64,000 nucleotides of DNA from Ryuthela nishihirai (Eukaryota > Arthropoda > Arachnida > Araneae > Heptathelidae). The translations under genes and the position numbers were made by a program. Shown piece by piece: positions 1 through 64,000 of this stretch (within the stretch, counting starts at the first letter, position 1; every line of letters starts with the position of its first letter). Under the pieces are notes generated by a model. It worked only from the letters and a program-made list of their open reading frames with translations. It did not search any database and was not told the origin of the DNA. The stretch is from assembly GCA_038380435.1 (NCBI GenBank), contig JAWZYU010000019.1, forward strand, positions 29,227,801 to 29,291,800, given 5' to 3'.

Positions 1-282
1 CTCCGCAGAACTCCTCGCCTCAGTAGGGAACTCCGATTGGCATAGAAAAGCTGCCGTCCGTCGGATGGACGTTAAACCGTGGTTCTATGTGAACGAGAGC
101 CAAAAACTGCGCACGTTGAAGAACACGCTAGATGGCCTTTATGAAAGTCTACTATCTGACTCCTAACATTTGTCCAGTAGGTCCCTTCTTCCACCCTTCT
201 TTTGACGCCGGGGTCCTTGTGACCTGCCCATTTAGCTCATTGCGTGCAAAAAAGTGACGGTCGGAGGTAAAACAACACAATG
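1..282 (+). repeat. SINE-M copy, cut by window edge
   Basis: The body of the tRNA-Met-derived SINE, without its tRNA-like head, which would lie before base 1. Family landmarks in order: GTCCGTCGGATGG, the GCACGTTGAAGAACACGCT block, the CCTTGTGACCTG block, GTGCAAAAAAGTG, and the terminal GGTAAAACAAC. It is clearly diverged from the best copies in the window (43.3 and 62.0 kb). Confidence 0.85.
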
Positions 283-1608
283 CAGGGACCTTATATCGAG
301 GTAGCTATGCACCGAAGCTTCTTAAATAATAACACATAAATATAGATTAACCTATAAATTTCAGTAATAATTAATTTTTAAACCCAATAATTCACCAAGG
401 CAATAAAATAAAAAAGCGGGGGGGGGGATCTGAAATGTGTGTAACCAGGGGCCGAAACCATACTGGTTACAAAAGGCAAATATTTTCTAAAACAAACATT
501 ATAAGTATAGATAAAAAATATCTCACATTTGCAACAATATCTGCACATAAATTCTGAATGAAATAAGTACTAAGATTCACAATAACAATAAAATTATTTG
601 AAACTTAGAAAAAGGATATTACATTATGTAGTTTAAAATCTTGAAAAATAATTAAATATTTACAGCATATTCTCCCAATTTATTTTTGTATGTAATTTTT
701 TTACATACAAATAATACTTTCATATGGAAACTACAAATTTGTTTTAACAAATAATAAACAACTATATAAAAATAACTTGGACAACGGCAAAATATCCAAT
801 AAGAGTTAAAAATCTCAAATAGAATATATAATGATAATAAAAATAAGAAAAATTGCACAAAACATTCTATTTTGTAATCTTATTAATCTCAGTAAGTTAT
901 TATAATAAATACTACCAGAACCAGATGTGGGGGGGAGCAGTGAGGAAAAAAAAAAGAGAATCCTAGTTAAGATTATGGAGACAAAAAAAAATAATAAAAC
1001 TGTGCGTATTTTTCAGCATTATAAAAAACTTCTAAAACTGAAGGGAATATGCCATACGTCAATGAAAATCTATTGTCTTGCCCTCATCCCTACTTTTTTC
1101 CTGCTCGATTGTGTCACTACCCCTCTTCCCCCCCTAATTTTTTAATTATATTTCTAGATATGGTCCTGTACATAACCAAACATATCAATATACTAAAAGG
1201 TGTCTGTGGGCATGTTGTGTGTGTTTGTTGCAGCCATAACTAATTGGAAAATTAACGTACACGCTTCAAAATTTCTGGGAATTTTTCTGGTTATGCTCCG
1301 GGTTGTAGTGCCAAATTTCAAGTCAAAATTCCAAAAAGGGGGCATGCTAGAAGCAAAAATATTTACCATGGTATACCTAAGGGAAACGATAAGCGATGTC
1401 AAATTCATTGTTGCCATTTACTTTTCCCTAACTGCGAAGGTAAGAGTCAAATAACATTTAAATTATCTGCCGTTGCCAGATTCCCCACATCTCCAAAGGC
1501 ATTATTGTTTTAAGGCGCCACATTGCAGTTAGGGACCTGATTTTTTAACCCAATACGGGGTCAAGCAGGGGAACTCGCCTACGAAATTTGGGACCTTTCG
1601 GTCAGGTA
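283..1608. other. AT-rich stretch without recognisable gene
   Basis: Mostly A/T-rich DNA with a short G homopolymer near 418-428. Short open frames exist on both strands, but none has splice context, domain features or recognisable similarity. Confidence 0.6.
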
Positions 1609-1823
1609 GAGTCGCTCAAAAAGGTATCCGAACACTATGGTTGATTACAAAATTCAGAAAAAATATCTGGCAACGATTTTTTTAGAAATTAGTGATCTGG
1701 AAACCTTCATGTCACGTGACACAAAGGTTGCCAGATCACTAATTTCTAAAAAAAATCGTTGCCAGATATTTTTTCTGAATTCTATAATCAACCATAGACT
1801 TCGGATACTTTTTTGAGCGATTG
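1609..1823. mobile_element. MITE-P: palindromic mariner-like MITE, near complete
   Basis: A 215-bp inverted repeat whose two arms pair over almost their whole length and meet at GTCACGTGAC near 1714. The outer ends read GAGTCGCTCAAAA and, inverted, TTTTTGAGCGATTG. TA dinucleotides sit at 1607-1608 and 1824-1825, as expected for Tc1/mariner target duplication. There is no coding capacity. Related copies: 15220 (half), 33990 (internally deleted) and 49557 (intact). Confidence 0.85.
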
Positions 1824-2085
1824 TACGTCGGGAATTACAGAATGTCAAAATCTATCGAAATTAAAATATCGATAATTTGCGACGAAGCCAAGGGCTATGA
1901 GAGCGTGCGCTGAGTCAACAATGGCCTTTGCAACACAGGGAAATTCTTCCCGTAAAAACTGTGCCCTATAATGTCGGGGGAGGGGTGATAATAAATAAAT
2001 TTCGAAATATTAACCTCTCATTCGGCAAACAGTTGGCATTATTATTAACCAGTAAGCATAATGAACACTTTTAATTTTGATAATT
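1824..2085. other. Spacer, nothing recognised
   Basis: Single-copy-looking sequence between MITE-P and a short candidate coding frame on the minus strand. Confidence 0.4.
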
Positions 2086-2274
2086 TCAATCTTGTTCATA
2101 ATACTGCAGCTGTAGATATTGCAACTGTTTTCGATGTTTGTTCTTCATAATCTTCATAGCTGTGGGAAAAAAATGGATCGAAACGAAAATTATAATTGCA
2201 GAGAATATTATAATCATTCCAACGTTTCCTGATAAAGCATAATCAAGCACTTCAGTTGCAACAACATCTGCCAC
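2086..2274 (-). CDS. Possible exon of a small single-pass membrane protein
   Basis: The open frame lacks an ATG at its left edge: its first codon is GTG and the frame runs open upstream to a TGA, so it would have to be an exon or start at the internal ATG (GMIIIF). The product has a short polar N-terminal part (VATEVLDYALSGNVG), one strong hydrophobic segment (MIIIFSAIIIFVSIHFF), then a basic and Gln/Tyr-rich tail (KNKHRKQLQYLQLQYYEQD) ending at a stop. This order (outside, membrane, basic cytosolic tail) is protein-like and the surrounding DNA is not repetitive. A possible acceptor (GGCAG) lies just inside the frame, but its pyrimidine tract is poor. I do not recognise the family. Chance is a real alternative in AT-rich DNA. 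Confidence 0.25.
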   Translation of the reverse strand: MADVVATEVLDYALSGNVGMIIIFSAIIIFVSIHFFPTAMKIMKNKHRKQLQYLQLQYYEQD

Positions 2275-3455
2275 ATTAATATGTCAGTTTATTGATAGAA
2301 ATTAATTTTTGGATTAGACCCAGCAAATAATAACGTTAATAATAACTTCGACAAGAAAGCGAAACAATATAAATCACAAAGAGAACCAACACACTGTTGT
2401 CCCTCCTATGAACAATACTAACAATGAAATAATCTCTTACAATCATCGCAACAGTGTTTCGTAACAATGACACTAAACATTGTCTCTTAAAAGTGTATTT
2501 AATATTAGCATTCTTGTACTCGATCGTTCCTAAATGGAAGAGAAAGCTTCATCTCCAAAGGTGCTTGGCCATTTTACATGATGATGTATTTTGACAGATA
2601 TAATTAATGAACTTGTAATGTGCTGGCGGCTACTGAGATGTTAACCGCAGCCACGTCATCCTTACTAACGACAAAATGACAGGTTTGCAATACGCGGCTT
2701 ATGGAATCACATAATTTAATAACACGCCTAACACTTTTGAACGGATCAAAGAACAAATATCGCCTTCTGATTTTGATGTATAACCAAATCTTTATTTCTT
2801 AAGCTTTATTTTTTTCGCTTATTTCCTTCAAGGAGCGAAAAATCGACGACAACACATCACATTTCTTTTTATTTCCGTGTTTGATGAATGAAAGTTTAAC
2901 GAGTTTGCAGCTGAACGTTTTCTTGCAAGCTTTATTATCGAAGGTTTAAAACACGTTGCATAAAATCGCGTGCCTGTAAAGCAAGAGAAAGATAATTAAA
3001 GCGAAAATAGTGCAAATACCAAACAACACAGCTAAGGATAATTAGTTTTGCGTGAACTAAATTACATAATGTAGCACTTAATATGGCTCATCTTTAATGC
3101 TTGTAGAAAATAATAAACTGTAATTTTTTTTTCATGGTCTTGTAGTTGTCTGAAGGTTAACTATTTGTCCTTCACCATAGAGTGTTATTTAAAATTTGAT
3201 AAGCACGAATGCTACAGCAACCTCATTTAAATGGTCTACGCGGCGCCATTAAAATTCAAACAAAATTTAAATTATTTTGCGTTTTTTTGCTCAATGAAAA
3301 TGTCGACAAAGAATAAAATTATGTATCCATAGCACGAAGCAAATTATAAAACTATACATCCAGTTATTTCTATACGCTTTATATTTATGAGACTGGCGTT
3401 TACGAATGTCGTCGAATGACAACGTCACTCCCATACTGCCCAATTAACAGGGGAA
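2275..3455. other. Single-copy AT-rich DNA, no gene recognised
   Basis: No repeat family seen elsewhere in the window and no credible coding frame. If the 2086-2274 frame is an exon, this would be its intron or upstream region. Confidence 0.5.
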
Positions 3456-3815
3456 GGGGGGGGCAGGAGTTGGCTCAGTCACTAGCATACTAAGCTCCTA
3501 ATCTGCAGTTCTCAGGTGCGAGTCCGAACATTGCGAGCATTGAGATTTATTCCAGTTAAACCTTCATTTTGCCCTAGATCAGAAAGGGGACGTCGATAAG
3601 CTTGGAAAGGTTGCTGTCCGTCGGATGGAATGTTAAAAAATTTGAAAAATATGCTGGGTGGTTCTGACGGGATGCTTCGATCTATCTCCTAACAGTTGCC
3701 CAGTGGGATTTCTTCCCCAACCTTCTCTGAGCCTTTGGGGTCCTTGTACCCTGGCCATTTAGCCCATTACACTAAAAAAAATCGCCTCTCAGAAGTAACA
3801 GAACAAACAACAATA
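3456..3815 (+). repeat. SINE-M copy
   Basis: A nearly full-length but strongly diverged copy. The A box region (TTGGCTCAGTCACTAGC), anticodon-arm region (CTCCTAATCTGCAG) and B box (GGTGCGAGTCC) are all visible. The body follows through GTCCGTCGGATGG to the AGTAACAGAACAA end. Confidence 0.85.
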
Positions 3816-4317
3816 GCAACAGGTTTGAAACGGTAAAGCTGGTAGTGCCTGGAACAGACTCCCTACAAACCTGATCTTTCTGTATGTGATTGCCACATTT
3901 GAGGCCTTTTGAAAAAAGTCATCGAATGAAGAAAGGTCAAGTCGAAAAAAGCTGTGCAGCGCATGGTTATAGAATTCCTCAAAAAACAGCCGAAGTCGTT
4001 CTACAAATAGTGTCTCATGCTACTAACTTCACGTTGGGTCAACGTTTCAAAGGCATAGAGAACATCAATAGATAAGTCTCTATGAATTTACCCTTATAAA
4101 TGCTTTAAAACATTCAAGGTGGAGAGTTGGAGTTTTATAATCCTTCCGATCTTAGATGGTAACTGCATCAGTCAATAAAAAAGAACGACTAAGAATTGAA
4201 AGTCGTCGAGGTATTAAATACTCTCTCCCCTACACACTAACTTGGATATGTACCTGCATCAATTCAATAAAAAAACTAACAATTAATAGTCTTCGTGCTT
4301 TTAAAATCGCCTCGAGA
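3816..4317. other. Spacer, nothing recognised
   Basis: Two short open frames (3890-4075, 4156-4353) have no recognisable features. The second runs into the AT-rich palindrome and is not protein-like. Confidence 0.5.
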
Positions 4318-4478
4318 TCGAAGATAATCGAGAATAATATAAATAATATATAATCTCGATTACATAATATATAATCTCGATTATATATTATATGATTACA
4401 TAATATATAATCTCGATTATATATTATATAATCTCGATAAATCTCTTATAATAATATAATGAGATAAATCGAGATAGA
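4318..4478. repeat. AT-rich palindromic repeat (ATAATCTCGATTAT unit)
   Basis: The motif ATAATCTCGATTAT and its inverse recur several times, alternating with TATATTATAT. Two almost identical units of about 32 bp lie side by side at about 4365-4428. The block is self-complementary and could extrude as a cruciform. Confidence 0.8.
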
Positions 4479-4479
4479 T

Positions 4480-4642
4480 AGAAGCATCCCGTCAAAACCA
4501 CCCCTATTTTTCAAAATGCACAGGGCATGGCTCTCCTGCACGCTGAACCACAGCTTTACGTTCCATCTGACGGACAACAGCCTTTCCAAACCCATCGACG
4601 TCCCCTTTCTGATGTAGGGCAACAAGAAGGTTTAACCGGAAA
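4480..4642 (-). repeat. SINE-M fragment
   Basis: An internal part of SINE-M in reverse: GCATGGCTCTCCTGCA, CCATCTGACGGAC and CCTTTCCAAACCCATCG. It abuts the SINE-T copy that follows. Confidence 0.75.
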
Positions 4643-4830
4643 CACCCCTCAAGCAGCTTCTTGCCACAGAGTTCTGACAGGAGCCTGTCAGTTTAATACG
4701 CCATAGAACAGATCTGTTAAGAAGGCTAGACCTCAGAAGAAAGATAACACAAACAGCCATGTCTTTACAGTGCTGGAACTCAAGTCTCTTGGATCAGTAG
4801 CCAAGAGCGCTAACCACTCGGTCCCTCTTT
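4643..4830 (-). repeat. SINE-T copy
   Basis: The reverse complement of the second tRNA-derived SINE: CCCTCAAGCAGCTTCTTGCC, then CTGACAGGAGCCTGTCAG, then the tRNA-like head ending GATCAGTAGCCAAGAGCGC and CTAACCACTCGG (inverted A box). Confidence 0.85.
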
Positions 4831-5339
4831 TTATTTCTTCCTTGGATAAAATTCAGTTTCTTTATAATGCTTTCACCCCCTCCCCCTTCACACACCCAAT
4901 AAAATACTTTTATATTAAACTCCACCGTAGACAGTAGCTATTATTTTCTTTCGAAATGAAAATCGCTATGTCATTGAAATTCTGCAGTCACTGAAGATGG
5001 TTATGAGTAGGGTTACCATCTCGCTGGGAATCTCCAGAAATTTAGATTTTAATCCACGCCTTGTAGAGGATAAGGACTTTCATTTTTTCCTAGAATCAAT
5101 AATATGTTATACAGAGAAAGAATATTCACTTATATTGAATTGTTCAGGAACCTGACAAATATCTTCACCAAATTTGATAAAACTTTCGAATCTGTCTACT
5201 TATTTTAGAATTTTCATGAAAATTTAGCTTAATATATGTTTCCAACTGGATATTTAATTTATTATGCAGAAGTGTAAAATGTCAAATTTGAAAACATCGT
5301 GTTGAAAACATCGTTATTGGAAAACGAAATTTAAAGCTG
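4831..5339. other. Spacer, nothing recognised
   Basis: AT-rich sequence with no repeat family or coding frame that I can support. Confidence 0.5.
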
Positions 5340-5685
5340 TTACTTTTTTGCGGCACTTTTTTTGCACACCATAGACTAAATGGCCAGGTCACAAGAACCC
5401 TGAGGGCTCAGAGAAGGTTGGGGAGGGGACCCACTGGATAGCTGTTAGGAAACAGATGGTAGCCTTCGTCAAGGCCATCCAGCTTGTCCTTTAATGCGCA
5501 TAGGGATGGCTCCCATCGGACGGACGGCGGTCTTTCCAAGCCCATTGATGTCTCCTACTGCTCGAGGGAGGGTAAGGAGTTTTGCGGATATAAATCTCAA
5601 CGCTGTTCGAGCTGGAACTCAAACCTGAGAACTACAGATTACGATCTTGGCGCACAATAAATTGAACCACCCCTGTCTCCATTTT
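5340..5685 (-). repeat. SINE-M copy
   Basis: Near full length in reverse: GCGGCACTTTTTTTGCAC, GGCCAGGTCACAAG, GACCCACTGG, and the inverted head ending at the GAACCACCCCTG side. It faces the plus-strand SINE-M just to its right, so the pair is arranged head to head. Confidence 0.9.
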
Positions 5686-5697
5686 TCCGGGAGAAAT

Positions 5698-6055
5698 TTG
5701 CCTAAGTCGGAAGCGTGCCAGGTTTCTAATCTTAAGTTCCCAGGCTCGAGTCCAAACTGCGCCTACGTTGGCATTTATCATCGATATGCCCCTTTCTTCT
5801 TTTAGCGAGAAAGATAATTGCTCAGCTTAGAAAAACTGCCTTCCGCGATTGGGACGTTAAGATGTGAGCCCGTGTGCGTGAGAGCCATACTCCGTGCACG
5901 TTAAAGAACATTGTCTTTGACAGGAGGTAAGTCAAATAAGCAATTGTCCAGCGGATTACCATCCCTTAAACCCTTTTAGCCTTTGGTGTCCTTGTGACCT
6001 GGCCATTTAGCCCATTGTGTGCATACAAAGTGCCGATCAGACGCAAAACAATCAA
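5698..6055 (+). repeat. SINE-M copy
   Basis: Head with CCTAAGTCGGAAGCGTGCCAG and B box GGCTCGAGTCC, then the normal body to GCAAAACAATC. The TCCCAACTGC part of the head is altered. Together with 5340-5685 it forms an inverted pair separated by about 12 bp. Confidence 0.9.
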
Positions 6056-6269
6056 ACATTTTTCTTTTAATATTTAAAGAGTTATCAAAGTTTAAATATT
6101 TAATAACAATATATCCGTTATAAGATTTACCTCATCTGTTAAATTTAAATATTAAGTATCCTTTCACCGTTGAATGAAATAAATATATTTTAGAAATTTA
6201 TTTAAATAATTCTTCCAATATTGAGCGATTTTGCTTTTCTTACGGCTGATATTGTTATAAAAATAAAAA

Positions 6270-6440
6270 AAATAAATACCCCCTCAAGCAGCTGCTTGCC
6301 ACAGAGGTCTGACAGGAGCCTGTCAGTTTATATGCTACAGTAGAAGGTCTGAGAGGATGGCAGGACCTCAGCAGAAAAACGTCACACACATCCATGCCTA
6401 AACTCCGGGGCTCGAACCCAGGTCCCTTAGATCAGTAGCT
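6270..6440 (-). repeat. SINE-T copy, head truncated
   Basis: A/T-rich tail (AAATAAATACC), CTCAAGCAGCTGCTTGCC, CTGACAGGAGCCTGTCAG, then the B box in reverse (GCTCGAACCCAGG). It stops after GATCAGTAGCTG, before the inverted A box. Confidence 0.9.
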
Positions 6441-7147
6441 GTTAAATAAATACTCAACCTTCCGTAACACTTTCAATATCAAACGAATAACGTGGAAAAT
6501 TGAGATTTAGATCAGTGTGATTCGGACGTTTATTTTGTGATCAGTCACATTTTTTCACAAAACTTTCTTTTTCAGATGTTTAGAGAACTTCTAAGTTAGC
6601 TTTTCATGATAGAACATGGAGTCGTACCTTAATGTTCGAGCACCAATGCAACATTTCTGGTTGTTGTCTTCTGAAATCAATCTGCCAGTTGCAGCATTCG
6701 TCCCGAGTAATTAATCCGCTAGGAGTTATTAACTCGCGTTATGAGTCTGACAAGAATATTACTAGTCTCATTTTCAACAACACGAATAACACTCACTGTG
6801 AGAAGACAAATGAAGAGTACTATTTATAATTCAGTTATTGATAGTTCCTGTTCACTTGCGAGCTTTAGGATTTGCTGACGTTTGCTCTTTCACTTGTAGC
6901 TCTAAAGCAGTCATTTTTGCTTTAGTCTGGCTTTTTATTTTTTACTTTTTTTTTAAGTCCAGTTGGAGAGAAATCGGGTTATTGCCACTATGCTTGCGTG
7001 GTCGAAAACTATTAACCTCGTTAATTTCTTGCTTAGTCAGCCAAGAATCTTACGTGGTTGATTGATTTCAATGTCTGTTTCGTTCAGTAACTTTTCATTA
7101 CGATTTTATTATCGCTTCGTGAAAACGTTCTCTTTCCTTCGGCGCTG
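6441..7147. other. Single-copy sequence, no gene supported
   Basis: Contains a pyrimidine tract ending in CAG near 6575 followed by an ATG, but the frame closes after seven codons. The frames at 6632-6829 and 6838-7065 lack recognisable features. Confidence 0.5.
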
Positions 7148-7375
7148 GGTTGTTTTACCTCTGAGTGGCACTTTTGTGCACAAAATGGACTAAACAGCCA
7201 GGTCAAAAGGACTCCAAGGACTCAGAGAAAATTGAGGGAAGACGATCCTCAGGACAGCTTAGGAGATGGATGAAAGCCTCCAAAGACCAGGTGGCTTATT
7301 CTTTAACATGCGTAGGGTATGTCGAGGCCCTCACTGAGGGCATGGTGAGGATTAGAAGAGATAAATTTCAAATTT
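7148..7375 (-). repeat. SINE-M fragment, strongly diverged
   Basis: Starts with GTTGTTTTACCTCTGAGTGGCAC, then a decayed body (AACAGCCAGGTC, GACTCAGAGAAAATTG, TTCTTTAACATGCGTAGGG). Confidence 0.7.
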
Positions 7376-7452
7376 CGCACAATTTGGATTCGAGTTTTAT
7401 AGGCCTCCTCGGTGGCGCAGTGCCACTCTAATTGTTGGGGTCCAGGTTCGTG

Positions 7453-7823
7453 GGGGCGGGGGTGGCTCAGTTGGTAGCGTGCCAGGCTCGTAATCTGTAG
7501 TTCCCAGGTTCGAGTCCCAGCTGGGTCAGCGTTGAGATTTATCTCCGCAAAATTCCCCACCTTGCCCACGGTCAGTAGGGGACACCGATGGGCGGACGTG
7601 GCCCCGTGTACGTGGCCCCGTGTACGGGAGAGACATACCCTGTGCACGTTAAAGAACACGCTGGATGGCCTTGACGGGAAGCTACCATCTGTTCCCCAAC
7701 AGCTGTTCCAGTGGGTCCCCTCCCCCAACCTTCTCTGAGCCTTCGGGGTCCATGTGACCTGGCCATTTAGCCCATGGTGTGCAAAAAAGTGCCGCTCAGA
7801 GGTAAAACAACCCAACCCAACAA
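7453..7823 (+). repeat. SINE-M copy, young, with target-site duplication
   Basis: Full length: GGGGCGGGGGTGGCTCAG, GGCTCGTAATCTG, GGTTCGAGTCCCAGCTGGG, body, and a tail of AACCCAACCCAACAA type. An 11-bp direct repeat CCAGGTTCGTG lies at 7442-7452 and 7824-7834. It carries one small internal duplication (GTGTACGTGGCCCC region, about 7603-7625). Confidence 0.95.
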
Positions 7824-7871
7824 CCAGGTTCGTGTCCCGAGATGGCATGACCACTAAGACAGTATACGTTA

Positions 7872-7920
7872 CAACATCTCCCACTAAGACCAGTGACTTC
7901 GGTCTTAGTGGGAGATGTTG
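7872..7920. repeat. Perfect 20-bp hairpin
   Basis: The arm at 7872-7891 (CAACATCTCCCACTAAGACC) is exactly complementary to 7901-7920, with the 9-base loop AGTGACTTC. It lies at the 3' side of the third tRNA-like repeat. Confidence 0.9.
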
Positions 7921-8394
7921 CTTTATGAGAAGAACTGCTCAAACTAGCAACAGTTTCTAGTATCCTTCAAGCGTCCTATTGTTTAAAAAAACAGCAACTG
8001 AGATCTGCATATTACGAGCCTGACGTGTTACTAATGAAACACCCCCTGCCCCCTTTTCATAAGGGATGGCATCATATAATTCATATTTATAAACACTCTC
8101 CACTTTTTTTTTATCATGGGTAGATTAATGTCAGGAAATTTTGTTTATTAAAAATTTCAAACTGTGTCTGCAGATTTGCAGCTTTCATTTCCAAACCTGT
8201 CTCGTACCCAAGTCATGTCTCGAGGAAGAAGATGCGAGATCGGGAAACATTTCATTAATCACCCCCTTCTTTCTCCTCCCCCCCTAGGCTACATGATAAT
8301 ATCTTTTAATTAGGTTTACTCTAAGACCAGCAATAGTGACAGATAGAAAACTATTACACAAATACTGTAAGTTGGATTTGTTGATTTACTTCTG
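7921..8394. other. Spacer, nothing recognised
   Basis: No repeat family member or credible coding frame seen. Confidence 0.5.
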
Positions 8395-8748
8395 AACGTC
8401 ACTTTTTTTCCCACAATGGTCTCAATGGCTAGATCATAAGGACCCCGAAAGCTCAAAGAAGGTTTGGGGGAGGGGACCCACTGGACAGTTGTTGGGAGAC
8501 ATGTGGTAGCCTCCCATCAAGGCCATCCAGTGTGTTCTTTAATGTGCACAGAGTTATGGCTCTCCCGGGCCAAGTCTTAACGTCTCATCCGACAGACGAT
8601 GGCCTTTCCAAGCCCATTAGTGTCCCTTACTGACCGTGGGTAGGGTGGGAAGTTTAGCTGAGAAAATCACTACACCTGCCCAGCTGAGACCCGAAACTGA
8701 GAATTGCAGATTACGAGCCTGGCGCGCTACCGACTGAGTCTTCCCGGG
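8395..8748 (-). repeat. SINE-M copy
   Basis: Nearly full length in reverse, from CGTCACTTTTTTTCCCAC through GGGGACCCACTGGACAG to the inverted head CTGGCGCGCTACCGACTGAG. Confidence 0.9.
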
Positions 8749-8804
8749 GAAGGCAAGGTGGCGCATAACCCTTCCCCTCCCCTTGAGAATTCTGGTAAGG
8801 CTAA

Positions 8805-9012
8805 AAAAAATAAATAAGTAAATACCTTCTCAAGCAGCTGCTTGCCACAGAGGTCTGACAGGAGTCTGTCAGTTTATACACCATATTAGGTCTGTGAGGA
8901 TGGTGGGACCTCGGCATTAAGATAACCCTAACATCCATGTCTTACCTTGGACTCGAACTCAGGTCCCTTTGATCAGTAGCCAAGGACGCTAACCACTGGC
9001 TACGTGATGGCT
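8805..9012 (-). repeat. SINE-T copy
   Basis: Tail AATAAGTAAATACC, CTCAAGCAGCTGCTTGCC, CTGACAGGAGTCTGTCAG, and the inverted head GATCAGTAGCCAAGGACGC then CTAACCACTGG. Confidence 0.9.
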
Positions 9013-9800
9013 AATAGGGAGAAAAATTATTTTTCTCCTCCGTTTCAGAGGTCTTTAAAAATTCTCCTGTAAAATGAATGAAAATTTAAAATACTGAAAT
9101 AGAAATCCAGTCTCTTGTCCACCCACTCATTTTTTTTTTTAGATCCGGGCCTGCTCCAGTTATTCCTAAGTGGATTATTTGGTGTTACTGATTATCCGTG
9201 CCCTTTTGGCAGAATTCTGGGTTGAATGATTACCAAACATAAAACATCAATAAACATTTTAAATATACAAAAAAGGAAAGTTGGTGGTCAGTCTGGAAAA
9301 TTTCAATTTCTGAATGCATGTATACATAATATGTGTAGTGCGCACTGGCAATTTTTTTTCGCTAATCTTTTGTATCTTATTCACTCTAACTATCTAAAAT
9401 TACCTTCTGATTAACTATAACAGATATAAAATTTCCTAGAATAGAGTCTACATTACACTATCATGTCTTGCTTATGGCAATGGAAGTCGATTAATTACAA
9501 CTACCGATATTTAAGAAAATAATTTTTACAGAAAATTTAAAACTGCTTTGAAATGGAGCTAAGAGTAAAATTTATCCAAAGACACTGGCACCCTTTGGAT
9601 GCAGATGTTTTAACTGTTTTTGGTTGCATCATATTTTGCGATACCGCTGACCAAATGAAGTGTAACATAGTCTGATCCAATACCTCGAAAGAATTAGGAT
9701 GGAGGTAATGAAGTAAATGATTGAAATACCCCAAATATAAGTATTTTTCTTTTCATGCTGACGCATAAATATGTAACGTATACTGTATTTGTGTGCACTA
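9013..9800. other. Spacer, nothing recognised
   Basis: AT-rich. The short frames at 9226-9414 (+) and 9537-9734 (-) have no features that would support a gene. Confidence 0.5.
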
Positions 9801-9802
9801 TA

Positions 9803-9881
9803 CACAGTCGTATCAGAATAATATTACCACCTATCATACATATACTATGGTAGGTGGTCATATTATTCTGATACGACTGTG
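9803..9881. mobile_element. Tiny palindromic MITE (79 bp)
   Basis: The left arm starts CACAGTCGTATCAGAATA and the right arm ends with its inverse (TATTCTGATACGACTGTG). The arms continue through ACCACCTA/TAGGTGGT to a short centre. TA flanks both ends (9801-9802 and 9882-9883). The sequence and TA target fit a Tc1/mariner derivative unrelated to MITE-P. Confidence 0.85.
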
Positions 9882-9885
9882 TATA

Positions 9886-10098
9886 TGGCCGAGTGGTTAG
9901 CGTTCTTGGCTACTGATCTAAGGAACCTGGGTTCGCGCCCCTAGTTAAGACTTGGATGTTTGTGTTGCCTTTCTATTAAGGTCCCGCCATCCCCACAGAC
10001 CTATTATGGCGTATTAACTGATAGGTTCCTGTTAGACCACCGTGGCCAGCAGTTGCTTCAAGGGGGTATATATCTGTTGCTTTTTTTATTCCTATTTT
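9886..10098 (+). repeat. SINE-T copy
   Basis: A near-complete forward copy. A box TGGCCGAGTGGTTAGCG, then CTACTGATCTAAGG, B box GGGTTCGCGCCCC, body with GTCCCGCCATCC, and GCTTCAAGGGGGTAT. It begins 2 bp after the TA flank of the tiny MITE. Confidence 0.9.
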
Positions 10099-11290
10099 TC
10101 GACTCAATTCCGGTAATGTAAAATATCTACTAGGAGGATGGTGGATTATGTTTCATACTTCTAGAGATTGAAATATCATCCTGAATGCACATTTTATTCT
10201 ATATGTCCATATCTGTTTTATCGCACTTAATAAGTTCTGTCTTTGTTTTAAGTACTGAACTACTTCCAAGCTATTAATACACATTCACATTATGTGAACT
10301 TAGTGAAAATTTGAACAAAAATGGAATTTCTTATTCGAATATATGCAGTCAAATCGAAATGGGCTGTTCCGAGATATTATAAAGATAGTGGCATTTCAGT
10401 GATTTCAAATGAATGCAGCTAAAGGACGTTTAATACCCCAAACAAAAAAGTTCACCTTCAAAAAATAGCTACAGTCGCTTGGAAAATGGTTTACCAAAAT
10501 ACCATTATCCAAGCGACCGCACATTTTAAGGCATTATAATTGTAAACTATACTTATCTGACTTTCGGATAACATGAATTCAAAGTTATCAAGAGTTATAA
10601 ACAAATTAAATACGTCATTTTTAAAAGCCCTTGTCCCCGATAATAGAACTTTTTTTTAACACGTGATCAAAATCGCCAAGACACGAAGGAAATTTATTTT
10701 CGAAAAATCATCTTTCTTAACGGAACATGTTTGATAACTCGCAGATTGTTATTTTTCTCCTTACATTTGGCACCTTCAACGCAATAAACAATATTTAAAA
10801 CTTTATTGTCCTGTTAGATGCTGTTAACTTTCACAGGTAAAAAAAAGTGATATATTTAGTCTGTCGCAAAAAAAAGTTCTGATTTGGATGTCTTCTGACT
10901 AAGCGCATGTGTTGATTGGAATCTACGCTCTTTTTGATGTCTCCTGATTAAGCGCGCGTGCTGTTTTGATCGATCAGAACCTTGGCGAAAGTTGTTTACA
11001 GTACCTTGTGGAAAACTAGAGACACGTGTCATATTACATACTAGAAGATTAGGAGTGTCTAGTTACGCATTAACAAATGTCTTAGTTACCCTTCCTCAGC
11101 AAGAGGAAACAAATCACCTGCGGCACCTTAACCGCTCCCTCTCTAGCCTCTAGGTATTTAAGCCAGCCTATCCTGTTCCATTATAGAACTTGGGATTTGC
11201 AAGACGCAGAATAAAGGAGGAATGATGTCACAGTAAATCCTTCAAAACCCCCTTTTCCACTTTCCTTCTCTCTTTTCCCCCCTCCCCTCA
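10099..11290. other. Single-copy sequence; possible intron before the 11292 exon
   Basis: No repeat family members. A short imperfect direct repeat (about 30 bp, CTGACTAAGCGC / CTGATTAAGCGC) lies at about 10890-10965. The last 50 bases are a long pyrimidine tract ending in CAG at 11289-11291. Confidence 0.5.
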
Positions 11291-11291
11291 G

Positions 11292-11555
11292 CAAGCTCTG
11301 GTGGCACTAGACGATGCGGAAGGATATTTATCACAATCCAGGATGCGAGTCGTTTTACCACGCCGCGGCGGAACTATTTATCTCCGTTTCAGGTCGTCGC
11401 ATCTTGTGAAACCGCGCGTTCATTTTCGTTCGGCGCCCAGCATCTCGGGAGCTCCAGTAACAGCTAATAGATTACCACCTTTGGCGTTGCTGCTGGCGAT
11501 CTTCCTGCTCTTCGTCCTCTTTCCTCTTCTACATCAGCTCTCGGGAAAGGCTTAA
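11292..11555 (+). CDS. Candidate last coding exon, membrane- or GPI-anchored C terminus
   Basis: A textbook 3' splice site (about 40 bases of C/T, then CCTCAG) is followed at once by an open frame in phase 0, beginning QALVALDDAEGYL and ending at a TAA (11553-11555). The 87 residues contain a basic middle part (RMRVVLPRRGGTIYLRFR), a Ser/Ala/Pro/Gly stretch (RSAPSISGAPVTANR) and a hydrophobic tail (LPPLALLLAIFLLFVLFPLL) with only a few residues after it. That order fits either a tail-anchored protein or a GPI-anchor signal with its cleavage site in the SISGA region. Local GC content is well above the surroundings, as expected for a real exon. I do not recognise the family; earlier exons are not visible. 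Confidence 0.5.
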   Translation, partial: QALVALDDAEGYLSQSRMRVVLPRRGGTIYLRFRSSHLVKPRVHFRSAPSISGAPVTANRLPPLALLLAIFLLFVLFPLLHQLSGKA

Positions 11556-11950
11556 GATCTTTCTTATTTTTTTACTTCTTACTTTTTTGCTTCCAGAATG
11601 AAAATTTTAACACCATAGAAATGAAGAATTAACAAAAAAAAAAGTGGGGTGAGTGAAAACTCGTACCTAACGCTGACCATTTTATTTGTTTTGTTTTTTG
11701 TTCAACGGCTTTATCTTTATTTCGAGGTAGACAACAAAAACTGAGCAGGGTTCGTAAAATGTCAGAAACTTATTTTTAGATGTTAACCAAAATGTAAGAA
11801 CCATTTATTTTAATGGGTGGTTCTAAAGTTTTTATCTGAATAAGTGACGTTAGTGGAATAGCATGAATGTCATCTGGGAAGACTATGAGACTGCGCAGTT
11901 GACTCCTCGACAGTTCTCATAGATCAAGAGCGATTGATAGGTCAATGAGC
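11556..11950. other. Downstream of the candidate exon, nothing recognised
   Basis: T-rich then mixed sequence, possibly 3' UTR of the exon at 11292. No AATAAA is apparent in the first 150 bases. Confidence 0.4.
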
Positions 11951-12325
11951 TGGGTAGTTTTACCTCTGAGCAGCACTTTTTTCACACAGTGGGTTAAATG
12001 GCCAGGTCACAAGGACCTCTAAAGGCTAAGAGAAGGTTGGGGGAGAAGATCCACTAGACAACTGTTAGGAGACAGATGATAACCTTCAGTCAAGGTCATC
12101 GTGTTCTTTAAGGTGCGCAGGATATGGCTCTCCCGCACAGGTAGCCTCGGCTTAACCTCCCATCCGATGGTCGGTAGCCTTTCCAAGCCCACCAGCGTCC
12201 CCTACTGACCGTGGGCAGGGCGGGGAGTTTTGCGGAGATAAATCTCAACGCTGACCCAACTGGGACTCAAACGTGGGAATTGCAGATTACAAGCCTGGCG
12301 CGCAACCGACTCAGCCACCCACCTT
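11951..12325 (-). repeat. SINE-M copy
   Basis: Full length in reverse: TAGTTTTACCTCTGAGCAGCAC at the 3' end through CTGACCGTGGGCAGGGCGGGG to the inverted head GCCTGGCGCGCAACCGACTCAG. It shares the variant AACCTCCCATCCGATGGTCGGTAGCC with the copy at 63.5 kb, so these two belong to one subfamily. Confidence 0.95.
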
Positions 12326-12670
12326 GGTAGGTCAGTGACCTATGATAGAACCAAAGCTTTAACTGCGCAGTATCATAGTCTCCCAACTACCACTCATACT
12401 AGCCAGTGATAACAGTTAAGAAGAATAATTGATCAGTTCAAAAATTTATTTGAGTTACATATAGCTCCGAGATACAATGAAGAAAATCCTACTTATAGAG
12501 AGACACAAAGGCATGAAGACAGAGACACACAAAAGAATAAAGAAAGACATAAATTAGGTTCTCTGAAACTTCTTTAGAACAAAATCAGGGCGCATAATAT
12601 TATGCCTTCTGGAGCAGTCCATGAACTCTCTCTAATCTATCCCGTAGACACTTCTACAAGGCGATTTGAA
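12326..12670. other. Spacer, nothing recognised
   Basis: No coding frame or repeat member supported. Confidence 0.5.
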
Positions 12671-13205
12671 CTGAGTTGTTTTACCTCTTAGGGGAATATT
12701 TTTGCTGGCTATATGGATTAAATGACTAGTTCACAGGGACCATAAGGTGTGAGAAAAGTTTGGAGATATGTAGCTACTGGGAAGCTGTTAGGAGACAGAT
12801 GGGAGCCTCCCATCTCCCGATTCAGCGTGTGTTTAACGGGTATAGCTCTCTGCACACAGGGTTGTGTAAAAGGATGGAAGAAAGGAAGGATATTAATTAT
12901 TCATAAAAATTTCAAATGATGCAATTTGTTTAAAATTTAAGTTAAATCTCTTTATTTTAAAATCAGTAAATTCAAGTAAAATAATTTATTCACAAGGATT
13001 TTATTAAAAGAAATGGGATTATTTGAAAATTAATTTCCAGATATTTAAAAATAAAGTTATAAAAATTCAATAGGTGTTACTTAACTATAATAAAAACTGC
13101 TATATTTAAAAAAAATAGATCTTCTTTTACATCGATGTCTCCTTTCTGACTAATGGCATAGTTAACAGAAATTAATTTCAACGCTGATGTAGCTCGGACT
13201 CAAAA
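12671..13205 (-). repeat. SINE-M copy, broken by about 255 bp of AT-rich DNA
   Basis: The 3' half lies at 12671-12870 (GTTGTTTTACCTCTTAGG to CTGCACACAGGG). Family sequence resumes at about 13126 (ATCGATGTCTCCTTTCTGAC to GTAGCTCGGACTC). The AT-rich block between them could be an insertion. Confidence 0.65.
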
Positions 13206-13854
13206 ATAAAAAAAATGCGAACCTGTCCGTATCCTTTTAAATGTGCTATTCATTAAAGAAAATGGGGTTTAATTAGAATACTAAAACAAAATAGGTAGCT
13301 ATTTTATTTTTAAATTTAGAAATTATCATTAATATTAAATATGTTTATATTGTCTACGAGAAACTAACTCAAGCCAAAATCTTACAGATTATCTCAATCC
13401 CTTTTTTTATTAAAAAATAATTTTAAAATATTCAGAAATAATTAAACAAAGTTGTAGCAAATATTTTTTGACATTTAAAATAAATCTCTTTAATTATTTC
13501 AGACAAATTATATTTTTATGTATGCAATTTTTCTTTTGTTTAAAGGTCGTCCTGATCAGATCACCTATATAATACAAAACCAGGACAGAAAACTAACACA
13601 AATGTTAATTTATAAATTAATAGGTGTTTTACTTAACGTTCTCTATATTAAAATTCAAATAACAACTATTTATTTTAAAATATTTGGCAATTTAAAATTT
13701 TCAAAAACATTTAAATAAAGTCGCAAAAATTATTCTACTTTATGCTATTTAAAAATAAATAGCTTGTATTTGAACTTAAAAAATAAATCATTAATATCTT
13801 TAGACACATTTAGTTTCTCTCCTTTCTTCCCACCTTTTTTAGATGCCTGACCAG
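13206..13854. other. Very AT-rich spacer
   Basis: Nothing but A/T-rich low-information sequence. The frame at 13518-13718 has no protein-like features. Confidence 0.5.
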
Positions 13855-14192
13855 GTGGAATGGGGATGACTAAGTCGGTAGCGCGCCAGACTCGCAATCT
13901 GCAATTCCCAGGTTCGAATTCCTGCTTGGTCATTGTTGAGATATATCTCCGCAAAACTCCCCACCCTGCCCGTGGTCAGTAGGGGACACTGATGGGCTTA
14001 GAAAGGCTGCCGTCTGTCGGATGGGACGTTAAGCCGTGGCCCCATGTGCGATAGGGCTATACCTTGTGCACGTTAAACAACACGCTGGATGATCCTGACA
14101 GGAGGCTGCCATCTGTCTCCCAACAGCTTTCCAGTGGATTCCTTCCCTGAGCCTTCGGGGTCCTTGTGACCTGCCCATTTAGCCCAAAGGTA
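13855..14192 (+). repeat. SINE-M copy, left half of a fold-back pair
   Basis: Head with GACTAAGTCGGTAGCGCGCCAG, GACTCGCAATCTGC and GGTTCGAATTCC, then a body lacking only the last 25 bases. Another SINE-M starts in reverse a few bases later. Confidence 0.9.
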
Positions 14193-14195
14193 GAA

Positions 14196-14385
14196 ATGTT
14201 ATTGGGTTGGGTAGTTTTACCTCTGAGGGGCACTTTTTTGCGCAAGATGGACTTAATGGCCAGGTCACAAGAACCGCAATGGCTCAGAGAAGGTTGTGAG
14301 AAGAGCACTCACTGGATAGCAGTTAGGAAACGGATGGTAGTTTCCCGTGAAAGTGTTTCTCAAAGGTAAAACAATCCGACCGAAT
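14196..14385 (-). repeat. SINE-M 3' half, right half of a fold-back pair
   Basis: GGGTTGGGTAGTTTTACCTCTGAG to GGTAGTTTCCCGTGAAAG, followed by a stray forward piece of SINE 3' end (CTCAAAGGTAAAACAATCC). Confidence 0.85.
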
Positions 14386-15219
14386 AACATTTTTAACTTT
14401 TGGACTGAACATTTGCGTAAAGGGTGCAACGTACTCGGACGAAAACGTATCTTCGTTTTGGTTAAGTAGGCGCAAGCAGCAGTGAAGCGATGCAGATGGC
14501 ATTCACTTTCTCCTCACGGTACGGTGAGTCTGACACACAGATCAACGGAATGCCCTTCAAACCTCAATGAATTATTCTCACAGGAATGGGGATTTCTTAT
14601 GTAGCATTCTCTACAGCTATGCTGAAAAGTCTTTTTATGCAAACGGGTAATTACAATGAAAAGAAAAATAAGCATTTGTTTTGAATCATGCGTATTATAT
14701 ACGTACTCTTTTCTTATGGTGCTTCATCTTAGAATTCACTTTATCGTTAGAAAGGAATGTATTTAATATCAATGAGAATTAGAACAATTCTAGCAAATTA
14801 ATTATCCCCGTTGAAATGGAATATGGTTCTTTTTACAATCTAATTGCTCGTTTTAATAATGATTGCATAAATTATATATTGTATATCCCATTTACAAAAC
14901 GGTTAGCCCATTTGTTAGCCCAAAGTTAGCCCATTTACAAAACGGTTAGGCACTCCAGGAAGTGAGGTACCCAGGGAGGAGAGGGGAACAGGAGGTCTAC
15001 CCCTCCAAAAATTCGGTCGTCTTATACGAAATCTCAAACTTGTATACCTGTTTTGAAATGCAAAACTGGTGTCTTCGTATAATTTTGTTTTAACCCTATG
15101 GTATGTGTAACACTAAAAATAGATTTAAAAAATAACTAAAACTTTATTCCATATATGTATGTAGAATATCATTTAACCTTTCCTGTCCGGTGGAATATTT
15201 TAGTAATGGGGAAACAGTA
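14386..15219. other. Spacer with a small direct repeat
   Basis: No gene supported. CCCATTTACAAAACGGTTAG occurs twice, about 43 bp apart, at 14888 and 14931, with GTTAGCCCA repeated between them. Confidence 0.5.
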
Positions 15220-15330
15220 CAGTCGCTCAAAGAAGTATCCAAACACTATGGTTGATTACAGAATTCAGAAAAAATATCTGCCAACGATTTTTTTTAGAAA
15301 TCAGTGATCTGGCAACCTTCGTGTTACGTA
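15220..15330 (+). mobile_element. MITE-P half element
   Basis: CAGTCGCTCAAAG to the GTGTTACGTACACG centre, preceded by TA at 15218-15219. The right arm is missing, replaced by AT-rich sequence. Confidence 0.85.
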
Positions 15331-16240
15331 CACGTATTTATTAAATACGTGAACAATGGACGAAATTTAATTATTAAAAAATAATTATTTATTATTAAAA
15401 TTAAAAATTAAATAAATATTCATTATTATAAATAATAATTAATATTATTTTTAGCTAATTACGTCTTATTCTCAGCCCCCCTCCCCGAAGTTAAATTCTC
15501 GAATCCTTCCCTAAACTAAATTATCGCCCCCCCTTCCCCCTCTTCCAAAACTAAATAACTAAATCATGGTTACCTGCCGGATTCCAAGAGCTTACACAGA
15601 CATTTCATTTGTGGAAGGGTTGATGATTTTCTAATTTTAGGTGACTAGCTTAGAAAAATACATGATATTTAAATCCTCAAGTAGTTAGACCCCTCCCACT
15701 TAGTTGAGTTTAATTACCATTTAAGCACTCTTGCCTTAGACGATTAGAACTTCAAGCTGTGGTACTTGCTAACTGTCAATTCGGACTACAGAGTCGCAGG
15801 AATGGGCGCTCAATGATAAAACGAACGAAACCTAAAACATACCCTTTGTAACATCACGAACAAATCGTTTCAACGTAATTACCGAGACACGGAAATTGTG
15901 GTTTCCGGGGAAACGAGAAGCAGTATATTCCTTCTTTTGTTTCTGCTCAAGTTTTGTTACTTTTTCTGGAAATCAGTATTTTGGGACACAGGTAAAATTT
16001 CTAAAATATTCTCTCGTTTCACAATTTCTAGGAACAGATTACAACGGGGGAAATTCTTTAGTGTGCTAAACCGGTCTACGAGAGTCGTGAGTAAGGATAT
16101 GTAATTTCCGACTTAGAGAGTTCTAACATGTGATCTCACTTGTGAAATGTGGAGCTCTTAGAGAAAGGATGTTTCCACTCAGGTCTCAGTCACGTGGAGA
16201 TGCAATACTAGGCCTTCAAAACTAGTATTCTCTCATTATT
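15331..16240. other. AT-rich spacer
   Basis: 15350-15450 is nearly pure A/T. A frame at 15898-16104 has a hydrophobic stretch followed by a possible donor (ACAG|GTAAAA at about 15990) but starts with GTG and has no acceptor, so I do not call it a gene. Confidence 0.4.
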
Positions 16241-17765
16241 AGAAGTGGATAATTAAGATTTTTGGATATAACTGTTTCGTTAATGGAAGAGAATATAATA
16301 AATTAGGAGGTGCCATAATTTACTTTAAAAATAATTTATCAATGGAGGAAAATAAACTTAGCCGAAAATTTAATACTGCTGAGATTTTAGAGGTATATGA
16401 TAAATTTAATGATTTATGCTTCATTTCCATTTATGTCTCATAAATACACTGTAAAAGCTTTTTTAGATGAATTAGAATGCTATTTAGACAAGGAAAATAT
16501 AAGAATGTATACATAATTAGTGAAATTAATTTGGATTTGAATAGTAAGAATAATGAAGTTTACAGATATTTTAGTATAATGGCCACCTATGGGTTTATAT
16601 CTCATATAAACGAAATGAATAGGGTTATATCAACACAGCTACTTGCATTGATCATCTGTTTATTAGAAATGTTAATTCCATGTTCAAAAATAAATGTGCT
16701 ATATACAGGACTGAAATAACAGACCATTATACATTTTTAATGATTATAAAATCACAAAAAAAAACAAAACAAATATAAACAATAAAAACTTGCATATTAT
16801 CACTAGGATGAATTACCTGAAACTGAAATATAAAATAAGGGACTATAAATTGGATAACGATATCTTTGTATGCAAAAAAGTTTAACTTGGTTTATCAAAA
16901 ATTCATTAATATGGTTTATACAGCGATGCAGGATTGTAGTTATAATATTGATGGTTTGAGAGATAAAAATAAAGTTAAAGGTATTAATGAAAAATGGATA
17001 CAGATGCAGGAAAAGTCTAGAATTTAATTTCAAATTTAGATACAAATAAAGCTGTAGGATACGATACTTTAAATGCAAAAATACAAAAAATAATAGTTAG
17101 ACATAAATTAGATTTATTAGTTTATATTAATTTATCGATGGGAACAGGAACCTTTGTGGATGATTTCAAATTTTCTATAATTAAACCAATCTATAAGGGG
17201 GGAAACAGAGATGATTATAATAATTATCGACCTATTGCAATTTTACCAATTTTTTCTAAAGTTAGAAAAAAAAATTAGAGAAGCTTTTACCAATTTTCTC
17301 TAAAGTAAAGAAAAAAAAGAGTAGTTAGTTATTTCGATAGCATTAAGTTTTTTGCAATAAAACCAGTTTGGCTTCCGTGAAAATTGCAGTACCGCTCATG
17401 CACTAATAGAATTTAATGAATTGATTTATAAGGGCATTAATAATAATTATAAAAAGATTATTGGGGGTTTTTTAGACATCAGAAAAGCATTTGACTCTAT
17501 TAATCATAAAATACTTTTACATAAGCTGAAATTTTATGGTTTTCGTGGTGTACTATATGATTGGTTTAAAAGTTTCGTTGAGAAAAGGAAGCAAATTGTG
17601 ATTATAATAATTTTTAAAATAAAACATTATTAACTGTAAGTAGAGTCCCACAGGGTTCTATGCTGGGTCCTTTACTTTTTCTTTTGTATGTCAATGATTT
17701 CTGTAAATTATAAATTGCCGGACAAATTATTTCTTTTGCGGATGATACATCCATATTACCAGTAT
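16241..17765 (+). pseudogene. Decayed CR1/L2-like LINE (endonuclease and reverse transcriptase)
   Basis: A non-LTR retrotransposon remnant that would have encoded an AP-like endonuclease joined to a reverse transcriptase. Endonuclease traces lie at 16245-16740: a GGAIIYFKNNL-type strand, SEINLDLNS in place of the usual GDIN motif, and a terminal TEITDHYTF. Reverse transcriptase traces follow: NKAVGYDTLNAKIQK near 17045, KPIYKGGNRDDYNNYRPIA near 17185, GFRENCSTAHA near 17370, the block A motif FLDIRKAFDSINHKILLHKL in the open frame 17421-17633, then VPQGSMLGPLLFLLYVNDF and the catalytic block FADDTS near 17740. Several frameshifts and stops separate these pieces. The element ends abruptly after FADD, so its 3' part has been lost. 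Base composition is even more AT-rich than its surroundings. Confidence 0.85.
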
Positions 17766-18504
17766 ATGCCTCAGACTTGCTGTGCTAAGTGCCATGTAGA
17801 AAGATGACCAACAATTCAAGCACGAGAGTAGTGGATGGACGATACAGTTTATTTACATTCAAACCTACAATTGCATGCTCGGGATGCGCTCGATTCTGTG
17901 GGCCTTCGCTGTGCTGAAGATAAGAATGATTTGGCTTCCTAGATGTTCTTTGGATTTCCTGCAATCAGCCTAAATTTAATCTGAATGCTGTTTTGCTACG
18001 GCATAAAATTAGGTGGAAAACTGCGCTTTACAGAAATTGCTTTACCAACGTCAAAACGCGACGAGAGGATATTTAATCTTTGCCTATTACCTGGTTTATA
18101 CAGAACTGTACCTTGGTTCACACAGAACCTTACATGTACACACAGAATCGAACCCTCTCCTTAAGAGTTTCGGTTTTGAGAAAGAGTGGTTTCCCTTTGT
18201 AGCACATCAAACGTCCTTCCAGTTTGAGAGCGATGCTACTCGAATAACAACTCATGAGTTACATCCCCAATTTTTCCCGAACCACGGTTCGGTTCTGTGT
18301 GAACCCATCTCAACACATTTGAAAATACACTTAACACAGATATATATTATATACAACAACAATAAAAATACAGTAATAAATAAATTAGAGAATCATGACA
18401 ATATGCTCTACCACTCTGCTCAGTTTCACCGAAGTTCAAGTCTTGCTTCATGGTGTCGCAATTTTTGTGTCCATGAGTATATAAAGCTTCTGTATGAAAT
18501 AAAT
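17766..18504. other. Unassigned sequence 3' of the LINE break
   Basis: More balanced base composition than its neighbours. A 189-codon frame (18013-18582) shows no recognisable domain and runs into a tandem array, so I do not treat it as a gene. It could be a fragment of an unrecognised element. Confidence 0.4.
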
Positions 18505-18862
18505 ATAGTTTTAAAACTTCAAGCCCGGCGATTATACCAGTGCTATTCTTCTCCTTTTGTTAAACTGCTGGAAATTGTATAAGTACTAAAGTTTCAAAAC
18601 TTTGAGTCCGGTTGTTGTACCAATACTATCCTCTCCTTAGGTTGATGGAGACTGTACGTACAATCGCCACCTTTAAAAATAACACTTTAAAGCTTTGAGT
18701 CCGCTGATTGTCGTACGATCTTCTTTTATTAGTTGAATAAGACTATAAGAGTACAATTTAAAAAACTCTTTAATACTCTGAATCCGGCTGAAGTACTACT
18801 CTTATCAATCTTCTTATTGATAGGACAACTGAAATGCACGAGTACAATCTCTGGACTTTTAA
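18505..18862. repeat. Tandem repeat, about 90-bp unit, four diverged copies
   Basis: Each unit carries a variant of AACTTTGAGTCCGG, then a CTTCT-rich stretch, then GACTGTA- or GACAACTG-like sequence and AGTAC. The anchors fall near 18517, 18598, 18692 and 18776. Confidence 0.7.
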
Positions 18863-19801
18863 CAAAATGTTTAAAATAATATTCAACGTGTTTTCCCATT
18901 TCTTTAAGATTTTACTCTGTCATCTTCTTAGGTTAGATTGTTCAGTTTCCTGGGAACAATTAAAACGACAAATGATTCTTTTCTTCATTTCGAGTTTTGA
19001 AGCAAAAAATATGAACCCTTTTTTTTTCAGCTTTAGGTTTCTACGTTTTTAATGCGTTGTTCTTAGAGTGCTGATCAAAAGAAGGCAAAACACACAAAAG
19101 AAAAAAAAATTATAAAACTCTGAAGTCATCCTTAATTTCTTTTCTACTATTTTCTTCCTGAGAGATAAGAAAAAGAAAAGAGAAATCATTATTGGTGTTC
19201 TGTGTTGTTGTTTTTTTTTTGGATCGTTAGAGTTCATCTGACTTTTGATATTTCGCGTTCTGTTTTTCCCAGTAATACAGACTAGGATTATGAAATGTAT
19301 ATTTGTCTGGATTCTATGACGCCAGGCTTTCGTTAATGACTGAGTCTGCACATTTATTCTTTTCTACCAAGCAGTTCATTTATTTATTGGGAAACGACAA
19401 ATAAAATGTGGACTATGTCTAGATCTTGTTTTTCATGCTCGTCGTTGGTTGAGGAGGAAATATATCTGCTCATGAGTTCTGATAGAGAAAAAAATAAAAT
19501 CCTTATCGTTATTTAATCGACATTCAATATTATTTTAACATATGAGTAATTGAAAAAAAGTTCATGAAAACTGAAAAAAATGTTTTGTCTATTTAATGTC
19601 TCTGAATTTGTATGCGAATTCGCATTTAATTGCAGATTTTAAATGTTCTAACGATATGCAACACTAAAACTCCTAAAGAGCAGCAAATAAAGACAATATG
19701 TTATCAAAACAATAAAAGAAACATTTTAATAGTAACACCAGAACTCTTGTGAATTATTTAGTAAAATCCTAATTTTGGAGTTATATGATTGATTTATCAA
19801 G
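18863..19801. other. AT-rich spacer
   Basis: No gene or repeat family member supported. The minus-strand frame at 19049-19351 is low-complexity (Lys/Phe-rich). Confidence 0.5.
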
Positions 19802-20135
19802 TTGTGTAACCTGATTATCTATTTATTCTTTCTCTCCATCATCATCATTGTCTCAGATTTTTTTCCTCCGTTTTTACCTCTCTCCTCCGTTATCATTTCA
19901 TTATATTTTTCTTCATCCTCCTTGTCTCACCTTCTTTCTCTTTCCTTCTCTCCATTTTCCCCATATTTCTCCCCCTCTTTTTCATCGTCTTCCCCATCCT
20001 TAATCGCTCTATCATTATCATTGCCTCTTATTTTTCTCCTTCGTCATTTATGTCTCACCTTTTTATTTCTTGTTTATAACATCATCTTCTTTTCTAGCTC
20101 ATCATCATCTACCTTCTTATTGCTTTTAGCTCGGC
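19802..20135. repeat. Pyrimidine-rich low-complexity tract (CAT/TCTC)
   Basis: Long C/T runs with scattered CATCATCAT on the plus strand. The open frame across it is a low-complexity Ser/Leu/Phe artefact. Confidence 0.75.
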
Positions 20136-20290
20136 ACAGTGGTTAGAAGGCTAACTACTGTTCCAACAGGGCAAACTTTATGCGTTGTATTAGCTCTGAC
20201 TGATGCAGTGGTCAGCAGTGACTTCGGTCTTAGAAATGTCCTTGTATGAGAAAGCCTGCAAAAGCTGGGAGTAGCTTGTGAGATACTTCT
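20136..20290 (+). repeat. Diverged tRNA-like repeat fragment
   Basis: GCACAGTGGTTAG (A-box-like), then GATGCAGTGGTCAGCAGTGACTTCGGTCTTAG. The last part is shared with the hairpin-bearing repeat at 7.9 kb. Confidence 0.4.
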
Positions 20291-20374
20291 CTGTTCTATG
20301 TGTTCAAACGGTAAAAACGAATTGTCCGTTTATCAGTTTTTTGATTTATCAAAACAGTTATTCCACCATATCTT

Positions 20375-21060
20375 TCGAAAGCAACGGATCAAGTTTATGA
20401 TTTATGTGTCAAATGAAAGCTTATGTCACGCGAAGTATCATAGGATATGAAAAACTGCGCCCATGCTTTCTACCTCCCTAAAGAAGGGTAAATATGAAAA
20501 CTAATGTTCCGATATATCTTTAGAATTCGAGGGCTGTAAACGGGCTACGAGTCAAATGGTAGCATGAAACATGGTGAGTTTTACAGGTTATAAAAATTTA
20601 TCCCCCTCCCTTCTTTCCTACCAATGGGAAAAATATATGAAAATTGTTCTACTCTATCTTTCGAACGAGAGCGCCGAACGTAACAAGTTTTATCCTAAAT
20701 GAAAGCTTGTGACGTGAATAGTATTATGGGTTATTAAAATTTACCCTCACCCTGCTTTCTTCTTCCCTGAAAATGGGGAAATCTGAAAGTCGTTCTTCTA
20801 TTATATTTTCCGAAAGAGAGGACCTACAGTTACGAGTTAGGTGTCCAGTGAAACTCATATGAGGACCTCCGTAGACTACTTCGAATTATGTTCCCCACCA
20901 TTCTCTCTCCCTCAAAAGAGGATGGAAATTTCGCGGAAGTCGACCTTAATGAGTTATATCTCAAATTAAAGTTTGTTAGGTCTCCCGTGTCATGAGCTAC
21001 CTTAAGCATGACTGCAAACTAGAGGAGAGTAAAATGTGGTCGATATTTAAGAGCTATACA
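20375..21060. repeat. Tandem repeat, about 145-bp unit, about five diverged copies
   Basis: A recurrent order: a GAA..GAGAGC-type start, AACG..ACGAGTT, (AA)ATGAAAGCTT or a variant, a stretch ending in TTACC or TTATCC, CCCTCCC-like C/T sequence, then GGGAAAATATGAAA. Unit starts fall near 20380, 20527, 20667, 20812 and 20938. Confidence 0.65.
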
Positions 21061-21133
21061 TCAAATAATAGTTTCTGAAGGTAGGTGTTTTTAATGACAA
21101 TGAAAAATATAAATAAATGAAAAAAAAAAAAAA

Positions 21134-21372
21134 CTGTCTTTCTATATATACCCTAAAAAGTAAAAAATAAACCAAAACATATAATGGTGGAATCAGTCAC
21201 GGAATTCGTATTCACTTTAAAAGAAGATAAGGCGCCGATTTACCTATTGAACATGAATATCGGAGCCCTATATTCCTTTGAAGTGAATTCGAATTTAATA
21301 ACTAATTGCACCATCGATATGGTTTAGTTTTATTTTCTACTTTTTAGGGTGCATATATAAAGAAAGATAGAT
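21134..21372. mobile_element. MITE with long terminal inverted repeats
   Basis: The left arm CCCTAAAAAGTA..AATAAA at 21151 is mirrored by TTTATTTTCTACTTTTTAGGG ending at 21349. Pairing continues inward through CACCAT/ATGGTG, GAATTCG and GGCGCCGAT/ATCGGAGCC, and outward through TATATA to TCTTTC. The two arms cover nearly the whole element and there is no coding sequence. Confidence 0.75.
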
Positions 21373-21376
21373 ATTT

Positions 21377-21895
21377 TTGAATTTTGAATTTTTTTTTTAT
21401 CTCTACTTTATCATTATCCTAAGACCTTTCTTTCTCTTCTTAGTTATTATCATCTCACTCTTCTTACTTCTGTCCTTAATAATTATCAATCTCACGTTAC
21501 TTCTTTTTATCATCGCATTCTCAACCTTTCTCCTCTTTATCACCGCTCATCTCTCTTACTACTCTCCGTCATCGTCGTTATCTATTCCTTCTTCTCAATC
21601 TTTATCATCACTATTCATTCAGTTGTTGTCCGGCAATAATGACAGTAATGACTACAACTGAGAAGACTTCGGCAACAACGGCGGTAACAATGGTGATTAT
21701 AATAATGACAACAATAAGGACTCCAACGAGGACAACAACAAAAACAACAATGAAAGCAGTGACGACGAAGATAATAACCGGAGTAACAATAATAACCATA
21801 GCAACAAAGATAGTAACCAGAACAACAACGACGATAACCAGAGTAACAACAATACCATAGCAACCACAAAGATAACAACATTGACTTTGAATATG
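21377..21895. repeat. Low-complexity tract with a switch from CT-rich to AAC/ACG-rich
   Basis: 21377-21630 is C/T-rich on the plus strand. From about 21635 the plus strand abruptly becomes A-rich with AACAACAA and AATAAC trinucleotide runs. Open frames on both strands across it are trinucleotide artefacts. Confidence 0.75.
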
Positions 21896-23520
21896 CAAAC
21901 GATATGTAAATGCATTACGCTTTCATTTTCGCAATGTTAAAAAAAACTTGCAGTTAATTAAATCCATTGCTTTTAAAGTATCATCACTTACTAGTTTCGT
22001 TACACAAAGTAGTTGGCGTGATAAATTGCTCACGTCCGTGGAACACACACATCTGAACTCAATCAAAGCAGTTTCGCGAATCAAAAGAAATGAAACAAGC
22101 AGGAAACAGAAGAGATGATAAAAATCTTCTCATCTTCTGGAAACCTAAGCCTTTAATGGAAAAGAACTTTTGACTACTGCAGCGGCAGGTGGCACATTTT
22201 CGGAATTATAAACTTACGAGTTCTAACAAAAGCTTTAATTTTGTAACATGTCAGGCTATGCGGGTGGGAAACCTTTCTCACGAACGCTGCACACACACAC
22301 ACGAGTCACATTTACACGAAGACGCAAGTCCGACAAGAAGACAAAAGATTTTTTTTTGCGAAAAGCTTCAAAAGTGTCAGCTTTTCAAATTAATTTAACC
22401 TTTTATGATAGGAATGTGATTGGCCCACTTGCTAAAGGTGGGAATACAAGCAGGTGTTCTCATTCACGGTAATGGCGTGCCAGCAGTTTTGTTTTCGGTT
22501 CCAAACGAATGTCAAGTCGACATTTTTGTTCCTTTTATTGGTTGGAAGACATTTAATGGAGGTTGGAGGATGGGGGGAAGTGTATGTGTGTGGAGGATGG
22601 TTGGAGCATTACCTCGGGCTATGGGAAGACACGCAAGGAATCGACTTTGCCAGGCGAAGAAAGGATGCCCATCAAAGACTACGAAGTGCAGCGCTCCACG
22701 CTGAGCACCGGCATATTAATCTCAAAGACGTTTAATTTAGTCATCGCCTTACCAGCTTCTTTGCTTGTTGTTCGTAATAATGAGACGTCAGTTATGGGCG
22801 GGATGTTCGCTTTTGGACACGCCGTGTGTGCGTGTGTCACCGTTCAGTTACCATAGTAGCCAGGAGCCATTTCAGCTCCCTCCTCAGCTTCAGCCTATTC
22901 GGTTTGCTTAGCATTCGACAGATGGCCTTTCCTTTCCTAGACAGCGAATGTAGTGATGGTTCGCAGACTAAGTATTAGGAGCTAATGTTGATTCGAAATG
23001 TGGCTAATGGCAAGAATGGTTAAATCTGTTCACTTGTGTCTGTATGTTTATCCGATTTAATGTCAACATTAGCCGAGTGTGTCACCGGCTTTCGTCGTTG
23101 AAGAAGTGTAATTTACGACCACAGACTCATGCTCTACAGTTTTCTGCCTTTTCGGCAACTGGAGAGGATTTTTTCGTCTTTAATTTTGTATTTGATCACC
23201 TTGTCATTTCTAAATTTTTATTCTGGGTTCGCAAACAAAAAAAAAATGTTTCGTTACATTTAATAATGCATCATAGGATTGTATCTATGATATTAATTAG
23301 AACTTAAATAGAATTATTGCTTTAAAACATTTAATAAAATAAATATACGTTTTAGAATTTGGTATTACACAATTATGAATAATTTTTTATAAAGCAAGAT
23401 ATTTGATTGTTAAATATTAGAGCTTCCATAACTCTAACTACCGAACTAAAAATATACTAATAGAATAATAAATAACTAACTATAAAATATAATAGAATAT
23501 ACTAAATAACTAACTAGAAA
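21896..23520. other. Single-copy sequence, no gene supported
   Basis: 22240-22860 is less AT-rich and has overlapping frames in three phases, none with a clear domain, signal peptide or splice context. A short CA run lies near 22290. I see nothing decisive. Confidence 0.45.
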
Positions 23521-23528
23521 TATTGTCG

Positions 23529-25318
23529 AAAATCGAGATTTAAATAGATTTAAGATCTTGGAAATGGCTGACACAGCCGAGGAAGCAGTTAGACAGCACA
23601 ATAGCAGAGAGCTGTACCATATAGTTAACGTTTCGTGTGGTAGAAAACGAACAGATATACAGGGATTGAAGGATAAACAAGGTAAGGTCATAGAACATGA
23701 TGATTCTGTCATGGATAGGTGGACTGAGCATTTCAGTTATGTTCTAAACAATGTGGTTAGTTCTACTCCCATTGTTTGTAATGATTATAGATGCATTGGT
23801 GGCTTTAATGTTGGCACTTAACACAATCTGAAGTTATTTTGGCTGTTTCTACACTTAAACGTCATAAATCCCCAGGAGTAGATGAAATTACTACGGAAAT
23901 GCTTAGAGCTGGGAATGTTTCTGTTACCCACTTGGGTGACTGACAGTTTGAATATCTTTCATGATACAGGCATAGTTCCTAAGGATTTTACCAGAGCTAT
24001 TAATATTCCTATTTTCAAAGAAGGTGATCGCAGTTCTTGTGATACCTATAGGAGCATCAGCTTACTCTGTGTTTCAGGTAAAGTTTTTTGCATGATTTAA
24101 TAGAATTAAGAATCTGGTTGACAGGCAATTGCGTGATGAGCAATGTGGATTCAGAAGTGGTAGGGGATGTGTAGATAAGATATTTTCACTTAGGCAGTTT
24201 CTTGAGAAATGTTTAGAGTTTCGGAAACCTTTGGTTGCTAGCTTTGTTAATTTCAAAAAGGCTTTCGACACTGTTGATCGTCATAATTTGTGGTTGATCG
24301 TGTGATCGTATGTCATACCAGATAAGTTAGTTAACATAATGAAAGCTCTCTATAATAACACTGAGTCTGTGTGAGAATTGGTAAGTCTTGTAGCAATTGG
24401 TTTAGCATTGCTTCTGGTGTTCGACAAGGGTGCATTTTATCTCCTTTTCTCTTTAGTTTGGTTATTCATTATATTATGCGAAATTCACTGCAAGGGAAAG
24501 ATTTTGGTCTTAAATGGTCTGGAGATGCGAAAATTTCTTATTTAGATTATGCTGATGATTTAACCCTTTTGGCAAATGATGTTGATGAGATGAACTCTTT
24601 CATTCGAGTTGTTGATGAGACTAGAGTAGAGTAGGTTTGGTTATAAACAGAGAGAAAACTAAAGTGATGAAAATTGGTCAGGCAGGCTGTGATTCAGTTA
24701 ATCTGAATGGTTGCAGTCTTGAGCAGGTGTCACAGTTTAATTATCTTGGGAGCTATTTAACAGATACTGGTGATGTGCGGCATGAGATTAACAGACGAAT
24801 AGGGATTGCTGCCGAAATTTTTAAGAATCTATGGAGATTGTGGAGAAATAAGCGTATACACCTAAAGACTAAAATTAGGGTGTATAATAGTTTGGCCCTT
24901 TCTAGGGTTAGTTATGGTAGTGAAACTTGGACGCTTTCTAAACAAGATAATAGGGAAACTAGATTCTTTCGATTCTAGATGCTTACGTAGTATCTTGGGC
25001 ATTAGGTGGTTCAACTTTGTAACTAATGATGAGGTTAGGCAAAGGAGTCGGCAACGTCCTTTAAGCAGCATATTGTGCAGAGAGAGACTCCGTTGATTTG
25101 GCCATGTTGCCAGTATGGATAATTATAGATTGGTGAATGGGGTTATGAACAGTGTCAGAAAGAGGGGGAGACCTAGGATGCCGTGGACAGACAATGTCAA
25201 ATAGGACCTTGTTAGAATTATTGTGCAATGGCCAGATGCAGCAGATGTAGCTCAGGACAGATATGCTTGGAGAATTGAATTGCACGGTCTGGTTTTACTC
25301 CGTAGCCCATAGCTGCTT
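23529..25318 (+). pseudogene. Decayed RTE-like LINE (reverse transcriptase region)
   Basis: A 5'-truncated non-LTR element; no endonuclease is left. The frame opens in the linker before the reverse transcriptase (RWTEHFSYVLN near 23720). It continues with SPGVDEITTEMLRAG near 23875, the IPIFKEGDRSSCDTYRSISL motif near 24010, CGFRSGRGCVDKIFSLRQ near 24150, FKKAFDTVDRHNLW near 24255, GVRQGCILSPFLFSLV near 24415 and the catalytic YADDLTLL near 24550. The thumb and tail follow (INREKTKVMKIGQ, FNYLGSYLTDTG, SYGSETWTLSKQDN). The C-terminal part reads RKRGRPRMPWTDNVK and DRYAWRIELHG, typical of this LINE group. At least four frameshifts or stops break it. It ends with a GATGATGATGG-type run near 25330. 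Confidence 0.88.
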
Positions 25319-25330
25319 GAGGATAGTGAT

Positions 25331-26585
25331 GATGATGGTGAAAATCTATAATTTATCTTCAGTCATATTTTTCTATTAAATGCATATTTTATAAGTCATA
25401 CAGCTTCGAAGTTAGATTCCAATTGAATAACAAGGAAAATATATAATATTTTTGTAGCGCACTATATATTTATATGTAAAATCGAAAGTTATATTACGCA
25501 TAGGAAATGTTCAGCATATGTATTAGAGTGGAGATGGGTGAGACCTTTCATAATTTCAAAACACAACTAAAAATTCATCCTTTTTTGTTGCATCTGATAC
25601 ATACTCTAGTGAGCTTTTCTGTCTGTTAGTTTGATCAAGAACTCCAAGTGAACTTTAAGAAATAGGAACTTGGAATTAGTATAAACTTTCCTGTTATCAT
25701 AAAGGAAAGCAAAGTTTGAACTCCCCCCCCCCCCGAAAAGGGGGGGGGCAGAGAAGTGCCGGCAAGGGAAATTTCTTGAGGATTGTTGAGCGTAGCGAAT
25801 TATATGTGAAATTAAGGATTGAGATGTATGAGTGTGATCTGTTATAAATTCCACAGCGCTGGAATTGAAAACTGGAGCAACTCTGAGAAAATATGCATGA
25901 AATAAATTCTATACAAGAGTCAGAAAAACAAATCGCCTCTGTCGAATATGGAAGGATCGATTTCAGATAGAATAAATTTTGCAAGCTTCGAACTCTAGCG
26001 CTCTCTAACGATGGAAATTCAAACCAATGGAAAAATTCTTAAACTCCGAGTGGTAGTATCTTATTAGTAGTCTCTACTGAAAAATAGTCATTGATTTTTA
26101 TCTAAAGAGCAAAAAAAAAAGTTTTTCCTCTAGCCCTTATATTAAAAAAGAGCAAATCCCGGTTGTCTGACTAAAATCCTTTAATCACCACATTCTATCA
26201 TCTACATCTCAAAATATTCTACCAGAGAGAAACTGTTTAAGATATTACTTAAAGTTTTTGACATTTTTTAACGAGTCCTACGAGAATGGAAGTTTAATTA
26301 TTGGAAGTTTCGGAAAAGTCGAATCCTTACATCATATTTGATATTTTCTATTCAACCGAAAAAAATCATTTTTTTAATTTGTTTTATTTTATTTATTTTA
26401 AAAAGGAAAAACGTGAATAGAAAATTTCTTATTTTGGCAACGAAGTAGAAGAAGGGCATTATTTAAAATAATACTTTCTGCAGGCAAGTATAGTTTCATA
26501 ACTTTTAGTCTCTGTGTTAGTATAATAGGATTTTTAGCACAGAATAATAGTTTTATAACTCTAGCTTGGGTTATTTTATATTTGA
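25331..26585. other. AT-rich spacer with a poly-C/poly-G hairpin
   Basis: C12 at about 25723-25734 is followed after GAAAA by G10, which can fold back. The rest has no supported gene. Confidence 0.5.
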
Positions 26586-26589
26586 AAGA

Positions 26590-26720
26590 TATTTTTTTTT
26601 GCACACAAAAGGCTAAAATGGCGAGGTCACAAAAATCCTTAGGGATGTCGAGAAGGTTCGGGAAGAGGACCTACTGCAAAACTGTTAAGAGACAGACTCC
26701 CGTCATAGTCATTCTGCGTG
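26590..26720 (-). repeat. SINE-M fragment
   Basis: The 3' part in reverse: TTTGCACACAAAAGGC, GGCGAGGTCACAAAAATCC, GAGGACCTACTG. Confidence 0.75.
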
Positions 26721-26800
26721 TGGGTTGACTGAGTCGGTAGCACGCCAGGCTCGTAATCTGTAGTTCCCAGGTTCGAGTCCCGGCTGGATCAGCGTTGAGA
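26721..26800 (+). repeat. SINE-M head, first duplicate
   Basis: TGACTGAGTCGGTAGCACGCCAGG, CTCGTAATCTG and GGTTCGAGTCCCGG, stopping at GTTGAGATTTA where a SINE-T interrupts. Confidence 0.9.
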
Positions 26801-26978
26801 TTTAAATAATAAATAAAAATAAATACCCCCTCAAGCAGCTGCTTGCCACAGAGGTCTGACAGGAGCCTGTCAGTTTATATGCCACAGTAGGAGATCTGAG
26901 AGGATGGCAGGACCTCAGCAGAAAAACGACACACACATCCATGACTAATTCCGGGGCTCGAACCCAGGTCCCTTAGAT
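26801..26978 (-). repeat. SINE-T copy inserted in SINE-M
   Basis: AATAAATACCCCCTC, AAGCAGCTGCTTGCC, CTGACAGGAGCCTGTCAG, and the inverted B box GGCTCGAACCCAGG. Its own A box end is missing (stops at TTAGATCA). Confidence 0.9.
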
Positions 26979-27385
26979 CACTGCAAAATTCTCCGCCCTG
27001 CCCATGGTCAGTAGGGGACACCGATGGCCTTGTCACGCCAGGCTCGTAATCTATAGTTCCCAGGTTCGAGTCCCAGCTGGATCAGCGTTGAGATTTATCT
27101 CCGCAAAATTCTCCGCCCTGCCCACAGTCAGTAGGGGACACCGATGGCCTTGGAAAAGGCCATCGTCCGTCGGATGGACGTTACGCCGTGGTCCCGGGTG
27201 CGGTAGAGCCATACCCTGTACACGTTAATAGAACACGCTGGATGGCCTTGACTGGAGGCTACCATCTGTCTCCCAACAGCTGTTCCAGTGGGTCCCCTCC
27301 CCCAATCCTTCTGTTAGCATTCGGTGTCCTTGTGACCTGGCCATTTAGCCCATGCCGCTCAGAGGTAAAACAACCCAACCTATTC
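26979..27385 (+). repeat. SINE-M with an internally duplicated head
   Basis: The sequence from CTGCAAAATTCTCC to GATGGCCTT (26979-27033) is followed by a second head (CACGCCAGGCTCG near 27037, GGTTCGAGTCCCAG) and a second copy of CCGCAAAATTCTCC to GATGGCCTT (about 27102-27153). The body then runs to AACCCAACC. Confidence 0.85.
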
Positions 27386-27545
27386 TGCGTGTTCTTTAAC
27401 GTGGACAGAATATGACTCTCTTGAATATTGGACCATTATTTAAAGGACAATAGTTTTCCAAACTTATCGCTGTCCCCTTTCTTACCGAGCGGAAGGTGGG
27501 GTGGGGTTACACATATTACGAATCTGCACGCCACCAATTAAGACA
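27386..27545 (-). repeat. SINE-M fragment, diverged
   Basis: ATTCTGCGTGTTCTTTAACGTGGAC, then a decayed body (TTTTCCAAACTTATCGCTGTCCCC) and an inverted head remnant. Confidence 0.7.
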
Positions 27546-27638
27546 AGCCTCACCCCTTATAATTCTGGACTGAACTGTAATTAATAAATTGGATTGACTC
27601 AGCTATAATATTTAAAAAAATGGTGCACAGTTAAGGGA

Positions 27639-27847
27639 ATAATTTAATCCAAAAATGATTCGCCAATGAGTGGTATTCGAATTCATGCTTGGTGCTTTAA
27701 CCACTATACTATCACCAGCTTTGTCATTTAGCCACTTAGTTGTTACTTTTAAATCTCACTGGCCTTGCCACTCATGACGCCATCTATGATCAGAAAAGGA
27801 AACTAATCCCACTCATCGGCGAATCATTTTTTCCACAAAATTATTTC
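27639..27847. mobile_element. TIR element containing a tRNA-like box
   Basis: Arms of about 45 bp, with AAAAATGATTCGCC(A/G)ATGAGTGG at their core, lie at 27639-27680 and inverted at 27801-27847. Between them, on the minus strand, GCTGGTGATAGTATAGTGGTTAA (ending near 27718) matches the start of a His/Asp-type tRNA including its A box. Confidence 0.65.
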
Positions 27848-28455
27848 TTGCATTATATGTCAACAGGTAAAATGCGAATTTCTTATTCATCAATTACTGC
27901 GTAGTTCCTTCAGAAATATTAATTCAGCATACAATCAGTGATGCTACATAATCTTATTCATTATTATTAGTAAACTGTTTTTCTAAACAATGGCAACTTC
28001 TTCAATCGATGTGTCTAACTAGTCGCGATTCAGCAGTTCGCACATAAAATTTTGTCATATGTAAGTCTTTAGTTTTATTTGCATAATCAATTGATTGCAT
28101 AAACTGCTGACTCTTCAAATCAATTCTTTGTTATTGCATAATAATATCACTATGTTGGAAAAAGTGTCCGGACACTTCCTTGTTATGTGAATAGAAAGCC
28201 ATTTTCAAAGCTACCTAACATTGAAAATAAACCTTTTACGCAAAAACTGTTATTGGCGAAAAATTGTAGATATCACTCAAATCTCTCTAAATATATTTCC
28301 CTAAACATTCGTTTAATATTTAAAGAATGAATGGAACCTGAAGCATTATCTTTAACTTTAGACATTTGTGAAAAAATACTTCAAAAGATAAAACACAACT
28401 TTGTAACAATTTGTTCACTAACATAAATTAAATAACTGAAGTTTGCGCGACGATT
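27848..28455. other. Spacer; small Tc1-like palindrome
   Basis: AAGTGTCCGGACACTT at 28162-28177 is a perfect 16-bp palindrome preceded by TATGTTGGAAA, similar in style to some Tc1-type ends. No second end seen. No gene supported. Confidence 0.4.
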
Positions 28456-28597
28456 TTTTAAAATTTCATCAATTTGGAGGCAATGTGGCAGTGCCAATTT
28501 TCAACAATCTTCGATTAATATTTAAAGAGTCATTGAAGCGGGATCATTCAACAGCAGACGACACTGTCACATTGCCTCCAAATTAATGAAATCTTAA
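28456..28597. repeat. Inverted repeat at the 3' end of the zinc-finger family copy
   Basis: Arms of about 34 bp (28456-28490 and 28563-28597) share AATTTGGAGGCAATGTG(G/A)CAGTG and its inverse. It may be the terminal repeat of the neighbouring mobile family or a fold-back of its 3' end. Confidence 0.65.
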
Positions 28598-29915
28598 AAT
28601 TAAAATGTCTTTGCCCGTCGATTGTAGAGCAGCTCAGGATCATCTCTGGCGAGCGTCCAACAGTAGTCGGCCAACATTGAAATGGACCAGTTCCCTGGTA
28701 TCATTTCTCTATCATTGAAATGTCGTGATGAAAAGGTTCACCATGCTCATCACTAACCATGCTGCGGTTGTCGGGGAAGAAATCTAAGTGGGAATGGAGA
28801 AAGTGGATCTTTAAGGATATATTGCAATTAAGTTTGTGATACAGAGACAACATGTCCTTAACCAGCTTCTTGTAGTTGTCTGCCCTGACATTCCCGAGAA
28901 ATTTAGTTGACACCAGACGAAACGCGTCCCAAGCCTTTTGCTCGTCACTCTGAAGCAGGTTGTCGAACATCTAGTCTCTGAACAGCTCGCGAATCTAAGG
29001 ACCTACAAAAATTCAATCTTTAATTTTCGTTTTTGCTAAGTTGAGGGAATTTGTCAGCCAAGTACTTGAAAGCTGATGCAGTCCAGTCCATTGTTTTTAC
29101 GAAGTTTTTCATCACATGGAGTTTGATGTGTAGGGATGGTAGCAGAATTTAGTGCATTTTGGTCGGTGCTGGGTGTTCCATATTCTTCTCTCCGACATTC
29201 AGAGATTTCCTCTAAAGCCAGTTTCTCTCCATGCAGTGCAAAGTCTTTGCTTGGCTGTCCCATTCACATGAGAAACAGCAGTACTTCGTATATCCCAGCT
29301 GCAGACCCATCAACAGAGGCACAGATAACGCACTAATGGCAGATGAATCATTAGGCACCGAAGTTTGCGAAGAACTGGACGTCGGTTCGACTCCCTCCTC
29401 ATCGTCTGAATCGATGGAAAATTCTTTTGGATGTTCGGGAACAGGAAGGCCTTCGCCGTGGGAAACTGTCAGAGTGTAGATTGTATATTCGGGTACGTTA
29501 CTGTCCACTTATTTTTCCTTGTGATGCCTCCAGAAACACGTGGAACCATTCATAAGTAGCAGTCATTTGTGTGATTGCTTGACTCTCTCCAAACCATAGG
29601 AACAGCAAACGACATCGCCACTTTTTCACCTTTATCCACTTCGGAAGATTTCTTACACAAGTACTGCAGAATATGTGTGGGGCCCAGGCCTTGTCCTGGT
29701 CCCCGATCTTGCATCTAAAATAAAACTCATACACCACTTTCACTATTGGAGTGATTGCTCTTTTCTGGCTTGCAAACGTCACTTCCCCGCAAATGTAACA
29801 AAATGTATCTGCACTCTTAACACAGTTACGAGGCATCACTACTGCTGGATTAAAACTGCAAGGATCAATTGTGTTGTACTTATGACTCAAGGGTAAATGG
29901 GAGTCGCTCAAAAGA
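28598..29915 (-). pseudogene. Decayed copy of a multicopy arthropod zinc-finger family, probably transposon-derived
   Basis: On the minus strand the N-terminal part (29498-29911) starts MPRNCVKSADTFCYICGE and has two CxxC pairs, CYICGE and FCSTCV, giving a treble-clef-like zinc-binding module similar to ZAD domains. After a frameshift an acidic Ser-rich linker follows (SIDSDDEEGVEP, 29212-29508). Next come GYTKYCCFSCEWDSQA, a stop, and the C-terminal block at 28701-28970 with LGNVRADNYKKL, HFLHSHLDFFPDN and SDEHGEPFHHDI. From memory of the family, intact members are longer; about 170 residues seem to be missing between the linker and the GYTKYCCF block. Function is unknown. The SDEHGE..H block could be the acidic end of an RNase H/DDE-type fold (inference). 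Confidence 0.7.
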
Positions 29916-30545
29916 CTTGCTCACCCTATGAGACGTCGCTTACAACTAACGATTGCATCATCTTTTGTCCGCGACTCTAAAGCCTCGATGTCAGGACTCA
30001 ACTACATTGCATCAGACAATGATGCAATACCTCCTGGGGTTGTGTGTATGGCGGGCTGATGCAATAAAACGCAATATGTTGCAATCTGTAGTTTAAAATA
30101 CAGCGTTGCGAAATGGTTACTTATGTACTCAATGCGGACTGAGTCGTTTATACATACATGACCATCTGTGTCTCTCTTAAACAAGAGCCAATCGATAAAT
30201 TGTATTGTCATTTTCCTGTTCAGTACCTCGAAATTAGTAAAGATTGGCTATTTTCATTTCAAAACCATTTTGTGTGTTGCCTAGTGTATGTAATAGATGA
30301 GATCTTGATCAGCGTTGGTATCTCAACGATCAGAGCACTCGACATGTCATTAAGAGATCGTAGGTTCGGATTCCGCCAGGCTTATAACCAGAGTAGCAAT
30401 CTGAGAAATCTCAGCTGAATGTTTCAGGCTCATAGTGTGGTATTTATTTGTTGAATACGATAGTAATAATAATAATTTGTTTCGTGCTAGAGGTTTGCAT
30501 TTTAAAGATGGTTAAAATGTTGAAGTGGTTTACTGCTCAAATAAT
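29916..30545. other. Spacer with a weak tRNA-like motif
   Basis: No gene supported. GGTATCTCAACGATCAGAGCACTCGACATGTC followed by GGTAGGTTCGGATTCC-like sequence (30315-30380) resembles a tRNA-derived SINE head, but the arms do not pair well. Confidence 0.35.
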
Positions 30546-31220
30546 CCTGGATCTCCTATCTAAACATACTAGAACGTAATCTAAGATCCCCTTGCAGAGC
30601 ATATAAGATTCATAATCTCAGATCTCCTGGATATGCATAGTAAGTTTTAATCTGAAAACTCCTGGTTGAGCATGCCAGATATTATTACGAGATCGCCTGG
30701 CTGAGACTATCAGGCCCATCATAGGAGATCTTGTCCATCTACCAGGCTCATAATCTGATTCTTCTCAATGATGCACTAGGCTTATAATCTGAAATTTTCT
30801 AGCTGAGCATACTAGACTTATAATCTGAAATCTTCTGATTGAGAGTACTAGACGTATAATCAAAAATATTCAGGCTCAGTGTACTAGGCTTGTAATCTGA
30901 AATCTTCTAGTTTAGAGTAGTGGAATCTTCTAGCTTAATGTACTAGCCTTATAAACTGAAATATTCTATCTGAGCTTACTTAGTTTATAATCTCAAATCT
31001 TCCAGCTGAGCGTACTAGGTTTATAATATGAAATATTCTGTCTGAGCGTATCAGGCTTATAATCTGAAATATTCTGGCTAAGAGACCATGCTTATAATCT
31101 GAGATATCTTAATAAAATATTGTAAACGAGAGTATGATATCAGTTGTTTGGGAGCACCAGGCTCGCAATCTGAGATATCCTGCCAAGTGTACCAGATTAG
31201 TAATCTAAAACTTCAGCTTC
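30546..31220. repeat. Tandem array, about 36-bp unit, resembling a tRNA-Met/SINE-M anticodon region
   Basis: About 17 imperfect units of the type AGCGTACTAGGCTTATAATCTGAAATCTTC. The unit aligns without gaps with the SINE-M head from AGCGCGCCAGG through CTCGTAATCTGCAG. Some units keep CTCATAATCTGA (about 30760) or CTCGCAATCTGA (about 31152), even closer to tRNA-Met. Confidence 0.8.
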
Positions 31221-31802
31221 TATCTTCAGTTTGCCACCCTCAAAGTTTTTCCTTAATTCTGTCTTTGTCTTGTTCCTTTTCACCCTAGGTAAGAAAGATT
31301 ATACGATGGGGGAGGGGGTTAATCTATTACCCGTGGGTAAGATGAAAGATTAAGTCTAGGCCCCAATGTCGGATAAGAGCAATACACTGCGAAAGTTAAA
31401 AACGCGCCATAATGCTTTAACGAGATTTGCATCCATTAAATGAAGCATGTTGGTTTTAAAAGGAAGGCAATGTGTCACTTACGACGGATGACGTCCTTTT
31501 AAAGCACATCAGCTTTTCGTTTCACTCTCAGTGGAAGTTGAACCTGACATTCTATGGACGGAATTTCCTTGCACTCCCAAATGCGAATAAAGAATACGCA
31601 AAAAAACTTTAAGAGCAAAAATTATGACGGAGGAGTAAATAGATGAAGATTTATTACATTTTAGATTTATGAGAATGTGTATATGTCTGCCATCTATCAT
31701 TTCTGAAAGTGAAAGGAAAAAAGAGGTATTAAATGAATAAATTATATCAGAAACGATTAAAAGAGTGAATTTAAACCTTCGCATCGTTTACCTATTCTAT
31801 GA
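31221..31802. other. Spacer, nothing recognised
   Basis: A minus-strand frame (31509-31784) has no recognisable domain. Confidence 0.45.
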
Positions 31803-32066
31803 GGGCGGGAGTTATTTCAGTCGGTAGCGCACCTGGTTCGTAATCTGCAGTTACCAGGTTCGAGTTCCAATCAGAGTTGAGATTTAACTCCCCTAACCCA
31901 CTTCTGTGAGTAAGGATGATGGACTTGGAAAGACCTTCGTCCGTCAAATAGGACGTTAAGTCGTGACTCTGTGTGAAAGGTAGTCATAACTTGTAGAAGT
32001 TAAAAAAACACGCTGGATGGCCTTGTCGGAAGGCTAGACGAAGATTGTCCAGTGAGTTCCCTTCTC
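31803..32066 (+). repeat. SINE-M, left half of a fold-back pair
   Basis: Head TTTCAGTCGGTAGCGCACCTGG, TTCGTAATCTGCAG, GGTTCGAGTTCC. The body is truncated at GTCCAGTGAGTTCCC. Confidence 0.85.
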
Positions 32067-32067
32067 A

Positions 32068-32352
32068 CAAGCTTTAGGAGACAGATGGAAGCCTACCATC
32101 AAAGCCATCCAACGTGTTCTCTAACGTGAAGAGGGCTTTAACGTGCACAGGATATGGCTCTCCTGTACAAGGAGCCACGACTTTATGTGCTATTCCATGG
32201 ACGGCGGCCTTTCAAAGCCTATCGGTGTCCTCTTTAAGGCCGAGGACAGGGTGTGACTTAAGGGAAATAAATCTCAACGCTAGCCCAGCAGGAGCTCAAA
32301 CTTGGGAACTGCAGATTACGAGTCTGGAGCGTTCCCGATTGACCCCTCCCCC
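32068..32352 (-). repeat. SINE-M, right half of a fold-back pair
   Basis: Begins in the middle of the body (TTAGGAGACAGATGG) and runs to the inverted head (GAACTGCAGATTACGAGTCTGG). The copy contains a repeated segment (GTGTTCTCTAACGTGAAGAGGGCTTTAACGTG). Confidence 0.85.
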
Positions 32353-32589
32353 CTCGCTCAAAAAGTTTGCGAACCACTGCTTTATCCAAAACTTCGATTA
32401 TTTATTCTCGTCTAATGAATATAAGATTGCTTTTTCTAATAGAAACAAAAAGCTTTCGTTTTGTACTCGACATAAGCATCTGAACATCAGCTTCAAAATG
32501 CTGCACGGTATCTGCGGGAAATTGGATGATATCTGATGAGAGGTCGTATTAATCCCAGATATCGTTTAATTTAGCTATCTCATTTCTTT

Positions 32590-32725
32590 TGCGACGGGTA
32601 ATGAGGTATCGCCGACGCGTAACTCGAAGACATCTGTCATTGCTCTGTTACCATGGCAACACTATCGTCGGCGACATCCCCCAAGCGAACGCGTTGACGG
32701 CTGTGTTTGTATCGCGTCGCTGACA
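32590..32725. promoter_or_regulatory. CpG-rich patch with a perfect RFX X-box
   Basis: In AT-rich surroundings this patch has many CpGs (GCGACGGG, CGCCGACGCG, CGTCGGCGAC, CGAACGCG, TATCGCGTCG). GTTACCATGGCAAC at 32647-32660 is a full palindromic X-box (GTTRCC-N2-GGYAAC), the binding site of RFX factors that drive ciliary genes. That, with the CpG density, suggests a promoter or enhancer (inference); no coding exon is resolved beside it. The frame at 32707-33009 has no recognisable domain. Confidence 0.5.
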
Positions 32726-33295
32726 GGTCGTTACATTATGTTAGCCATGATTCCGCTTCTGTCTTGTTTTCGCGATTCTTAAAGATGCTGTTGCTGCATC
32801 TAAGAGCGGCACCAGAAGATGAAATAAATCCTTTAAAAGAGAACACTATTTTTTTTCTTTTTCGTGTTTTTTCCCCTCACCTTTTTTTCATTCGGAAGAA
32901 TTGGACAGAGGGAAAAAATATATGCAAAACGAAAATACCCGAGAGTAGAGATTCGAGCAATAATGAGAATTTGTTTTTTTCTTCTCGAAACTTGCTCTTT
33001 GTAAGGTGATAGATTGGATGTTTTGAAGAAATGAACACGTGGAAGAATGGAACGTTCTTATCCGACTTAAAATTAAAAAGATGCGATCTTAAATGTTGAA
33101 AAATTTTCGCCTGGGCTTTATTACTCCCTGAATTAAATAAGGCACATGCAGGCCCAGACCTAGAGAAGAATATAGGGAGGGGGAAGAGAAATGGGGAGGA
33201 AGTAAGGGACTAGGGTGATGTTCCAACATTAAAATTTTCTCTTTTCTTCTGTGATTATTTAAAAATTTCTTCCAAAAATGCTGTAAATGTTCGAA
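32726..33295. other. Sequence beside the X-box, no exon resolved
   Basis: T-rich and A-rich runs. If the X-box patch is a promoter, a 5' exon could lie here, but no clear donor follows a credible frame. Confidence 0.35.
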
Positions 33296-33296
33296 T

Positions 33297-33598
33297 AGTA
33301 GCTCTGGCTACAATTTGCAATTTCTTTCTTGTATCCGACTACAATTTACAATATTTTTCTCAATCTAGCTACAATTTACAATCTTTTTTTTTTGTATCAG
33401 GCTACAATTTACAATTTCTTTCTTTTCTCCGAGTACAATTTACAATCGCCTTCCTGCATCCGTCTATAACTTACAATATCTTACTTGCATCCTGCAACAA
33501 TTTACAATATCTTTCGTGCATCCTGCAACAATTTACAATATCTTTATTGTATTTGGCAACAGTTTACAATTTCCTTCTTGTATCCGGCTACAATTTGA
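33297..33598. repeat. Tandem repeat, about 35-bp unit (GGCTACAATTTACAAT)
   Basis: About nine units of the type CCGGCTACAATTTACAATTTCTTTCTTGTAT, with gradual divergence (GCAACAATTTACAATATC in the middle units). Confidence 0.85.
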
Positions 33599-33989
33599 TC
33601 CCAAGCAAAAAAATTAAATTGAAACTAGACGTGATTTTATCTTTATCGCGCTGAATTTTTTCAAATAATATATATGAATATGTGATTAAAGAAAAATATG
33701 TACACCAAAACTCTTGTAATTTTTTGTATGAAAATTCTAGAAAGTTCTCCATGTCAAATGAAACTCTTTCGTAAAGGAACTGTATAATCCGCTTTCACGA
33801 AAAGGGAAAACGAACAAGCAAGCATCTAGTATCCCTGTGAGAGACCCGACAACTATTTAAACTCGGTGACTATTTGAAACATGGCTACCATTTACAAATT
33901 CTGCACTCTTATCCGCCTACAACTCAAGCACAGGCCCCGAGATATTTATGCCATATACCGTATACATTAAGTGGACACTATATAGGGCA
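33599..33989. other. Spacer, nothing recognised
   Basis: AT-rich; no gene or repeat member supported. Confidence 0.45.
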
Positions 33990-34085
33990 CAGTCGCTCAA
34001 AAAAGTTTCCGAACGCTATGGTTGATTACAGAATTCAGAAAAAAATATCTGGTAACGATTTTTCGGATACTTTTCTGAGCGACTG
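33990..34085. mobile_element. MITE-P, internally deleted
   Basis: CAGTCGCTCAAAA to CTGGTAACGATTTTT, then directly CGGATACTTTTCTGAGCGACTG. Both outer ends are kept, but most of the palindrome is lost. TA follows at 34086-34087. Confidence 0.85.
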
Positions 34086-34840
34086 TACAATACCATGCTC
34101 TATCAATACGAACTCAATAACTTTTTAAATAATCTCTTTTCGAAAAACTGTAACGGAAAATAATATAAAAATCTCAATGTCATCTATTTCAATCTAGATT
34201 TTCAACAATATGAATCTTTAGATAAGTATTTTTTTAGATAATTACGTTAATTGGAATATTCAAGAGCAACAATGTCGGTTTAAAAATTGCTTTGGAAAGT
34301 TAATTTAATAAAGCGAGATTCTCATATCGCCTCTGGCACATATGAAAATCTCGTTTTCAAAGATAAAGAAGTTTTTCCTTTACCTACTGTTTCATTCCTT
34401 AAAAGCTTTAATTTGAGATAGCGGATGATGGGAAAAATGCAAATAGTAATTATACATTAGTAATTATACAACATAAAAGTATTCGCCTTTTAATTCTACT
34501 ACTGAAGGAAATGCAACTATTTAGTTGCATTCCCCACAACTCTCAAAAAAATGAGTAAATTATCACTGTCAGTGGAATATCTTTTAAAAACTACTACTAT
34601 TTTTGAAATTTCTATCTATATATATTATTTGTAAAAGTTATTAATATTTTTGCTGTTTCATCATTTCAGTGATCTGTAAAGATATATATATTAAATATGC
34701 TAAGTATTTGAAAAATGCGAATTATATTTCATTAGTACCAATCATACTAAAAAAAGCCTCTAAAATAAAAATGATAACTTAATTATTATAAATGAACAAT
34801 TAATAATCTAAAATGAATATGATAACTTAATTATCATTTT
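34086..34840. other. Very AT-rich spacer
   Basis: No gene supported. Confidence 0.5.
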
Positions 34841-35745
34841 CATTGTTCCCAATCAAAACTTCATGAAGTTCACATTCCACCATCAAAATTTCATATTTCT
34901 ATCATTAACACCTCGTTGCAATATTCGTTTGAAATTTTGGAATTTCAATCTTTTCACCGTCAGAGGGCGCAATTATAGTGTCGAAAGATTACGAAAGCGC
35001 GAATCATAATATTTTATCAATTCCTATCTAACCCTAAAAAAGATTTTTTTATTTATCTCTAAATACAAACAATTTTCTGCTAAAACAAAAAAAAGTGTCC
35101 CCCCCCCCCCTGGGTCTAACAAGTCAATTCGTTCTTGCCAATGGAAATATCATGGCGTTCACATTCCACTACCGAAATTTAAAATTTCTAGCTTAAATAC
35201 GTCGTTTCCAATATTCGTTTAAAATTTTGGAATTTGCAAATTTTTCTACAGTTAGAGGGAGCAATTATAGTTTTCGGAAGATTTAAAAAGTGTGAATCAT
35301 AATATTTTATCAATTCCTATCTAGCCCAAATATAATTTTTCATTTATCTCTAAAAATAAACAATTATCTGTTGAAACTAAAAAGGTGTGTTTTCCTACCC
35401 CTACTGGGGATTTTTAAGGATTAGAATTTTAGGACTTTTTAGGGATTTTAGGAAATTTTTAGGACTTTTTAGGGGTTAGAAGGTATCTAAGGGTAACTCA
35501 TTGTTAGAAATGAAAACTTCGTGACCTTCACATTCCAATACCGAAGTTTCAAATTTCTAGCATAAATACATCGTTTGCAATATTCTTTTGAGATTTTGGG
35601 AAATTTCAACTTTTTCCACCGCTAGAGAGCATAATTATAGCTTTAGAGAGATCGGAAAGTGCATATTGTAATATTTCATCAATGCCTATTCAACACACAA
35701 AGAATTTTTAATTTATCTCCGTAAACAAAAACGGTCGATGTCTAT
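34841..35745. repeat. Tandem repeat, about 290-bp unit, three copies
   Basis: Each unit contains TTCACATTCCA, then AATTTC, CAATATTCGTTTGAAATTTTGG, AGAGGGCGCAATTATAG and TATTTTATCAATTCCTATCTA. The second anchor lies at about 34921, 35211 and 35580. The last spacing is about 78 bp longer because of an expansion of TTTTTAGGA-type sequence at 35395-35480. Confidence 0.8.
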
Positions 35746-35962
35746 AGACGGACAAATGACAAAGCGAAACGTTTCTTTGAAAACGATATAATAACAAACT
35801 AAAATAAAACTAATAACTATTATAATAAACTTTATTGATACGTGTAAGAGTATTTTTAGCAGTTCGCGTAATAATTCTGTTAACCTCGAAATTAATTTTT
35901 TTTGCAGAACGAGTGAGCTTGTTTTATATCCCACTTTCATAACTCTTTAAATACTAAACGCA

Positions 35963-36127
35963 TACTGATCTAAGGGACCTGGGTTTGAGCCACGGGTAAG
36001 GCATGGATGTTTGTGTTGTTTTCTGCTGAGGTCCTGCCAATCTCACAGACCTTCTGCTATGGCATATAAACTGACAGACTCCTGTCAGACCTCTGTGGCA
36101 GGCAGCTGCTTGAGGGGTATGTATTTT
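35963..36127 (+). repeat. SINE-T, 5'-truncated
   Basis: Starts at TACTGATCTAAGGG. B box GGGTTTGAGCCACGGG, then the body to GCAGCTGCTTGAGGGG and a T-rich tail. Confidence 0.9.
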
Positions 36128-36332
36128 TTTTTTATTTTTTATTCTATCCTTTGATTAGTCGGGAATAGTCCTCTTTCTGTCTTTGGATGGAATTCATCCC
36201 TGTAATTTCATTGGCACAATTGGTTCACTGCTGAAAATAAGATACTTGGGTACATCACTGTCATAAAAATAATTTTCTTAATCTAGATCATTGTGTTGGT
36301 CCAGCATTCTGTTTGATTTTAGAGATAAGTTG

Positions 36333-36642
36333 GTTGTTTAGCGCTAAGCGGTACTTTTTTTGCACACAAAGGGCTAAATGGCAAGATCACAAGGACCCAG
36401 GTCTCAGATTCTTTAACTTGTCAGTATATGGCTCTTTTGCACATGGGATCACTGCTTAACTACCAATACGAGGACAGCGGCTTTTCCAAGCCCATCGCTG
36501 CCCCCTTTCTCACCGAGGGCTAGGTTTGGGGGTGGGGAATAATCTGATTGCTGGCACAGTTGGGACCGAACTTAGGACCTCAATATTACGAGTTTAATGT
36601 TTTGTCCTCTGAGCCAAAGCCATCCCCCACAGGTGAGAAGAT
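36333..36642 (-). repeat. SINE-M copy with internal deletion
   Basis: GGTTGTTTAGCGCTAAGCGG to GATCACAAGGACCC, then a jump to TCTTTAACTTGTCAG and on to the inverted head. About 100 bases of body are missing. Confidence 0.75.
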
Positions 36643-36942
36643 CATCTAAAATATATATTTTTCTGATATTTTCCTTTTTTTTTAGTAACTTAATTTCTGT
36701 GAGTTATTCATCAATCAGAGAATGGCTAATAGGATTAATTTTCGTTACAAGCAATAGTTTAATGACCGAAGATTAAAAATATTGCAAACTTTAAAGATAT
36801 TCATAATCTTTCGTGTGTTGGGTACGTATTAATATAACTTCCCGCATTGACAAAATGAACAATCATTTATTTAATCCCTTAAAATAAAAAAATCCCATTG
36901 TTTTTATAACATTGTTGTTCAGGTTTAGCTTTTCTCAATAAA
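36643..36942. other. AT-rich spacer
   Basis: Nothing recognised. Confidence 0.4.
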
Positions 36943-37150
36943 TAAAAAAATAAATAATAAATGCCCCCTCAAGCAGCTGCTTGCCACAGAGGTCTGACAG
37001 GAGCCTGTCAGTTTATATGCCATAGTAGAAGATCTAAGATGATGGCAGGACCTCAGAAGAAAAACGATACAAACAGCCATGCCTTACTCGGGGCTCGAAC
37101 CCAGGTCCCTTAGATCAGTAGCCAAGCGCGCTAACCACTCGGCCATGGGA
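36943..37150 (-). repeat. SINE-T copy
   Basis: AAATAAATAATAAATGCCCCCTC tail, AAGCAGCTGCTTGCC, CTGACAGGAGCCTGTCAG, B box GGCTCGAACCCAGG, and inverted A box CTAACCACTCGGCCA. One of the best full-length copies. Confidence 0.95.
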
Positions 37151-37344
37151 CGGCGTTTTCTCGCTAGTCGTCCGAATTTTGTAGTTTTCAACGGTGCAAA
37201 TTCGAGATAATGATTTATTCGTAAGCGCGTATAGTAACAATTCATTACTTCCTCTCCAGCGAAAATGGGATTTTTTCATTTATCACTTTAAAAAACTTTG
37301 GTTCTCCTCCCTCCGACAGTAAGGGGGCAAATTGTTGTTGTCAG

Positions 37345-37570
37345 TTTAACCCCTTGGCCACCACTTCTATCTTCCGAATTTCAAATTTCCAGCATGGATA
37401 GATAGTTTGCAACAGCTCTTTAAAATTTCATTCATTTTCCATTTTTAACACCTTTTACGTCAGGTAATAAAATTAATTGAAGATTAGGAAAATGGGAAAG
37501 GAATTTTTCAATTATCTCTAAAAACCAAAAAATTTAATCTATCTATGCAGACGGAAAGGGTGGAAATAGT
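37345..37570. repeat. Diverged outlying copy of the 290-bp repeat
   Basis: CTTCCGAATTTCAAATTTCCAGC, GTTTGCAACAGCTCTTTAAAATTTC and AATTATCTCTAAAAAC match the order of the units at 34.8-35.7 kb. Confidence 0.5.
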
Positions 37571-39541
37571 AGCTCGTTTTCTGAAAACGAACAAATATGT
37601 TTTCGATAGTTTCTACAACTGTATACAATAGAGAAAATTAGTATATGACAGAATGTGGAAAAAAATAAGGTTGGGAAGAGAGGCATAGGACTTGATTTCC
37701 GTTTCAGTATAACATTTCCCCTTCATTTTGTGGGTATTTTTAAAAAAAAAATAAAAAATACACGAAACATAATTGTTAAATTTTTTTTTGCCTCTGTAAT
37801 CCATAGTAGCATTTAAGGGCTTGTCCTTTACAAGCTTCAAGGGATCTCAGTTGGAATATTGAGGAGAATAAAAGGTACAATTTTAAGCTTACTTTTATTC
37901 CCCCTCCCCCCCTCCTGCAAACGAATTTTCAATTTTTTCTCTTTTGCCCATTGGCTTAAAATAATACAAAGGCATAAATCCATATCGTGCAATTAATTCG
38001 AGAAAAATTCCTTTGTTAAAAGAAATCGCGTTTAGAGATCTTAGTTTATTTGTATGCAAATACCATGGAACATAGCGCTTGATAATTTGTCGCATCATTA
38101 ATGAAGAATCATTAGTGAATCTTCCACTTGATCACAACTTCAATCTAACGACGATAAAACTGCCCTAGACAAGATTACTTACAACTCAGCATTTTTGACA
38201 GGATTATATCTCGGCAATTTGGCAATCCTCATGTCATTTCTTCCAGTCAACTCTCAAGATAATATATAACCGTCGCCAAAGTGCCATACCCAAGAGGATG
38301 TGGAGAAAAATAAGAAAATCCAGAATACAGCTTCAATGCATAACTCAATTCATCTTTCCGACATAAAAATATATTGCATTTGCGATAGGGGTTGACGCCA
38401 CGCTTCGTGACATCCCCTTCAATGGTTCCCTCCCCCCTCCTCTCGAGAGCGAAGACACACGTGCTCTCGCTTCCTTTCCCTCTTGTTCTCAGGAATAGCA
38501 CAGTGTGCGAGCTGCTGTGTCATTAGTAAAGGCGTGAAGCCTAACGACTCAAGTTTCTCTGTAGCGATCGGTATTTCAATAAAAATGACTGGAGGATTAT
38601 GCCTACGGTGTAAAAGAGGAAAATGACCGAGGAGGCAATGGCAAAGAGCGAGAGAGAAGAGGGAGGAGAATAAGTGAGTTAAAGGATGGGAGGGCAAGGG
38701 TAGGGAAAGTTTGGTCGGTATAATTAACAGCAAGCATTGGCTAGGAAACGCCTTCGTCACCCAGGCTGCTTCTCTGTCCGAAACCTAGAGGGTAAGATGA
38801 ATGTGTTGTCGTCTTGTGGTGATTAATTAGGATTTCATGCCACATTTGGGGGAGGGGGAGCTTTTGTGCCATTGCTCCATGTTCCTAGACGGCGATTGTC
38901 ATCAGTCTTTGCAGACAAAATGATTTGTTCATTGCTTCCGGTTATGCTAGGATGAATAATGGAATATTATGGGCCACACATTATGGTTTTAAAATATCGC
39001 CTTGGCATTCACCTTAATGTCGAATTGACGACCTGAGAAGATGACTCCCGTGTTTAGTGGACGTCGCCGATCGTTACGATATTATAATGACAGCATTATC
39101 TTTTTCTGGAGTTGTGTGTGCTAAGGGGTTTTCTGAACGGACACCCGCACTCGAAGTGTGTGCTTCTGTATGAGGTGGAGCAAATTTTAATCATACTCAA
39201 TCAAATCCAATGGAATCATTTCGCAAAAGTGAATGCAGAATATATCGGGTTGGTAATTATTACGAATAACAGATATAGGGAGTCTCAGGAGTTTTACACA
39301 TTACGAGAAATCGTAGCAATTACGATTTGAAGATGATGATGAAACGAGTAGGAAAGACTTCCCGGATCTTGCGAGGTAAAAGTAGATTAAAGATGCAGTG
39401 TTGTTTTATGTCAACAGAGTTCTGGTCGCCTTTGTTAAACGATTATTTTCTGGAGCTTGATGATTTATCTAGTTTAAGAGATCTGGATGAAAACAACTAA
39501 TTGCTGTTTATAAAGAAATAAACAGATTTCCCCTCAAACAG
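37571..39541. other. Longest repeat-free stretch; no gene resolved
   Basis: About 2 kb with no recognised mobile element. 38390-38770 is less AT-rich and purine-rich on the plus strand (GAGAGAAGAGGGAGGAG). Frames here (38247-38501, 38419-38760, 39112-39330) lack domains and splice context. It could hold regulatory or intronic DNA of a host gene. Confidence 0.4.
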
Positions 39542-39893
39542 GGGTGGGGGTGGTTCCCAGGTTCGAGTCCGAGCTGAGCCAGCATTGAGATTTATCTATG
39601 CAAAATTTCCCGCCCTGCCCACGATCAGTAAGGGACACCTCTGGGCTTAGAAAGGCCGCCGTCCGTCGGATGGGACGTAAAGCGATGTCTCCCTGTGTGG
39701 GAGTTTCGGGAGATACCCTGTGCACGTTAAAGAACAAGCTGGATGGCCTTGATGGGAAGCTACCATCTGTCTTCTAGCAACATTCCCAACCTTCTCTGAG
39801 CTCTAGCGGTCCTTGTGACCTGGTCATTTAGCCCATCGTGTGTCATCGTTAGCCATCGTGTTTTATCTCGCACATGTAAAACAACCCAACATT
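39542..39893 (+). repeat. SINE-M copy with a deletion in its tRNA-like head
   Basis: GGGGTGGGGGTGG jumps straight to TTCCCAGGTTCGAG, so the A box and anticodon region are lost. The body is intact to GTAAAACAACCC. Confidence 0.9.
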
Positions 39894-40094
39894 AATATAA
39901 ATAACGTTTCGCTTAGTATTGTTTAAAATAAAATGTGACAAGGTATTTATTGCTGCCATCATATCTGATTTGGCTTCTATAAGATTTCAGTTTGATATTT
40001 CTGAGTTATAGCGTTGGTTAACTAGACTAGTGATTTTTCCTTGCCATAACTAAGGGACTGTAGAGGGATGTATTCTGAAGTTCGTCAGACTTAA

Positions 40095-40296
40095 AATTTG
40101 ATATTCCCAGTTTCTTGTCCCAGTTGTGCCCCAGTTCGGATTTTCTCCCTAATCTGACATTGAGGAGAAATGGGATATCAATGAGCTTGAAAAGACCGCC
40201 GTTCTGAAGACATGGCGTTAAGCTTTGGGGTCGTGTATAGGAGAGCCTTATCCTGTACATGTTAAATAACATAATGGATGACTCTGAGAGGAGATG
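40095..40296 (+). repeat. SINE-M, strongly diverged, left half of a fold-back pair
   Basis: CCCAGTTTCTTGTCCCAG, GGATATCAATGAGCTTGAAAAGACCGCCG, CATGTTAAATAACATAATGG. Confidence 0.65.
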
Positions 40297-40650
40297 GGGT
40301 TGGATTTCTTTACCTCTGAGAGGCACCTTTTTTACACATAATATGTTTACACACAATAGTCTATATGACCAGGTTACAAGGACTTCAAAGGTTCAGAGAA
40401 AGCTGGAGGGAGGAGACTAACTGAACAGCTGTTAGGAGATAGATGGAAGCCTCCCGTTAAGGCTATCTTCATGGGTGGCTTCCATCTATCTCCTAACAGC
40501 TCCATCTATCTCCTCAGCATGTTCTTTAATATGTTCAGGGTTTTTTCTTGCACTCAAAGCCACGGCTTAATGTCCCATCCGATGGACGGCGACCGCAGAA
40601 CGGGGTTAGTAGAGATAATTTTCAAAGCAAGCACAGTTGGGACTAGAAAC
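40297..40650 (-). repeat. SINE-M, right half of a fold-back pair, rearranged
   Basis: GGGGTTGGATTTCTTTACCTCTGAG at the 3' end. A short forward piece (GGCTTCCATCTATCTCCTAAC) sits near 40476-40515 before the reverse body resumes to GGGACTAGAAACG. Confidence 0.75.
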
Positions 40651-40764
40651 GTCTTACGTGAAAGAGTCAAGTTGCATGTCGTAAGGCACTCTATGTCTGT
40701 TAGAAGGTCTGAGCCATCATACAAGTGAGACGTGTCCTGTAAACGTCAGTCAGGATGTATTCAG

Positions 40765-41272
40765 TGAGACTTACTGCCTGGCCAAATTGTTATGAACGCT
40801 GCATCGTGCGCGAAGTACCACGAAATATTCAATTGTATGCAAAATGTTTAACTGAAGTGAGCATTCTACGTCACTACGAAGTGCTACAAAAGCCGTAAAA
40901 GGCATGGCGGAAAGCAAAGTCAAGTTCGACATGGGTTAGAAGGTTGATCTGACTGACTTCGAAAGGGGAGTCGTTGTCGGAGCTCGATGGGCAGGAGCAT
41001 TCCTAACAGAGGTGATAGAAATCAGCAGAAAATCACCGGTCAGAACATCCCAAGTGTATGAAGAAGAGCAACGGTATGGAAAAACGTCAGACAATCGGGG
41101 AAAATGCAGGAGAAAAAACGTTGTGATCGATACCGATAGGCGTTTGTTGGCACGAACTGTATTGCCAAAGAAAGCTGTTGCAGCTCATCAGCTGAGAGAG
41201 ATGATCCATTTCAAAGAGAATTGTCTGCACAGAACTGAAAACTTTAAAATTTGTGAACTTATCACGATATAC
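40765..41272 (+). pseudogene. Tc1-like transposase, N-terminal part
   Basis: The DNA-binding half of a Tc1/mariner transposase. From the ATG at 40904 the frame reads MAESKVKFDMG, one stop, then DLTDFERGVVVGARWAGAFL, the first helix-turn-helix motif of Tc1 transposases. SRKSPVRTSQVYEE (recognition helix), then GRKRxxx-like CRRKNVVIDTDRRLLARTVL and the second HTH (AVAAHQLREM) follow. The DDE catalytic part is absent: the element is cut at about 41272 where a SINE-M begins. A CCTGGCCAAATTGTTATG motif near 40778 looks like part of the left terminal repeat. Confidence 0.8.
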
Positions 41273-41276
41273 GAGT

Positions 41277-41478
41277 TGGGTTGGGTTGTTTTACCTCTGA
41301 GCTGCACTTTTTTGCACTAATTAATGAACTAAATGGTCAGGTTGCAAAGACCCCGAGGGCTCAGAGAAGGTGTAGGGGATGGACTGGACAGCTGTTGGGA
41401 GACACAGAGTAGCCTTCCGTCAAGATCATCTCGGGTGTTCTTTAACGTGTACAGAGTACAGCTCTCCTGCACACGGGG
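41277..41478 (-). repeat. SINE-M, 3' part, split by a LINE
   Basis: GGGTTGGGTTGTTTTACCTC to CTCTCCTGCACACGGGG. It continues at 42983 after the LINE. Confidence 0.9.
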
Positions 41479-42982
41479 GGCCCCTCCATGTTTGCACGGG
41501 TGTTCCGCACTTCGCCTGTTCAGAGTCTTTACGTTGAGACCATCGAATCATCTTTATTCGCCGTCAGCAGTTGTACCTGCAGTACGCCGCAAAATTGCGA
41601 TCCCTGTCAGGCCATTCCACCTAAAAAAAAACAACTGAAAACTGTTTTCAGTCCTCATTGGGAAATGTTATACCAGAATCGGCCGACTGCCTTTTGGTTT
41701 GCGTGTCCAAGCTACCTCAGAGATATCAACATCAGCCTCGATAGCTTTGCCCAATCGACAGCTGAGCCACTTCCACTATGGCTCGCTGTTTCTACTTCCG
41801 GTGACTTTCCTTTGCAGGAAAGGGAAAACCTTTACACCCGACAGCATGTACCAGTAACTCTTTGCCAGACATCGTGCTGATCACCCGGGCTTCTTGCCTG
41901 TCTTCACAGATGGCTCGAAGTCAGGCACATCAGTGGGATCAGCCAGGTCTGCTGTGATGTAATCATTGCAGACAGATCCCACAGCAGTGCTCCATCTTCA
42001 CTGCAAAGTTGCATGCTATCAACCTTGCCTTGGATTACGTGGCGGCTAAGCATCATCGTCGGTGTGTGTTTTATAACGACTCGTTTGGCTCTCTACAAGC
42101 CTTGATCTCGATGAGGCATCGACCTCACCCTCTTATGTCCAAGATCCGCTGGCAGCTCCATCGTGTGGTAGTCATTACCCCTGATCCCGACGTGACCGGC
42201 ACATAACAGAAGAGGATGGTAGTTATGACTTGATAGATGCTGCTGCCAAGTCAGTCACCCCCCTGTCCAACTCTCCACTGCCTGTTCCATACCTGTGTTT
42301 TACCATCGAGCTCTGGGCACAGTGGCAGAGATCTTGGTCTGAACAGGTCGGCACCAAACTTTTCGAGATCAAGCCCATTGCCAAACCGTGGCAATTAATG
42401 TTTCCGCAGGAATCGCAAGAAGGAAGTTGTACTTGCTGGGCTTCGCTTAGGTCATTCGTTTATCACTCATTCATTTCTTCTTCGGATGGACGACGAACCT
42501 AAATGCAAGTTCTCAGACATCATTTTAATTATTAAGCACATTTTAATCCATTGTCCCGCTTTTGACAGACGTTTTTTTTTTTATCTTTTAATTATTTACA
42601 TCTTTTATCAGATGAATCGCTTTTAATTTCTGTCTTTGATATTTTACGTTTTTCAGATAATTTTACACATATTTAGTATTTTAGTTCATTTTTACCTTTT
42701 GACATGCTTTTATACTAGAGTCCTATACACCCATTCGTTGTTTTTCTATTTTACAATTGCGAACTCTTTTTATCCTTGTTCTTATACACGTTGTTTGTTT
42801 TACATTTTGGTTTCTTGTTTTGTCCTTTACATTATTGTTGCTTTCATCCTCTTTGTGTGTTGCTTTTAACTTTTGGTTGAGGGTTCAATGACTTTTATCT
42901 GTTTATTTTTTGCTATATCTACCATGCATTTGGCGCAATATGGCCTTAGTTGCGCCATTAAATCTCAAGCAACCACACCAAA
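41479..42982 (+). pseudogene. I-type LINE, 3' part (end of reverse transcriptase to 3' UTR), 5'-truncated
   Basis: The same family as the minus-strand LINE at 50.8-54.4 kb. The frame starts in the thumb region (VFRTSPVQSLYVETIE, PHWEMLYQNRPTAFWFACPSYLRDINISLDSFAQ). An RNase H domain follows: FTDGSKSGTSVG near 41908 and a broken LHCKVACYQPCLG region. LIDAAAKSVTPLSNSPLP and LWAQWQRSWSEQVGTKL come next. Several frameshifts are present. After the stop at 42500 there is a T-rich 3' UTR of about 400 bp ending GGCGCAATATGG, CGCCATTAAATCTCAAGC and AACCACACCAAA. The insertion lies inside a SINE-M and is flanked by a 13-bp duplication. Confidence 0.88.
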
Positions 42983-43185
42983 CCCGCACATGGGGTAGGG
43001 TTTAACATCCCATCTGACGGACGGGGCCTTTCTAAGCTCATCGGTGTCCGCAACTGACCGGAGGGCAGAGTGAGGAGTTTTGCGGAGATAAATCTCAACG
43101 CTGATCCAGTGTGTGACTGGAACCTGGAAACTGAAATTACTAGCCTGACTTGCTACCGACTAAGTCATCCTGGCCCCAAATACCA
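42983..43185 (-). repeat. SINE-M, 5' part, split by a LINE
   Basis: Resumes at CCCGCACATGGGG (second copy of the target duplication) and runs through CCCATCTGACGGACGGG to the inverted head TGCTACCGACTAAGTC. Confidence 0.9.
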
Positions 43186-43312
43186 GAAGGTACACCCCTA
43201 CAAAAGGGACTGAGATTCGATATACACGTATACGACGAAGTATAAAGAAGGTGTTTAATAATTTGGCCATGCAATGTACGCTGTGGGTGTTAAAAGGTTA
43301 AATTTGTCGAAC

Positions 43313-43697
43313 AGTTGGGTTGTTTTACCTCTGAGCGGCACTTTTTTGCCACCATGGGCTAAATGGCCAGGTCACGTGGACCCCGAAGGCTCAGAGAAGG
43401 TTGGGGGAGGGGACCCACTGGAACAGCTGTTGGGAGACAGATGGTAGCCTCCCGTCAAGGCCATCCAGCGTGTTCTTTAACGTGCACAGGGTATGGCTCT
43501 CCCGCACACGGGGCCACGGCTTAACGTCCCATCCGACGGACGGCGGCCTTTCCAAGCCCATCGGTGTTCCCTACTGACCGTGGGCAGGGCGGGGAATTTT
43601 GCGGAGATAAATCTCAACGCTGACCCAGCTGGGACTCGAACCTGGAAACTACAGATTACGATCCTGGCGCGCTACCGACTGAGCCACCCCCGCCCCT
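43313..43697 (-). repeat. SINE-M, full length and close to family consensus
   Basis: From CAGTTGGGTTGTTTTACC to GAGCCACCCCCGCCCC. The head in reverse gives GGCTCAGTCGGTAGCGCGCCAGG and GGTTCGAGTCCCAGCTGGG. Confidence 0.97.
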
Positions 43698-44444
43698 TTG
43701 TCGAACAGTGAAACATATTCTACTTACAGTAAATAGCGCACCAAGCGTTTCGAGTATGATTCTCATCTGATAATAAATGCTGTAAAGGGTCCCTTTTGCC
43801 GACCTTGTGATCGAAGAACATCATTAAGTAGACTACCATAATAAAGTGCCGATCGGGGTTAAAAACCACTCAACGAATTATTTTTCATGAGTTCGGCTTC
43901 GTTCAGAACAGCAAAACTTAGCAAGAAAAAAGGTAAGAAGGAAATAATAGAAGAAATTATGAAGATGCACGACGGAAATGTTTTCTTCTGATGTCTAAAA
44001 CCTTTTAGCTCACAATTAACATAACTAAGCGTGTGCGTCATCGTTCTTATTGTCAGTCCGCCCTTGTGAGGCGGCATCCTTTTCCATCGACTAATTAGGG
44101 ACACAATGGACGTGTCGAGAGAAATCCGCATTGTTTGACAATAATTGGTATTCGCTAAGAAGTTGACTACAGTCACGCGAAGTGACGTCTTTTTTTCGGA
44201 CTACATTTTCTTGTGAGCAGTTTAACTCTCTCTGTCTGTAATGAGGAGCACAAAGAGAAATCTTCGGAATGTGGGTTAAGGAAAGAAATGGCAATACGTG
44301 GAAGAGAAAAAAACATTAGAGGTAACGTCACAGGTCGAAGGATGATGTAGTGATTGGTTAGTCTATTCTTAGAAAAGCAGATAACAGAATACCTAAGCTT
44401 TGCTCAAAGTTATCGAACGCTCTTGGAGCTAAAAAAATCACAAA
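43698..44444. other. Spacer, nothing recognised
   Basis: The minus-strand frame 43859-44176 has no domain and no splice context. Confidence 0.45.
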
Positions 44445-44635
44445 TAAAATAAATTTCCCTTCAAAAGCTGCTTGCCACAGAGGTTTGATATGAGCCTGTC
44501 AGTTTATACGCCATAGCAGGTCTGTGACGATGGCAGGACCTCATCAGAAAAACAACACAGGCATCCATGCCTTAGCCGGAGCACGAACAAAGGTCCCTTG
44601 GATCAGTAGCCAAGCGCGCTAACCACTCAGCTAAG
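44445..44635 (-). repeat. SINE-T copy
   Basis: AATAAAATAAATTTCC, AAAAGCTGCTTGCC, GATATGAGCCTGTCAG, inverted A box CTAACCACTCAGC. Confidence 0.9.
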
Positions 44636-45006
44636 GGTTGGGTTGTTTTATCTCTGAGCTGCATTTTTTGCACAGAATGGATTAAATGGCCAGTTCACAA
44701 GGAGCCGAACGCTCAGAGAAGGTTGGGGGGAGGGGACAAACTGGACAGCAATTGGGAGAAGGATGGTAGTCTCCATGAAGGTCATACAACATGTTTCTTA
44801 ATGTGCACAGGGTGTGGCTCTCCGGCGGCACAAGAGGCCACGGCTTAATGTCCTATCCGACAGACTGTAGGTGTCCTTTACTGAGAGAGGGCAGGACGGG
44901 GAGTTTTGTGGAAATAAATCCCAATTCTGGCCCAGTACAGGACTCGAACCTGTCAACTGCAGATTATAAGCCTGGTACGCTACTGACTAATCTGCCTCAG
45001 CCCCCC
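44636..45006 (-). repeat. SINE-M copy
   Basis: Starts directly after the SINE-T head: GGTTGGGTTGTTTTATCTC to the inverted head GGTACGCTACTGACTAATC. Confidence 0.9.
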
Positions 45007-45734
45007 TAAAAATGTTAAAAATGAAGTTAAAGATTCCTGTGTCTCCAATATCATAATCACATACCTAAATCCTAATCCAAAAGGTTGCACATGTTCATAA
45101 TCATGTGCGATCTTTAGGAAATCACTCAGATATTTTTGAAGCTGGCAGAGATATTTAAGGACAAGCTAAAAATAATTCGCCTCTTGGTGTAGTGGTATCC
45201 TTTTGGATCGTGACACACTACAGAAGTCTGGCATACAGGTTACAATTACGACTGCTAAATATATCTCCATTTGGATCTATTTGAAGTTGAATCATGACAG
45301 ACAAATTTAAGCATTTAAGATCATAAAAAAGTTCTTTAAATGTAATTCTGCTCAATTCTAAATATTCTGCCATTAACTCTCCACTAAATTATTTGGCACG
45401 ACAGACGTTAGTGCCCTATCTTCGGAAAAGAAAATGTGGAAAATAAAAGAATCTTCAGTATAACGTGGTCTCCATATTGGTTTTATTATCCTCGAATATA
45501 ATTTGGCGTAACAGACTTTAAATATCGTACAGCGTTCGACAAAAGAGAATTAATTAAATCGTAATTATCGTACAGCGTTCGACAAAAGAAAATATTATAT
45601 TATACAATTAGTCGAAAAAAAACGTTGTCCTGATTTTTTTTCTTGACTAATTATTTTAAGTGTTTCTTGTCTACAAGACTTTTTTCTGTGTACTTTGTTA
45701 CTGAAATATCGTATGTAGTTTAAGTTAGGAGAAT
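45007..45734. other. Spacer; short duplicate
   Basis: ATCGTACAGCGTTCGACAAAAGA occurs twice, near 45533 and 45571. No gene supported. Confidence 0.45.
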
Positions 45735-45945
45735 AGGCTTGAATTATCATTATAATTCGACATCAGGGAATATACTTGAAATTTCGTAAAACGCTCGACA
45801 TAAGAGAATAAATAGAGTTGAAATATCGTAAAAACTTCGATATAAGAGAAATGACTTGAAGTATCGTAAAAAAAGTTCGACATAGGAAAATAGACTTGAA
45901 ATGTCGTAAAAAATGCGACACAAGAGAATATACACCTATCCCTCG
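45735..45945. repeat. Tandem repeat, about 40-bp unit
   Basis: Five units of the type CTTGAAATATCGTAAAAACTTCGACATAAGAGAATAGA. The opposite-strand frames over it repeat the same peptide and are artefacts. Confidence 0.85.
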
Positions 45946-46755
45946 TTTCACACAGTTCTTGGAAATCACCGTGTAAATCGAAATCGAATTAAACTGTTCA
46001 CAATAACCTGCCTGGCTACCAAATGAGTGATATGTTCAAGCTATAATATACTGATTTTTTTACTTAAGAACACACGTTATATACTTTTACTCCTATGGAA
46101 GATACACTTTAACAGAAATTCGATATATTCAAATTTGTAAGTTGAATGTCTTCGACAGCGAAATCGATACGCGAAGCTAAAGTGATTTGTTATAGGGATG
46201 AGAGATTCGCCATTTTCTTTGATCTATTATATTATGTATTTGATCGGTTAAGTTGGATTATTTAGACCACTGATAGTCGAATTACGACCCTGCTGTTCAT
46301 GCGGCCCATAATCCTGTTTAATCCGGCTCACAAAAAGTTGTGAATCCAGTAAAAAAACTAAAATAAAATTTTCCTTTTCTATATTCTTAATAATTTATAT
46401 TTAATCTCTATTAAAGTTTTTTCATCCTTAGCAAGTGTTGAATAAATAAATAAAACCTTTTTTTATTATTCATTAACTTTTTACGGTGCGGTACTTAAAA
46501 TTTTGACTTATCAAATAATATTGCATATCCCTACTAGTTCGCAAGTAAAAAAGGTCCGCCCACCAGTGGCGTAGACGGAGTGACATGAGTAATTTATTGA
46601 ATCTATTTTCAGAATCTACTTAGAATCCAATGGATGTTTTCCACTTGGCCATTTAGACCACTGTTCAACAAAATACGCTCACAAACCAATAAGGTAGATA
46701 TAACTGCCATTCTTAATGCACAGTCTTTACAGCTGAAATCAGGGTCAGAAGTTGA
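45946..46755. other. AT-rich spacer
   Basis: Nothing recognised. Confidence 0.45.
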
Positions 46756-46962
46756 TCAGGCTTATAATCCTCGAATAATGACGTCACGTTTGGAATCTGT
46801 AATTTCCAGATTCGAGTCCCAACTGCGCCTGCGTTGAGATTTATCTCAGCTAAACCCCCATCCTGACTCGGTCAGGAAGGGGATACCGAACGGCTTGGGC
46901 AGCCGCCGTCCGTCGGATGGGACGTTAAGCCATGATCACAAGTACCGGAGATCTTATTATTA
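46756..46962 (+). repeat. SINE-M, 3'-truncated
   Basis: Head diverged with a small insertion: CAGGCTTATAATCCTCG then GGAATCTGTAATTTCCAGATTCGAGTCCC. The body stops after GACGTTAAGCCATGATC. Confidence 0.8.
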
Positions 46963-47280
46963 GTACTTAGAACTACTCAATCATCCGTTAATTCGATTCG
47001 CTGTTACAGCATGTTAAAAGCGGAAAATAAAAATATCCATTCTCATAAAATACAAATATATCTCAGTGAAAAATTGATCAAATAGGTAAGATAATTCTTT
47101 TGTTTGTTTCACTATAGTTGAATGATTTGTTGATATTGCATAGTCTCTTGTTGAATAGTATAGTAGATTGAATAATAGGAAAAGTAAACAACTTTTTAGA
47201 AGTATATACTTACCTAATTTTGTACACTAATCTTGAAGATGCCTAAAATTAAAAGACGAATTGATTGTCAAATGGTGCAA

Positions 47281-47357
47281 CGTGATATATAAAAGATGTG
47301 ATCGATTTCGTCCTAACTATTAGGACTTCGTTAGACATACAATGACTAGAAATCACA
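47281..47357 (-). ncRNA. Hammerhead ribozyme motif, core mutated
   Basis: Minus strand, 77 nt, the counterpart of 48851-48927. Stem II is complete (GTCCTAA-TAG-TTAGGAC) and followed by GAAA (plus-strand 47306-47309) and UCGAUC. The first core strand reads CTAACGA (plus-strand 47328-47334) instead of CTGATGA: G5 has become A (position 7 is free to vary). G5 is needed for catalysis in all hammerheads, so this copy is predicted inactive. The outer part of stem I is TGTGAT/ATCACG, fully paired. Confidence 0.75.
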
Positions 47358-47461
47358 TTATAAAACATACGTAAATTTCAAAGTTCTAACTTCTGCTTCA
47401 AATTATAGTTGTACATAGATGAGAGGCACGAGTCATGCAGAATAATATGCACGGTCAGCTG

Positions 47462-47944
47462 TCACAAGAGGTGCTGGTGATTGTTAGAGTTGTGGTTGGT
47501 TGATGAATTTTTGTTTAATAACTGTCGCAAAGAGATATTATTTTGTGGAAAATTTTGTAATAGAATTTTCCAAGCGGGATTAAGGTGGGCTTGGTCGGTA
47601 TTACAACAACAGTTTTTATTGACAAAAATTAGGAGATTTTCAGTAAACAATAATTCGAAGATGGATGAAGGACTGCTGATAATGAAAGCTTGGTTGAATA
47701 GAGGTTTAGTAGTTTGCATTAATATGCTAGTTCTTTGATGTTCCTTTATTCTTTCTTGGAGAGTTCTTTTCGTTTGTCCTATGTAGCCGAGAGATTTGGA
47801 GGAATTGCAGGAGTCTGATTTAGAGTAAGTAATGGGTACAAGATATACACCACCTGTCAGAGAAGATGTATCTCTGTCTTGTTTTATAAGAGATAAAACA
47901 GTGGTATGAGATTTGGTAGGCACTTTAAAATTATAACTTTTCAT
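47462..47944 (-). pseudogene. PLE GIY-YIG endonuclease region, left copy
   Basis: C-terminal region of a Penelope-like polyprotein, open for 160 codons. It has the GIY-type strand GVYLVPITYSK, then SLGYIGQTKRTLQERIKEHQ (the YIG strand with the conserved Arg and His), and downstream LLFTENLLIFVNKN with the Glu expected for the metal site. In active PLEs this domain nicks the target for reverse transcription. The upstream reverse transcriptase is missing. Compared with the right copy it lacks about 36 bases after ILMQTT. Confidence 0.8.
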
Positions 47945-48007
47945 AATATTATTGATGGCATTGTTGATGGCTGGAAAATGTAAAATGGATGAGGTATATT
48001 TTACATA

Positions 48008-48637
48008 TTGAGAAGAGTTGTCTTGAAGATGGAAGTTGTTAAATTTATTTCTGGTGGAGACAACTCTTCTAAATATGTAAAATATACCTCATCCATTTTA
48101 CATGTTCCAGCCATCAGCAATATTATCAACAATATTATGAAAAGTTATAATTATAAAGTGCCTACCAAATTTCTTAGCACTGTTTTATGTCTTGTAAAAC
48201 AAGACAGAGATACATGTTCACTGACAGTTGGTGTATATCTTGTACCCATTACTTACTCTAAGTCAAACTCTTGCAATTCTACCAAACCTCTCGGCTACAT
48301 AAGACAAACTAAAAGAACTCTCCAAGAAAGAATATAGGAAAATCAAAGAAATATCAAATTAATGCAAATTACTACAGCCTTTTCATCTACTGTTATTCTT
48401 GAAGGACCTAAACCTTTATTCAACCAAGCTTTCATTATCAATAGTCCTTCATTCATCTTCAACTTATCGCTTACTGAAAATCTACAAATTTTTGTCAATA
48501 AAAACTATTGTTGTAATACCGACCAAGCCCAACTAGATCCCACTTGGAAAATTCTATTACAAAACTTTCCACAAAATAATATCTCTTTGCCAGTTATTAA
48601 ACAAAAATTCATTAACCAACCACAATTCTAACAATAA
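48008..48637 (+). pseudogene. PLE GIY-YIG endonuclease region, right copy
   Basis: The same domain as the left copy: SYNYKVPTKFLSTVLCLVKQ, GVYLVPITYSKSNSC, then LGYIRQTKRTLQERI (YIR in place of YIG), a stop at about 48337, and after it KPLFNQAFIINSPS and LTENLQIFVNKN. The stop and the lost Gly make it non-functional. Confidence 0.8.
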
Positions 48638-49112
48638 CCAGCACCTCTCGTGTCATCTGACCATGCATGTCGTTCTGCATGTCTCGTGTCTCTCATCTGT
48701 GTACATAGATATACAGAGATGAGAGTCACGAGTCATGCAGAATCATGAGAGACACGAGTCATACAATTTATAGTTGTACATAGATGTACAAATATAATTT
48801 GAAGTTTACCTATGTTTTACCTAACTTTGAAATTTACCTATGTTTTATAATGTAATTTCTAGTCATTGTATGTCTGATGAAGTCCTAATAGTTAGGACGA
48901 AATCGATCACATCTTATATATATTACGTTGCACTATTTGACAATCAACTCGTCTTTTAATTTTATGCATCTTCAAGATTAGTGTACAGAAATAGGTAAGT
49001 ATAAACTTCTAAAAAAAAGTTGTTTAGTCTTCCTATTATTCAATCTACTAAATTCAACAACAGACTGTGCAATATTGACAAATCAACAACTATAGTGAAC
49101 CAAACAAAGAGA
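48058..49112 (+). mobile_element. Penelope-like retroelement 3' end, right arm of inverted pair
   Basis: The plus-strand half: GIY-YIG coding remnant, 3' UTR with a local duplication (GAGAGTCACGAGTCATGCAGAAT repeated near 48720-48760), the hammerhead motif at 48851-48927, and an end near 49112 matching the left arm's start. AGGTAAGTATA, a splice-donor consensus, lies at 48993 and is also kept in the left arm. Confidence 0.85.
48851..48927 (+). ncRNA. Hammerhead ribozyme, type I, complete core
   Basis: A self-cleaving RNA. Stem I is built from TGTAAT (48851-48856) with ATTACG (48922-48927) and ATGT (48870-48873) with ACAT (48909-48912), around a large internal loop. Core strand CTGATGA lies at 48874-48880, stem II GTCCTAA/TTAGGAC with loop TAG at 48882-48898, core GAAA at 48899-48902, and a minimal stem III (AT/AT around CG) at 48902-48907. 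The cleavage nucleotide is C48908, with the cut before A48909. One extra A (48881) lies between the core and stem II. Very short stem III and location in the terminal repeat are known traits of PLE hammerheads, which may act best as dimers. Confidence 0.88.
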
Positions 49113-49556
49113 CTATCATACCTACTACGTGTCCATTCTCGTTTAAACGAGTATCTCAATACCGCCAAAAGTTTATATGTCGTTTTTCTAGTTTTATTAC
49201 AAAAGATTAAAGTGATTAAAGCATTAGAAATATTTTTTATGCTTCAGAGAACTCAGTTTTTCTAACTGCATTTTCATCCGTGACTTAATCATTTGTGGTT
49301 ATGACAATGACATCTCACGTTACAGAGCATGTTCTGAGTCAATGCCTGCCGGTGTCCGATCTTTTCAAGGAATAATCACGTGGAACCAATAGCACAGGAC
49401 ACAGATAACTTAACCCAAGGTCGTGACAAACGAATATATTTATGTCACTAAATATAATTTATTTGGTTCATGCATGATATAAATTCAATTTAATTGTTCT
49501 AATTTATCATGTCATTCACGTTTTGTGCGTGAATCTGAATTTCGAGCATCATTGTA
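49113..49556. other. Spacer, nothing recognised
   Basis: No gene supported between the PLE pair and MITE-P. Confidence 0.45.
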
Positions 49557-49770
49557 CTGTCGCTCAAAAAAGTATCCGAACACTACGGTTGATTACAAAA
49601 TTCAGAAAAAATATCTGGCAACGATTTTTTTAGAAATTAGTGATCTAGCAACCTTCGTGACACGTGACACGAAGGTTGCCAGATCACTGATTTCTAAAAA
49701 AATCGTTGCCAGATATTTTTTCTGAATTTTTTAATCAACCGTAGTGTTCGGATACTTTTTTGAGCGACAG
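49557..49770. mobile_element. MITE-P, intact palindrome
   Basis: 214 bp. CTGTCGCTCAAAAAAG at the left is mirrored by CTTTTTTGAGCGACAG at the right, and pairing is almost unbroken to the centre GTGACACGTGACAC. TA duplications lie at 49555-49556 and 49771-49772. It is the best copy in the window and likely the youngest. Confidence 0.95.
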
Positions 49771-49772
49771 TA

Positions 49773-50785
49773 CATTGTTGTCTGCGGCTTTGTCATTTTA
49801 ATTGTAGCAAATGGTATGTTTGTCACGAAATACCTGATGTAACATGAGGATTTCAAAAATTTTCGAATCGAAATGATTATACGTTACCTAGATTTCTATG
49901 AGTACAAACTATTTAGAAATGTTTCAGTTCCACAACCGCGGAAACTGCACTAGAACAACCTCCTCTTGTAATGATTAAATATGAAACGGATAAATATTAT
50001 ACATAATATTTAAGAAAAAATTAGTACTGGTAAGTTTATGTTGATAAGATATATTTAAAATATTAAAAATTTAAATGTAATTTTGTTACTAGTTATTGTA
50101 ATTAAAGAATTATAACTTTAATATAAGAAACCCTATATTTTACAATGCTGTTTAAAATCAGTGAACGGGAGAGTAAGTGGATAGAGATGATAATAATGAA
50201 TGATTCAATTAGATCAGTGGTGAATAACCTTTGCCTGTGAAAAGGTATTTACAACAGATATTTTCTGAGCCTGAGAGGCCGCAATGGGAAATATTGTAGT
50301 AAACAAAAAATTACATTGTAATGCTTTTGATTTGATGTAGCAAAATAGTAAGTAACCAATTTTTAATAGTGTAATATTGTCAAGCTTAATGATATTGCAG
50401 CAATCATATAAGATGCTGGTGATAATTTTGTGCGAATTCTAGAGAAAGAAATCTGTTTTACCTATTCTTAACATACAGAACACATTTAAGTCATAGCTTT
50501 ACACGTAAACAGAATACTTCACTGATAAATATAAGAACACTAATTGTATCATTCATCAATTGTAAGAATAATAATAACAAATAATGCATAATATCATTTA
50601 AATTTTTAACATCATCGTAAACGAGCGGGGACTGCGTAAAAAGAAATGGCGGGTCTCGTGTTGTGCACTACTGGATTACATGCATTAATATGAAAATGAG
50701 TGGACGAATACTTATTCTACAGAACGAGAGAAATAATGAGCTAATTAAAAAACTAACCATTGGGCAGAAGCTAGGGTTATATTGC
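49773..50785. other. AT-rich spacer
   Basis: No gene or recognised repeat. It ends at the 3' flank of the LINE on the minus strand. Confidence 0.45.
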
Positions 50786-50797
50786 GCATGATTGGTT

Positions 50798-53700
50798 CGT
50801 TGGTTGCTTGGAGTTTAATAGCGCAAGAGCAGCTAGGGCTATATTGCGCCAGACAAAAGTATATAAACAGATAACAGACCTTCAACCCACAACCAAAGTT
50901 AAAAGAAACACAAAAACGGGAAAGAACAGCACAAAAACAAAACAGTATTACCAACAAGTGTATAAATCAAGGACCCATTTAAAATCAGAAACAAGAATAA
51001 AATCTAGAATACAATGTAAAAATGTCATACACGAGTAAAATAACCATAAAAACGTAAAAATGCAAAGATAGGAGTTAAAAGAGGCATCAGAAAACAGGTG
51101 TCCGAGTGTAAGGGACTCGGACGCAAAATCATGAAAGTTAAAATAAAAGCGCCATTCAAGGTTAAAACTGGACAAGAGATTAAAATATGCTTAATGGTTA
51201 AAATGGTGTCACAAAACTCGCACTTAGGTTCGTCGTCCGCCTGAAGGAGAAAGGAATGTGTAATATACGAATCACCTAAGCAGAGTCGAGCAAGTACAAC
51301 TTCCTCATTGCGATTCCTGCGAAAAGAAGACTGCCATTGTTTGACAATGGGTTTGATCTCGAACTATCAGAATCAATGGGCTTGAGCTCTGAACCAACCT
51401 GTTCAGACCAAGATCTCTGTCACTGTGCCCAGAGCTCGATAGAAAAACGCTGCTGGAAGTCCAAGTAAGGAATCAGCAACGGAAAGTCGGATAGGGGCGT
51501 GGCTGACCTAGCAGAAGCATCTGCCAAGTCATTGCCTCTAATTCCGATGTGACCGGGCACCCAACAGAAGAGAATGGTGGTGGTGGCTGCCAGACGATGG
51601 AGCTGTTGGCGTATCTTGGAGAGAGAACGGGGTGACGCCGATGCCTCACTGAGATCAATGCCTATAGCGAGCTAAGCGAATCGGTGTAGAGGACACACTG
51701 ACTTTAACTCTTAGCTGCTATGTAGTCCAAGGCAAGACTGATAGAATGCAGCTCAGCAGTGAAGATGGAACACTGCTGTGGGATCTGATCTGCAATGATT
51801 ACATCACAGCAGACCATGGCTGATCACACTGATGTGTCGAACTTCGAGCCATCTGTGAAGAAAGGCAAGAAGTCTGGGTGTGCAGCACGATGGCTGGCAA
51901 AGAGTTGCTGATACATACAGTCGGGTGTAAAGGCACCTGCACAGGGAAAAATCGCAGGAAAGGGTAACAGCGAGCCATGGTGGAAGTGGTTCGGCTGTCG
52001 ACTGTGCGATGCTATCGAGACTGGTATTAATGTCTCGCAGGTAACCTCGGACATGCAAACCTAAAGGACAAATGGCAGTCGGTCGTTTCTGGCATAACAT
52101 TTCCCACTGGGGATGAGCATGAAATCCCAAGTAGGATGGCCTGACAGGGATCGCAATTTTGCAGCATACTGCAGAGACAACTGCTGATGGCAAATAGATA
52201 AGGAAGGTTGGTCAGTCTCAATGTAAAGACTCTGGACCGGTGAAGTCGGAAGGCCACCATGCAAACACGGAGTGCCTGATGATGGAAGGGGTCCAGTACC
52301 TTCATCACCAAATTCTGGGCAGAGTCATACAGCAGGGATCCATATTCAAGTTTCGACCAGACAAGTGCATGGTAGAGGTGGAGCAAGGAACATTGGCCAC
52401 ACCCCAAGTAAGGGAGTAGACGACCTTCCTAATGTTCAATTCCTGCGTGCACGTGGATCTGAGATGTCGAACATGAGGTAAGAACGTCAATTTCTGGTCG
52501 AAGATGAGACCGAGAAACTCGGTCTCTTCCACAACTAGAATGATGTTACCCCCAAGATGCAGCTCAGAGTCCAGATGAAGATTACGCTAGCAGCAAAAGT
52601 GCACACAAGCAGTCTTCTGTCGGAAAACTGAAACCTATTGGCAGTCGCCCAAACCGAGAAATTGTTCAGGGCAGTTTGCAGGTGTCATTCAGTGACCCTC
52701 AGCTGGACGACGAGCAAAAGATGCTAAAGTCGTCAACATAGAGGGCATTGCATACCGTCGGAGGAAGTTGCCGTGTAATACAATTTATCTTGACAGTGAA
52801 AAGCGTAACACTCAGGACGCATCCTTGTGGCACCCACTGTTCTTGGGGGAAAGGCTGCGACAGAGTGTTGCCGATACGAACTCGAAAATTACGAGGTGAT
52901 AAAAAATTGGCGATGAAGATCGGCATGTGACCTTGCAAGCTGAAGCTATAGAGGTCACAAATAATGTCGAATCTCCATGCCGGTCGTACTCTTTTTCGAT
53001 TCGATGTCGAAGAAAATGGACACCAGGTGCTCTCGACGCAAAAATGAATTCCTGATGCCGATTCGAGGCGGATCAGGTGGTCTAAAGTAGACTTGTGTTT
53101 TCGAAAGCCACTCTGGGTATTGGAAAGAATGCCATGATGTTCCAAATACCAGGCGAGCCTGGTATTTACCATTCTTTCCAACCTTGCAGACGCAACTCGT
53201 CAACACAATTGGACGATAATTCGAAGAAAAATATTGAAATCTTTGCTTGGCTTGGGGAAGGCCAAGACAATGGCCTCCCGCTAAGAGTCGGAAACTGCTC
53301 TTCGATAAAAATACGGTTGAAGAGTCGGAGCAGCCGATCCTTACTCGATGGTGAGAGATGTTGGAGCATAGCATAATGGACATTATCTGGTCCGACAGCG
53401 AAATGCACGAGAAACGTGCAGAGCAAACCGAAGTTCCTCTGCGGTGAATGGCCTGTTGTAAGTCTCCAGGACATTCGAATGGAAGAACTGTGAAGAGCGT
53501 TCGGCCTTGCTCTTCTGGGCCAGAAACTCGGGGGAGTAGGAGGATAAAGAAGAGATGGAGGAGAATGACTCCCCCAGAATGTCGGCATTGCTCGAGGTTC
53601 AGAAATTGCTTGTCCATTGTACTCCAGGACGAATATTAAGTGGGACGTGTATTTCCCACCTATCTTCTGGATCTTATCCCACACGACCTTAAGAACCTTA

Positions 53701-54425
53701 AGGTTGTGCGGGTGATAGAAGACATGTATTTCATCCAAGATTCCTACTGGCTCTGGCGCCGGATGAAACGAGCTTTCGCCCTGCTGCGTTCGAATAATTC
53801 AAGGTTAGGGGATGTCGGATATCTCCGAAATACCCCACCCCCCAAGCCTTGTTCTGAGCCTTACAAGCTGCAGTGCTGAGAACCGCAGAAACCGAGTAGA
53901 GGTCTGAGGAATAGTAGAGGCAGCCGCATGGACGATGCAGTTCGTCATCTCCGCCACTGCAACATTGATTGGCTCCTGACTGATAGAGTGGTCATCGAGT
54001 TCAGAAAGGAGCTCGAAATCACTCCAGTCAGCCGGATCAAGCCTCCACCAGGATACACATGAAGGGCTGAAATCCCCCCACGAGAGATGGTGCACATTAG
54101 GAGGAGGTGATCGCTTCCATGTGGATTGCCCTATACCTTCATGTAAAGAGTGGAAGGACCGAGGAGGAGCAGATGGTGAGATCAATGGCAGTGAATGTGC
54201 GGGTTGGGGAGTGGAAGTAAGTACTGACACCAGTGTTCAACAGGGAGAGCGATGGATCCAGGAGCCACAGTCCAGGATGGGGCAGATCTGGGGCAGATCT
54301 GGGACTACCCTCCCGTTGGTGTCAGCACTGCCCCAGAGTGGACTGTGTCCTTTGAAGTCCCCCATGATGAGAAAGGGGGACGACAGCTGCTAGACGAGGT
54401 CATCAAAGTCATCCTGGGAGCAAAA
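50798..54425 (-). pseudogene. I-type LINE, 3.6 kb, 5'-truncated, with target-site duplication
   Basis: Read on the minus strand. It starts inside an AP-like endonuclease: FLIMGDFKGHSPLWGS near 54370 (GDFN-type motif), then VSVLTSTPQPAHSLPLI. A linker has LDPADWSDFELLSELDDH (53805-54230 frame). The reverse transcriptase follows: VNTRLAWYLEHHGILSNTQSGFRKHKSTLDHLI, WVPQGCVLSVTLF and the catalytic YVDDFSIF near 52730. GLIFDQKLTFLPHV and LYHALVWSKLEYGSLLYDSA come next, then RNase H (FTDGSKFDTSV near 51840). The 3' UTR ends CTCCAAGCAACCAAC. RNase H after the reverse transcriptase points to the I superfamily. Many frameshifts break the frame. GCATG(A/A)TTGGTT-type 12-bp duplications lie at 50786-50797 and 54426-54437 (one mismatch). 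Confidence 0.9.
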
Positions 54426-54437
54426 GCATGAATGGTT

Positions 54438-55322
54438 AGGTTATTTTTTTACGTTTATGATCGCTATACATATTGTTACGACAGATGAACGTGCTACAAT
54501 AAAATCGTGATTGATATGTCATTGACGCTCGCGTTGTGCCTCATCGTGAGAATTACGTCACTAGCCTTTTGGAACAGACAGACTTAAAAGCAAAAACGGT
54601 GTTTAAAGAGAGAATTGAAAAGTTTTCGGTTTTGGCTGAAAGTGTACATTTGTGTTCCTTTTAGTGAGTTAGTATTAGGTTAATCTAAGTAAGATTATTC
54701 AAGAGATTGGGCAATAAAACGGGAGAGGCAATATGTCAGTCGAGCAAGAGGCTGGCTGGCTTAAATCTCTTCACAGGAAGAGCTCATCGTCTGATGCGTG
54801 GTGATCTTATTGTGTAAAAAGAATTGGTAAGGTTAATCTTGGTAACTATAATTTTATTCACAAAGATAATTGTGTCATTTATTGAATGTTATAAAACGTT
54901 TTCCTTATACTCTGAATAGAGTCTGTAAGAATTGTAATACGACTTTTTGAAGTATAGGTAGATAATGTGAAGTATTATTTTGATGGTTTTGCTTCATACT
55001 TATTAAGATAAGGATTTGTATTAGTTGAATTTATTTTATATATGTGGTTTATACTTTTGTAATAAATTAGTTCATTTATGAATTTTTGTTGCTAAACATT
55101 CTTTTTAACTCACGCTCAAGATTTTCTATTAAAAATTCATAACAGTGTATTTAAGAAGTTACTGACTTTGTATCTGAGTTACTATACGTTTAACTTTGGC
55201 CTAAACGGATTGATATAAGGGCTCCAAAATAAGAAACTGATTGATAATAAATTTTCTCGCAGCTATTAAGGGAAAATTAGAGTCTCAATAAAGTATATCC
55301 AATATAATATAAAGGTACACAT
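54438..55322. other. Spacer, no gene supported
   Basis: Balanced then AT-rich sequence. A TGTTACGA..TCATAACA pair frames 54474-55145 but lacks matching flanks (see rejected items). Confidence 0.4.
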
Positions 55323-55508
55323 TGAGTGGTTAGCACCTTTGGCTACTGATCAAAGGGACCTGGGTTCGAGCCCCGGGTAAGGCATGGATGTTTGTGCTGT
55401 TTTTCTGCTGAGGTCTCAACATCCTCATAGACTATTATGGCGTATAAACTGACAGACTCCTGTCAGACCTATGTGGCAAGCAGCTAATTGAGGGAGTATT
55501 TATTTGTT
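55323..55508 (+). repeat. SINE-T copy
   Basis: TTGAGTGGTTAGCACC, CTACTGATCAAAGG, B box GGGTTCGAGCCCCGGG, body, GCAGCTAATTGAGGGAGTATTTATT tail. Confidence 0.9.
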
Positions 55509-55589
55509 TGTTTTTTTATATTACTTTACACATATTATGGTTCTTTTGAACAATGAGTCATAGTCCAACGCCTCATTTGGAGAAATGGA

Positions 55590-56110
55590 TTGAACCCACT
55601 GATGAATGAACGAGTATATGACTAAGTAAATCTTGGAATGAATGAACGAAAAGATGGTTGGATAGATGGATGAATGATGTATGAGTTGGTGCATGTTTAG
55701 ACATATGAGTGAATGGGTACACGAATAATGAAGAAACAGATGATCAGATGCATGTACACATGGGTTAACAAACAGATGATCGGATGCATGATCAGATGAG
55801 CGAACGAACAGATGATCTGATGCATGGTCAGATGAGCGAACGAACAGATGATCAGATGCACTGACAGATGGGTGAACAAATAGATGATCAGATGAATGGA
55901 CGAATAGTTTATCTTGTTAATGGAAGGATGCTTGGATGAATAGATATATGTATGGACAATCGAGTGATAGATCGAAGAAATAATTTAGTGAAAAAAGGAT
56001 GTATGAATACTTAGACGGATGGTGAGATTGGCTTTTTTTCATGAATGGGCAAATGAACAGAATGTCAAATCCATGGATGAATGAATAAGATGAAAATCGA
56101 TAGTGTGAAC
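55590..56110. repeat. GATG/GAATGAAC-rich degenerate tandem repeat
   Basis: Four-base periodicity of GATG/GAAT type, with a better conserved sub-array of CGAACAGATGATC(A/G)GATGCATG at 55735-55870. Confidence 0.8.
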
Positions 56111-56144
56111 GAACTGATATGTTAATAACAAGTATCCCGGTAGT

Positions 56145-56445
56145 CCTTTCTGAGAATCCCCACTCTGCCCTGGGTCAATAGGGAACACCGATGGGCTTGG
56201 AAAAGCCGCCGTCCGTCGGATGGGACGTTAAGCCTTGGCCCATTATGAGAGAGAGTCATTCTTTGCACGCTAAAAACACGTTATATGGCCTTGACCTGAT
56301 GCTATCATCTGTCACCTAACAGCTGTTCAGGGGGTCCCCTCCCCCGAAACTTCTCTGAGCCTTCGGGATCCTCGCGATCTAGCCATTTAACCCATTGTGT
56401 GCAACAAATTGATGCTCAGAGGTACAACAACCGAACCCAACCTTC
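56145..56445 (+). repeat. SINE-M body without head
   Basis: TTTCTGAGAATCCCCACTCTGCC to GGTACAACAACCGAACCCAACC. The head is missing, but the body is close to consensus (GCCGCCGTCCGTCGGATGG). Confidence 0.9.
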
Positions 56446-58324
56446 CTGATAATACATGGAGGTGTGTGTGTGTGTATATATTAACAATGATATTTAACTT
56501 CTATTCACTACCTCATAATTGTCTCTCTGCCTGACACTGATGAAATAAAAAGTGGTTTTTCATTTTCTCCAGAGGAATATTCAACGATAATCTTTTCTGG
56601 AGACCGGATCGCGATTCCTCTGTGAAAACGTACATGGGCCCATTTGTCTAAGGGACAGTCGAGATGCCGTCGACATTAATTCAGATGGTCTCCTCTCTTT
56701 AAGGTAGTCAAAAGGACACGGACATTAGATAAAGACTTTCTGCATTCAAGGATGTCTTGTTATTACTCTTCTTGTGGATGCAACAAACCCTGAAACAAGG
56801 TCTTTTTCGTCTTATCGTGGAGTCTTTTTGACATTCCGCAGTTAATGTCCCATAATTAACATCTTGCATTAAAGTTTTCGTAGGAGGAACTTAATTTAGA
56901 ACGTTTTGGAATTGGGTCCTGAGTGGGCTACAACACTTGATGTACATTTCAACAATTTTCCATTTCCGTCTTGCCGCCTTTCTCACTATTTTTTTTGTCT
57001 GTCTGGCGGAATCATCAAACTGCTTCTCTCCGATATTTTCAAATCGAAGAGGTCCACATTCCTTTGACCACGTTAAACAAGGGGTCTCCTTGAATTAATG
57101 TCTGTTGCGAATTCGACAATTCAATCACCAATCTCAAAGTTACGAGAATTTTCAAGCACTTCCAACAAAGCCAAGAAGATCTGATTATCTGATTATAATA
57201 TTCGACTGGTTTTACGTAAATTACTTTATGACACCGACAGAACTTGTTTTGGTTCATACATGGTGTAAGTTCGATTTGATTATTTTAATTTATCAAAATG
57301 TTTTCCAGTTGTTTGTATTTGGATCTTAAGCTTGAACACCAGCTGAAGTTATTCTTCTTCTGTGTCATACTTTTAATTTTATTCGAATTCCAAAGACAGT
57401 ATTTGTCGTGTACTACCTGATAAAACATTGCGATTTATAAACGAATCGAAATGGAAAAACATTTCTTAGTTACTGAGAATGCAAACTGTTAAAATATATT
57501 TTAGTTCTTCATGCGAGGAATCTGTTCGAGAAAGAGAAAATATTTTACTGCAGATAGGGGTCCTGAAACAGAATAAAAATTTACATGAAATATGGTACGA
57601 ATTTGTGAATTTTAGATATTATCTGATGTGAAAAAATATAGGTAATAAATTAATTCATCTATTGCTAACAGTAAATATTTAATGGGATTTTTATTAATAT
57701 ACATTTAGAATATAGTGTTATTTTCTTAATAAAAAACGAATTCATATTCAATGGAGATTTAAATGAATGAAATGTGAGTGGATAGATAAATATGAGAATA
57801 ATGAACGATTGTTTTAGATGCATATATATCAGAATGAATGGAAAGTGATATGGTTGAATAAAAATGTCAATCTGTGGCCGAAAAAAACCGGAAAAAGTGC
57901 AGTTCATAAGACTTTATTGCTTTTCCTTATAAAAACGAAAAGTTGAAATTTTTATGCTGTTTATTTGTTTGGGTTTATTATTTGCCAACACCGTAGGTAT
58001 ATATATATATTGTACACCATAGTTATACAAAGATAAGAGAACCAAATATAGAAGTTTTAGTTGTCATATGTATAAATACAAAATAAGAATAAAAAATTAA
58101 ATATTAATATAAAGTTTATTTTCACTTCAAAACTGAATTTGGCTTCGAAGCAGTAAGTGGCAGTATGGAACTGGATCATAGAAATAAGCTGATGAACATT
58201 CGGCTTCAATGACGCTGTAACAAGTTGTATAACGTTATTCAAAGTATTTCATCTTATTAAAACATCATTCACTTTAGTAGAGACAGATTTAAAAATATTA
58301 TTTTAAATTTTCCAATTTTCAGGC
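56446..58324. other. Single-copy-looking sequence, no gene resolved
   Basis: A short GTGTGTGT run lies at about 56463. 56540-57100 is more balanced in base composition, but no frame has splice context. From 57350 it is AT-rich. Confidence 0.45.
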
Positions 58325-58860
58325 GGGCGGATTTAATTGATAAAATGGCCGGATATAACTGTGAAAATTTTAGGCTATAATTGTTAAAATGACCGGATAT
58401 AATTATGAAAAAGCGCAAGATATAATTGTTGAAAGGGCCGGATATAATTGATAAATGGGCTGGATATAATTGATAAATTATAGGCTATAATTGTTAAAAT
58501 GGCCGGATATAATTATTAAAAAAAGCTGGATATAATTGTTAAAATTATAGGCTATAATTGTTAAAATGGCAGGAGATAATTATAAAAAAAGGGCCGGATA
58601 TAATTGTTAAAAGAGTCGGCTACAATTGTTAAAATGGCAGGATATATGTGTTAAAAGGCCGAATATAATTGCTAAAAAATGCCGGATGTAATTTTTAAAG
58701 GGGCAGGTTATAATTATTAAATGAGCTGTATTTGTGTACAATTGTTAAAAGAGTCTGCTATAACTGTTAAAAAAAACCGGATGTAATTTTTAAAAGGGCA
58801 GGATATAATTATTAAAAAGACTGTATATAATTGTTAAATGGGCCGGATATAATTGTTAAT
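58325..58860. repeat. Tandem repeat, about 22-27-bp unit (GCCGGATATAATTGTTAAAA)
   Basis: Roughly twenty imperfect units with variable A runs between them, so the period drifts. Confidence 0.9.
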
Positions 58861-59234
58861 CTACCTCTTTCAAAATACTTAGTTTCTTTAAAAAAATGTC
58901 CTAACCACTTTCTATCCACAGCAACTTCGAACGTGAGGACTCTTAACAGAAATTTCTCTCTGGATGTCCTCACACAGGAATTTCAGCTGTATAACCAGGG
59001 CATTTCTAGTCTTGCAAGAGACCAGACGCACAAATGAAGATCAGATGTTTAAAAATAATCTTAAATTTCTCTTTTCAGAACGAGAAGAAAAGAGATAACT
59101 GATAGCATAGCAAGAGATAATGGAAAAGCATAGAAAACACCTACAAAATGTTACTATGCTTTTCAGCAAGAATGTCAGTGATGCTCTTTTGGGACGAATG
59201 CATTAAGGTTTTCTTACAGTTAAATTTAAAACAG
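58861..59234. other. Spacer, nothing recognised
   Basis: No supported gene; a pyrimidine tract ending in CAG near 59079 leads into a frame that closes after seven codons. Confidence 0.4.
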
Positions 59235-59819
59235 CAATTAAAGACTTGAATGCTATTTGTTGCTAAGCTCTCAGTTATCTCTAGATATGCCCTCAGTTGT
59301 CTCGGCTATCTATTTCTATGCTCTCGGTTATCTGTCGTTATACCCTCAGTTATTATTATTATTATTATTATTATTATTGTTGTTATTATTACAGAGAAGG
59401 CCGGAAGGTGCTATATCAGCACACTGATACCGGAAAAGGAAAAGTACATCGAAATTTGAAACGTTTGAAAAATGGTGATAAGTCAGATTTCTTCAGTCTA
59501 AAAGTAAAAACATCAATACTTGTAAAAGTGACGATCTCGATGGGAACGGAATTCAATACTCTTACAATACGGGACACAAAGGATGTTACTATGCTCTCAT
59601 TTATCTCTTGATTATGCTCCCGTCTATCTGTTGCTATGCCCTAGGTTGCCTGTTGCTATGCCCTAGGTTACCTGTTGCTATGCTCTCAGTTATCTATTGC
59701 TAATGCTATCAGTTATCTCTTGCTATCTCTGTTACTATGTTCTCGGTTATCTCTTGCTATCTCTGTTACTATGTTCCCGGTTATCTCTTGCTATCTCTTG
59801 CTATGCTCTCAGTTATCTC
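59235..59819. repeat. Tandem array, about 20-bp unit (CTCTCAGTTATCTCTTGCTATG), left part
   Basis: Units occur at 59235-59345 and 59590-59819. Between them lie a TTA microsatellite (59349-59392) and about 200 bp of other sequence. The array is cut at 59819 by a hAT element and resumes at 60849. Confidence 0.85.
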
Positions 59820-60848
59820 CAGTAGTGAAAGTAAATTTTATTTCTTACCTGTACGCCTGAAAGCACAGCTATGCGTGGAAAATCATGCACAGTCGGTCAC
59901 TCCCCCGAAGTCGTCTTACAGGGGTAAATAAAGTGGCTTATATGGTGAGGAAAGCACAGTGCCCCAGTATTTTCTATTTCTTCCTATGTTTTCCACCAAC
60001 CTTTGTGGACAATAAAGTTAAAAGAACGTATATTTGTTTTTCTATTATGGTTACTCCAGTAGCGTAATGTAAGGTGATTAATTGATAAAACTAATTTTTA
60101 AAAATCTGTTTTTTAATAATTTTACATTAAAAATTCCGTCACCTTCAAACTCATTACCTAAATTTTGGGAAGCATGTGCCCCATCTCCCTCATTAAACTG
60201 CCTTCCGTTATCCCCAGAAATGTTTAGAATTCTCAATTCAGCAGAATATAAAAAAAATGTATATACTTGGAAACGAAAATTTTAAAACCACAAGTACACG
60301 CTGCTTTGAATGGATTTCAACGTCTAAGTGAGTTCATATCCTTTCTTTGATTTACCACCCCGTTTACCCAGTTCTTCCTACGGTAGTGATTAAGACCGAA
60401 CCCAGACAGCTACAGCGGATGGGAAAGTTCCTTGTCCGTGAACTCTTAATACGACTCCACGAAAGACGGCTTTGATTGGAGTCGCCTTTATCTGTCAAGT
60501 TCTGCTGTCTATACCCGATTTCCTTGTTAATCGTTCAAAGAAAGAAAGCACTAGTTCCAATTTCTAGCAGTCCCCTTGGCACTTCCTGTCGGCAGAAATG
60601 GAATCTCAAGTATCCGGTTTCTAAATAGTTTGGTATTTAAAGGTTTAAATTGTAGTAATGTAATTAAGAACCGACGAGTTTTTTCTAAAAGGATGGTCCG
60701 CTTTAAAAAAAATAAATTCTCGGTTGAAAAAGCATTAAGGTGAAAAGGAAATCGTTAACGGAGCCATTACTGAAAAATGTTTTACCGATACGTCGTACCG
60801 GCAAATAATTTGTTGCCGGTACGGCGTACCGGCCTACTTTCACCACTG
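59820..60848. mobile_element. Non-autonomous hAT element, 1,029 bp, perfect 8-bp TSD
   Basis: Terminal inverted repeats CAGTAGTGAAAGTA (59820-59833) and TACTTTCACCACTG (60835-60848) differ at one base. GTTATCTC is present exactly at 59812-59819 and 60849-60856. An 8-bp duplication and a CAGTG(G)TGAAAG end are hallmarks of the hAT superfamily. The right subterminal region has palindromes built on GTACCGGCAA and CCGGTACGGCGTACCGG. No transposase domain is seen; the interior frames (60082-60285 for example) lack recognisable features. Confidence 0.93.
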
Positions 60849-61030
60849 GTTATCTCCTGCTATGCTCTTGGTTATCTCTTTCTATGCTTTCAGTTATCTT
60901 TTGCTATGCTCTCAATTATCTCTTGCTACACTCTCAGTTATCTTTTGCTATACTCTGTTATATTTTGCAATATTCTCAGTTATCTTTTGTTATACTCTCA
61001 GTTATCTTTCGCTATGCATCAGTTATTTGC
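60849..61030. repeat. Tandem array, about 20-bp unit, right part
   Basis: Continuation of the 59.2-59.8 kb array: GTTATCTCCTGCTATGCTCTT and variants to TTATCTTTCGCTATGCATC. Confidence 0.9.
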
Positions 61031-61524
61031 TGATATCACTCCATTCTCCTCAATATTGATATTCATCGAAGATTCAAAGTGAATTGAAGACTACGCAGAA
61101 ATTTAATAATGTAGATTTCTTTCTCAAAAATAAACTAGTATGCATATATACCTACCCGTATGCAATCGCAGATTTTGCTACTTCTACGTGTATTAACGTT
61201 ATGCAGTAGCTGTGAGGAACAGAGGAAGACATCAGTGGCATGCTCATAAGCTTTCATTAAGGAGGTGGGGGTTAAAATAGTGTTGTTGTAAGTATATACG
61301 GTATGCATATTTTTATTGGTTACCGAGAAAAATTTCACATTTAAAGAAAAAACGAAAACAGTTTTGGATAATAAACACTTTATTTTACCAGGTTGTAGTG
61401 AAAGCAATAATACTTTAAATCTAAAGTATAATTCATAAGAGATCGATTCATAAATTTGATGATGATTGATGATTATATCATTATTAGAATATAATCAAGG
61501 TAACAATATAATCTTATCTTACAG
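61031..61524. other. Probable intron or upstream region of the 61525 exon
   Basis: AT-rich, no repeats recognised. The last bases (ATCTTATCTTACAG) form the acceptor of the next exon. Confidence 0.45.
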
Positions 61525-61609
61525 AAGATGCAGTCCTCAGTCTACAATTGCTACGACAGATTTTCTCTTTTTCTACTTCTGCTAGTCATTTGCACTGATT
61601 GCATATCAG
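61525..61609 (+). CDS. Exon encoding the signal peptide of a secreted or membrane protein
   Basis: A small exon bounded by a strong acceptor (TTATCTTACAG, 61514-61524) and a strong donor (CAG|GTAAGA at 61609/61610). AAG precedes the ATG (61528). The 27 codons start MQSSVYNCYDR, continue with the hydrophobic core FSLFLLLLVI and end CTDCIS, leaving one base of a split codon (phase 1). Basic residue, hydrophobic core, then small polar residues is the standard signal-peptide order, and a phase-1 intron right after the signal peptide is common in genes for extracellular proteins. The 5' UTR would be spliced upstream. No second exon could be identified in the remaining 2.4 kb, so the protein class is unknown. 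Confidence 0.7.
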
Positions 61610-61986
61610 GTAAGATCCGCTATATCCCGCCAAATGTTACACTAGTGCATTGATAACTTTTAACATTTTCCATCGATAATGTACTACAGGAGGCCCCCGT
61701 TGTCAGTTTCCCCGTATATACGGGAGCAAATTATTGAGGAACTCTAGGTTAAAATTCCCTGCACTTGCGAGAATCTCATCAGTAGACCACAAATGAAGCG
61801 AAAATGAAGAAGAAAAGACTAACAATTTAAGAGAAGACTTCAGCAAAAATTGCTGAAGATGCGGATTATTTTAGGAACCACGATCCTCTCTGTGATTGTT
61901 CTGCCAAGGTTGAACGTGAGCTACGAGATGTTGTCGTGCTGCGAAAAAGTTCTATAAGTAAAAATGTTAGTTGGAACCCAAACAAC
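61610..61986. other. Probable intron after the signal-peptide exon
   Basis: Begins GTAAGATCC. No exon or repeat recognised before the SINE-M. Confidence 0.45.
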
Positions 61987-62371
61987 TGGGGCGGGGGTGG
62001 CTCAGTCGGTAGCGCGCCAGGCTCGTAATCTGCAGTTTCCAGGTTCGAGTCCCAGCTGGGTCAGCGTTGAGACTTATCTCTGCAAAACTCCCCGCCCTGC
62101 CCACGGTCAGTTGGGGACACCGATGGGCTTGGAAAGGCCGCCGTCCGTCGGATGGGACGTTAAGCCGTGGCCCCGTGTGCGAGAGAGTCATACCCTGTGC
62201 ACGTTAAAGAATACGCTGGATGGCCTTGACGGGAGGCTACCATCTGTCTCCCAACAGCTGTTCCAGTGGGTCCCCTTCCCCAACCTTCTCTGAGCCTTCA
62301 GGGTCCTTGTGACCTGGCCATTTAGTCCATGGTGTGCAAAAAAGTGCCGCTCAGAGATAAAACAATCCAAA
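61987..62371 (+). repeat. SINE-M, full length, close to consensus
   Basis: GGGGCGGGGGTGGCTCAGTC, GGTAGCGCGCCAGG, CTCGTAATCTGCAG, GGTTCGAGTCCCAGCTGGG, complete body, ending GATAAAACAATCC. Flanking AACCCAAACAACT (left) and AATCCAAATAATT (right) may be a decayed duplication. It would lie in the intron of the signal-peptide gene. Confidence 0.97.
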
Positions 62372-62837
62372 TAATTCTAGACTCGTTATTTTCAAAACAC
62401 ATACCTATGAAGAAGAAATCTGAATCTTAGAAAGGAGGAGGTAATATTTTTATTTCAAGGATCTTCGAGTTTTCAACCGATATCCCGAGAAGGGCATCAG
62501 GAGATGTCACACACACCCTACACACACACTAATGCTTCTGCATCTCCAACCACCGTCTAATTCTCTCACATACATCATCAAACTCCATCCGTCCAAAATC
62601 AAGCCCAACATCTCTCTCTTTGAAGGCAATAAAAATATATATTAAAACAATGACTGATATATTAAAACAGAATGTTCACGACTAATTAACGTTTCTTTGA
62701 AAAAACAAATATTGTACGCACTTACATACACAAAATGCACATAAAAACTCATACAAAATGTAAAATTAGCGTCTTATTTTAAAGACTGATAACTTATCGT
62801 AACCTAATAAGGCAAGGCAATTTCTTAGAAAAAAAAA
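62372..62837. other. Spacer, nothing recognised
   Basis: Short CA-type runs near 62508-62530; no supported exon. Confidence 0.4.
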
Positions 62838-62975
62838 ATGTTCGAGTCCCGGATAAGATAAGGATGTTGTTTGTTCTTGTGTTATCTTTCAGCTGAGCAC
62901 TCGCTTTCCTCAGATACCTTCCCTATTGTTTATTATATAACTAAGTTCCTGTTAGATTTTTATAACAATTGCTTG
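62838..62975 (+). repeat. SINE-T, diverged, 5'-truncated
   Basis: GTTCGAGTCCCGGATAAG, AAGGATGTTGTTTG, TCTTTCAGCTGAG and AAGTTCCTGTTAGA follow the SINE-T order. Confidence 0.65.
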
Positions 62976-63525
62976 ACGATAATTTTTTTTGGAGTGCATA
63001 TGCTTTTCTCCCCTTTTTTTGATTGCCGAATCTAATAGACGAAGGCAAAAGCAAGGGCCGGATCTGGGGGAAGGGGACATGCCTCCCCCTGAGAATGGAA
63101 GTAAGGATAATGGAGAAAAATATCATTAAACTTGTGCACATTTCACGCATTTTGGAAGAAATTTTAAAGACCCAACCGTTTTTATTCTTTTCCGACCACC
63201 GTTATTTTTTCTGCATATTTACTAGTCGATTTCGTTCCATAAAATAACACTTTTATAATCTGAAAACAGTGTGAAAAAGTCTGAAAAATGTAAAATGCCA
63301 GCAATATCCAGATTTCAGATATTCTGAATTTTTATGTTTCACTGTATTAAAAATTGCTCCAGAAAATATTAATTTACAAGTTACCACGAAACACGAAAAG
63401 ACAAAAAAAAATACTTGTATGCTTTCCCAATATAAATAAATATTATTTATATTCGCAATTTTAATATTTTGCATTATCACTGCAATCATTTTAAAATTCA
63501 AAATTTCTTCCGTAAGGCCTTCCCG
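62976..63525. other. AT-rich spacer
   Basis: Frames on both strands lack recognisable features. Confidence 0.45.
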
Positions 63526-63534
63526 TGGCCAATG

Positions 63535-63917
63535 GGTTGGATTGTTTTACCTCTGAGCAGCACTTTTTTGCACACAATGGGTTAAACGGCCAGGTCACAA
63601 GGACCCCTAAAGGCTCAGTGAAGGTTGGGGGAGAAGATCCACTGGACAGCTGTTGAGAGACAGATAATAGCCTTCAGTCAAGGCCATCAGTGTTCTTTAA
63701 GTGCACAGGTTATGACTCTCCCGCACACGTAGCCTCGGCTTAACCTCCCATCCGATGGTCGGTAGCCTTTCCAAGCCCACCGGTGTCCCCTACTGACCGT
63801 GGGCAGGGCGGGGAGTTTTGCGGAGATAAGTTTCAACGCTGACCTAGCTGAGACTCGAACCTGGGAACTGCAGATTACGAGCCTGACTTGCTACCGACTG
63901 AGCCCCCCTGCCCCCAC
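63535..63917 (-). repeat. SINE-M inserted into the start of a SINE-T
   Basis: Full length in reverse, from GGTTGGATTGTTTTACC to the inverted head GCTACCGACTGAGCCCCCC. TGGCC(A/G)ATG flanks it at 63526-63534 and 63918-63926. It shares the GATGGTCGGTAGCC variant with the copy at 11.95 kb. Confidence 0.93.
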
Positions 63918-64000
63918 TGGCCGATGATTAACGTGTTTGGCTACTGATGAAAAGTACTCTGGGCTCCAGCAGCAGGTAAGGCATGAATGTTTGTTTGTCT
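63918..64000 (+). repeat. SINE-T, cut by window edge
   Basis: TGGCCGATGATTAACG (A box), CTACTGATGAAAAG, GTAAGGCATGAATGTTTG. Confidence 0.85.

Follow-up and report, generated by a model that had tools for sequence, protein, structure and literature searches.

A minimal type I hammerhead motif in a head-to-head pair of Penelope-like element copies of the spider Ryuthela nishihirai

Minimal hammerhead ribozymes (HHRs) of type I in Penelope-like elements (PLEs) were described by Cervera and de la Pena (2014) and by Lunse, Weinberg and Breaker (2017), as related in the available parts of PMC7761336, PMC6155905 and PMC6466107. Cleavage as a dimer through a self-complementary loop is credited to Lunse et al. 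(2017) in the accessible passages of PMC6466107 and PMC7761336. According to such partial sources, tandem HHRs are described for many PLEs and are not needed in every copy, and the role of the minimal PLE hammerheads is called unknown in the sections at hand of PMC7761336. In PAc (Poseidon of Anolis carolinensis), the available text of PMC11167929 reports no cleavage without protein and an insertion of RNA that is independent of cleavage; the RT starts 111–118 bp into the ORF, whose start codon is located 26 bp before the cut. The newt and axolotl ribozyme HHR_Amex1 is poor as a monomer and better as a dimer in the extracts of PMC7229834.

The DNA analysed here (hereafter, the window) is a stretch of 64,000 nt from the genome of R. 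nishihirai. It contains what is very probably a minimal type I hammerhead of a PLE family, placed in the pLTR-like 3′ segment of the element, at a locus that most probably represents a decaying relic. With its outer stem I helix, the hammerhead covers 48849–48929 of the plus strand, as seen from the sequence, a motif descriptor and the covariance model R1 (see below). In detail, the core bases C3–A9 (CTGATGA) are found at 48874–48880 (+) and G12–A15.1 (GAAA) at 48899–48902 (+), both in the sequence and in the family copies, and 12 of 12 core bases are intact by sequence and copy alignment. Stem II (48882–48898, +) has 7 bp, GTCCTAA at 48882–48888 with TTAGGAC at 48892–48898, and a TAG loop. 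TCGAT at 48903–48907 (+) is followed by C17 at 48908, and the register of the core predicts cleavage between 48908 and 48909 (+). Stem I is composed of an inner helix of four pairs (48870–48873/48909–48912, +) and an outer one of eight pairs, one of them T-G (48849–48856/48922–48929, +). The order CTGANGA, GAAA, UH of the type I hammerhead is present, stems I and II flank the core, and stem III is a single pair over a palindromic loop.

The sequence-only reading had already placed the core, the 7-bp stem II, GAAA and C17 in the right order with stem I on both sides, and the sequence confirms it. The same reading proposed a two-pair stem III. Since two pairs would close a loop of 2 nt, a stem III hairpin can be formed by A48902–T48907 alone, over TCGA. 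The segment ATCGAT (48902–48907, +) is self-complementary and may serve either as a one-pair stem III with a palindromic tetraloop or as a 6-bp helix joining two RNAs. An extra A is located between A9 and stem II (48881, +; copy alignment). Directly 3′ of the ribozyme, at 48915–48924, the sequence TATATATA resembles the pLTR TATA box of an Adineta vaga Penelope, as given in the available part of PMC3846280.

A descriptor that asks for the core, a stem II of 4 or more and a stem I of 3 or more has a single site in the window, the hammerhead itself, against one site per 300 simulated windows (first-order, 64-kb, both strands). The covariance model R1 was built on 38 of 47 non-redundant viral-contig hammerheads of type I order (nine were excluded by hand at alignment), which are unrelated to the window motif. 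On the 64-kb window it gives two rows in total; the hammerhead motif ranks first (20.2 bits, E=0.0018), and the second row is found at 32526 (13.8 bits, E=0.16). The motif is therefore matched by an independent covariance model.

Rfam showed a different picture. The whole window gives 0 rows at the gathering score, RF00163 included; 48500–49300 gives 23 rows at E<=10 with a hammerhead in none of them, and 48845–48940 gives 0 rows at E<=10. As a control, three viral loci whose hammerheads are textbook cases with the type I order were run, and these also gave 0 rows at gathering. Under a looser setting the textbook hammerhead of one of them (L017) scores 30 bits with RF00163 against a cut-off of 34, and that setting, too, yields no hammerhead row for the window motif. 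Because L017 fails as well, the gathering score of Rfam does not discriminate. A covariance-model search had been put forward as a check of the earlier reading; R1 matches the motif, and Rfam lists no hammerhead for it, even at E<=10.

The generic core pattern in the whole genome gave 18690 forward and 24082 reverse matches against 6471 and 4888 in the reversed control, and was rejected as too loose. The pattern with the extra A had 0 matches in viral contigs and 18 stretches in bacterial and archaeal genomes, two of which were kept by the architecture scan (L122 and L136), both weak. Nine stretches of viral contigs fit the ATCGAT pattern and the architecture scan kept none. In the search of viral contigs for relatives of the locus, 10 stretches fit a pattern and none is a relative. 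On the letters of the DNA, the hammerhead motif is confirmed as real, minimal and of the self-cleaving type.

The motif belongs to the plus copy of a 5′-truncated PLE (48058–49127, +; inverted-repeat arm and genome search), which comprises the end of the ORF with GIY-YIG, the 3′ UTR, the ribozyme and the common 3′ end of the family. An inverted, 5′-truncated sister, the minus copy, stands head-to-head with it (47083–48057, −; arm alignment). It was found as an inverted-repeat arm and is absent from the earlier reading. The two copies differ in 60 of 725 ungapped columns of the arm alignment, plus several indels. The C-terminal ORF remnant of the plus copy (48059–48631, +) shows GVY...YIR and an in-frame TAG at 48335–48337 (+). 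The respective remnant of the minus copy (47462–48056, −; Pfam and alignment to the PLE frame) is open, with GVY...YIG. The protein frame beside the ribozyme had been called dead, and the TAG, the change of YIG to YIR and the 5′ truncation bear this out.

Hammerhead G5 is essential. The mirror hammerhead of the minus copy (47279–47359, −) has the core CTAACGA, in which G5 is changed to A, and is predicted to be inactive; with filters off, R1 gives it 10.3 bits (E=0.069) on the 2.3 kb of 47000–49300. Thus, the plus copy has an intact ribozyme and a broken protein frame; the minus copy has an open frame and a broken core. In outer stem I, the pair 48854/48924 shows a double change from A-T to G-C between the two window copies and no stem pair is broken. 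When five changes were placed at random, such a double change with all stems kept occurred in 0.8% of the trials.

The ribozymes of the two copies are on opposite strands, and therefore no single-strand transcript of the locus has two sense copies. No tandem array bearing the hammerhead motif is found in the window. In the search for a target-site duplication, the best word common to the neighborhood of the ends has 7 nt and is adjacent to neither, and a duplication is not claimed.

Other features were observed at the same locus. The sequence TAGGTAAG is located at 48992–48999, shortly 3′ of the plus-copy ribozyme, and on the same strand at 47083–47090, where the minus copy has its outer end; the complement of TAGGTAAG is also found at 47209. 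Inside a single copy these two might pair, by which the 3′ end would be closed; alternatively, the first site could be splice-donor-like. The plus copy has a long hairpin in its 3′ UTR (48666–48750), of which only part is left in the minus copy. The miRNA-family rows of Rfam at these positions are below the gathering scores, reflect the hairpin and were rejected.

The identity of the element as a PLE derives from several comparisons. The minus-copy frame matches Pfam GIY-YIG with 18.1 bits, under the cut-off of 22.6. The genome from which the window derives (G000, 3.11 Gb) was sampled as 20 stretches of 10 kb plus 10 other loci, and one relative was found among these 30 loci (L161/L178), with an open frame of 797 codons. 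The minus-copy frame is 23% identical to the C-terminus of this frame (E=3e-11). The 797-codon frame contains the RT domain RVT_1 (E=9.5e-9) and has 116 protein relatives, 107 with an RT domain and 5 with GIY-YIG listed, by a hand count; the best named relatives are scorpion proteins (~29% identity). Similarity to its RT part (31%, E=1e-9) is also seen in L217, a locus at which the window's family is more complete. For the 208-aa remnant of the window, 35 candidate relatives gave none at E<=0.001, in a search that finds proteins of similar length only. An AlphaFold prediction of the remnant without alignment had a pLDDT of 31.9 and was rejected as evidence.

The C-terminal GIY-YIG endonuclease of PLEs is present (GVY...YIG of the minus copy), the upstream reverse transcriptase is present in L217 and absent from the truncated window copies, and pLTR-like ends that share one fixed 3′ end are found. 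In both window copies and in L217, L219 and L221, a single element carries the ribozyme segment as well as the end of the ORF, in the same order. The placement of a hammerhead within a PLE, 3′ of GIY-YIG, was also part of the sequence-only reading; R1, the frame alignment and the family copies uphold it, with the hammerhead a minimal one of type I order.

A DNA search of the genome with 48823–49130 as query returned 41 rows, with 40 of 714 candidates scored. Forty of the rows are full-length matches of the window's PLE family, the window's own row included; the identities are 88–91% apart from that row (100%). All 39 other full-length rows end at query 295–305, one further row being partial, and therefore the 3′ end of the family is at 49117–49127 (+). 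This common end is ~209–219 nt 3′ of the predicted cleavage site and closes an AC-rich tract, with AC of 73% in 49078–49126 and 55% in the following 49 nt.

An alignment of 40 copies (38 from outside the window and the two window copies) showed C3, U4, A13 and A14 invariant. N7, a position at which the hammerhead tolerates change, is T in 29, C in 10 and A in one copy. The exact hexamer ATCGAT is found in 26 of 40 copies; when G-U pairs are allowed, self-complementarity is seen in 32 of 40. After A9, 38 copies have an extra A, one has a T and in one the base is missing. The extra A therefore exists as had been noted, and is not peculiar to this copy: it is shared by the family, the second PLE family described below also has one extra base there, and CChMVd(+) has an extra A at this position.

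The stems are largely paired across the 40 copies, with 94% of the cells in outer stem I, 96% in inner stem I and 93% in stem II, against 2–74% when the stem columns were slid by 1–2 as a control. Changed stem cells that still pair are 24 of 43 in outer stem I, 2 of 8 in inner stem I and 18 of 36 in stem II; since only part of them still pair, individual copies decay. For instance, the outer pair 48852/48926 is G-T in 27, G-C in 9, A-T in 2 and unpaired in 2 copies, and 48853/48925 is T-C in 11 of 40. Only one copy of the 40, the window's minus copy, has the double change from A-T to G-C at 48854/48924.

The contiguous core is kept in 25 of the 40 copies and lost in 15, against 18.5 kept as expected from the divergence of the flanks (binomial P=0.03); the 40 are the best matches, out of 714 candidates, to a query with an intact core, which biases the core counts upward. 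Core columns diverge by 3.5% and flanks by 6.2%, a difference that is not significant (permutation P=0.12, sets of 12 flank columns). The intact core of a dead copy had been presented as special. Since 25 of 40 aligned copies keep the contiguous core, it is unremarkable, and the conservation of the core among genomic copies, which the earlier reading took as a check, holds for 25 and fails for 15. We read this pattern as a ribozyme probably inherited from working parents and then decaying, rather than as one that dead copies retain.

For the arrangement of the family, six further copies were viewed with ~4 kb of their 5′ side; L217 was picked since its pair had already been seen. Together with the window, an inverted partner is found at four of seven loci (the window, L217, L219 and L222), and at two (L219 and L222) of the five loci chosen blind. 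The partner in L219 is without the 5′ half of the ribozyme. A direct tandem partner, as a cis-dimer would need, was found at 0 of 7 loci in the stretch examined, which is the 5′ side for six of them.

A second PLE family shows a similar organization. In L178 (3829–8610), which holds the 797-codon open frame of RT/GIY-YIG type, a head-to-head palindrome is formed in three blocks (3829–6108 vs 6381–8610, 99%), and the descriptor finds a hammerhead-like motif at both outer ends, 10 nt after the stop codon. It has the core, one extra base after A9 and the self-complementary AAGCTT at the same place. R1 did not find the second-family motif, which for this reason rests on descriptor and position. 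Pairs with ribozymes at their outer ends are therefore seen in two families, that is, in the window, L217, L222 and, partly lost, L219 for the one, and in L178 for the other.

Predicted folds were compared by nearest-neighbour energies only, in which tertiary contacts are ignored. In isolation, the region is predicted to prefer a fold other than the hammerhead (native −7.7 vs −13.7 kcal/mol for the minimum-energy fold), and the same is true with outer stem I included (−10.6 vs −18.9 kcal/mol). Of 200 shuffled sequences, 13 reach a fold as good as or better than that of the 77-nt stretch (z −1.45). Without constraint, the dimer has −36.0 kcal/mol and two monomers have −27.4 in sum, against −18.9 for the double hammerhead. 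As the native monomer and the double hammerhead are both disfavoured, the energies alone support neither cleavage as a dimer nor cleavage with the help of the protein. In the predicted fold of 47080–49130 the ribozyme is paired, nearly base by base, with the mirror copy's antisense.

As a mechanism, the ribozyme would act from the repeated pLTR-like 3′ segment, between the end of the GIY-YIG frame and the 3′ end of the element. A sense RNA of the family would be cut after C17 (48908), ~209–219 nt before the element's 3′ end. With only one pair in stem III, closed by a UCGA loop that is self-complementary, the isolated monomer should cut poorly; cutting would need two RNAs joined by their AUCGAU segments, or assistance by the PLE protein of the kind reported for the anole element. 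A transcript across both window copies would, by the modelled fold, fold back and pair the ribozyme with the antisense copy. Cleavage, the part of a dimer or a protein in it, and the inactivity of the window locus are what we infer, and function at this locus is not expected.

The first of the other explanations is that the window locus is an active ribozyme which cuts as a tandem dimer, as the sequence-only reading had suggested. The self-complementary ATCGAT at stem III is suited to it, and at the level of the family this fit stands. At the window locus a cis-dimer cannot form because the copies are head-to-head. The window has no second sense copy, the sole partner is inverted and has lost G5, no direct partner was found at the seven family loci in the stretch examined, and the modelled read-through RNA would pair the ribozyme with antisense, so that an active tandem dimer here is unlikely. 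If the head-to-head arrangement is maintained, the ribozyme might instead be a sensor of read-through, which we regard as quite unlikely. Under this idea, RNA started inside the element could cut itself, and read-through RNA would fold back, bury the ribozymes in antisense and feed dsRNA or small-RNA silencing; the self-complementary stem III would then serve the pairing of separate RNAs and not a cis-dimer.

A domesticated ribozyme, with its core kept by selection after the death of the element, would agree with the 12 intact core bases of the plus copy and with the excess of kept cores over expectation (25 vs 18.5 of 40, P=0.03). However, that sample is biased to a core-intact query, core and flanks do not differ significantly (P=0.12) and the sister copy at the very same locus has no intact core, which makes domestication very unlikely. 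The type I order and the weak palindromic stem III are also shared with the amphibian retrozymes of PMC7229834, as far as its available text goes, and a non-autonomous retrozyme, that is, a small tandem repeat with a hammerhead, could by chance lie beside a PLE. Against this, the ribozyme and the ORF end are joined in the same order in the window copies, L217, L219 and L221, and the window has no tandem array with the motif. Metazoan retrozymes are defined by short non-coding units in tandem, all of which have an HHR; such units are not found, and this origin, already contradicted, is extremely unlikely. A chance match to the hammerhead pattern has a probability close to nil. Although the descriptor is reached by one site in 300 simulated windows and Rfam is silent, the R1 match, the pattern of variation across the family and a PLE context where such motifs are expected argue against chance. 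The motif is best taken as a PLE hammerhead and, because it lies in a head-to-head pair of dead copies, as most likely an ordinary relic.

Further repeats are found elsewhere in the window. A foldback (MITE-like) element at 49547–49780 has arms of 117 nt without a spacer, which are 95% complementary, and further copies or pieces of it are located at 1611–1826, 15217–15334 and 33989–34091. Several inverted-repeat arms at 41538–42562 and 51164–52213, ~9–10 kb apart, are 78–93% identical over up to 167 nt, with one 27-nt arm of the same set at 100%. Frames within this inverted-repeat region (51420–52211, −) are presumably of reverse transcriptase/RNase H type, judging from their appearance. Dispersed related copies of a short repeat (D2, D3, D5–D7 and D9), SINE-like by their spacing, occupy 40356–44935. 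A degenerate 22-bp tandem array of ~24 copies is found at 58328–58859.

Earlier publications already cover the minimal hammerheads of PLEs, their cleavage as dimers, an additional A at this position and PLE repeats in inverted orientation. In detail, the additional A that stands unpaired after A9, before stem II, has a counterpart in the CChMVd(+) hammerhead in the accessible part of PMC3705267, which belongs to a viroid otherwise unrelated to the window motif. The one-pair stem III capped by a palindromic tetraloop is shared with HHR_Amex1 in the available text of PMC7229834; that ribozyme is part of a tandem-repeat retrozyme, whereas the window motif is part of a PLE. Head-to-head copies with a palindrome at the junction, and 5′-truncated members sometimes without a target-site duplication, resemble the Adineta vaga Penelope with inverted pLTRs, following the available sections of PMC3846280; the word hammerhead is absent from the main text of that paper. 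No paper on hammerheads in head-to-head PLE pairs was found in a literature search which had most subscription papers outside its scope.

Similarly to PAc, the window family belongs to GIY-YIG PLEs with an HHR near the junction of pLTR and ORF, and its copies have their 3′ end past the HHR, within or close to an AC-rich stretch. Judging from the available text of PMC11167929, PAc copies end nearer to the HHR than the ~209–219 nt past the cut seen here, and PAc loci are tandem, unlike the window pair. With the minimal PLE hammerheads, as far as the accessible sources describe them, the window family shares the core, the type I order, the near-absent and self-complementary stem III and the location in a repeated end, and it is an addition to them. 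The published PLE hammerheads of these sources are tandem, whereas the pairs found here are inverted and head-to-head. Two families in one genome, with a self-complementary stem III and yet with paired copies head-to-head and not in tandem, are a test case, and their arrangement raises the question whether the dimer cleavage of PLEs takes place in cis, joins two RNAs, or is assisted by the protein of the element.
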